This document shows, piece after piece, positions 1 to 33,593 of a stretch of DNA of 33,593 nt. This DNA is from a virus. Each line of letters starts with the position of its first letter. Positions within the stretch are counted from its first letter, which is position 1. The position numbers were made by a program, and so were the translations under genes. The stretch is from the IMG/VR virus record IMGVR_UViG_3300023174_000021, positions 1 through 33,593 of that record; one strand, 5' to 3'. The notes under the pieces were generated by a model. That model saw only the letters and a list, made by a program, of their open reading frames with translations. It made no database searches and was not told the origin of the DNA.

Positions 1-47
1 AAACCTCCTCTTATTTCTTTAGTAAAATTAAATATAGAGTCTTTCAT
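1..47 (-). CDS. Partial 5' copy of the 82-aa early gene (duplicate of 33506-33552)
   Basis: The first 47 bases hold only the start codon (complement of CAT at 45-47) and the first codons of the minus-strand gene that is complete at 33304-33552. This is a consequence of the 88-bp terminal repeat and not a second gene. In the circular map the gene begins at 47 and continues through the join. Confidence 0.85.
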   Translation of the reverse strand, partial: MKDSIFNFTKEIRGG

Positions 48-88
48 CTTAGTCTTAGCTCCTTGTCGAAGATCTTAGTCTTAGCTCT
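1..88. repeat. Terminal direct repeat, left copy
   Basis: These 88 bases are identical to the last 88 bases of the window (33506-33593). The sequence therefore closes into a circle of 33,505 bp, or the virion DNA has a short terminal redundancy. P22-like terminase and portal genes make headful packaging of a circularly permuted genome likely, in which case the repeat is simply assembly overlap. The repeat contains the start codon of the gene at 33304-33552 and two copies of the TCTTAGTCTTAG origin repeat. The contig break therefore falls inside a repetitive array, whose true copy number could be larger than shown. Confidence 0.95.
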
Positions 89-125
89 CTTAGTCTTAGA
101 TCTTAGTCTTAGATCTTAGTCTTAG
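47..125. repeat. TCTTAGTCTTAG iteron array (13-mer-like, candidate unwinding element)
   Basis: Exact copies of TCTTAGTCTTAG start at 47, 73, 88, 101 and 114. The last three are spaced exactly 13 bp apart, so the unit around 99-126 reads GATCTTAGTCTTA, with GATC at the junctions. The length, the GATC start and the position beside a DnaA-box cluster recall the 13-mer repeats of the E. coli oriC unwinding region. That resemblance is by eye, and no duplex stability was computed. An alternative is that the repeats are iterons bound by an unrecognised phage protein, such as the neighbouring 82-aa product. Confidence 0.75.
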
Positions 126-156
126 ATCTCTACGCGCACGCGTATATGAAGAAAAG

Positions 157-222
157 TTATCCACAGGGTTATCCACAGGGTTATCCACAGGTTTGGGGGT
201 AGTTATCCACAGGTTATCCACA
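157..222 (+). promoter_or_regulatory. Cluster of five consensus DnaA boxes
   Basis: TTATCCACA, the high-affinity DnaA box consensus, occurs exactly at 157-165, 169-177, 181-189, 203-211 and 214-222. All copies are in the same orientation and each is followed by G. The first three are spaced 12 bp start to start, the last pair 11 bp, with a 22-bp step between the groups, so most boxes fall on nearly the same helical face. I noticed no other copy of this 9-mer elsewhere in the window by eye. Confidence 0.9.
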
Positions 223-224
223 GG

Positions 225-392
225 TCAGCCTGGGGTGCTTTTGAGCGATTTTTCGTACTCTCTTTTGATTTCTTTTACGATCTCCTTTTCAGCTTTTGTA
301 TAATCTCTGACGGGTTTTCCATTCAAATCCATCAGTCTGTAGGGCATCCGTTCCAACCGTCTTTGGGCTTCTAAATTTGCCTTTTTACTCAT
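225..392 (-). CDS. Small charged protein, 55 aa, downstream of rusA
   Basis: The start ATG (392) overlaps the stop of the RusA gene as ATGA, so the two are translationally coupled. The product is highly charged and lysine/arginine/glutamate-rich, and its second half (KAEKEIVKEIKREYEK) looks alpha-helical. No known domain is recognised. It ends directly before the DnaA-box cluster, which puts it at the edge of the origin. Its role is unknown; a small DNA-associated accessory protein is possible but unsupported. The open frame, coupling and lack of a better frame on either strand support it as a real gene. Confidence 0.7.
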   Translation of the reverse strand: MSKKANLEAQRRLERMPYRLMDLNGKPVRDYTKAEKEIVKEIKREYEKSLKSTPG

Positions 393-811
393 TTAAGATT
401 CTCTGCCAGCCAGACCGTGACGCTGCCCTCTTGAGCATATTTCTTGTTGACTTTTAAGTGCGTGACCTGGGCATCGTCCTCGTAAACCACGCCGTTCATT
501 CCATCCAGCACGGTCTTGGCAATGTTGTCGACGTCTGGTCGTGATGGGTATACATCGCCGTCTAACGCTGTCTGGCGCTTTGCTTTTGACCAGCTCAGGG
601 GAATGCTCATCGTCGCTTCGATCATGACTCTCAACGGCGTCTTAAGTGGCTCTCTGCCGGCCATTGCTTCAGCAGCTCGAGCTGCGATTAGCGCTTCGTA
701 CTCTCGAGTAACAGCCGGTGTGTAGCTACGGGGCTTGCCGCCCTGCGTGCTGAACCGTGGTCTGCCCTTGCCGACTGGTGGCCCAGGGATAACAAACTGA
801 AGGGTAAACAT
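389..811 (-). CDS. rusA: RusA-family Holliday junction resolvase
   Basis: At 140 aa it is slightly longer than E. coli RusA (120 aa). RusA-type enzymes are dimeric, metal-dependent endonucleases that cut four-way junctions. The N-terminal IPGPPVGKGRPRF stretch (about residues 8-20) and the core RPDVDNIAKTVLDGMNG (91-107) match the family. The expected catalytic acids are at D93, D95, D103 and D112/D113, with K99. A GGAG ribosome-binding site lies just upstream of the ATG. In this phage it probably resolves recombination or replication branches so that concatemers can be packaged. It is transcribed divergently from the Exo/ERF operon across a shared control region. Confidence 0.93.
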   Translation of the reverse strand: MFTLQFVIPGPPVGKGRPRFSTQGGKPRSYTPAVTREYEALIAARAAEAMAGREPLKTPLRVMIEATMSIPLSWSKAKRQTALDGDVYPSRPDVDNIAKTVLDGMNGVVYEDDAQVTHLKVNKKYAQEGSVTVWLAENLK

Positions 812-987
812 CTGATCTCCGAGTGGGAACGGCAGATGATGCCCGAAGTCGATGTGCTTGTGGAGAAAATTTGTATTAGGGTTTGTCCCTAGAAAAAAAG
901 TTGCTTTACCCCCTTGTCAAGGTTGTCAACCATCTGTACAGTTCAACTCATGCGCTGCACGTCGTGGCGCACAACCGGAGGCCCAAA
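812..987. promoter_or_regulatory. Divergent control region between rusA and the recombination operon
   Basis: The stretch between the rusA start (811) and the plus-strand gene at 988 holds no convincing gene. It contains four short palindromes: TAGGG-TTTGT-CCCTA (877-891), CCTTG-T-CAAGG (912-922), GGTTG-T-CAACC (921-931) and CTGTACAG (934-941). The last three run almost end to end across a predicted promoter. Minus-strand TTGACA hexamers at 924-929 and 915-920 come from the same palindromes and could serve rusA, although I see no good -10 at the right distance. The arrangement suggests an operator for a repressor or activator controlling both directions. Confidence 0.6.
914..942 (+). promoter_or_regulatory. 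Candidate sigma70-type promoter for the recombination operon
   Basis: A -35-like TTGTCA (914-919) is separated by exactly 17 bp from a -10-like TACAGT (937-942). The match is 5/6 and 4/6 to the E. coli consensus. It points at the plus-strand genes starting at 988. The palindromes at 912-922, 921-931 and 934-941 cover both hexamers, so a bound regulator would be expected to occlude RNA polymerase. It was found by inspection only. Confidence 0.5.
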
Positions 988-1167
988 ATGGCTGACTTTC
1001 AGATTCTCCCCTTCTCCTTCAACGACACCAACGTGGTGTTTGTCGCTAACACTCCTGCAGCAAAAGCGCGGATTTGGGGTGGTGTCTCGGTCAACATTCG
1101 TAAGTCTGCAGCGCCAGACTTCACGGAAGCCCTTGAAGCAGATGGTTTCATTGTTGAAACCAAGTAA
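988..1167 (+). CDS. Hypothetical protein, 59 aa
   Basis: ATG at 988 follows a clear GGAGG site (977-981) with 6-nt spacing, so this start is preferred over the in-frame TTG at 883 that would lie inside the promoter. The product begins MADFQILPFSF and is a compact mixed alpha/beta-looking protein with no recognised motif. It is the first gene of the plus-strand recombination operon and is followed by a very stable hairpin (1175-1190). Function unknown. Confidence 0.75.
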   Translation: MADFQILPFSFNDTNVVFVANTPAAKARIWGGVSVNIRKSAAPDFTEALEADGFIVETK

Positions 1168-1174
1168 ATCAATC

Positions 1175-1190
1175 GGGGGCTTCGGCCCCC
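1175..1190 (+). other. UUCG-tetraloop hairpin in the early mRNA
   Basis: GGGGGC-TTCG-GCCCCC forms a perfect 6-bp GC stem closed by a C(UUCG)G tetraloop, which is known to be exceptionally stable. It sits between two genes and ends 4 nt before the AAGGAG ribosome-binding site (1195-1200) of the next one. No T-run follows on either strand, so it is not a classical terminator. An mRNA-stability element, pausing site or partial attenuator is more likely. Confidence 0.7.
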
Positions 1191-1205
1191 AACCAAGGAG
1201 TCCAA

Positions 1206-1379
1206 ATGAAAATCATATTCACCAAAAAAGAAATTGAGGAAATCATCCTCGCTCACGTACACCGTGAGGTTTACGAAGAATTTTCCAGCGAAATGCGATT
1301 CGACCGCTACGACGATGAAAATTTTGTCACCATCAAATCAGTCGAACCAACCCCCGAGGAGCCAAGCAATGAGACCTGA
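1206..1379 (+). CDS. Hypothetical acidic protein, 57 aa
   Basis: ATG at 1206 follows AAGGAG (1195-1200) with 5-nt spacing. The product (start MKIIFTKKEIEEIIL) is strongly acidic toward its C-terminus (EPTPEEPSNET). Its first half is predicted by eye to be helical. Its 3' end overlaps the next start at 1369 in another frame. No family is recognised. Position between the operon promoter and the exonuclease suggests co-expression with the recombination functions. Confidence 0.75.
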   Translation: MKIIFTKKEIEEIILAHVHREVYEEFSSEMRFDRYDDENFVTIKSVEPTPEEPSNET

Positions 1380-1476
1380 AGACCACGATTCCAACTTAAC
1401 TATCGCGCTGGCATCTCTTGCCGTTGGCGCCATGTCCGCAATCTGCTTGTTTCTTGCACTTTCTGGAGGTCTGTAA
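1369..1476 (+). CDS. Very small single-pass membrane protein, 35 aa
   Basis: ATG at 1369 is preceded by GAGGAG and overlaps the end of the upstream gene. The stop overlaps the exonuclease start as TAATG, so translation is probably coupled. After a short polar N-terminus (MRPEDHDSN) almost the whole remainder (residues 10-35) is hydrophobic, compatible with one transmembrane helix. No family is recognised. Because it is tiny and its sequence also contains the ribosome-binding site (GGAGGT) for the next gene, it could be partly a leader for coupling. Confidence 0.6.
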   Translation: MRPEDHDSNLTIALASLAVGAMSAICLFLALSGGL

Positions 1477-2432
1477 TGGTCGGCAAAGTAACCCCCAACA
1501 CGATGCTGTCAGCATCCCGCGTCCCTGCCCTTCTGGGCCACTCAAAGTACGAGACGCCTAATAAGGTACTGGAGAGCGTTTTGAACGCGCTACAGGACGT
1601 AGAAACGCCGTTTGAAGCCAACGAAGCAATGCACTGGGGCAATATGCTGGAGATCCCGATCCTGCTTGAAGCGTCGGGACGTTTGGGATTGTCCAACGTA
1701 GTGCTTGACCATCCGAAAGCGTACTTTCACCCGGACGCGCCAATTGCTTGTTCCCTTGACGGGAACGGTGACGGTAATGGCCTGGTTGTCAAAGACAATC
1801 CCGATGCCGGCGTATACGTTGTCGGCGCCGAATCAATCACGCTTGACGGTGTTGGCGTGCTCGAAGCCAAGCTGACCTCAAACTATCCCGAAGACTATCC
1901 AGCGCTGAGCCGGGGACCGCTCCAGCTCCAAGCGCAGATGGACATTACCGGCGCCAAATGGGGAGCTGTTTGCGTGCTTTATCAAGGCATCGAGCTGCGG
2001 ATCTTTTTGTTTGCGCCCCATGAGGAAACGCAAGCGCTGATCCGCAAGAAAGCGTTTGAACTGGAATCAAAAATCACGCATTGGTCCGAAACCGGCGAGG
2101 TTGAATGGTACGACCCGGCCACTCCCGAGGAGTACGGCCAGAAATGGCCTGGCGATCCAAACCTTGACTCTGTTGATCTGGGCGATTGGGGAGCAACGCT
2201 GGCCGAGCGGATTGTCAAAGCCAAGCAGGAAATCAAAACGCTTGAAACCACAATCGCCGACAGCGAGAAAGAACTTAAGGAAATGCTTGGCAACGCAACC
2301 AAAGCGCACGCCGAGGAGTTTTTAATTTCCTGGCCGATCCGTAACTACCAAGCGCAACCTGCAAAGACTGTACCCGCTAAACCAGCGTATTCCATCCGTC
2401 AAGATTCTGTGACCGTAAAGGTGAAGAAATGA
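1476..2432 (+). CDS. YqaJ/lambda-exonuclease-like recombination nuclease
   Basis: This 318-aa protein belongs to the PD-(D/E)xK exonuclease group that resects double-stranded DNA 5' to 3' to give single strands for annealing. Visible features are HWGNMLE (E59, motif I-like), CSLDG (D95), VLEAKL (E130, K132: the ExK pair) and PLQLQAQM (148-155, the QxxxY/Q motif of the family). The C-terminal third is predominantly helical (about 235-275, coiled-coil-like). A GGAGGT site precedes the ATG. Its stop overlaps the ERF start by four bases, the standard exonuclease plus annealase pairing of Red-like systems. Confidence 0.88.
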   Translation: MVGKVTPNTMLSASRVPALLGHSKYETPNKVLESVLNALQDVETPFEANEAMHWGNMLEIPILLEASGRLGLSNVVLDHPKAYFHPDAPIACSLDGNGDGNGLVVKDNPDAGVYVVGAESITLDGVGVLEAKLTSNYPEDYPALSRGPLQLQAQMDITGAKWGAVCVLYQGIELRIFLFAPHEETQALIRKKAFELESKITHWSETGEVEWYDPATPEEYGQKWPGDPNLDSVDLGDWGATLAERIVKAKQEIKTLETTIADSEKELKEMLGNATKAHAEEFLISWPIRNYQAQPAKTVPAKPAYSIRQDSVTVKVKK

Positions 2433-3217
2433 ACGTCTACAAAAAACTGACCCAAGCCAGGTTAAAGCTGCTGTCGGCAGAAATGAAAAAGTCTGGCCAC
2501 AACAAGTTTGCTGGCTATCACTATTTTGAGCTGGGAGACTTTATCCCTGCGATCCACAAGATATTCGACGAGCTTGGATTGTGCGGTGTTTTTACCTTTG
2601 AGCATTCAAACGCAACGCTGACGATCCACGACACCGATGGTAGTGGCTCGATTGTGTTCTCAAGCCCTGTCGTCTCTGCGACCAAAGTCGAAAAAGACGG
2701 GACGCAAAAACCAGAGTCGATTCAAGACATGGGTGGGAAGCACACGTACTTCAGGCGCTACCTTTGGCTAATGGCTCTTGAGATCACCGAGCATGACTCA
2801 ATTGACGCCGGTGACAACGCAGATCGCAGACAAGACAAGCCAGAAGGCAAGCCTGCAAACCCTCTGGATTCGGTAGCACCCAAAGCGCTGCCAAAGCCCT
2901 CTGAGCCGCCGCCAGACGTGATTGAGTTTGAGGATGGCGCTGGTGGCACTTGGGCGTTGCGCGTCCCTAACGAAGCCAAGCCACGCTCAATGTCTGCTGA
3001 TGAAGCCGCATGGGTTGTGGAGTTCAATGCGCTGGCTGACGCCGTGATGAAAGCCGGCAAAGTGCCGCCGGCAGATCGCATCTCCAAGCTGAAGTTGCTG
3101 CGTACATCAAATGACGCTGAGATTGCCCGACTGTCGATAGTAGAGCGTGCGAGGTTTCTTCAGACATTCTCGGCACGAATCGGCGCACTTGATGCGCTGA
3201 TGAAAGCAGCCGCATGA
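2429..3217 (+). CDS. erf: ERF-family single-strand annealing protein
   Basis: The 262-aa product resembles ERF proteins (P22 Erf family), which bind single-stranded DNA and anneal complementary strands. The N-terminal domain (1-128) has the characteristic GHNKFAGYHYFELGDFIP segment (23-40) and the GGKHTYFRRYLWLMALEI segment (102-119). A proline-rich linker (about 140-165, with PKPSEPPPD) leads to a second helical domain. It overlaps the exonuclease by ATGA and the next gene by ATGA. It probably works with the exonuclease in genome circularisation, concatemer formation and recombination with resident prophages. Confidence 0.9.
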   Translation: MNVYKKLTQARLKLLSAEMKKSGHNKFAGYHYFELGDFIPAIHKIFDELGLCGVFTFEHSNATLTIHDTDGSGSIVFSSPVVSATKVEKDGTQKPESIQDMGGKHTYFRRYLWLMALEITEHDSIDAGDNADRRQDKPEGKPANPLDSVAPKALPKPSEPPPDVIEFEDGAGGTWALRVPNEAKPRSMSADEAAWVVEFNALADAVMKAGKVPPADRISKLKLLRTSNDAEIARLSIVERARFLQTFSARIGALDALMKAAA

Positions 3218-3432
3218 GTATGGCTCAGATCCGATTATTGGACGCAATCGGTGGTCTGGAGAAGTCACTAGGCCGGTTGCCGTCCATGAATGAAATAGCA
3301 CGGGTTCTGGGCTGTAGCCCCCAGAACGTACACAAGATGATCAAACGAATGAGGAGCAAGAATGAAACAATGTCCACCCTGCCACGGCAATTGCAATCAG
3401 GGACGAAACTGTCCAAGGAGAAACAGCAATGA
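3214..3432 (+). CDS. Small helix-turn-helix protein, 72 aa
   Basis: Residues about 20-45 (GRLPSMNEIARVLGCSPQNV) form a clear helix-turn-helix resembling winged-helix or sigma-region DNA-binding segments of the LexA N-terminal type. The C-terminal tail is basic and polar. Its start overlaps the ERF stop (ATGA) and its stop overlaps the next start, so it is co-translated with the recombination genes. It is a reasonable candidate for the regulator that binds the palindromes at 877-941, since it would be expressed from that promoter, but this is inference. Confidence 0.7.
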   Translation: MSMAQIRLLDAIGGLEKSLGRLPSMNEIARVLGCSPQNVHKMIKRMRSKNETMSTLPRQLQSGTKLSKEKQQ

Positions 3433-3617
3433 AAGTCTGGGTTGATCCACCAGAAGGATGGCGCTACGGGTTTCCCAAGGTCTGGGATACCGAGCTGCAC
3501 GACAATATGCTGCACTGGTTAGATGACCGCGGTTACCCGCCGGAGCTGCGAGACCAATACGGGGAATATTTCTTTGTCCGGCAATGGTCCGTCAAAGACG
3601 ATTCGTTTGGAATTTAG
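3429..3617 (+). CDS. Hypothetical protein, 62 aa
   Basis: Last gene of the plus-strand operon, coupled to the HTH gene by an ATGA overlap. The product is rich in aromatic residues (several W and Y, motif WVDPPEGWRYGFPKVW near the N-terminus) and acidic. Short proteins of this kind are common in phage early regions, but I cannot assign a role. Its TAG stop (3615-3617) overlaps the TAA stop of the convergent metallophosphoesterase gene. Confidence 0.75.
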   Translation: MKVWVDPPEGWRYGFPKVWDTELHDNMLHWLDDRGYPPELRDQYGEYFFVRQWSVKDDSFGI

Positions 3618-4600
3618 AGCGCAGACACGTCGATAATCTGGCCGCGGAAGTCCAGCATTCCCTCGGCGTGTTTGATCGCTAATTCAGGAAACAAGAGCCG
3701 GGAATCTCGGAATGTGAGCACGGAAAAACCGGAACGCCAGTTAACCGGATTGTCCTCAAGGTAGTCGTTGAACTGCTTGCCATCAATGTCTGCCAACGTC
3801 CCAGTGTCAACGCCATAACGGTTTCCACGGTAATCACTGTACGGCGTGCATTTCAACGAATGCAGGTGGCCAGTAACGATGCTGATGCCGCTGCCCATCG
3901 TGTTTGTGTGCGTAGCGTGAATGCCGTTTTTGTAACGGTGCTTGACCACCACTTCATCTGTCAGCCAACAGCTCCAGCACGGATGCCACGCTGGGAAATG
4001 GTCTTTCAATGAGAAGCCGGCAACACCCTCATAGCCTGGTGTGTTCGCTGCTAAAAAATTCTCAAATCGAGAGTCATGGTTGCCTAGTGGCCAAATAAGC
4101 TGGACGTTGTGGCGTGCTGCTTTGGCAACCGCCTCAATCTCTGCCAGAGCCACTTGGCAAGCATTTAGCTCCTCCTTGACGCTTGGCTGTTGCGTCCAGC
4201 CAATGCGCGGAAACCGGCTGATTGAGGCCCCGTCAAAGGCATCGCCGTTGTTGATCACAGCGTAGGGCTTGAGTTGGCTGATTGCCCACAGCAATCCTTT
4301 AAACGCGGTGGTACGCAGTCCTGGCCAGAAGTGTGCATCGCTGAATACGATCACCACTCCATCGGTGATGCCGGCCTGGTGCCGAGCTTTTGTCAGATGA
4401 TGCGTTTGAAGATGCTCAAACGCTTTAGCGCTTGGTGCTGTTGCTTCAAGTTGAATCTTGAGCTTGGCTTCTAATCGCCGTCGATTTTGATGCGCCCATC
4501 TTTCGGTGAAGCCAAAAAACTGAGCGACTTTAGATGCGCTCTTTAATCGGGTCCAGGCTCCGAGAAAATCTTCATCGGTAACCTTTTGCTTTCCCTTCAT
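3614..4600 (-). CDS. Calcineurin-like metallophosphoesterase
   Basis: The 328-aa product has the ordered metal-binding motifs of the superfamily: SDAHFW (D88, H90), NGDAFDG (118-124), GNHD (173-176), HATH (228-231) and GHLH (244-247). These coordinate two metal ions for phosphoester hydrolysis. About 60 N-terminal residues form an extra helical, HTH-like segment (SASKVAQFFGFTERWAHQNR), suggesting DNA contact. It is the last gene of the late minus-strand block, after the lysis genes. Substrate cannot be deduced; a nuclease or a nucleotide phosphatase are both possible. A perfect inverted repeat lies immediately upstream of its start. Confidence 0.85.
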   Translation of the reverse strand: MKGKQKVTDEDFLGAWTRLKSASKVAQFFGFTERWAHQNRRRLEAKLKIQLEATAPSAKAFEHLQTHHLTKARHQAGITDGVVIVFSDAHFWPGLRTTAFKGLLWAISQLKPYAVINNGDAFDGASISRFPRIGWTQQPSVKEELNACQVALAEIEAVAKAARHNVQLIWPLGNHDSRFENFLAANTPGYEGVAGFSLKDHFPAWHPCWSCWLTDEVVVKHRYKNGIHATHTNTMGSGISIVTGHLHSLKCTPYSDYRGNRYGVDTGTLADIDGKQFNDYLEDNPVNWRSGFSVLTFRDSRLLFPELAIKHAEGMLDFRGQIIDVSAL

Positions 4601-4602
4601 TT

Positions 4603-4632
4603 TTTAGCACCATTTGTTGCGTTGGTGCTAAA
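4603..4632. repeat. Perfect inverted repeat upstream of the metallophosphoesterase gene
   Basis: TTTAGCACCA (4603-4612) and TGGTGCTAAA (4623-4632) are perfect 10-bp arms separated by a 10-nt loop. The near arm ends two bases from the minus-strand start codon. In the mRNA it would hide the translation start region, which has no strong ribosome-binding site. As DNA it could be an operator. Neither strand has a T-run after the stem, so a terminator is unlikely. The rest of the 73-nt gap to 4673 shows nothing else convincing. Confidence 0.75.
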
Positions 4633-4673
4633 TACCACGCCAAGATTACGCTGTCTAGTGCCAAACGCTTGTT

Positions 4674-5183
4674 TTATATATTTTTTTTCGCGTAGTCTTC
4701 GACAGCGTTAACTCGACGGGTCCAACCCTTGCCGAAGACCGGATAAGCCTTCAATTTTTCAAGAAATCTCAGTCTGAGATCGCAGTAATCTTCAATCAAA
4801 TCTGATGGTTTCTCGCGCTTGACCGCGGCCATCGTAACGGGTCCGATGACACCATCATCATCAACGCCCAGGATGCGCTGCAAGAATACAATCGCTTGCT
4901 TGGGTCCGCTGTTTACTGCTGCATCAAAGACGCAGTAATCCAGACCCGCCGGCAGATCATCGCCCCAGACCTTATTCCAAAAGCGCCCACGATAGAGCGG
5001 CACCACGTCAGAGACGGATAGATCGCGCATACATTGCTCGTCGACACTTTCCCCTGTCCAATCTTCCCAGGTGCGTTTAGTGACGCCGTGGTTTGTCATT
5101 CCACCGGGATCGCTTGGATGGTTGCAGTAGCCACCTTCAAACCCAAGCGTCAGACGCAGCGCGTCTTCGAAGTTGTCTTTCAT
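4674..5183 (-). CDS. Endolysin: GH108 lysozyme-like with peptidoglycan-binding domain
   Basis: This 169-aa protein has the N-terminal hallmark GFEGGYCNHPSDPGG (14-28), with catalytic-type Glu16, and the NHGVT segment of glycoside hydrolase family 108. The second half (about 70-165) matches the associated small peptidoglycan-binding domain (FDAAVNSGPKQA; GVIGPVT). It should cleave the glycan backbone of the cell wall to release progeny. There is no obvious signal peptide, so release to the periplasm probably depends on the holin. Its start overlaps the holin stop as ATGA. The length is typical for the family. Confidence 0.93.
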   Translation of the reverse strand: MKDNFEDALRLTLGFEGGYCNHPSDPGGMTNHGVTKRTWEDWTGESVDEQCMRDLSVSDVVPLYRGRFWNKVWGDDLPAGLDYCVFDAAVNSGPKQAIVFLQRILGVDDDGVIGPVTMAAVKREKPSDLIEDYCDLRLRFLEKLKAYPVFGKGWTRRVNAVEDYAKKNI

Positions 5184-5581
5184 TTAGATGCAACGCCCTG
5201 AACTTTCTCAAAGGTCCGCAGACCGCCAAGCCCAAGCATACCGAACATCAGCTCCCACAAGCTCGCGTCTAACGTCGGCATATCGCCAACTTCAATGCCG
5301 TTCAGTCTTGCAACGTAAGAGCCAATCGGTCGCAGAACGTACTGATACGCAAGCGCCGTGGCGCAGACCCATCCAATCGCCGGACGCCAGCCGGCAACAA
5401 ACAAGCTGCCCGATGCCGCTTCGGTCTTGTTGATCTCGAGCTGGCCGACGATCTTGGCAAGCTCGCCTGATTGCTGAAGCTTTAGCAGCTCAAGCTGAGC
5501 GCTGGCCTGTTGTGCTGGATCTGGCCAGACCCGCTTGATGATTTCACCACCAAGCCCGAGGATCGCATCGATGCCGATCAT
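5180..5581 (-). CDS. Holin, three-TM (GTA_holin_3TM-like) family
   Basis: I choose the ATG at 5581 (MIGIDAILGLGGEIIK), which overlaps the upstream stop as ATGA; the open frame extends further upstream without a better start. The 133-aa protein has an N-terminal amphipathic or hydrophobic stretch, a central GWRPAIGWVCATALAYQYVLRP membrane segment and a C-terminal LMFGMLGLGGLRTFEK hydrophobic segment. The GWRP-type motif is typical of the 3-TM holin family also found beside gene transfer agent lysis genes. It would form the membrane lesion that frees the endolysin. Adjacent gene order supports the call. Confidence 0.85.
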   Translation of the reverse strand: MIGIDAILGLGGEIIKRVWPDPAQQASAQLELLKLQQSGELAKIVGQLEINKTEAASGSLFVAGWRPAIGWVCATALAYQYVLRPIGSYVARLNGIEVGDMPTLDASLWELMFGMLGLGGLRTFEKVQGVASK

Positions 5582-5781
5582 TTGGACCAATGACTGACGA
5601 TCCAGCCGAGCGCTGTACTGGCTCCGCTGATGATTGCCATGCCGAACCAAAACCCGCCCTTGCTTTGATTAGCCAGCTCCAATAATTTCTTGATGTCGGC
5701 TTGCATATCTGCCACTTGCCTTTCCAGCAGATCGACCTTGGCGATTAGCTGACCATATTTGACGGGATCAATATCTGACAT
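5578..5781 (-). CDS. Small membrane protein of the lysis cassette (coiled coil plus one TM), 67 aa
   Basis: ATG at 5781 (MSDIDPVKYG) is preferred to the in-frame TTG two codons upstream. Residues about 10-40 form a heptad-like coiled coil (LIAKVDLLERQVADMQADIKK), followed by a single hydrophobic helix (WFGMAIISGASTALGWIV) near the C-terminus. The layout resembles XhlA-type proteins or small phage antiholins. It overlaps the holin start by four bases. It could be a holin partner, a membrane anchor or a spanin-like component, but the orientation and small size do not match a classical Rz. Confidence 0.7.
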   Translation of the reverse strand: MSDIDPVKYGQLIAKVDLLERQVADMQADIKKLLELANQSKGGFWFGMAIISGASTALGWIVSHWSK

Positions 5782-5788
5782 GATCAAC

Positions 5789-8284
5789 TCACGGTTTGTA
5801 ATTCAAAAACTCTTGCAGTTTGGTTTGGTCACGCGATATTTTACGTTTTTCCATGCCGGCTTTCAGAAGTCTTTGACCAACATACATTGGCACGCCAAGA
5901 CCTGGTTGTTCTGCAAGAGTCTGACCAAGAACCTCGCCACCAACTCCCGCCAGCGCCCCCAGAATTGTCTCACCGCTTCCCGAAGTGCTCAACACTTCCC
6001 GAGGTTTGGTCTGAATCTCTTTGACCACTTCGTTGAGCGTGCGGTAATGGTTAGCCCATTCAGGACCAAACACCAGCTCCAACTTTCCGCTCTTGTCTAA
6101 ATTGGTGACCAGCTTATTCATTTCTGGCGTGGACACGTAGGGTCTGCCCTTGGTGTCAAGCTGCACGTTCTTGGTTGTGTTTTCCAAGATATGCTCGCCA
6201 AATCGACCCTTAATGTCTTTCACCAACTGCTGACCTTCTGGTCCAGAATTGTCTAGCAGATCAAAAACCCTGCGGACCTGATCGCCAGACTTTCCAAGAA
6301 AAATCTGATCAAAGATTTTTTCTGTAGGAACAGCTTGGTCGGTTGTGCCTTTCTTAACTTCGTTGATTGACCTGACCGTGCTTTGATTCTCAAAGTCGTT
6401 AGACCATTGTGCTCGCTGACGTCTGGCTTGTTTGTAAATGTCGCCGCCAGCGTTCTCAGTAATGCCATCAATCAAACGCTTAACTTTGGTTGACAAAGCC
6501 TTTTGACGTTTGTCCGTCCAATCGGTTTGATCATTGATCAGTTGCCGCACGTCCTCAAGCTGCCGCACGCCAATCGTGCGCGATCCACTTGGATCGTTGA
6601 CCGCAAACTCTTCCTCCAAGATTTTATAGAGCGGGTTCAACGACGCGACTGTTGGACGTCCACCAGTTTCTTTAGCAATAAGATCAAGCACCGGCTGATA
6701 GGAAACTGGTTGTGCCAGCTCACCCGCCGCTTCTGCCGCTGCGTACTGATTGCGAATGTCGGCCATGCGAGCATCTTTGATGCCCTGCACGTAGGTCTTG
6801 ACGCGCTGACCAAAATCGGTCGGTGAAACGCCCTGAGATTGCGTGCCAGTCGCCTCGATTCCAGCTTGCATATTCTGCTGAACCTTGGCGTTTTGATCGG
6901 CATAGTGCTCAAACACTTGCTCAGCCAAGTGAGGAGTCTTGGCAGCAACACCCGCAAACTTAACGTCGGTCGGGTTGCGCGTCGCTTGAGCACGATCAAT
7001 TGTGATCGGCACCGGCAGGTTTGCCGCTTTCTCTGCTCGAGCCCGAGGAGTATCGACCGCTGCTGCACCAACGCTGCCTGGCGTTGCTGTTGCGCCTGCC
7101 GGTTGTGCTTGAGCTGCTGCCACCGCCCGCGCTTGGACTTCTCTTAGACTTGGAGCGTTAGCAAGATCGGTAAATGCCTGTTCCTTGGCTGCTTTTTGCT
7201 CTGCAATTTGAGCTTGAAGCTCGGCCATAGTCACCCGTGGCTTTGGCTGGCCTGGTGCCGGTGCTGCTGCAACAGGAGCGCCAATGCCGGGCTCAACCCG
7301 GGGAGCTGCTGGCTTGGCCGCAAATTGATCGCGCAACGCTTGCTCGACTGTTAATGCGCTTCTTGCACTGGCCGATTTAACTCCTTGAGAGATTTGTCCA
7401 GCTTTCCCGATTGCAGGAGCAAACGCAGGAAGTCCGGACGTCAAAGTGCCAAATGACTCAAGGTTAGCGCGTGCCCCAGGACTCATTGGGACGTCGCTTC
7501 CCAATTCCATAATTTGTCGAGCTGTTTCTTCTTTAGGAGTCCCAGTTAATATTTCTTTCCCTACGGCAATCGGAGCACCAATTAGCGCTGTTCCTGCACC
7601 ATAAATCATTCTTGCCGCCGTTTCTGGAGCAGCAATCACTCTTTCAAAAAAAGATGGATCTTGAGCAATTGGCGGCTGCTTTACTGATTCAGGAATTTGA
7701 TCAGGAGAAGCAACAGGAAGCGCTGCCGCTGGCGTCGGGGCAGCGGGAGCCGGTGATGGTGTCGGTTTTGGTGCCAACCGTTCGCGCATGATTTTGCGCA
7801 CCAGATCGCCCTCGGGCACGCCCGAAGAGCTAAACGATGACGGCCTCGGTGTCGCCTTGACTGGCTCTTCGGCTTTCTCTGTGCCGAGAATCAGTGCGCT
7901 GATCTCATCAGTTGGCGCCTTCGCTTGCCGAGCTAACGCAGCATTGAATTTGTTGATGTAATTGGTCGGGTCTTTGGTGATATAACCGCCATACGCAGCT
8001 AGACCCTTGTTAAGATCGCCTCCGTTCTTGTCAACAAAGTCTTGCAAGTGTTGCCGAGCAACCTCTCGAGATTGTGGTTCGTTGAATGGGTCAAACTTGA
8101 TGCCTTTGGCAGCGTAAGATGCAACGGTGCTAGGCATAAACTGATACGCGCCCATCGCGCCAGTGTCTTTGTTTACCGCCTTCGGGTTGTTGCTGCTCTC
8201 AATTTCGCGCAACGCATCCATGTGAGCGCCGGTTACAACGGTCTTGGATGGCTTCCCAAGAATCAGTTCTGAGACTTCATCCAT
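5789..8284 (-). CDS. Ejection protein with N-terminal lytic transglycosylase domain (P22 gp16 position)
   Basis: The 831-aa protein starts with an SLT-type domain. The motif REIESSNNP includes catalytic Glu29, followed by GAMGAYQFMPST (43-53) and a YGGYITKDPTNYINKF segment. The remainder is alanine/proline/glutamine-rich and long-helical (about 350-800), as is usual for virion ejection proteins that enter the host envelope. Gene order (tail accessory proteins, then three ejection proteins, this one last) equals P22 genes 7-20-16. It probably digests peptidoglycan locally during DNA entry. It overlaps the preceding gene as TAATG. An internal Pro-rich stretch at about 165-190 separates the domains. 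Confidence 0.82.
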   Translation of the reverse strand: MDEVSELILGKPSKTVVTGAHMDALREIESSNNPKAVNKDTGAMGAYQFMPSTVASYAAKGIKFDPFNEPQSREVARQHLQDFVDKNGGDLNKGLAAYGGYITKDPTNYINKFNAALARQAKAPTDEISALILGTEKAEEPVKATPRPSSFSSSGVPEGDLVRKIMRERLAPKPTPSPAPAAPTPAAALPVASPDQIPESVKQPPIAQDPSFFERVIAAPETAARMIYGAGTALIGAPIAVGKEILTGTPKEETARQIMELGSDVPMSPGARANLESFGTLTSGLPAFAPAIGKAGQISQGVKSASARSALTVEQALRDQFAAKPAAPRVEPGIGAPVAAAPAPGQPKPRVTMAELQAQIAEQKAAKEQAFTDLANAPSLREVQARAVAAAQAQPAGATATPGSVGAAAVDTPRARAEKAANLPVPITIDRAQATRNPTDVKFAGVAAKTPHLAEQVFEHYADQNAKVQQNMQAGIEATGTQSQGVSPTDFGQRVKTYVQGIKDARMADIRNQYAAAEAAGELAQPVSYQPVLDLIAKETGGRPTVASLNPLYKILEEEFAVNDPSGSRTIGVRQLEDVRQLINDQTDWTDKRQKALSTKVKRLIDGITENAGGDIYKQARRQRAQWSNDFENQSTVRSINEVKKGTTDQAVPTEKIFDQIFLGKSGDQVRRVFDLLDNSGPEGQQLVKDIKGRFGEHILENTTKNVQLDTKGRPYVSTPEMNKLVTNLDKSGKLELVFGPEWANHYRTLNEVVKEIQTKPREVLSTSGSGETILGALAGVGGEVLGQTLAEQPGLGVPMYVGQRLLKAGMEKRKISRDQTKLQEFLNYKP

Positions 8285-9810
8285 TACAGCGATCCAGTTT
8301 GCTCAAGACGCAGGATGTTTTGATATTTGCGGTTGAATTCCTCGCGCTCTTTCGGCGTGGCATTTTTTAAGATCTCGTTTGCCACCTTGATTCGCTCAGC
8401 CTTGTCGGGAATCAGTTTGGGCAAAGCCATAATCTCAAAAATGCGAGAGTCAGCATTCTTGGACCACGTTTGCTTGAATGCGTTGTGGTTAGCATCGCCA
8501 AAGTTCTGTGCAAAGTTTGCTGCCGCTCGGCCCTCAAGCTCGGTAGCCAGCACGTCAGCGTAGGAGCGTCTGGCAATAGACTTGAGCACATTCGGAGGAT
8601 AAGTCTCGTCACCGTTGGCGTGCCTGGCAAGAGCCTGGCCAGAAACGGTATCTAGCGAGCCACCCTTGGATTGGATCATCCCAATCTGGACGTTCGCCAG
8701 ATCTTTTGACAGTTGCTTGTAATCCTCGCTGCCAAAGAATCCGCGCACGTTACGTTCCATTGAACCGGCAGCGCCGGCTTGGAAATACGATTGCTGTTGG
8801 ATCTTGTTGGCTTTGTCAATGACCTCCTCAATGCTGCGCCGAGCTGAAGTCATTGCCGGTTGCATTGATACCAGATCACCAACGTATTTTTGACCAGCAG
8901 CTCGGTCTGCTTCTTCGCCTTGAACCGGCAAGAATGGTTGCCCTGGTTGTCGCACGGGATAACGCAGCGACATTTGAGTAGCAGTAACGCCTTGTGGCTG
9001 CGCCGGTGCTGCTGGTTGCATCGGAGTAGAAATCGCAGCCAGCCCCGGTGTAACAGGAGGAGTCAAAGCAGACTCACCGACTTGCGTTCTTTGTATGATG
9101 GTTTTTGGCGTTTGAATTGCGCCAGTTGTAACGCCTTCAGACAACGGAGCGCCTTCAGCGGGAGTTGTTGGACGCGGACCAACTTGAAATGGCTGGAACC
9201 GATTCCCGCCAGGTTCTGCAACGGGATAACCCGGAACGCCACCAGCGCTAACAGATGGAACGCCGGTTGGTGCAAATGCTTGTCGCTGCTCTGCGGCAGT
9301 CCCTCTCGAAAACAAATTGCGAAACGCCCATTCGTTAACTGGTGTCTGGTCTTTTTTGTTCAGCGATTCTTCAATTCTTGAATACAGAGAAGCCGCAAAC
9401 AATTCTGCCGAATCTTCTGGTACACCAGCAGCAATTGCTTGCCGTTTAGCTGCCATCACGTCTTTGAACGCCGCTCGAGGATCGTTTGTGACGTTTTGAA
9501 AAGATTGCAATTGAAAAAGTGGCGCAAAAGCCTGTTGCAATCGCTCTTGTGTGTTGCCGGCTTGATTAAATTTGGCAACCTCGGCCCCGGTAACCGTTTG
9601 ACTACTCAACCCTTTCTGCCGAGCAATTTCAGCGTCTTTTGTTGCCTGCGCAATACCCAACTCAATCCGAGCTTTTTCCTGCTGGATTGGGTTCATCGCC
9701 TGTTCTTGCTCAAGCGCTTGCACGCCCCGAGCCAGGTTTAAATAATTTCCAGCAGGACCTAGAAAGTCAATTGGCTTGACGCCCATCGCAATATTTGGAT
9801 CGACCGGCAT
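8284..9810 (-). CDS. Ejection (internal virion) protein, P22 gp20 position
   Basis: The 508-aa product is Gln/Ala-rich. Its N-terminal helical part (about 25-180, with LARGVQALEQEQAMNPIQQEKARIE shortened to its Q/E-rich character) leads to a Pro-rich central linker (about 185-300) and a helical C-terminal half. No enzymatic motif is visible. Its place between the gp7-like and transglycosylase-containing ejection proteins, with short or overlapping junctions on both sides, supports a role as the middle ejection protein packaged inside the capsid. Assignment rests on gene order and composition, since these proteins diverge too fast for motif recognition. Confidence 0.65.
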   Translation of the reverse strand: MPVDPNIAMGVKPIDFLGPAGNYLNLARGVQALEQEQAMNPIQQEKARIELGIAQATKDAEIARQKGLSSQTVTGAEVAKFNQAGNTQERLQQAFAPLFQLQSFQNVTNDPRAAFKDVMAAKRQAIAAGVPEDSAELFAASLYSRIEESLNKKDQTPVNEWAFRNLFSRGTAAEQRQAFAPTGVPSVSAGGVPGYPVAEPGGNRFQPFQVGPRPTTPAEGAPLSEGVTTGAIQTPKTIIQRTQVGESALTPPVTPGLAAISTPMQPAAPAQPQGVTATQMSLRYPVRQPGQPFLPVQGEEADRAAGQKYVGDLVSMQPAMTSARRSIEEVIDKANKIQQQSYFQAGAAGSMERNVRGFFGSEDYKQLSKDLANVQIGMIQSKGGSLDTVSGQALARHANGDETYPPNVLKSIARRSYADVLATELEGRAAANFAQNFGDANHNAFKQTWSKNADSRIFEIMALPKLIPDKAERIKVANEILKNATPKEREEFNRKYQNILRLEQTGSL

Positions 9811-9813
9811 GAT

Positions 9814-10623
9814 TTACGCTGCCCTGTAGTTGAAATCGCCAAACATTGTTGTTTTTGTTGCCCCGGCTCCAGGAATCGCATCCGAAGCAGTTCGATTTTC
9901 AATCGTTGCCGGTTGCCGCAACCCGCTGATAAAGTCACGCGCTGCGTAATTGCCAGCCGCATTAGTGAACATATTTGCCGCTCCTACAATCCCACCGGCT
10001 TGAGCGTTACCGATGCCTGTTAATAAGTTAGACGCATTGGTGCCGTAGTTAGACGCCGCAGTGTTGGTCGCGGTTTGCCCTGTTTGACCAATTCCAGCAA
10101 TTCCGGCCAACGTGTTGTAAATGTCTTTGCGCTGATTCAAAAAATTACTAAGCGCTGTTTGGTAATTTGTGCTTGCGTAATCTTCGGCAAACCGAGTGAT
10201 TCCACGGTCAATGTCGCTGCCACCGCTGCCGCCGGCATTTAAGCGTTGCCGTGCCGCCCTTTGTCCTTCTTTGAGCATAAACTCATAGCTAGGAGACAGA
10301 TTTGTTTTTAAATCTTCGGGTCCAAACTGTTTGGTCAAATACCCGGTGCCAGTCTGCATCTTCGGCATACCGGCTTCATCCAGTATCGGCTTGCCTTGCG
10401 CATCAAACATTGGCGTCTGACCGCCAAGCATCCCGCCGATCTGACTCAGCGACGTGTAACCAATTCCGCGATACGGAGCTTGTTGCTGATTGATTAGGTT
10501 AAATTGTTCACGCTGTAGCTCTAACGCTCGGTTAGATGCGTCAACCTGTCTGTTCGACGCGCTTCTCGACGCATCCGCTCCAATTATTGCACCGCCAATG
10601 GTGGCTAAAGCAGCGAGTGGCAT
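9814..10623 (-). CDS. Ejection (internal virion) protein, P22 gp7 position
   Basis: The 269-aa product begins with a small-residue hydrophobic segment (LAALATIGGAIIGADASRSA). A Gln-rich helix (NRALELQREQFNLINQQQAP) and an Ala/Gly/Asn-rich C-terminal half follow, with repeated small-residue stretches such as GIAGIGQTGQTATN. This layout (membrane-active N-terminus and a flexible, helical body) is common to the first ejection protein of podoviruses. It follows the cupin gene and precedes the other two ejection genes. The function is inferred from composition and gene order. Confidence 0.65.
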   Translation of the reverse strand: MPLAALATIGGAIIGADASRSASNRQVDASNRALELQREQFNLINQQQAPYRGIGYTSLSQIGGMLGGQTPMFDAQGKPILDEAGMPKMQTGTGYLTKQFGPEDLKTNLSPSYEFMLKEGQRAARQRLNAGGSGGSDIDRGITRFAEDYASTNYQTALSNFLNQRKDIYNTLAGIAGIGQTGQTATNTAASNYGTNASNLLTGIGNAQAGGIVGAANMFTNAAGNYAARDFISGLRQPATIENRTASDAIPGAGATKTTMFGDFNYRAA

Positions 10624-10625
10624 GA

Positions 10626-10979
10626 TTAAATTCCTTTGCTGATTAACACAGCATCAATTTCGTTCTCGTCTGTTTCGTCTGTTGCATGGATGCAAAACCA
10701 TACGCAATCCTGCAACGCTTCAATTTTGTGGTGCGTGCCGGCTTTGATCTCAATGCACGCTGGAGCGTTGTAACTTTCGACAGAATCATCAGTCGAAACA
10801 ATGACTTGACCCGATGCCAGTATACTCAAATGGGAATAAACGTGCTTGTGGGTCGCAGCAACGTATCCCTTCGGAATAAACATCTGTTTTGCATAGATGC
10901 CGCCTGAGAAATGATGCTCCACTTGTGGATCGGCATCAAATCGGCCAGCAATCCCTTTCACAAAATCATCAACTTTCAT
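10626..10979 (-). CDS. Small cupin-fold protein
   Basis: The 117-aa product carries a single cupin-like barrel. The first motif contains GYVAATHKHVYSHLSILASG (38-57), with candidate metal ligands H44, H46 and H50, and the second contains AGTHHKIEAL (80-89), with H83/H84. Cupins range from enzymes to sugar-binding and structural proteins. This one lies between the needle-position fibre and the ejection proteins, and its ATG overlaps the preceding stop as TAATG. A virion assembly role or a metal-dependent accessory enzyme are both possible. No catalytic specificity can be read from the sequence. Confidence 0.75.
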   Translation of the reverse strand: MKVDDFVKGIAGRFDADPQVEHHFSGGIYAKQMFIPKGYVAATHKHVYSHLSILASGQVIVSTDDSVESYNAPACIEIKAGTHHKIEALQDCVWFCIHATDETDENEIDAVLISKGI

Positions 10980-11506
10980 TAAGTATACAGCGGCAAATAA
11001 TACGTTGTACCGTCAGCCACAACCGGAAGCCATTTTGCAATGACTGTGTGAGTCCCGGTTGCTGCCAAATTGTTAACCGTCACGGTGCTGGACGTCGTGA
11101 GCGTGGTTGCACTAACTGACGTGCCAGCAATTGATCCACCCGTGATTGCAACGCCGCTGGCATTCTGTATGGCCAGTGTGCCAGCACCAGAGACGTCGGC
11201 AATTGGCACCGTCGCGCTTGCCGTGAGCGGTGTTGTGCCGGCGCCTTTCACATAGCCGGTCAGCGTATTAGCGCCCGTGCCACCAGACGCCACATTCAGC
11301 TTGCCGCCCAATGTAACCGCGCCAGACGTTGCCGCTGCCGGAGTCAGCCCCGTGGTGCCGCCATTGACAGAGTTAACCAGACCAACGCCGACCGTGATCG
11401 TTGAGACGTTAGGGTTTTGCAACCAGATCAACCATTCTCGAGCCGGTCTTTTGGTGACTGGATCTAGGAATGGCGATTGTGGATAGCGTAGATATGACGT
11501 TGCCAT
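10979..11506 (-). CDS. Small fibre-like protein at the tail-needle position
   Basis: The 175-aa product has a short N-terminal anchor-like segment (YLRYPQSPFLDPVTKRPAREW) followed by Gly/Thr/Ser-rich repeats typical of trimeric phage fibres (ASGGTGANTLTGYVKGAGT). It ends in a short beta-rich tip. It directly follows the gp10-like gene, the place where P22 encodes its needle gp26, so it may plug the tail. It lacks the long coiled coil of P22 gp26, so a short side-fibre is the alternative. Its start touches the gp10-like stop and its stop overlaps the cupin start. Confidence 0.6.
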   Translation of the reverse strand: MATSYLRYPQSPFLDPVTKRPAREWLIWLQNPNVSTITVGVGLVNSVNGGTTGLTPAAATSGAVTLGGKLNVASGGTGANTLTGYVKGAGTTPLTASATVPIADVSGAGTLAIQNASGVAITGGSIAGTSVSATTLTTSSTVTVNNLAATGTHTVIAKWLPVVADGTTYYLPLYT

Positions 11507-12981
11507 CAGTTCTCACCAACGCTGGCTTTGAGATTGGCAGAGACGATTGCCGCCTTGACGGGATCGCTAATCGACACTTCCCAAACACGATCTCTGGCCA
11601 TGCCAAGCCGACGCCAGATTGCTCGATTTTGATACTTGCCAATCTTGCCGATGGTTGTCCAATGCTCGTTTGAGTAGGTAGAGCCACCGTCGTTTGACCA
11701 GCGCAGCATTGCCTGTGGGTCTTGCCCTTGTCCGGTGCTTAGACCAACGCCAGGCTGGAATTGGATTTGCAGCTCCTCAAAATACTGTCTCTGAAAGTCA
11801 GAAACAATATGAGGAGTCCGGCGCAATCGTCTGATCGGATTGCCGCCCTCGGTGTAAACTTCGGTATCTACAATGTAGATTTTGCCGTTCTGGTAATCGC
11901 CAACCAGATTGTAGGTATTGAAAAAGGTGGCACAGTTTCCGCGATTGCGCTGGAAGTTATTCAACGGGTCCAGGCTCATCCACTTGAACCAGAGCTTAGT
12001 CGTGGAATCGTAGACCCAGGTTAGATTGGCCTGGGGGAAAGTGACAATGTACCACTCGTGTCCCGTGATCTGCATTGAGTAGGCAATCGCGTCAGAAACG
12101 TCAAAGCCAATCAGCGAATTCTCGACGGCGTGCGTACTCAGCCGGACAAACTGGTAACCATTGACCGTGCCTATCGTCGCGTGCCCAAGTAGATCCCGCG
12201 TGACAAACATGAACGTCTCAGCCCATCGAGCTACGCTAAACGGTGCGTTGATGCCGTGCTGAATGAACGTACCGCTGATTGGCGTAAACGGGAAAGTGGC
12301 AATTGTCGGATCTGGTGGCGGTGACTCAACCCAGACCTCGGTCGTATACTCGCCAAACAGGAATAACTGCTGGTGATCGAAGAACAACGAGACAAGATTG
12401 TCCGACCCGCCATCCTTGCGCCCGTATAGCGTGCTAGTCGTATAAGCCGAGCCAGGATCGGTTACCGTGAATAACTGACTGTTGGGCTTGTTGTAAGCAA
12501 CGTAGCCGTTGGCGTAGTCACAAACCGTTGCATCAGCCCATGGACCATCGCTAGACAGTTGGGTAAACGTGCTGGTTGTCAGATTGTAGATATACCGCGC
12601 AGACCCATCAGCGATGTAAGCCACAACGCCGTTGGCAGCGCCGTCGTCGGTCGTTTGAGTCTCGGTGATGCTGACGGGTCCAGACAAAGTTATAAGCGTG
12701 CCTACCTCGGTATATGACCAGTCTGCAAGAATGACGTATAGCTTGTTTGCTGCAACCGCAACCATTTGGTTGAACGGGTTGATCGCTCGCATTCCGCGCA
12801 CGGGACCGTTTGGCAGCGTGACAATGGTGCGATAACCCGGAGTCGGCAACAGCGCTATAACGCCTCGAGCGCCTTCTGGTTTTACTGGGTCGATTTCTGG
12901 ATACCAATTGATGCACTCTTGCGCATCCTGATAGATGGTCGGAGCTTCGTAAGACGCCCCAACAAACCCAAAGTCAGCCAT
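11506..12981 (-). CDS. P22 gp10-like packaged-DNA stabilisation (tail hub) protein
   Basis: The 491-aa size is close to P22 gp10 (472 aa). The N-terminus (FVGASYEAPTIYQDAQECIN, then WYPEIDP) and the regularly spaced beta-rich segments with VFLQ/WVES-type strands fit the family, which binds below gp4 and forms the tail hub onto which the needle and spikes attach. The C-terminal region has LRWSNDGGSTYSNEHW and a RRLGMARDRVWEVSISDPV ending that are typical of this group. It follows the gp4-like gene with a TAATG overlap, as in P22. Confidence 0.85.
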   Translation of the reverse strand: MADFGFVGASYEAPTIYQDAQECINWYPEIDPVKPEGARGVIALLPTPGYRTIVTLPNGPVRGMRAINPFNQMVAVAANKLYVILADWSYTEVGTLITLSGPVSITETQTTDDGAANGVVAYIADGSARYIYNLTTSTFTQLSSDGPWADATVCDYANGYVAYNKPNSQLFTVTDPGSAYTTSTLYGRKDGGSDNLVSLFFDHQQLFLFGEYTTEVWVESPPPDPTIATFPFTPISGTFIQHGINAPFSVARWAETFMFVTRDLLGHATIGTVNGYQFVRLSTHAVENSLIGFDVSDAIAYSMQITGHEWYIVTFPQANLTWVYDSTTKLWFKWMSLDPLNNFQRNRGNCATFFNTYNLVGDYQNGKIYIVDTEVYTEGGNPIRRLRRTPHIVSDFQRQYFEELQIQFQPGVGLSTGQGQDPQAMLRWSNDGGSTYSNEHWTTIGKIGKYQNRAIWRRLGMARDRVWEVSISDPVKAAIVSANLKASVGEN

Positions 12982-13949
12982 TACACAAACCCGCCGGTCA
13001 AGATCCAGCTCGCGTCCTTGGCTTTACCGCTGAACAACACGTCAGGGAATTGAGCAACCATGCTTGGACGCATATTGGTGCGCTTGAGCGTTGCCTTGGC
13101 TTGTGCTGCATAGGCGTTAATCATCGCCAGTTGAGTCGTTGAACCCTTGCCGTACATTGGGCATAGACGCTCAGCCAAGCACCAGCGTAGAGCCATCAGA
13201 TAGCCCTGTGGCAGCGCTATAGACTCGTACAAGTTACCGTAACGCCGGAACATTGTGTCGGCAAAAACGTGCATCTCACCCTGCGCCGGAGCCGGCCATA
13301 GATAGATGGTTCCGAGAAGCTCCGCTGGTTGATAATAGAGCGCCTTCGGCCAGGGTCCGTTAAGACTCTTGAGTCCAATCAGCTCGTACTGATCCAACCC
13401 AATGCACGCCACCGGATAATCCAAAGAGTTCTGCGATTGACCGCCGCCGCCCGACTGGTTGATCACGCGAACGAATGCGCTGTTGATGCTGACTGGACGC
13501 TGATAGCTAGCAGTAATCGTCGTGCTGGCTACCGTCTGGCTTGTACTGACGGTGTACGTACCAAGCTCGTTGACGTTGCCACCGGCGCCCGTGTTGAATT
13601 GCACAATGGTTGTGCCAGACGCAATCCCAGAGCCAACCAGCGTCTGCCCGAGCTGCACCGATCCGCTGGTCAACGCCGTGACCGTTAGCGTTGTGCCGGA
13701 GATGGAGCCGGTAAACACTGCGCCGACCTGACCGCCTGGTCCAATCGTGTACTGCACCTGATTGGTCGCTGTTGGGAAAATGATCTCAGTCTGGTAGCTG
13801 ATCATCATCCGTTCGTTGGACCATTGATCCAGAATGTCGTTTAGCATATCGAACGCATCTTGAGCTGCGTCAGACGTCGGTGTCTCGCCAGCCTCAAGCG
13901 CCCCAATGTCTTTCAGAGACCGCGAAATGATTTCGATTGGCGCAGTCAT
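12981..13949 (-). CDS. P22 gp4-like tail accessory factor (head-to-tail adaptor)
   Basis: ATG at 13949 (MTAPIEII) lies two bases after the upstream stop; the in-frame TTG at 13955 is less likely. The N-terminal helical part ([20 protein letters not shown], then [13 protein letters not shown]) is characteristic of gp4-like adaptors that bind under the portal. Compared with P22 gp4 (166 aa) the protein is nearly twice as long. A Thr/Ser/Gly-rich beta insert of about 70 residues (about 75-150, from [13 protein letters not shown] to STTITASY) sits inside the adaptor. It is probably surface-exposed on the tail. No hydrolase motif is visible. Confidence 0.82.
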
Positions 13950-13951
13950 GA

Positions 13952-15019
13952 TCAATACTCAATGATTACGTAGCCGTTCAACGTCGGGGGAGACGCCCCG
14001 TCAAACAACGCCTGCACCGGGACAATGTTGGTTGTTCCTCGGCACTCGTTGGCCAGCGTCCCGTCAAAGGTCTTGCCGATGTAATTGGCTGACCCAATTG
14101 AGAATGTTGAGTTCAACGCTGTGCCGCCTGCCGGCCCTGGCGTGCTGCTGGTGCCCGGACCTTGAGCTGTGAGAAAAGCACCGAGCGATGTATTGCCGCC
14201 ACCAGATGCAACGGTAACCGCAATCGTTTGAGCCGGCGTTACCGTGATAAATCCAGCCGCAACCGTATAAATTACGGTCGTGCCGTTTGAATAAACGCCG
14301 CTGCCAATCGTGGCTCGTAACCTGGTGACGCCAGCAGGCACGGTAAACGTATCTGATCCGCTGGTGACCTTGTAATACAAGCTGAATTGCAAGACGCCTG
14401 TGTTAACCGTTGGAGTCGATCCAACAGCGCTAATAATCTCGTTGTTTGCCCCGCCAATAGTGATTGTTGTGCCGTCAGGACGCAACGCACCAATCTGCGC
14501 AGTCGTGGCAACCGGCAGCGCTGCACGCTTGATAATAGCGTCGTAATTTAAAGCCGACGCGATTGAATCGCGGTACAGGTAACCGCCGCCGCTCACCGGC
14601 AACGATTGCCCTGTGGCCGACAACGTGCCGGCAAGGAAACTCAACCCCGAGCCAACCGTTACGTTGCCGATGCCACCAGCTCCATCGCCACGCAGAATTG
14701 ACGTGCCGCTTGTGATGCCCGTCACATCGTTGATGCCGGAGATGTTGTCGTAAGTGCCGATAGTGACCGCGGCAGCAGTCTGAAGCACCAGTTTATAAGC
14801 AACCCCAACGGTCAACCACGTCTGATTGGCGGTGCGCCCTGCGCTGTCCAGCACAATCGGGTTGGCATTGGCAATGGTTCCCGCTGCGCTGGTATACGTC
14901 GCTTGTGGCGTCGTCGTTCCTGCGGTGTACGTGTACAGCAGTCCACCGGCCAGCGGAATTCCGAGATTGTCGAAAAACTGCCAACCGGCACCAGCTAACG
15001 GGGATAGTTTGACGGCCAT
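13952..15019 (-). CDS. Tailspike/tail-fibre protein with head-binding-type N-terminus
   Basis: The 355-aa product starts with a segment common to podovirus spikes and fibres ([20 protein letters not shown] through [16 protein letters not shown], residues 5-68), the kind of domain that docks a trimeric adhesin to the virion. The middle holds short Gly/Thr-rich repeats ([21 protein letters not shown]), and the C-terminal 150 residues are beta-rich. There is no pectate-lyase-like long helix, so an enzymatic tailspike is not evident. It is the last gene of the adhesin cassette and lies directly before the gp4-like adaptor gene. Confidence 0.75.
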
Positions 15020-15022
15020 GAT

Positions 15023-15388
15023 TTACGCCTGGCTGATCTTGTAAGCTGCGACCAGTGCATCGTAATTGCTGCCGACCTGAGCTTTCAGCACGTCACGGAT
15101 GCGGATTGACTTGTTCTGCTCAGCTTTCTCGGTGCGGACCAGAACGCGCAAACGATCGCGGTATTGAAAATCACCAATCGTTGCCACTTGATCGTCGCTC
15201 AGCTCATGCGGCAAATCCTCGGTTTTGACCGTTTTGAATGCCTCAAGATCTGCCGGCCAATCGCCAGCCGGAAGCGCCTCAAGCATCGCAGCATAGTTGT
15301 CAATGTTGAGCTGGTAGCCGTAGATTTCCATTTCACGATGGAACGCATTCATGACTAGGCCAGCTTGCTTTTCTTGGTCGGTGATCAT
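15023..15388 (-). CDS. Hypothetical helical protein, possible fibre chaperone
   Basis: The 121-aa product is charged and mostly helical (start MITDQEKQAGLVMNAFHREM; later RDRLRVLVRTEKAEQNKSIR). It shows no transmembrane segment and no known motif. It lies between two adhesin genes with 3-nt gaps on either side, the usual place for a tail-fibre assembly chaperone. That role is an inference from position only. Confidence 0.6.
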   Translation of the reverse strand: MITDQEKQAGLVMNAFHREMEIYGYQLNIDNYAAMLEALPAGDWPADLEAFKTVKTEDLPHELSDDQVATIGDFQYRDRLRVLVRTEKAEQNKSIRIRDVLKAQVGSNYDALVAAYKISQA

Positions 15389-15391
15389 GAT

Positions 15392-16456
15392 TTACCTTGT
15401 TTGATTGCTAAATGATACACAGCTTGGAACGCCTGGTGCCGTTGCCGGACTAGAATATGCTGAGCCAAAGCCGCTTGGAGTCCAACGCCAAACTGTAGTG
15501 TACGGAGATGCAACCGTTTGCGCTCCAGCGATTGCCGATGTAGTGCTCGACCAGTCAGTAGATTGTCCAGTTGCGTTAAACAACGGGCTTGCATACTGAG
15601 AACCAAAACCAGCACCCCAAGCATAAACTTTAACACCCGGAGTATAAGTGGTTCCAATGGAAATTGCTGCGCCACTTGGTGCAAATCGAACCGAATAAAC
15701 CGTTCCACCAATAAAAGTGGATGGATTGGCATATTTTACGCCAAAACCAGACGGTGACACTGCATAAGACGCTACAAACGGGCTTGAAGTGCTTCCAACT
15801 GCAAGATCATTGGTTGTTTGGTTAAAGGATATGCTTCCCGAATTGTTGCCAAAGGGTGGAAGCGTTGCAGGGTTTGCGTATTTGGTGCCAAACCCAGTGG
15901 CAGATGACCACGGAAACAACGAGATAACCGGCGTGGTTCCTTGGCTAAATGCCACTTGAGTATTGGTGCCGTTTAACGTGATGCCAGTCGATGTACCAGC
16001 GGAATTAAGCGCTGGACCATTGGAATATTTAGATCCAAATCCCGTTGACTGATTCCACGCCCATGCTTGCGGAAAGGATTGTGCCGTCGCATTGGACGTC
16101 AAGATTGCATCAATACTGTCCGTCCAAGTAAAACCTGCTGGACCGCCACCGCCTGGGCTTAAAGCACTGCCAGGATTGGAATATTGCGTCCCAAAACCAA
16201 CACCAGACCATTGCCAGACGCTGAAATAAGGAGCCGAAGTAAATGACGCTGATAAATTTGAGTTATTGCGAACAAAGGAAACCTGACTGATTGCGTTGGG
16301 AATGGCCGGAGCGGTATAGATTGACCCGAATCCAGTGGTTGTATCCCATCCATAGACAGAGATTCTTTTGAGCGGTGTTGCGCCACCGTAAGCAATGAAA
16401 ACCGATGGCGTGATTGCACTGCTTCCGGGAAACATCATTCCCAAGAAACCACTCAT
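15392..16456 (-). CDS. GFG-repeat beta-propeller-like virion protein (seven repeats)
   Basis: I choose ATG 16456 (MSGFLGMMFPG), which overlaps the upstream stop as ATGA, over an in-frame start nine codons earlier. The 354-aa protein contains seven spaced copies of a motif of the form W/Y..W....GFGxxYxxP: GFGSIYTAP, GFGTQYSNP, GFGSKYSNG, GFGTKYANP, GFGVKYANP, GFGSQYASP and GFGSAYSSP. Units are roughly 45-50 residues and beta-rich. N- and C-terminal half-units flank them, so a closed seven-bladed propeller is a natural model. Its place in the adhesin cassette suggests receptor or glycan binding. The fold is inferred from repeat count and spacing. Confidence 0.75.
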   Translation of the reverse strand: MSGFLGMMFPGSSAITPSVFIAYGGATPLKRISVYGWDTTTGFGSIYTAPAIPNAISQVSFVRNNSNLSASFTSAPYFSVWQWSGVGFGTQYSNPGSALSPGGGGPAGFTWTDSIDAILTSNATAQSFPQAWAWNQSTGFGSKYSNGPALNSAGTSTGITLNGTNTQVAFSQGTTPVISLFPWSSATGFGTKYANPATLPPFGNNSGSISFNQTTNDLAVGSTSSPFVASYAVSPSGFGVKYANPSTFIGGTVYSVRFAPSGAAISIGTTYTPGVKVYAWGAGFGSQYASPLFNATGQSTDWSSTTSAIAGAQTVASPYTTVWRWTPSGFGSAYSSPATAPGVPSCVSFSNQTR

Positions 16457-17580
16457 GTGACGCCAGTCCCAGAAATGTACCAAGTGTTCACAGCGACTTT
16501 CAGCAGCGTTGCAATACCATTGCTGGCCAATGACCGAGTGCCAGCAGATGCACTGTTGGCGAGCTGTAGCGTAACGCCAGACTCAGGAGTGATCGTCAAA
16601 GCAGTATTATTGCTGACAATGCTGATCACTGTCCCAACGTCAAACCCTACCGATGCGTTGAGCGGCACAATGATTCCGCTGGTGATGTAGTAGTGTTTGG
16701 CACTGTCAGACAAAATCAACGTGCCGCTAGAATTTGTCGACTTCGGCATTGTGCGGAAGCCAAACTGAAAATTGTTGCCGCCGCTATCAAGCACCGTTGA
16801 TGCGCTTGCCAAATTTGATATGGTTTTGTTGGTTAATGTCTGCGTGCCGTCAACCGTGACAACCGTTGAATCAATTGAAATTGTGCCGCTACTGATAATT
16901 GTGCCGCCCGTCAGTCCGGTGCCTGTCGCTACACTAGTGACCGTACCAGCCGCTGAGTAGTTTGGGATATTTAAGACGTTTGATGCAAACGTCGCCGCGC
17001 CGGTTGACCCGACTGTAGTCAGCGAGATCGGCGATTGAAAGTCCGTATTTGCAGTTGCTGCCGCAAGCGCTCCACCGCTGCCTTTAAGCATTCCGGTGAT
17101 GCTGGTAGTCAGCGTGATTGCTGGCGTCGTAGTGGCCGATGCAACCGTACCCGCAAACCCATTTGCGCTAACAACCGAAGCGCTGGTGACCGTGCCAGTA
17201 CCGGCGCCGGCAGCGTAATTTGGAATGTTAAGCACATTGGATGCAAACGTCGCTGCACCACTAGTGCCAGTTGTTGTCAGGCTGATCGGAGCTTGGTAAT
17301 CCGTACCCGCCGCCGCATTTGCCAGAGCGCCACCAGAACCGGCTTTTTGAAGCGCCGTGCCGCTCGGTGGAGTTAGGTAGTCCGTATTCGCCACGGCAGC
17401 GCTGACGGTTGTGCCATTGCCCTTCAGAACGCCTGTGACGGTCGTGCTGAGCGTAATAGACGGTGAAGTCGTTGCATTTGCAACCGTGCCAGCAAGACCA
17501 TTGGCAGAAGCAACGCTGACGGTCGTGACCGTGCCGCTACCGCCACCGCCACCACCACCAGCAATTGCCCTGAGAGCCAT
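16453..17580 (-). CDS. Tail-fibre protein with tandem repeats and poly-glycine N-terminus
   Basis: The 375-aa product begins with a poly-glycine run (residues 8-16). Two long imperfect repeats follow, at about residues 17-123 and 128-210. Each starts GTVT.(V/A)SV.SANG.AGTV, passes through LKG(N/S)G and TD(Y/F)Q.PISLTT, and ends ATFASNVLNIPNY. The C-terminal third is beta-rich and ends in SNGIATLLKVAVNTWYISGT. Such short Gly/Thr/Ala repeats are typical of trimeric phage fibres. It overlaps the beta-propeller gene by four bases and follows a small structural protein by TAATG. Receptor specificity is unknown. Confidence 0.75.
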   Translation of the reverse strand: MALRAIAGGGGGGGSGTVTTVSVASANGLAGTVANATTSPSITLSTTVTGVLKGNGTTVSAAVANTDYLTPPSGTALQKAGSGGALANAAAGTDYQAPISLTTTGTSGAATFASNVLNIPNYAAGAGTGTVTSASVVSANGFAGTVASATTTPAITLTTSITGMLKGSGGALAAATANTDFQSPISLTTVGSTGAATFASNVLNIPNYSAAGTVTSVATGTGLTGGTIISSGTISIDSTVVTVDGTQTLTNKTISNLASASTVLDSGGNNFQFGFRTMPKSTNSSGTLILSDSAKHYYITSGIIVPLNASVGFDVGTVISIVSNNTALTITPESGVTLQLANSASAGTRSLASNGIATLLKVAVNTWYISGTGVT

Positions 17581-17909
17581 TAGAGTCCTTCGCCTGGGGT
17601 AATTTCAAAAGCGCCAGCAGCGTCAGCCTGGAACCAAGCATTTGCAGGAATGCCGCCAAATACCTCGACCGAGCTAGGCAAGAAACCAAGCGTCTGTTTT
17701 TTAGGGCTTCCGGCTGTCGGAGCTGCTACCGTGATTGTTGGCGTTGGATTGCCAGGAGACGGTGCATACCAAGTTAGATACTGCGCTGAAGCGCTGGTAT
17801 TGCGAACCCTATAGCTCGTTGGGTTGTCGTTGTTGTTGGTCGAGACCTGCACCGGAGACGTGCCAACAAGATAGGTCGGGCCAAACGGCGTGAATGGTGA
17901 ATTATACAT
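17580..17909 (-). CDS. Small beta-rich structural protein, 109 aa
   Basis: The product (start MYNSPFTPFGPTYLVG) contains VSTNNNDNPTSYRVRNTSAS and VTVAAP-like segments that look like a small beta-sandwich, followed by a GFLPSSVEVFGGIPANAWFQ stretch. Such small single-domain proteins occur in phage virion clusters and often decorate capsids or fibres. It overlaps the preceding gene by 8 bases and the next as TAATG, so it is expressed with the adhesins. No specific function is recognised. Confidence 0.65.
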   Translation of the reverse strand: MYNSPFTPFGPTYLVGTSPVQVSTNNNDNPTSYRVRNTSASAQYLTWYAPSPGNPTPTITVAAPTAGSPKKQTLGFLPSSVEVFGGIPANAWFQADAAGAFEITPGEGL

Positions 17910-18258
17910 TGATCAACACCCAAGAAGTTGTTTCTTCGTCCCATTGATACCGCTCGCCGTTTGTTGGATAGGCGACAGGCGCATCCCACAAGCAAGTGGT
18001 TTCGTTTAGCGTCCAGCTTGGGAAAGGCTGCGGTGGAATGAAAGCATCACGTTGAGCGTCGTAAGCGTAGCCAACAGCCGCATAGTTTTTGCGAAGTGGA
18101 GTACCGCCAAGCAAATGAACGCCGCCGCGAGTGTTGTAACTGGTTTGCTTGTAAATAGCGCCGGTACGGAATGTCAATTCGCCTTCTGTTTCGTCATCTC
18201 TGCCAACAGTCACAAAAATAACTTCGTTTTTAGCGTCAAGTTTTGCAAAATGTGCCAT
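17902..18258 (-). CDS. Small virion-associated protein with C-terminal WD-type closure, 118 aa
   Basis: The N-terminus MAHFAKLDAKNEVIFVTVGR and the C-terminal ERYQWDEETTSWVLINV resemble a small protein family widespread beside tail-fibre genes, especially in aquatic phages. The middle contains TSYNTRGGVHLLGGTPLRKN and YAYDAQRDAFIPPQPFPSW. I cannot name a confirmed function; structural or fibre-associated roles are usually assumed. It lies 9 bases after the long glycine-rich fibre and overlaps the next gene. Confidence 0.7.
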   Translation of the reverse strand: MAHFAKLDAKNEVIFVTVGRDDETEGELTFRTGAIYKQTSYNTRGGVHLLGGTPLRKNYAAVGYAYDAQRDAFIPPQPFPSWTLNETTCLWDAPVAYPTNGERYQWDEETTSWVLINV

Positions 18259-18267
18259 TTCTATTCC

Positions 18268-21200
18268 TTAACTAAACGTCACGGTTTCAGACGTTGTTGA
18301 GGTCGCTGTGATGGTATAAATCTTATTGGACCCAACAGTTGTTGATGTTTGAGTCACACCGCCAGAAAATGTTGCAGTGCTTGTAGACGGAATGCTCAAA
18401 ACAATAATTCCTGATCCACCATTTCCGGGTCCGCTTCCTGAGCCAGAACCGCCGCCGCCGCCAGTATTTGTTACGCCGTTGCCTGAGCTTGCATTGCCGC
18501 CCTGACCACCGCCACCCGCGCCACCTGCAACAGCACTACCGGACAAACCAGCCCCAGAGCCACCGCCGCCTCTTTGTGTTTGGGTTCCGTTTTGCGTTGT
18601 TATGTCAGACCATACGCCCTGCCCACCAGCCCCGCCAATTCCACCAGACCAAACGCCGCCAGCAGCCCCTGCGCCACCACCGCCGCCGCCTTGATAGGGA
18701 GACGTGCCACCCGTTCCACCAATGTATCCCTGCACAGGAGACGCTGTTGGTGATGCTGGAGTTCCCGAAGGTGATTGCCCACCACCAGAAGATCCACCAG
18801 CCGAACCACCAGTACCACCCGCTGTTGCTATTACGGTCGCAAAAACAGAATTATTTCCGCTTGTATATGCTGACCCGCCAGCGCCAACCGTAAGGGTATA
18901 TGGAGTTGCAAAATTTGCCGTTACTGGAGATGAAATAACAGCACCGCCGCCAGACGCTTTAGGCGTTGAAGCGCCCCCAGAAGCGTAACTTGTTAAATAT
19001 CCACCTGCACCACCACCGCCATAAGCACCACCACCGGCACCACCAGCAATAACAAGAAAGTCAACAGAAACAGATGTTGGTGCGGCAGAACCCCAACTCA
19101 TTTCTCCAAGGGTTGTGCATTGCAAAGCCAAACCAGAAGCCGTAGGCAATGCAGTTGGCAGCGTGTAAGACTGCGTACCCGCTACCAATGGAGCCGTAAG
19201 AGTAATCGTGCCGCTGGTTGCGCCTCTGTGAACGGTTGACGAGAATGATCCGGCTGTAAACGTACCTGCTGCCGGAGTTGTTGCGCCGACCGTACCGTTG
19301 ATGTTGATTGATGCCGTGCCAGTCAGGTTAGTGACCGTACCGCCAGATGGAGTGCCGAGCGCTCCACCGTTAACAACAAAAGCACCAACAGACCCGGTAT
19401 TGACGCCCAAAGCCGTGACAACACCCGTTCCGGTTGTGACTGTTGCCGGTGCCGCACCAGTCCCGCCGCCGACAACCAAAGAATTTGCCGCAAGCAATGC
19501 ACTAGAGGTTAATGCTGAAGTGCCAGAATAATATGGAATACCACCAGAGGTTCCTGCTGTTAGTCCTGTACCGCCATTGGCAACCGGAAGCGCCGTGCCA
19601 GAGTACGAAAGCGTTAACGTGCCAGACGTTGTTACCGGGCTACTACTGACCGTTAAAAAGGCTGGCGCAGACAAGCCAACCGATATAACCGTCCCAGAAC
19701 CACCACCAACCGGTGTTGCCCAAGTGCCATCTCCACGCCAAAATGTCGTGCTAGATGCAGAGGTTCCATTATTCAAATTTGCGACTGGTAAATTGCCCGT
19801 GACGTCGGCAGACAACGAAACGGCACCAAATGTCGGCGCTCCTGAAGCGTTTCCATGAAGAACGGTTGTTGTTGTTCCAGTGCTTCCTAAAGTGCTGGGA
19901 GCGGTACCAGATCCCCCGCCAACAACCAAAGCATTTGCTGCAAGCGCAGCGCTAGATGCCCAAGCATTTCCGTTAGAAAAATATGGAATGCCACCAGACG
20001 TGCCGGCAATTGTAAACGCTGGCGTTGTGGAAGGCGTGCCAACTGAAACAATGCCACCTGTCCAACCAACCGATGTAACGGTACCGCTGCCGCCCCCAGA
20101 AGGAGTAGCCCAAGATCCATCTCCACGCCAGAACGTGCTAGACGATGCGCCCGTTCCGCTGCCCAAGTTTGTCACCGGCAGATTGCCCGTAACCTGGCTT
20201 GCAAGATTAACGCCCGTCAATGCGCCACCAAGCGTCAAATTTCCCGAGCTGGTGACTGTGCCAGATAACGTGATGCCGTTAACCGTTCCCGTGCCTCCAA
20301 CCGATATAACTGTTCCACCACCGCCGCCTGAAACGGTGGCCCATGATGTATTGGTTCCATCTGTTGTCAGATATTTACCGGAATTTGACGTCTGCGATGG
20401 AGCCAAAGCGTTAAATGCTGAAATGGCCGACGTTGCACCCGTGCCGCCATTAGCAATTGGCAATTGACCCGAGACGCCAGTCGTGAGCGGCAGATTCGTT
20501 GCATTAGACAAATTGACGCTGGCCGGAGTGCCAAGAGCCGGCGTCGTAAGCGTTGGGCTGGTCAGAGTCAAACCGGCAACCGTTGCTGCCGTAGCGCCGA
20601 GCGCCACGCTGGTCGATCCAATCGTGACCGATGAATTGGTCAGTCCAGCGTTAGGAATGGTCGTTGCGGCCGTTACAGCGCTCGCGCCGTTGGCGTACAT
20701 ATAACCCGTCAAACCCGTGACGGTAAGCGTGCTGAACGCGCTTGAACCGCTTGCAGCGACCTTCTGCCAGGCTGATCCGTTGTAGACCGCCCAATCGCCG
20801 ACTGCCCACGTTGAAATGCCGTTTAGGTTAGTCGAGCCAGCAGTCGAAACAACGTAGTAATACCCGAGCGTGCCAACGCTCGAGGTTAGCGTCGGCGTAT
20901 TCGTCGACGCATTCCAAGTGCCTTGGTAGCTATTGCTGGTCGTTGCAATCGTGCTAGCAGCAGTGATGCGCCCTTGAGCGTCAATCGTGATTTGGGGAAT
21001 GCCAATCGACGTGCCGTAGCTGCCAGCGGTGACCGCTGTGTTGGCCAGCGCAATCGTGCCGGTCGACGTAATCGGACCACCCGTCAGACCCGTTCCGGTT
21101 GCGACGTTTGAGACGCCACCAGCAGTTGATGCAATGGTAACCGTGCCGCCCGGACCAGAATCGGTCAGTGTGATATTCGTGCCGGCTGTCAAAACCCGCT

Positions 21201-21381
21201 CGTTTGGCAGCGTGGTTGACGCGCTTAGCAGCACATAACTATCGGTCGACCCTGCGCCCGAGCTGATTGGCTGGCCACCGGCGCCAACCAAAGTAATGAA
21301 ATTTCCGCTGGCGTCATAAGTTGCACCAACTGGGACCACGTTTTCAGACGTGACCGTGTTTACCTGATTGGTCTGCGACAT
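18268..21381 (-). CDS. Long tail fibre with glycine-rich (polyglycine II-like) C-terminal domain
   Basis: At 1037 aa this is the longest protein in the genome. Residues about 1-720 are Gly/Thr/Ser-rich fibre repeats, including recurring units such as [11 protein letters not shown]...GSGTV.SVG and [32 protein letters not shown]. From about residue 760 ([20 protein letters not shown]) to 985 there is a glycine-rich domain with runs such as [19 protein letters not shown] that end in [10 protein letters not shown]. This pattern is like glycine-rich adhesin tips, some of which are known to fold as polyglycine II sandwiches (for example S16 gp38). It is the first gene of the adhesin cassette, just after the coat-block terminator. 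Confidence 0.82.
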
Positions 21382-21401
21382 TTTTTATTCCAAAATTAAA
21401 G

Positions 21402-21431
21402 AAAAAAGCCGACCCTTTTGAGATCGGCTTT
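21402..21431 (-). terminator. Intrinsic terminator after the coat-protein block
   Basis: Read on the minus strand, AAAGCCGA (21431-21424) pairs with TCGGCTTT (21412-21405), an 8-bp stem around an 11-nt loop, followed immediately by more T residues (21407-21402). It lies between the small structural gene (ends 21449) and the long fibre gene (starts 21381). It separates the highly expressed scaffold/coat block from the adhesin cassette, so the adhesins probably depend on partial read-through or their own promoter. Confidence 0.82.
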
Positions 21432-21448
21432 CCCCTTATTTGCCCAAC

Positions 21449-21880
21449 TTATGGCAGGAACGTGAGGTCGTAACCGTAGACAAACACGTCAACGGTGGCA
21501 GGGTAAGACGCTGCCGTGCCGACGTTAAAGTATACCGCCTGACCCGTCTGAGCTGCCGTGCTGTTGATCGTTCGCTGCGACACGACCGTGGAGCTGGTCA
21601 AGGCATTCAATGTCGCATTGGAAACGATTGCGGTGCCGCTTGCGCCAGGTGCTGGAAACACGCCAGCAAAAGGGACAGTTGCGGTACTCAGGTTTGCCGA
21701 AGCGTTTGTCACGATAACGTTAGAAACGCTGTAGCTGCCCGTGTTGAGAATCGGCAGAACGGTGTCACCCGTTACTGCCAAGCTGACTGACTGAGCCGAT
21801 GCCAACAAACGCAGAGCTTGGTTGGTTCCAAGGTTCTGTGGATGATTGGCAACGGTAGTTGCGGGTCCCGGATTCGCCAT
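21449..21880 (-). CDS. Small structural protein, probable capsid decoration, 143 aa
   Basis: The product is rich in Ser, Thr, Ala and Val with beta-forming segments (NPGPATTVANHPQNLGTNQA, then SVSLAVTGDTVLPI and VDVFVYGYDLTFLP). There is no signal peptide or enzyme motif. Its location directly downstream of the coat gene, within the block bounded by the promoter at 24134 and the terminator at 21402, suggests production at coat-like levels, as expected for a head decoration protein. The exact role is inferred. Confidence 0.65.
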   Translation of the reverse strand: MANPGPATTVANHPQNLGTNQALRLLASAQSVSLAVTGDTVLPILNTGSYSVSNVIVTNASANLSTATVPFAGVFPAPGASGTAIVSNATLNALTSSTVVSQRTINSTAAQTGQAVYFNVGTAASYPATVDVFVYGYDLTFLP

Positions 21881-21905
21881 GATTAATTCCTTAAATCTTT
21901 GTTAA

Positions 21906-23153
21906 TTAAGCTGCGACGCGGCAAGCCAATTCGGGATACAACATTGCCCAACCGTAAAGCACATCAAGACGGCAAGGAATACTGTCGTTATTGATCGTAT
22001 ACTGCCTACAAACACGAATGGACAAGCCGAGTTCTTTGTCCGATGCACGTCCAGCAAATACAACCCCCATTGGCAATTCTAAATCGGCGCAAGCCAATGT
22101 TTCCGCATTGCGATGGAGAATGATGTTTTGTGGGCTAACGGTACCGGTGTTATTGAACGGGGTAACAACAGCAGAGCTGCTAGTAGCCGAAACAAACACG
22201 TTTTGAAATTGGCCAGCGGTGATAATTGCAGGAGAAACCGTAACCGATGCCGAGCCACCTGAGCTAATGGTCACAGCGCTGGTAACAACGAAGTTACGCA
22301 GGCGGTTTGTGCCGTAAGGCTGGCGGTTCTGTGGGTTAACAGCGTAGACGTTAGCGATGGTGATCACGTCGCCCTGCTGGATCGGTGCTGCTGCCGAAGC
22401 TGCTGCAATAGTGATCGTCGATGACGATGCCCAACCTGACGTCAACGAGCCGGTGAAGGTCGCGGTATTGGTCGACAGGGTTGCAGTGGCGTAGGAACCG
22501 AACGTCTGCGAGACAACGTTCTGATCCATCTTCCAGCGCATACCAGCGCTGTCCGTACCCATCATGCCCTTTTCGTACTGATCGCTGATCTTCTGGCTAG
22601 GCATAAACAGCCCTTTCAAAGAATCGACGATGGTAGCCGAGGTGAATGGCTCGACGATACAAGCACGACGACCGTCGCGTGGTGCGCCTTCTGAATCCAG
22701 ATAAGCCTGGCCGGTCAGGTAGGTCAACAGCGAAGTAGGTGGAACGCCAGCGGTACCAACAATGTTTGCCACGTTGTTCTTGGCAAGCACCAGACCGTCA
22801 CGGTCGATCTTGTTGGCGATAGCAGCAACGCCAGGTTTGATCACGCGATCCGAGAACATATCCAGCGACAGAGCCAAGTCAGCCGTGCTGAATTGGGTAT
22901 CAACGTGGAATTGCGTGGTCAGCGTGACAGGGATTGAAGTTTCGTTAAAATCTTCAACCGACAGGTTAGGACCCGTGGTTCCAATGAAGCGTGCTGGTTT
23001 ACGGACATTGACCGTACTTCCAATTTTCGCCCCAACTACAGAAAATTGATCATCATACTCACGGTTTACCTCGGAGGTGAACGTCAGTTCGTTCTCCAAA
23101 ACCATAAGAGCTTCATTGGTGATCTTACTAATCGTAAGTAAGGTATTTGCCAT
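21906..23153 (-). CDS. Major capsid protein, P22 coat (gp5)-like
   Basis: The 415-aa size is close to P22 gp5 (430 aa). The N-terminus (MANTLLTISKITNEALMVLE, then FTSEVNREYDDQF) and the phrase GSTVNVRKPARF are typical of the P22-type coat family with the HK97 fold. A beta-rich insertion at about 215-320 (TATLSTNTATFTGSLTSGW... QPYGTNRLRNFVVTS) corresponds to the family's variable I-domain-like region. It is preceded by AAGGAAATAAA at the start codon and by a small hairpin (23166-23178), and follows the scaffold gene. Confidence 0.92.
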   Translation of the reverse strand: MANTLLTISKITNEALMVLENELTFTSEVNREYDDQFSVVGAKIGSTVNVRKPARFIGTTGPNLSVEDFNETSIPVTLTTQFHVDTQFSTADLALSLDMFSDRVIKPGVAAIANKIDRDGLVLAKNNVANIVGTAGVPPTSLLTYLTGQAYLDSEGAPRDGRRACIVEPFTSATIVDSLKGLFMPSQKISDQYEKGMMGTDSAGMRWKMDQNVVSQTFGSYATATLSTNTATFTGSLTSGWASSSTITIAAASAAAPIQQGDVITIANVYAVNPQNRQPYGTNRLRNFVVTSAVTISSGGSASVTVSPAIITAGQFQNVFVSATSSSAVVTPFNNTGTVSPQNIILHRNAETLACADLELPMGVVFAGRASDKELGLSIRVCRQYTINNDSIPCRLDVLYGWAMLYPELACRVAA

Positions 23154-23165
23154 TTTATTTCCTTC

Positions 23166-23178
23166 GCGTCATAGACGC
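23166..23178 (-). other. Small hairpin in the scaffold-coat intergenic mRNA
   Basis: GCGTC-TAT-GACGC is a perfect 5-bp stem with a 3-nt loop, just upstream of the coat gene's ribosome-binding site. It is too short and lacks a T-run for a terminator. It could protect the downstream coat mRNA or tune the coat-to-scaffold ratio, but it may also be chance. Confidence 0.4.
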
Positions 23179-23189
23179 ATTAAATCTGT

Positions 23190-24086
23190 TTACCTGATCT
23201 TGCCGGCTTGTCTTGCCGCTTTCCATGCTGCGTAAGTCCCATGAAACTCCCCTTTGGAATTCACAAGATTATCAGCGGTTGCGTTGCTTGACTTGATGGG
23301 GTTAATCGGGGCTGGTGCCTTGCTTTTTACCACAGATCGCTCAGGTTTGCCAGTTTCAGATTTCTCAAACTTTGCTTCTAGCTTGCCAATGGCCCTCAGA
23401 GCTTGCGCTGCCGACATATCATTAAAGGTTCTGGCCTGATCTTGATTTGATGCAAGGTGATATAGGATTTGTGGTCCTACGTCTGACTCTAATATCGCGT
23501 CCCGAATGTGATTCGGCACAACAATATCGCTTGACGCCACCATCTCATCAAAATCATCAATCTCAGCCTTTGCCGCCTCAAGCCGTTTGGTCCAAGTCTG
23601 TACGACCTTCGCCTGTTGCTCTTGCGCTCGCCTTTCTGAATCCTGCCGATCTCGCTCTTTGAGTGCTCTTTCCGCGCTATATTCAGCCAATGCTTCTGCG
23701 TATTCAAACGCATCGGTGAATTGATCCGGCGTGGGCTTGGCATCAGCAACAGGAGCCTGTCTCGGCGCCTGTCCTTGCTCCAAAGCCGCTAGCCGTGCTT
23801 CCAGCGCTTCCCTGGCATCACGTTCACGCTGGGCATCTGCCCTGGCTTGCTCGCGTTGCCTTGTCAGCTCTGAAAACCGCGCTTTTAGCTTGCTAGGTTT
23901 CCCTTCGCTTTCTACGGTTGGTGCTTCATCTTCCGCATCTGGCTCATTCTCAACCTCGGATTCAATTGGCTCTGCTTCATCAGCAGCCTCAATCTCGCCT
24001 TCGGGAGCTAAGTTCAGTTTCTGTGCAAAAAATTCGGCCTGATTCTCACTTGTGACAACTTGCGTTGTCTCTCTTGGTTCTGACAT
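23190..24086 (-). CDS. Scaffolding protein, P22 gp8-like
   Basis: The 298-aa length is like P22 gp8 (303 aa). The N-terminal third is very acidic (about residues 30-60), the middle is a long charged coiled coil (LTRQREQARADAQRERDARE, later AERALKERDRQDSERRAQEQ), and the C-terminal end is basic and helical (FHGTYAAWKAARQAGKIR), the type of segment that binds coat protein in P22. It lies between portal and coat, as in P22, and is the first gene after the promoter at 24134-24162. There is no protease motif, suggesting the scaffold exits intact. Confidence 0.85.
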   Translation of the reverse strand: MSEPRETTQVVTSENQAEFFAQKLNLAPEGEIEAADEAEPIESEVENEPDAEDEAPTVESEGKPSKLKARFSELTRQREQARADAQRERDAREALEARLAALEQGQAPRQAPVADAKPTPDQFTDAFEYAEALAEYSAERALKERDRQDSERRAQEQQAKVVQTWTKRLEAAKAEIDDFDEMVASSDIVVPNHIRDAILESDVGPQILYHLASNQDQARTFNDMSAAQALRAIGKLEAKFEKSETGKPERSVVKSKAPAPINPIKSSNATADNLVNSKGEFHGTYAAWKAARQAGKIR

Positions 24087-24133
24087 GGTTACCCACGGAT
24101 TTTCCCGGTGAAACGCGCCGGTACGATTGCGCT

Positions 24134-24162
24134 TATATAACCCGCTTTTGCATTTGTGTCAA
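24134..24162 (-). promoter_or_regulatory. Strong-looking promoter for scaffold and coat genes
   Basis: On the minus strand a perfect -35 TTGACA (24162-24157) is followed, after exactly 17 bp, by a -10-like TATATA (24139-24134), about 48 bp upstream of the scaffold start. It begins right after the portal stop at 24166, so it adds transcription for the most abundant virion proteins. Together with the terminator at 21402-21431 it defines a separate expression block. It resembles the host sigma70 consensus, which fits the absence of a phage RNA polymerase. Confidence 0.72.
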
Positions 24163-24165
24163 AGA

Positions 24166-26280
24166 CTATTGCATAAACGGGTTTTGCCCTTGGTCAACGT
24201 CTTGCACGGCATAGGTTGCAACCATCATTTGTTCAGCATTGCGACGCTCAATCTCTCGTGCCAATGCGTCAATCGGCATATTGTGGATTAGCAGGTTAAC
24301 CAGCGCATCAATCTCGGTCTTGTTTTGACTTGTGATTGACCTGGTGTTTTGATCATTGACCCGCACTTCAGCCATTGTTTCTGTGTTGTGCGCCTTAGCG
24401 GTGACTTCCATGAGCTTGCGCTTATTGGCTCCTTCTTCCTTAATTTGAGCTACCTGGCCGCGATTGTTGATCTCGAGCTGCATTGCTTGCATTTGCTGCT
24501 GCATCATCTGCATTTGCTGCTTGGCTTGTGCGAGCTGCATCTGGACCTGTGGCGGTATATCTGACTTCTCGTCAATCTGGGCCAGCGGGTTCACCGCGGC
24601 CAGCCGGTCGGCAATGATCTCAGCACCAGGGAAATCCATCTGCCGGAATACCAGATCGCCAGCAGCCTGGAACAGCTCTGGGCTGGAGCCAATCAGCGGC
24701 ATCATTGCATCGACCGCTTGGATACGCCGGCTTGCGTAGCCAGGACCCGTATCCATGCTGACGTCATACTCGCCGACGGTGACGTCGTTCAAGACTCTCC
24801 CAACCTGGGAGGCTTCATTGATCGTGATCAAGTCTGGCTTGCCATCAACGCCAATGATGCGCATCACGCGCTCGCTGTCGTAGATCTTGGGGATCATATC
24901 AAGAATGATTCGGCCAGTCTGTGCAATGGATTTGGTCAAATTATCGTAGTAGTGATAATTCGTCATATCCACTTGCTGTTGCTGACCATTCAGCGCTTTA
25001 CCGCTGACGTTGCCGGTCGGCAATTGGCTTGGATCAAAGATGCCCACAACTTGCTGTAGATCGTTGCTAACAGCCTCGGCAGCGCCCATGATGCCCAGCG
25101 GTGGTGGTTCTGGTTGCAAGCGCGTCGGAACCGGAGCCGTGCGTCCTTCAATGTCGGTCTGCTTGTATCGCAATACCGGCGTGGCTTTAATGTTCGCTGC
25201 GGCCCACTCAGTTTCGTGGCCCTCGTCCTGACCTTCGGCCAGCAACCACTTGGCTTTCGGCGCCAGGGCAATCGCCTCGGTCATGGAGGTTTGCCAGAAG
25301 TTGTACATCTTCTGCGGATCTTTGGCGTAGCGCACCAGACCGTATTTGATTGACTTGCTATCAATTACGATCCGACCGCCGTAGACCGGCACGACAGGGA
25401 TAAATTTACCTGGCCAGTCGCGCTCCTCAAGGATTTCCATCGCGGTGAGCTTGCACCACTTCACCACTTTCTTGTAGCTATCGCGCTCGCCAACGATCTC
25501 AAGCCCATGAGTGGCCATGAACTCTTTGCTTGGGAGCTGGTCTTTGAACAACCGTGATTTGTCATTCAGCAGGTAGAGCTTTGCCGGCGTGCGCTCAATA
25601 TAAAAATACTCAGCGATCCGCACATCCTCTTTGGTGACCCACTCAGGATTGCTATCGCCACCACCTCGAGCTGAGAAGTTACCGCCATCGTCAGCGTCGG
25701 GATACATATCCCGAAACTTGTCCTTGCTCATGATTGTCGTGATCAAGCAACGCTCTTGGTCCGAGCCGTCTAGCGCCGTGCTGTTGGGATCGAAATAGAC
25801 GCTGAACGGGTTTTCGATTGGTTCAATGTAAATCTCTTGATCAAACGAATCTGGAGCTGTGTAATCGGTGACTACGCGCCAATAGCCCCAGCCCATCCTG
25901 ACAGCAGACTCGAACGCTCGGTCATAGGCGCTATCGGCGTCGCTGTTGATCTCAATGTGCCGACAGATACCTTCAACAACCTCTGCAGTCTCTTTGTCTG
26001 CATAGCTGTTGCACGGATGGACCTTAATGCGCGGACGCTGCTGGCGCTGCTGATTGGCGATCTGTCGGCAATAGGCGTCCAATTTGTTGATCGTCAAGCA
26101 CGGCCTGGCTTCCAGGTTCCGGCTGTTCTGGATCTCAACTGGCCACTGATCGCCGCTGACAAAGCGCAGATCGTCCAGCGCATCAGAGCGATTGACGCTA
26201 TCGGCCTCGCTTGCCAGACGCAGAAATTTCATTGCATCAGCAATGCGCCCGTCCTCGCCTTCGTTTTGATAATTTGCCAT
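24166..26280 (-). CDS. Portal protein, P22 gp1-like
   Basis: The 704-aa length matches the P22 portal (725 aa). The N-terminus has DGRIADAMKFLRLASEADSV followed by LRFVSGDQWP, and the body has KMYNFWQTSMTEAIALAPKA, family-typical features of the dodecameric portal ring. The C-terminal part is strikingly Gln-rich and helical (QMQLAQAKQQMQMMQQQMQA), consistent with the long helical barrel of the P22 portal that projects into the capsid. It lies one base after the terminase large-subunit stop. It nucleates capsid assembly and forms the DNA channel. Confidence 0.92.
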   Translation of the reverse strand: MANYQNEGEDGRIADAMKFLRLASEADSVNRSDALDDLRFVSGDQWPVEIQNSRNLEARPCLTINKLDAYCRQIANQQRQQRPRIKVHPCNSYADKETAEVVEGICRHIEINSDADSAYDRAFESAVRMGWGYWRVVTDYTAPDSFDQEIYIEPIENPFSVYFDPNSTALDGSDQERCLITTIMSKDKFRDMYPDADDGGNFSARGGGDSNPEWVTKEDVRIAEYFYIERTPAKLYLLNDKSRLFKDQLPSKEFMATHGLEIVGERDSYKKVVKWCKLTAMEILEERDWPGKFIPVVPVYGGRIVIDSKSIKYGLVRYAKDPQKMYNFWQTSMTEAIALAPKAKWLLAEGQDEGHETEWAAANIKATPVLRYKQTDIEGRTAPVPTRLQPEPPPLGIMGAAEAVSNDLQQVVGIFDPSQLPTGNVSGKALNGQQQQVDMTNYHYYDNLTKSIAQTGRIILDMIPKIYDSERVMRIIGVDGKPDLITINEASQVGRVLNDVTVGEYDVSMDTGPGYASRRIQAVDAMMPLIGSSPELFQAAGDLVFRQMDFPGAEIIADRLAAVNPLAQIDEKSDIPPQVQMQLAQAKQQMQMMQQQMQAMQLEINNRGQVAQIKEEGANKRKLMEVTAKAHNTETMAEVRVNDQNTRSITSQNKTEIDALVNLLIHNMPIDALAREIERRNAEQMMVATYAVQDVDQGQNPFMQ

Positions 26281-26281
26281 T

Positions 26282-27568
26282 TCAGCCCATCCAGTTCGTT
26301 GGTAACGTGAAGGTTACTTGTTTCTTACGTTGCTTTGGTTCGTTGACCATCAGTCCGATGTATCTAAATGCGTCTGCGCCGTGCGAATAATGGTCGTGAA
26401 GGGGAGACTTTGAGAATCCACCCGTCTCTGGGTCGACTTCGTACCGATAGTGGCGCAGACAGGTAAGACCTTCCGCGCATCCATCTCGGTCGAACCAGCA
26501 GTTGTTGAAAATAGTTCGCGCAGCATTGATAGAGTCAGCAATTGGCACTCTCGGAATGATTCGTGTCTTGTATCCAGCCGCTCTGACAATCTCCTCAATG
26601 GATTTGCCAGCCGCGGCAAGCGTTTTGTTTTCGGCGTCGTGCGGAAGCCACAACGTGTCGTAATGGTATCCAAACGTCTGCAATTGCGCTAGGTAATAGC
26701 TGATTGTCTTTTGATTGTCCTCCATGTAACGCAACAAGCGCGTTTCCATGCCGACAAACTGCAAGAACCAAATCGCGGTGGCGTCAGACCAGCCAAGGTC
26801 AAACACAGCGTGGACGGGCTTGCTAGAGTCGAACGGAACCCGTCCAATGCGCCCCTGAAGCTCGGCGTCCTGCATCTCCCTGGCAAACACCGCACCGTCG
26901 ACAGTCTGCCGGCATATGCCCTCCCAGACGGTGTTGTAAGCCTCTATATCACGATCCTTGAGTGCGTCTTTTTCGGCACGTAAGGTTTCTGGAAACCAAG
27001 GGTTATCAGACCAATTAATCTTGGTAACAACAGCATCGCTAGGAGGATGAATAACAAACCTTTGGTACGTTTCATCGGTCTCCAGCTCCGGGTTAAAACT
27101 GATCCAAATCTCTGAATCCTGCTTTCGGATTGTCGGGATTAGCACATTCCACGACATTCTGGACACGGATTGCGCTTCTTCGACCCAACAAATATCAACG
27201 CCCTCAAACGATTTGATGTTTGAGACATTGTTTTTGAGTCCAACAAAAAAGAATTCAGAGCCGTTTTTAGCTCTGATTGACGTCTGAGTTATTTCATAGA
27301 ATCCATGCAATCGCAATGATTCGATCTGATCGCATAAGAGCTTATGCACCGAATCGCGGATTGACGTCTGAAATTCACGAGCGCAGAGAATGCGCGTGGG
27401 CTTTGATGCGCCGATGATAAGTAGCGCTCGAGCAATCGCCCAAGACTTGCCGCCACCTCGACCGCCGAAAGTTACCTTATACCGATGCTTGTCAAAAAGA
27501 ACCGATAGTTTCTCAGGAAACTCGGCATTGGCAATGGCATTATCAAGCTCATTCACTGGGCTTAACAA
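26282..27568 (-). CDS. terL: Terminase large subunit (TerL, packaging ATPase/nuclease)
   Basis: Numbering from an in-frame TTG at 27568; a GTG at 27556 is an equally reasonable start, and neither has a strong ribosome-binding site. Walker A is GGRGGGKS (35-42), Walker B is VDICWVEEA (124-132) with the catalytic Glu pair, and ISFNPE (156-161) is a coupling motif. The C-terminal RNase H-like nuclease has D257 (AVFDLGW), D311 (LPHDAE) and D399 (HGADAFRY). It uses ATP to pump DNA into the capsid and cuts the concatemer. The 20-nt overlap with the small-subunit gene suggests coupled translation. The type is that of PBSX/P22-like terminases. Confidence 0.94.
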   Translation of the reverse strand: MLSPVNELDNAIANAEFPEKLSVLFDKHRYKVTFGGRGGGKSWAIARALLIIGASKPTRILCAREFQTSIRDSVHKLLCDQIESLRLHGFYEITQTSIRAKNGSEFFFVGLKNNVSNIKSFEGVDICWVEEAQSVSRMSWNVLIPTIRKQDSEIWISFNPELETDETYQRFVIHPPSDAVVTKINWSDNPWFPETLRAEKDALKDRDIEAYNTVWEGICRQTVDGAVFAREMQDAELQGRIGRVPFDSSKPVHAVFDLGWSDATAIWFLQFVGMETRLLRYMEDNQKTISYYLAQLQTFGYHYDTLWLPHDAENKTLAAAGKSIEEIVRAAGYKTRIIPRVPIADSINAARTIFNNCWFDRDGCAEGLTCLRHYRYEVDPETGGFSKSPLHDHYSHGADAFRYIGLMVNEPKQRKKQVTFTLPTNWMG

Positions 27569-27887
27569 AGGTAACTTTGATGCCCTCGACCGGCGATCCG
27601 TCTGGATTGCTCAGCACGGTCGTGTTGCGCTCGCCCCAACCCATCTGGGCTTTTGACCACCAGATCATCGCCGTGGTGTCGCCAGCCATTGCCTTGTTGT
27701 AGAGCGTGTCTGCAATGGATGCGCTGGCTTTAGCCTTGCCAACGGCCAGCTCGACCTCGTAGTACTTACGCAGCGTCGGAGCGCTGATGCCGATGAGAGC
27801 CGCGATCTGATCCTGTGGCAAGCCGAGTCCAGCAGTCTGCTCGACTTTGGCTTTCGACGTCTCAGTAGGAACGTGCGGAGGAATCAT
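27549..27887 (-). CDS. terS: Terminase small subunit (TerS)
   Basis: The 112-aa protein has an N-terminal helix-turn-helix (GLPQDQIAALIGISAPTLRK, about 23-42), a central helical oligomerisation segment (VGKAKASASIADTLYNKAMA) and a C-terminal tail. Small subunits of this kind recognise the packaging start site and regulate TerL. It overlaps TerL and follows the ADP-ribosyltransferase gene after 37 bp. Assignment is supported by adjacency and domain layout. Confidence 0.85.
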   Translation of the reverse strand: MIPPHVPTETSKAKVEQTAGLGLPQDQIAALIGISAPTLRKYYEVELAVGKAKASASIADTLYNKAMAGDTTAMIWWSKAQMGWGERNTTVLSNPDGSPVEGIKVTFVKPSE

Positions 27888-27924
27888 CTTTTATAGGCGA
27901 AAAAATAGACGGTTGATCGGCATC

Positions 27925-29121
27925 TTACTCTCGCTTCAGAATGGTGAGATTTTTTTCTTCGCCAGGGAACACGACAAAATTGCGAGTGCCCTTGCCGGCG
28001 CCTCGGGAGCCTTCATCAAAATACTGAATGCCAGGAATTCCCGCCTTGCGCAACGCCTCAGACGCAAACGCTTGGTTTTTAGCTAAGTCTCCAGTTTTGG
28101 CATAATCGTTGAGCAAAGCGTAATAAAAACTTCCGGGTTTTTTTTCTTTGTAAAACTGAAAAAGTTTATCTTTTAGTTCTGGGTAGGTTTGCCACAATTT
28201 ATTCATGGCATCTTTAATTTCTTGGGGAGCGTCTTGACTTAACGGTTTATCCCAATGAAGCATTTTTTCAACCATTGGATCTGGCAAATCAACGTGGTAC
28301 AGAGTCCCGCCACCCTTGTCATAATAACCTTTGAAAAGCTCAGCCAATTTTTCTTGTGGAATTTTTCGAGCATCAATGCTGGCGTATTGAAATCTTTTTG
28401 CTGCTTCGTAAGGGTCGGAATTTGCATTTGCCTGCCGATAAAACTCGGTTTTTGATCCTTGAGTTAAAGGAATTCCAATTTTTTCCGCTTCTGGCTCAAC
28501 ATCAAAAGCCTTGTAAGCTAAGGTTTTTTTGTAACCCTTGGCAACTTCTGGGTTTTCGGCAAAATACAATCCATGACCATACACTTGTGCGCCTTCTCCT
28601 GTCCCAATTTGGGAGGATCTAAACTCTCCCAAGGGGTTAACCTCAGTAGCGGCAAATCGGTGCGGAGTGCCGTGGTAAGCCGTTAGCTCTGCAAGCCCTC
28701 CAGAACGGCGCATAGCGTTCATCGCAGCGTTGTAGGCAACATCACTCGTCGCTAGGTCTTTCAAAGCCGTGCCGGTCATTCTAGCGCCTGCTGCGCCGAC
28801 TCTGGCAGTTGGTCCAACCATTGGTGCAACGGTCATTGCTGCCGATATCGTATCTGGTCGCAGTCGGGTCGTGTAACCCGTGCCGGTGGTCAATGGCTCG
28901 TTGTAGCTGACTCTGTTAAGCGTGCGCTGTAGCTCAGGAATCCCAAGCAAATCGCTGACTGGTGTTGAGAGCTTGCCCTCGGTGATCGGACCGCCGGCTT
29001 GGAGCGTAGAGCCAACGTCATAACCCTTCGCGCCCATCTCAAGCAAGTCGGCCAAGAAACCAGAGACACGGTTGCGTGGCGTCGGTCTGATCGTCCCGGT
29101 GATTCTCGGGTAATCAGCCAT
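27925..29121 (-). CDS. Polyvalent-type ADP-ribosyltransferase (ART) protein
   Basis: I use the ATG at 29121 (MADYPRITG), which overlaps the upstream stop as TGATG; numbering is from there (398 aa). The C-terminal two thirds match the ART domain of phage polyvalent proteins: AYHGTPHRF (148-156, His of the H-Y-E type), IGTGEGAQVYGHGLYFAE (172-189, conserved Tyr), LYHVDLPDP with LHWDKPL, and a closing GIPGIQYFDEGSRGAGKGT followed by NFVVF. Such domains transfer ADP-ribose from NAD+ to proteins or other targets. The N-terminal 145 residues are hydrophobic or flexible. It sits directly before terS. It may be a packaged effector or act on host targets late in infection; substrate unknown. Confidence 0.82.
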   Translation of the reverse strand: MADYPRITGTIRPTPRNRVSGFLADLLEMGAKGYDVGSTLQAGGPITEGKLSTPVSDLLGIPELQRTLNRVSYNEPLTTGTGYTTRLRPDTISAAMTVAPMVGPTARVGAAGARMTGTALKDLATSDVAYNAAMNAMRRSGGLAELTAYHGTPHRFAATEVNPLGEFRSSQIGTGEGAQVYGHGLYFAENPEVAKGYKKTLAYKAFDVEPEAEKIGIPLTQGSKTEFYRQANANSDPYEAAKRFQYASIDARKIPQEKLAELFKGYYDKGGGTLYHVDLPDPMVEKMLHWDKPLSQDAPQEIKDAMNKLWQTYPELKDKLFQFYKEKKPGSFYYALLNDYAKTGDLAKNQAFASEALRKAGIPGIQYFDEGSRGAGKGTRNFVVFPGEEKNLTILKRE

Positions 29122-29396
29122 CAGCAATTCCAGTTCTTTAGCGACGCCTTAGCACGCTCAGCCGGTCCCTTCGCCTTTCGCACGACGCCCTCCATCCGAG
29201 CGCAGAAGCTGGCCTTGCGACCTTTATCTGCGTCGGTCTTTGGATTTGGCGCCGGTGGCTTGAGGTTAGATCCGTTCTTAGCGTTGTACTCAGCACGACC
29301 TTTCGCAGTCATCCCGGCGCCTTTCTCGGTCGGGTTGTACGTCTTGCCCTTCCCCGTGGTTGTCCGGGGAATGGGCTTGTCGTGCTTTGTAGCCAT
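29121..29396 (-). CDS. Conserved phage protein, DUF6321-like, 91 aa
   Basis: A basic protein with the recognisable run PRTTTGKGKTYNPTEKGAGM (10-29) and the C-terminal block KASFCARMEGVVRKAKGP then AERAKASLKNW. It matches a conserved small family (DUF6321) found near packaging genes in many phages. Its start overlaps the upstream stop as TAATG and its stop overlaps the ART gene. Function unknown. The high Lys/Arg content and its place among packaging genes suggest a DNA- or RNA-binding structural role, but that is inference. Confidence 0.8.
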   Translation of the reverse strand: MATKHDKPIPRTTTGKGKTYNPTEKGAGMTAKGRAEYNAKNGSNLKPPAPNPKTDADKGRKASFCARMEGVVRKAKGPAERAKASLKNWNC

Positions 29397-29533
29397 TACT
29401 TCTTTTTCGCCGCTGCTGCACGCTTGACAGCGTAGCTGATCGCCACTGCCTGTTTGACTGGTTTCCCAGCTTTGACCTCGGCTTTGATATTTTCTTTAAA
29501 CGCCTTCTCAGACGTTGATTTTTTAAGTGGCAT
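29396..29533 (-). CDS. Tiny basic protein, 45 aa
   Basis: ATG at 29533, TAA at 29396-29398. The product (MPLKKSTSEKAFKENIKAEV, then KAGKPVKQAVAISYAVKRAA, ending in KKK) is strongly basic and helical. This KAEVKAGKPVKQAVAI-type pattern recurs in small proteins of many phages next to DUF6321-like genes, from my general knowledge of the family. It is coupled to the following gene by TAATG. Function unknown. Confidence 0.78.
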   Translation of the reverse strand: MPLKKSTSEKAFKENIKAEVKAGKPVKQAVAISYAVKRAAAAKKK

Positions 29534-29534
29534 T

Positions 29535-29858
29535 TCAGTTATCTGCAAAGGTAATTACAAAAGACGTTTCACCGTCTTCTTCTTCGTCATCGTCCTGCTC
29601 GCACGTATGCTCGCCAATAGCTAAGAACTGAGCAATGTGCTGCTCTAGCACGCGCTTGAGCACGTCGCGGCACTCGGGGCATTCCTCGGCATCGATTGCG
29701 CCCATCATGACCGCGATTTCTTCGGCCAGCGCACTCTTTCCGGCGTCTGAACCATCTTCAAACGCCTGCGCATGAATATCGTCCGACGATTCGTTAATCT
29801 GGTCTTCCAACGCAGCAACAGCCTCTTTCAAAAGATCGAGATCGTCATGGATGCTCAT
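29535..29858 (-). CDS. Hypothetical acidic protein with CxxC, 107 aa
   Basis: The product is acidic, with helical N-terminal heptads (DDLDLLKEAVAALEDQINES), a single ECPEC pair (CxxC, about residues 59-62) and a C-terminal Asp/Glu run (EQDDDEEEDGE). With only two or three cysteines a zinc site would need dimerisation. It starts immediately after the stop of the decoration-like gene. No family is recognised and no function is proposed. Confidence 0.7.
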   Translation of the reverse strand: MSIHDDLDLLKEAVAALEDQINESSDDIHAQAFEDGSDAGKSALAEEIAVMMGAIDAEECPECRDVLKRVLEQHIAQFLAIGEHTCEQDDDEEEDGETSFVITFADN

Positions 29859-30263
29859 TTAGCTTGCTCCGTGAATGATTGCGTAGTTCAGGATTACAGC
29901 CTCAGAATATGACGTGCCGGTCAAGTTACGCAGCGTCAGGATTGCTGAGCCGGTGGTCAACGACGTTACGTAAGACGTATAAGCACCAGTTGTTGCACCA
30001 CCCGAGATGCAAACGATAACCGTATCGTTGGCCGATAGCAGGCTGTTGTTCAACGTAAACGAGACAGCGGTATTGCCGGCCAGCGCTGCGTTGTTCAGCG
30101 TGATGCGACCAGCACTCTTGTTAAGCGTGACTGCCGTGGTCTTGTCTGTGAGCTGCGTGACCGCGCCTTGAGCTGCTGCGCTGTAACCAATCTCAGCGCT
30201 GGCGTAGCACGTCGTGAACTCTGGATCGGCGTAAGCAACGCCGGATGCGATTGAATTACTCAT
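29859..30263 (-). CDS. Probable virion decoration/fibre-domain protein, 134 aa
   Basis: The Ala/Ser/Thr-rich beta protein contains TQLTDKTTAVTLNKSAGRIT and NAALAGNTAVSFTLNNSLLS followed by VIVCISGGATTGAYTSYVTS, ending SYSEAVILNYAIIHG. This pattern recurs in small structural proteins and fibre end domains of many phages and likely forms a beta-sandwich. It lies upstream of the packaging genes between the co-chaperonin and the acidic CxxC protein. It probably binds the capsid or tail surface, which is inferred. Confidence 0.7.
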   Translation of the reverse strand: MSNSIASGVAYADPEFTTCYASAEIGYSAAAQGAVTQLTDKTTAVTLNKSAGRITLNNAALAGNTAVSFTLNNSLLSANDTVIVCISGGATTGAYTSYVTSLTTGSAILTLRNLTGTSYSEAVILNYAIIHGAS

Positions 30264-30282
30264 GATTGTTCCTTATTTCATA

Positions 30283-30305
30283 GGGCGTCCAAAAACTGGA
30301 CACCC
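30283..30305 (-). other. Hairpin between the co-chaperonin and decoration-like genes
   Basis: On the minus strand GGGTGTCC and GGACGCCC pair over 8 bp (one G-U pair) around a 7-nt loop. It lies 43 nt or less upstream of the start of the decoration-like gene... more precisely, it sits in the region between the GroES-like coding end and the next genes' signals on the circular order read from high to low coordinates, just after position 30307 and before 30263 is not reached as coding. No T-run follows, so a terminator is doubtful. Confidence 0.4.
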
Positions 30306-30306
30306 C

Positions 30307-30561
30307 TTATTCCACGACCGCACAAACGTCGGCCTCTTGGATGATTTGATAGTCCTGACCGTCCTTGTTGTGGGTCGGCCAATTAAGGTAGTCACCGTTG
30401 CCGTACTTGATCCAGTCACCAACCTTTGCCTCTTTCACTTGCGGTCCGATTGCAACGATCCGACCTTCGTTAAATGGCTCTTTGTTGGTGACGTGGATCA
30501 CGTCCGACAGTTTGCGAACTGCCGGTTGCACGGTGATGTAATTACGCAGTGGTCGAATCAT
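30307..30561 (-). CDS. GroES-like co-chaperonin (Cpn10 family)
   Basis: The 84-aa product follows the GroES pattern end to end: an opening IRPLRNYITVQ (compare GroES IRPLHDRVIVK), a loop region (RKLSDVIHVTNKEPF) at the mobile-loop position, GRIVAIGP, KVGDWIKYGNGDY and the closing DYQIIQEADVCAVVE. GroES caps the host GroEL; phage versions (for example T4 gp31) help fold the coat protein. The loop has VIHV where GroES has the GroEL-contacting IVL. It is somewhat shorter than GroES (97 aa). The start overlaps the preceding stop as ATGA. It is upstream of packaging and head genes, which fits a role in head assembly. Confidence 0.85.
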   Translation of the reverse strand: MIRPLRNYITVQPAVRKLSDVIHVTNKEPFNEGRIVAIGPQVKEAKVGDWIKYGNGDYLNWPTHNKDGQDYQIIQEADVCAVVE

Positions 30562-30788
30562 TTCTGATAGCTAACCCGGTCGTGCGTGTAGCAGGTGCCT
30601 TTGGTGACGCCGGTGTTGAACTGGCTGTCTTTACCAGCCATGTCAGCCTCGCCCATGCCAATGCCGTTGACCATGCGCTCCGAGCGCGTGCCGCTCTTGT
30701 CCTGGCCGGCAACGCCAGCGGGGATTTTAGCGTTTGAGCCTTGACCATAGCCCTTAGGCTGCGAGGTGTTGTTGTCTTTCATTTTCAT
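30558..30788 (-). CDS. Hypothetical polar Gly-rich protein, 76 aa
   Basis: ATG at 30788 follows an AAGG site; a second ATG two codons later is possible. The product (MKMKDNNTSQPKGYGQGSNA...) is polar, rich in Gly, Lys, Asn and Ser, and likely disordered, with a single Cys near the end (GTCYTHDRVSYQK). It overlaps the co-chaperonin start by four bases, so the two are co-translated. No family is recognised; a structural or head-associated accessory protein is a guess. Confidence 0.65.
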   Translation of the reverse strand: MKMKDNNTSQPKGYGQGSNAKIPAGVAGQDKSGTRSERMVNGIGMGEADMAGKDSQFNTGVTKGTCYTHDRVSYQK

Positions 30789-30796
30789 GATTTGCC

Positions 30797-31159
30797 TTAC
30801 TTGAGATATTTAAGTTTGTAAAGGGTTGTGTCGAGAAGCTGAGCAATCTCATCAATGAGATTCTGGATTTCCGTATCGTCCGGCATATATTCTCGCGCAT
30901 CTTGCACAAAGTACTTGATGCCCTCTAAATATTCCGCTGGATCATCGGTCGGCAAGTAGTAATCGTCGGGAAAGCTCTTGAACTGCCCAAAGCGACCCAT
31001 GATCGCTTCCGCGAGCTGGTCAACCAACTCGGGGATCTGCTGATAGTACTCGCCAAGCGCGACGTGATGGGCATAGCTGTTGGTGGTCCAATGCAGCAAA
31101 TGCGCGTTTGTCCCCGAGTGCAATAGCGCCGTGACAAATGTGCTGGCTTCATTATCCAT
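30797..31159 (-). CDS. Ferritin/Dps-like protein, DUF5856-like, 120 aa
   Basis: I choose ATG 31159 (MDNEASTFV); the frame is open upstream, but that part runs through the terminator hairpin. The segment AHLLHWTTNSYAHHVALGEYY (19-39, given by its ends AHLLHW and ALGEYY) and VDQLAEAIMGRFGQF is typical of DUF5856, small helical phage proteins that look like Dps/ferritin four-helix bundles. Candidate metal-type residues are H20, H23, H31, H32, D47 and E51. A role in binding DNA or metal is possible, unproven. It is the first gene after the early terminator. Confidence 0.75.
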   Translation of the reverse strand: MDNEASTFVTALLHSGTNAHLLHWTTNSYAHHVALGEYYQQIPELVDQLAEAIMGRFGQFKSFPDDYYLPTDDPAEYLEGIKYFVQDAREYMPDDTEIQNLIDEIAQLLDTTLYKLKYLK

Positions 31160-31170
31160 AAGCACCACCG

Positions 31171-31197
31171 AAAAAAATGGGCAACCCCTCGTTGCCC
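31171..31197 (-). terminator. Intrinsic terminator of the early block
   Basis: On the minus strand GGGCAAC (31197-31191) pairs perfectly with GTTGCCC (31185-31179) around a 5-nt loop, followed by A and a run of seven T residues (31177-31171). It lies after the DUF3310 gene and 12 bp before the DUF5856 start. It marks the end of the early transcript that begins at the origin side. I see no obvious promoter between it and the DUF5856 gene, so late expression may need read-through or antitermination. Confidence 0.9.
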
Positions 31198-31237
31198 GAT
31201 TGGGCAATTGTGTGGCGAGGAGTGCGCCCGGACCCAA

Positions 31238-31483
31238 TCATGCGCGTTTTAGCACGTCTTGCAGATGTACGTCAAACGCTTTCTTGCGTCGCTCAATTTC
31301 CCGATCCAGATACCAGCGTGCTTTCTCAAGGTCTTGCATACCGGCCTTGAGATCTGCTCGCCAAATGTACTTGATCGCGTTGCCCAGATTGAAACCCATA
31401 TGTTCCGTGATCTGGATGCACTCAATGCCGCTCGGATGCTGAGTGTAGTGCTGCGGATGGTTTACAGGGTCGTGTTCAGTCAT
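31238..31483 (-). CDS. DUF3310 protein, 81 aa
   Basis: ATG at 31483 (MTEHDPVNHPQHY) overlaps the upstream stop as ATGA, so it is preferred over an in-frame start 11 codons earlier. The conserved pattern is complete: VNHPQHYTQHPSGIECIQIT, then FNLGNAIKYIWRADLKAG and LEKARWYLDREIERR. DUF3310 proteins are frequent in phage early regions and are sometimes annotated as nucleotide-metabolism related, but their activity is unestablished. It is the last gene before the early terminator. Confidence 0.88.
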   Translation of the reverse strand: MTEHDPVNHPQHYTQHPSGIECIQITEHMGFNLGNAIKYIWRADLKAGMQDLEKARWYLDREIERRKKAFDVHLQDVLKRA

Positions 31484-31887
31484 GAAAGGGTATCCGGTGA
31501 GTATTCGCCGCACCAATGGTTATCGTCCACTGGTGGCCAGGCTGGAGTTTCGTTGCCGCTCTCGTCTACCAACAGCTCTGGTGATCTGCGTCGACATTCG
31601 CCCATATACGATGTTTCCCCATCTCCTCCAAGAAGCTCGAAATATCGACAGGATCCGCAAGTAGGTCGCATAACCACTCCTCCATAAATAGGTCGGATGT
31701 TTGTTCGTCTATTATCGGTTTCATGCTTTTCTTCCCATTCATTTATTAACGCTATTGCATCGCCATGTATTTGCTTTGCAAGAGTTAATACAGTTTCCAA
31801 TTCAACATTAAATCCAGCGCATTGTTTTTGTAGCTCGCTAACATTTAGCTGAATGCTGGTAATTGATTCTCCGACTTGTAGGGTCAT
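31480..31887 (-). CDS. Small putative zinc-binding protein, 135 aa
   Basis: The N-terminal half (10-55) is helical and coiled-coil-like (SIQLNVSELQKQCAGFNVEL). The C-terminal half has PTCGSCRYFE (C77, C80), GECRRRSP (C98) and PPVDDNHWCGEY (H124, C126), a spacing common in small phage proteins that probably bind one zinc ion or an iron-sulphur centre. It overlaps both neighbours by four bases (ATGA). No enzymatic role is recognised. It may be a regulator or nucleic-acid-binding protein of the early block. Confidence 0.72.
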   Translation of the reverse strand: MTLQVGESITSIQLNVSELQKQCAGFNVELETVLTLAKQIHGDAIALINEWEEKHETDNRRTNIRPIYGGVVMRPTCGSCRYFELLGGDGETSYMGECRRRSPELLVDESGNETPAWPPVDDNHWCGEYSPDTLS

Positions 31888-32177
31888 GCAATAAGAGCCT
31901 CCTTCAGTTGCGATTCTTTCATCGTAAAAATATCTTTGGAACCAAAGATCTTCTCAATCCAAGGTCGAACCCAAAGATAACTCGTGCCGGCTTGCGCGTT
32001 TCGCTCAATCAGATTCTTGGTCGTGAGCATCTTGTTGCCAAATGATACCCACACGTGCGGCAGAACGTAATGCGGCACGAACATCGCGCCGGATAGAAAA
32101 AACACCGGCTGGACGTCGGGAAAGCTGATTTCAGCATCGTCAGCTTTGTAAACAAACTTCCCATTAGTGAATTCCAA
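31884..32177 (-). CDS. Hypothetical early protein, 97 aa, probable TTG start
   Basis: The frame has no suitably placed ATG near the preceding gene's end. A TTG at 32177, eight bases after AGGAG, gives a start that overlaps the upstream gene by 14 nt and is the best choice. The longer version from an upstream ATG would overlap the previous gene by nearly 200 nt. The product contains FTNGKFVYKADDAEISFPDV, FFLSGAMFVPHYVLPHVWVS and a basic or aromatic C-terminal half (YLWVRPWIEKIFGS). No family is recognised. It ends with ATGA coupling to the next gene. Confidence 0.65.
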   Translation of the reverse strand: MEFTNGKFVYKADDAEISFPDVQPVFFLSGAMFVPHYVLPHVWVSFGNKMLTTKNLIERNAQAGTSYLWVRPWIEKIFGSKDIFTMKESQLKEALIA

Positions 32178-32454
32178 TTTCTGTCTCCTGATGATTTCCA
32201 AGGGTTCTGAGAATGGTGCAATGCTCTGGCTCTTTATTGCTGGACCGGCCATTTGCATCGAAATAAACATAGCTCGGTCGGTTGGTGCGTGACTCCTCGT
32301 CAATGCGACGCGATAGCTTGCCAACGCGAAACGCCTGGCGCAATTTATCGTCCACATTCTTTTGCGTTAGCGCCGGCAATAACTGAGCACATTGACGCGA
32401 CGTCATTGGCCCATTCTCAGCAATAAATTGAATTGGGTCTGGCAAATTATCCAT
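32164..32454 (-). CDS. Winged-helix-like protein, 96 aa
   Basis: The segment FIAENGPMTSRQCAQLLPAL (9-28), followed by TQKNVDDKLRQAFRVGKLSR and a RPSYVYF strand, has the spacing of a small winged-helix DNA-binding domain (two recognition-type helices plus a beta wing). The C-terminal tail is polar. It overlaps the HNH gene by 8 bases at its start. It could regulate early or late transcription or help at the origin. The fold assignment is by eye and moderate. Confidence 0.65.
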   Translation of the reverse strand: MDNLPDPIQFIAENGPMTSRQCAQLLPALTQKNVDDKLRQAFRVGKLSRRIDEESRTNRPSYVYFDANGRSSNKEPEHCTILRTLGNHQETEIGIH

Positions 32455-32878
32455 TTTTCATTTCTTTGTGTCGCTGCTTGTGACAGGGTTGACAGAGCCA
32501 TATGACGTCGAGTGGCTTGTCATAGTCTTCATGGTGAGCGAGAGATCGTTCAGCGCCGCAGCGACAGCATGGGGCGCGTACAAGCAAGCCTTTCTTAATT
32601 GCTCTTGTAACCGCATTGTGCGCTCGCTGGCGTCTAGGATCTTCTCGTCTCCAGGCTTGGTTAACTGAAAGGCTGGCAGCCTTTCTTTCTGGGTTTTTGG
32701 CTCGTTCTCTGTCATATTCTCTAATCCTTTCAAGGTTTTTAGTTCGATGTTCTAAAACATCTGATTTTGTACAAGCCTTGCATTTATTCAAATGCCCGTC
32801 TGCCATCATTAAATGTTTATAAAAATCCTCTAATGGCTTGACGGTTTTGCATTTGAAGCATTCTTTTGAGTTGATCAT
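32447..32878 (-). CDS. HNH endonuclease-like protein
   Basis: ATG at 32878 with a GAGGTG site is chosen over a GTG at 32914. The 143-aa product has an N-terminal double CxxC module (C7xxC10, C33xxC36), a basic linker and a C-terminal HNH core: CCRCG (104-108), LAHHEDYDKPLDVIWLC (113-129), CHKQRH (132-137). The metal-binding His and Cys residues are in place. Phage HNH proteins may nick DNA for replication or packaging, or be mobile homing nucleases. Its position within a tight operon, with short overlaps, suggests that it is an integrated part of the early block. Confidence 0.85.
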   Translation of the reverse strand: MINSKECFKCKTVKPLEDFYKHLMMADGHLNKCKACTKSDVLEHRTKNLERIREYDRERAKNPERKAASLSVNQAWRREDPRRQRAHNAVTRAIKKGLLVRAPCCRCGAERSLAHHEDYDKPLDVIWLCQPCHKQRHKEMKNG

Positions 32879-32914
32879 GATGCACCTCAAGTTGACGGTA
32901 CGACCATAATACAC

Positions 32915-32932
32915 CCATTTTAATTAAAATGG
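32915..32932. repeat. Perfect 18-bp palindrome at the end of the SSB-like gene
   Basis: CCATTTTAATTAAAATGG is a perfect palindrome of 18 bp that overlaps the stop codon of the SSB-like gene and the intergenic gap before the HNH gene. It is AT-rich in its centre and has no loop, so it suits a dimeric DNA-binding protein better than an mRNA hairpin. It may be an operator or a nuclease site for the adjacent HNH protein. Chance constraint from coding sequence (Ile-Pro-Phe-stop) cannot explain the outer arm. Confidence 0.7.
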
Positions 32933-33307
32933 AATCGAGTCATCATCGTTTTCCTCAAAACCCGATGCGCGGGCCTGTGGCGCGTTTTTGACTCGGGTTG
33001 GTAGGGTAGCCTCAGTCACGCTCTGAAAGCCGCTCCTGTGCCCGTCTGGATGCCTTTTTGGGCCATGATCGACCGCGGCGGTCGGTTCGCAAGCGTTTCC
33101 AATCGAAATTGCAGCGTACTGCATCCCGCTCGCAGCGGTTTTGATCGTCACGTCCAGCCAGTGCATCGAACCGTCTGGCAAGCAAACCCGGCCTTTGTAA
33201 TCGGCGTGCCAATCCTCGACCTTTTTGTCATTCGGGAATGCTGCGCCTTTTCCGGGTTTCTGCTCGTAAGTGCCTTTGGCTGCGATTGGTTTATTCATTT
33301 GATTCAC
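32924..33307 (-). CDS. SSB-like single-stranded DNA-binding protein
   Basis: The 127-aa product has a basic N-terminus, a beta-rich core (WHADYKGRVCLPDGSMHWLD, then TIKTAASGMQYAAISIG), a flexible polar linker (about 75-115) and an acidic tip DDDSIPF. The tip closely resembles the C-terminal tail of bacterial SSB (DDDIPF), which recruits host repair and replication proteins. The core is shorter than a typical SSB OB-fold and resembles small DUF736-like beta domains. It overlaps the first early gene by ATGA. It probably coats single strands made by the exonuclease and links them to host factors. Confidence 0.72.
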   Translation of the reverse strand: MNQMNKPIAAKGTYEQKPGKGAAFPNDKKVEDWHADYKGRVCLPDGSMHWLDVTIKTAASGMQYAAISIGNACEPTAAVDHGPKRHPDGHRSGFQSVTEATLPTRVKNAPQARASGFEENDDDSIPF

Positions 33308-33552
33308 TTTAAATTGTTTCTCAAAATTTGGTCGGTCACAACTTCGGATAAAAGCTCCTCCATTGTTTCGACCTCGGGTTGTTTAGCATCAATTCGGCGT
33401 CTGATGACCGATTCGATGCCGGTTTGCAATTGCGCTGACGTCATGTCCAGAGCAATCAATTCGTTGACCAGCTTGCTGCTTATTTGTGCACCTTTTATTT
33501 TTTTCAAACCTCCTCTTATTTCTTTAGTAAAATTAAATATAGAGTCTTTCAT
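33304..33552 (-). CDS. First early gene beside the origin, 82 aa, unknown
   Basis: ATG at 33552 equals position 47 on the circular map, at the edge of the repeat array, and an AGGAG site lies about 11 nt upstream inside the repeats. The product has a basic amphipathic N-terminus (FTKEIRGGLKKIKGAQISSK) and an acidic helical C-terminal half (METMEELLSEV-like). No family is recognised. As the first gene transcribed away from the origin, and with a basic end, it could bind the repeat array, but nothing in the sequence proves this. Confidence 0.75.
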   Translation of the reverse strand: MKDSIFNFTKEIRGGLKKIKGAQISSKLVNELIALDMTSAQLQTGIESVIRRRIDAKQPEVETMEELLSEVVTDQILRNNLK

Positions 33553-33593
33553 CTTAGTCTTAGCTCCTTGTCGAAGATCTTAGTCTTAGCTCT
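33506..33593. repeat. Terminal direct repeat, right copy
   Basis: Identical to bases 1-88; see the left copy. Removing one copy gives the 33,505-bp circular map. The repeat holds the 5' end of the 82-aa early gene and two copies of the TCTTAGTCTTAG unit. Confidence 0.95.

Follow-up and report, generated by a model that had tools for sequence, protein, structure and literature searches.

The genome of a lake-water bacterial virus carries a compact array of DnaA boxes that most likely serves as a replication origin dependent on the host's DnaA. We analyzed the virus record IMGVR_UViG_3300023174_000021 over its full 33,593 nucleotides (the window). Because the two ends of the window share 88 identical bases, the genome could be closed into a circle of 33,505 bp, which justifies statements about the whole genome. 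The proposed origin would span 33479–222 across the circle join, with host DnaA acting as the sequence-specific initiator. The argument draws on the array in combination with a missing initiator gene, an exchange of modules among relatives, and an adjacent maximum of DNA instability, not on the array alone. Chromosomes and plasmids are established settings for DnaA-dependent origins; in this tailed phage, such an origin appears to stand in for the initiator gene. In the open literature, which defined the scope of our search, we found no phage described as relying on DnaA boxes alone.

The virus was assigned to the P22-like podoviruses on the basis of its virion module (terminase, P22-like portal, coat, scaffold, and the head-closure protein gp10, all found by profile searches) and of the ejection, endolysin, and holin genes also present in the window. 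Among the approximately 40 proteins scanned against PHROGs, Pfam, and NCBIfam, there was no integrase, repressor, or partition gene. The description of the phage as lytic in an earlier note on this DNA went too far, as the support for it is that no integrase or repressor was found. No direct DNA relatives of window positions 1–12000 were present among 50,697 phage records, and the window holds no tRNA genes. GC skew showed no turning point, a reading confounded by the location of nearly all genes on one strand. A GroES-like co-chaperonin is encoded at 30307–30561, and relatives have one too.

Five exact DnaA boxes (TTATCCACA) lie on the plus strand at 157–165, 169–177, 181–189, 203–211, and 214–222 (boxes 1 to 5). 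Their starts are 12, 12, 22, and 11 bp apart, close to one or two helical turns, so the five exact, same-orientation boxes with near-helical spacing described in the earlier note were borne out. Neither strand of the entire circle holds a further exact copy. Under a first-order Markov model, 0.17 exact boxes would be expected per genome against the five observed, which rules out chance or low complexity as their source; the probability of five boxes within 70 bp is, as a rough estimate, about 3e-18. An assembly artifact was also ruled out, given the recurrence of the array in 36 contigs and the clean 88-bp end overlap. A G-rich spacer (192–202) separates box 3 from box 4; its sequence varies among relatives, while its length stays within 1 bp in most of them.

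On the left, a linker (CTACGCGCACGCGTATATGAAGAAAAG, 130–156) joins the boxes to a block of 13-bp direct repeats. Tandem Repeats Finder delimited this block as 6.9 copies of the unit AGTCTTAGATCTT at 38–129, and we regard these as candidate unwinding repeats. The GATC-starting 13-bp repeats noticed earlier are therefore present, with clean units at 99–127, but had been given too short an extent. Four AGATCT/GATC sites occur within the repeats, at 70, 98, 111, and 124. ATP-DnaA recognizes AGATCT in single-stranded form in the E. coli oriC unwinding region, and the site has so far been reported only for E. coli (PMC4285127). The motif is not enriched beside other viral arrays, so we give it modest weight.

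A nearest-neighbor stability scan placed the least stable 80-, 150-, and 250-bp segments of the genome directly left of the array. This candidate unwinding element runs from 33479 to 33593 and on through the 88-bp overlap (equal to 1–88) to about 125. Instability ranked first at all three lengths beside the array in G000, G001, G004, G007, and G002, so that the thermodynamically unstable element adjoining the boxes of a DnaA-dependent origin was found in five genomes. DNA to the right of the boxes, the other possible unwinding side, is only moderately unstable (top 0.2–1.7%) and falls clearly behind the left. Capture of a chromosomal unwinding element was rejected, as none of 84,980 species genomes gave an exact match to the 30-base repeat core. 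A search for an RNA-regulated origin gave no Rfam match.

The earlier note had proposed comparing the region in related genomes. A search with the neighboring gene orf82 recovered the array in 36 related contigs (window included), many of which are close relatives and do not amount to 36 independent tests. Relatives whose portal proteins are 94–98% identical have the same array. Across the 36 contigs, mean conservation was 0.984 for the boxes, 0.971 for the AT-rich stretch, and 0.964 for the linker (mean over alignment columns), compared with 0.927 for adjacent coding DNA, 0.900 for the G-rich spacer, and 0.821 for the right-hand gene. Judged by this pattern, the array element is under selection; the clade thus has the cluster of consensus DnaA boxes under selection that is looked for in a DnaA-dependent origin.

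The substitutions that do occur point the same way. The 180 box positions comprise 155 exact boxes, 24 variants, and 1 missing box. Box 1 is identical in 34 of the 36 contigs (the other 2 have TTATTCACA), box 3 in 32, box 4 in 34, and box 5 in 35, and the variants of box 2 are mostly TTGTCCACA. In all 24 variants (TTGTCCACA, TTATTCACA, and one TTGTTCACA), the changes are confined to position 3 (A to G) or position 5 (C to T), leaving the contact core untouched. The E. coli box consensus TTWTNCACA puts no constraint on position 5 (PMC5835720), and in Mycobacterium and Streptomyces, TTGTCCACA serves as the high-affinity box (PMC4285127). Both single variants are, by comparison with these published sites, known and tolerated by DnaA, and the substitution pattern is as would be expected if DnaA itself reads the boxes.

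Scans of the approximately 40 proteins (PHROGs, Pfam, and NCBIfam) turned up no polymerase, primase, helicase, phage initiator, or DnaA, and DNA_pol_A, DnaB_C, Bac_DnaA_C, and two phage initiator families, each searched against the whole record, had no match in the window. Both results confirm the earlier statement that no polymerase, primase, helicase, or initiator gene can be recognized. The stronger wording, that the phage is without its own initiator, holds insofar as none is recognizable, but one of two conserved small proteins (82 and 72 aa) could be an unrecognized helper or initiator.

The strongest support for a DnaA-dependent origin comes from a module swap among relatives. Phage replication initiators are encoded by seven relatives that share the capsid and tail genes (coat 74–87% and portal 61–66% identical where aligned) but lack the array, whereas six array-bearing genomes or contigs encode none. 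The initiators of the seven belong to the phrog_270/9327 families; they are of the phrog_270 type in G014, G016, G017, G022, and MW202674 and primosomal/O-like in G019 and MW202520. Neither family was detected in the array-bearing G000, G001, G002, G004, G007, and G010, with G002 and G010 being partial contigs. Array-less genomes, in turn, contained no clusters of three or more boxes when degenerate boxes were allowed (for G022, the search was limited to exact box pairs). PBR31, which is more distant, carries a loader-like gene and an initiator from a different family; in the relative G012, which may be a fragment, neither array nor initiator was detected. The swap was probably one evolutionary event, and we therefore attach no statistical weight to the number of genomes on each side. 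The simplest reading of this pattern is that the DNA element takes over the role of the absent initiator gene.

Several recombination genes lie around the array. To its right are orf55 (225–392, minus strand), a small and poorly conserved gene; a RusA-like Holliday junction resolvase (389–811, minus); a YqaJ/RecE-like recombination exonuclease (1476–2432, plus); and an Erf-like ssDNA annealing protein (2429–3217, plus), the last three identified by profile matches. Next comes HTH72, a strongly conserved 72-aa protein (3214–3432, plus). The first gene to the left, orf82 (33304–33552, minus; 82 aa, 83–100% identical in relatives), is followed by an SSB-like protein (32924–33307, minus; PHROG 18154, E 1.4e-4). 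Farther left, two conserved ORFs (31884–32357 and 32164–32454) overlap in different frames, one of them winged-helix-like (a weak Lrs14-like resemblance). With recombination genes present and conserved and no initiator found, Erf and YqaJ could prime replication through recombination or R-loops on host machinery, without a dedicated origin and with the array incidental. We consider this very improbable, because the array is more conserved than adjacent coding DNA and because the array-less relatives, which have Erf and SSB too, carry initiator genes in addition.

Box arrays are not confined to this clade. At least 120 viral stretches (L005–L124) contain three tandem exact DnaA boxes, and those examined form 68 DNA-similarity groups. 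Among 23 other large array contigs, DnaB was found in 9 and PolA in 4; a phage-encoded DnaA was found neither in these 23 nor in the window. T7-like phages can be expected to bring a replisome of their own. Even so, the T7-like P483 (L305:1443–1545) and VB_Ship_A7 (L306:22–135) have four to six exact boxes near their genome termini, as does Klebsiella phage ZK1 near a terminus (L308:19–198). A second viral group (L387–L392; G033, G034, and G043) has boxes spaced 11 and 23 bp; searches for PolA, DnaB, and DnaA families gave no match in the three, and those for the two initiator families gave none in G033 and G034. Because arrays occur in phages with their own helicase or polymerase, an array alone is no proof of a DnaA origin, and box arrays by themselves do not define such origins.

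The same arrays lend something to the view that the boxes have a role other than as an origin: they might titrate host DnaA, shift its nucleotide state in the manner of datA or DARS, or regulate the leftward orf82–SSB operon, which starts at 33552 and has the array upstream of it. The datA and DARS loci are indeed box clusters with such roles (PMC5835720). This explanation would leave the adjacent instability maximum and the repeats unaccounted for, along with the absence of initiator genes exactly where the array is present, and it would deprive the phage of any recognizable start of replication. We regard it as improbable.

The main rival, although an unlikely one, is a cryptic phage initiator or helper. 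The element would then be a plasmid-like origin in which such a protein uses the 13-bp repeats as iterons, with DnaA in an auxiliary role, as in P1, F, RK2, and pSC101. The repeats are direct and conserved, and the "reversed" polarity of the boxes fits a helper role for DnaA. Three proteins are candidates: HTH72, orf82, and the product of the 96-aa winged-helix ORF at 32164–32454. HTH72 and orf82 are conserved throughout the clade, nearly invariant, and without an assigned family, and HTH72 has a predicted DNA-binding fold. However, comparisons with PHROGs, Pfam, and NCBIfam linked none of the candidates to an initiator. The predicted fold of HTH72 is a winged helix resembling LexA and sigma domains, making it a possible regulator. 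For orf82, with four predicted helices, a fold search gave no confident match, the third-ranked weak hit being a DnaD-domain protein (E 1.9). Moreover, at 5700–5790 of G007 (L213), the repeat core GATCTAAGACTAA is the exact reverse complement of the window's TTAGTCTTAGATC, as if the repeat block had been inverted. Such an inversion is unusual for directional iterons; AGATCT, being palindromic, is left intact by the flip.

If the array is a host-DnaA-dependent origin, as we favor, the sequence suggests the following course of events. Host DnaA would bind the five tandem boxes and then oligomerize, the adjacent least stable region with its 13-bp AGATCT repeats would open, and host DnaB helicase and the rest of the host replisome would then load. 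Later rounds of replication and the formation of concatemers would proceed through the phage's recombination set (exonuclease, Erf, SSB, and RusA). Each of these steps, from DnaA binding to the recombination phase, is inferred from sequence, as is the dependence on DnaA. Recruitment of host DnaA and the host replisome, as first proposed, is thus partly supported, being favored by conservation, box-specific substitutions, unstable DNA, and initiator replacement. In a broader proposal, which we put forward tentatively and with some doubt, this lineage exchanged its initiator gene for a purely DNA-based element read by DnaA, with no initiation protein, and the similar arrays in about 68 groups reflect a widespread and largely undescribed strategy. 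If the array is a host-DnaA-dependent origin, a tailed phage starts replication with the host's cell-cycle initiator, phage synthesis is tied to DnaA level and nucleotide state, and a cis element alone can replace a viral initiator gene.

We compared the element with bacterial origins. A similar three-box array was found in 77 contigs of bacterial genomes; among the loci compared, which were no longer than about 8 kb each, 30 showed a dnaA signature. DnaA-trios (CTACTACTA) lay 3′ of the boxes in 20 of 20 trio-bearing bacterial loci and 5′ in none; in the window's clade, they occur on neither side of the array, which therefore lacks the 3′ trios of a BUS-type oriC. The phage boxes point away from the unstable region, which is 5′ of them, the reverse of trio-type origins. 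In E. coli, the polarity of the R1 box relative to the unstable side is also opposite to the phage's, so that of the E. coli-type features, the GATC-starting 13-mers and AGATCT are present and the box polarity is not. In B. subtilis, reversing the proximal boxes abolishes unwinding and activity (PMC6669920). Other geometries do exist, since the origins of plasmids P1 and F can be opened by DnaA on its own (PMC5043065). The label "bacterial oriC-like" in the earlier note is thus apt for the parts list and inapt for the polarity and the lack of trios.

Set against chromosomal oriC (E. coli with its 13-mers and B. subtilis with its trios), the phage element shares tandem consensus boxes, an adjacent unstable region, and, in its 13-bp repeats, GATC/AGATCT. 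It differs in boxes that face away, in having no DnaA-trio and no dnaA gene, and in its location in a phage. If it is indeed an origin, it could serve as a minimal, box-reversed one for asking what DnaA needs to open DNA. With iteron plasmid origins (P1 oriR, F oriS, RK2 oriV, and pSC101), it shares AT-rich DNA and DnaA boxes beside short repeats. Those origins have a Rep gene next to the repeats, whereas none was recognized in the phage, where the two small conserved proteins remain candidates. Tandem exact DnaA boxes also occur on two endosymbiont plasmids, L242 (Pantoea edessiphila pSOE2) and L309 (Palibaumannia cicadellinicola), the second of which encodes Rep.

Among phages, the lambda-type O/P or DnaC-like modules of the closest array-less relatives occupy the same position in the life cycle and likewise hand over to the host replisome. 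They encode an initiator or loader, whereas the array clade has none that is recognizable and carries a box array instead. Near the lambda origin, DnaA plays an auxiliary part (PMC3985674). Tailed phages without almost all replication genes (PMC11348598) similarly rely on the host replication machinery; here, a cis element for DnaA is visible.
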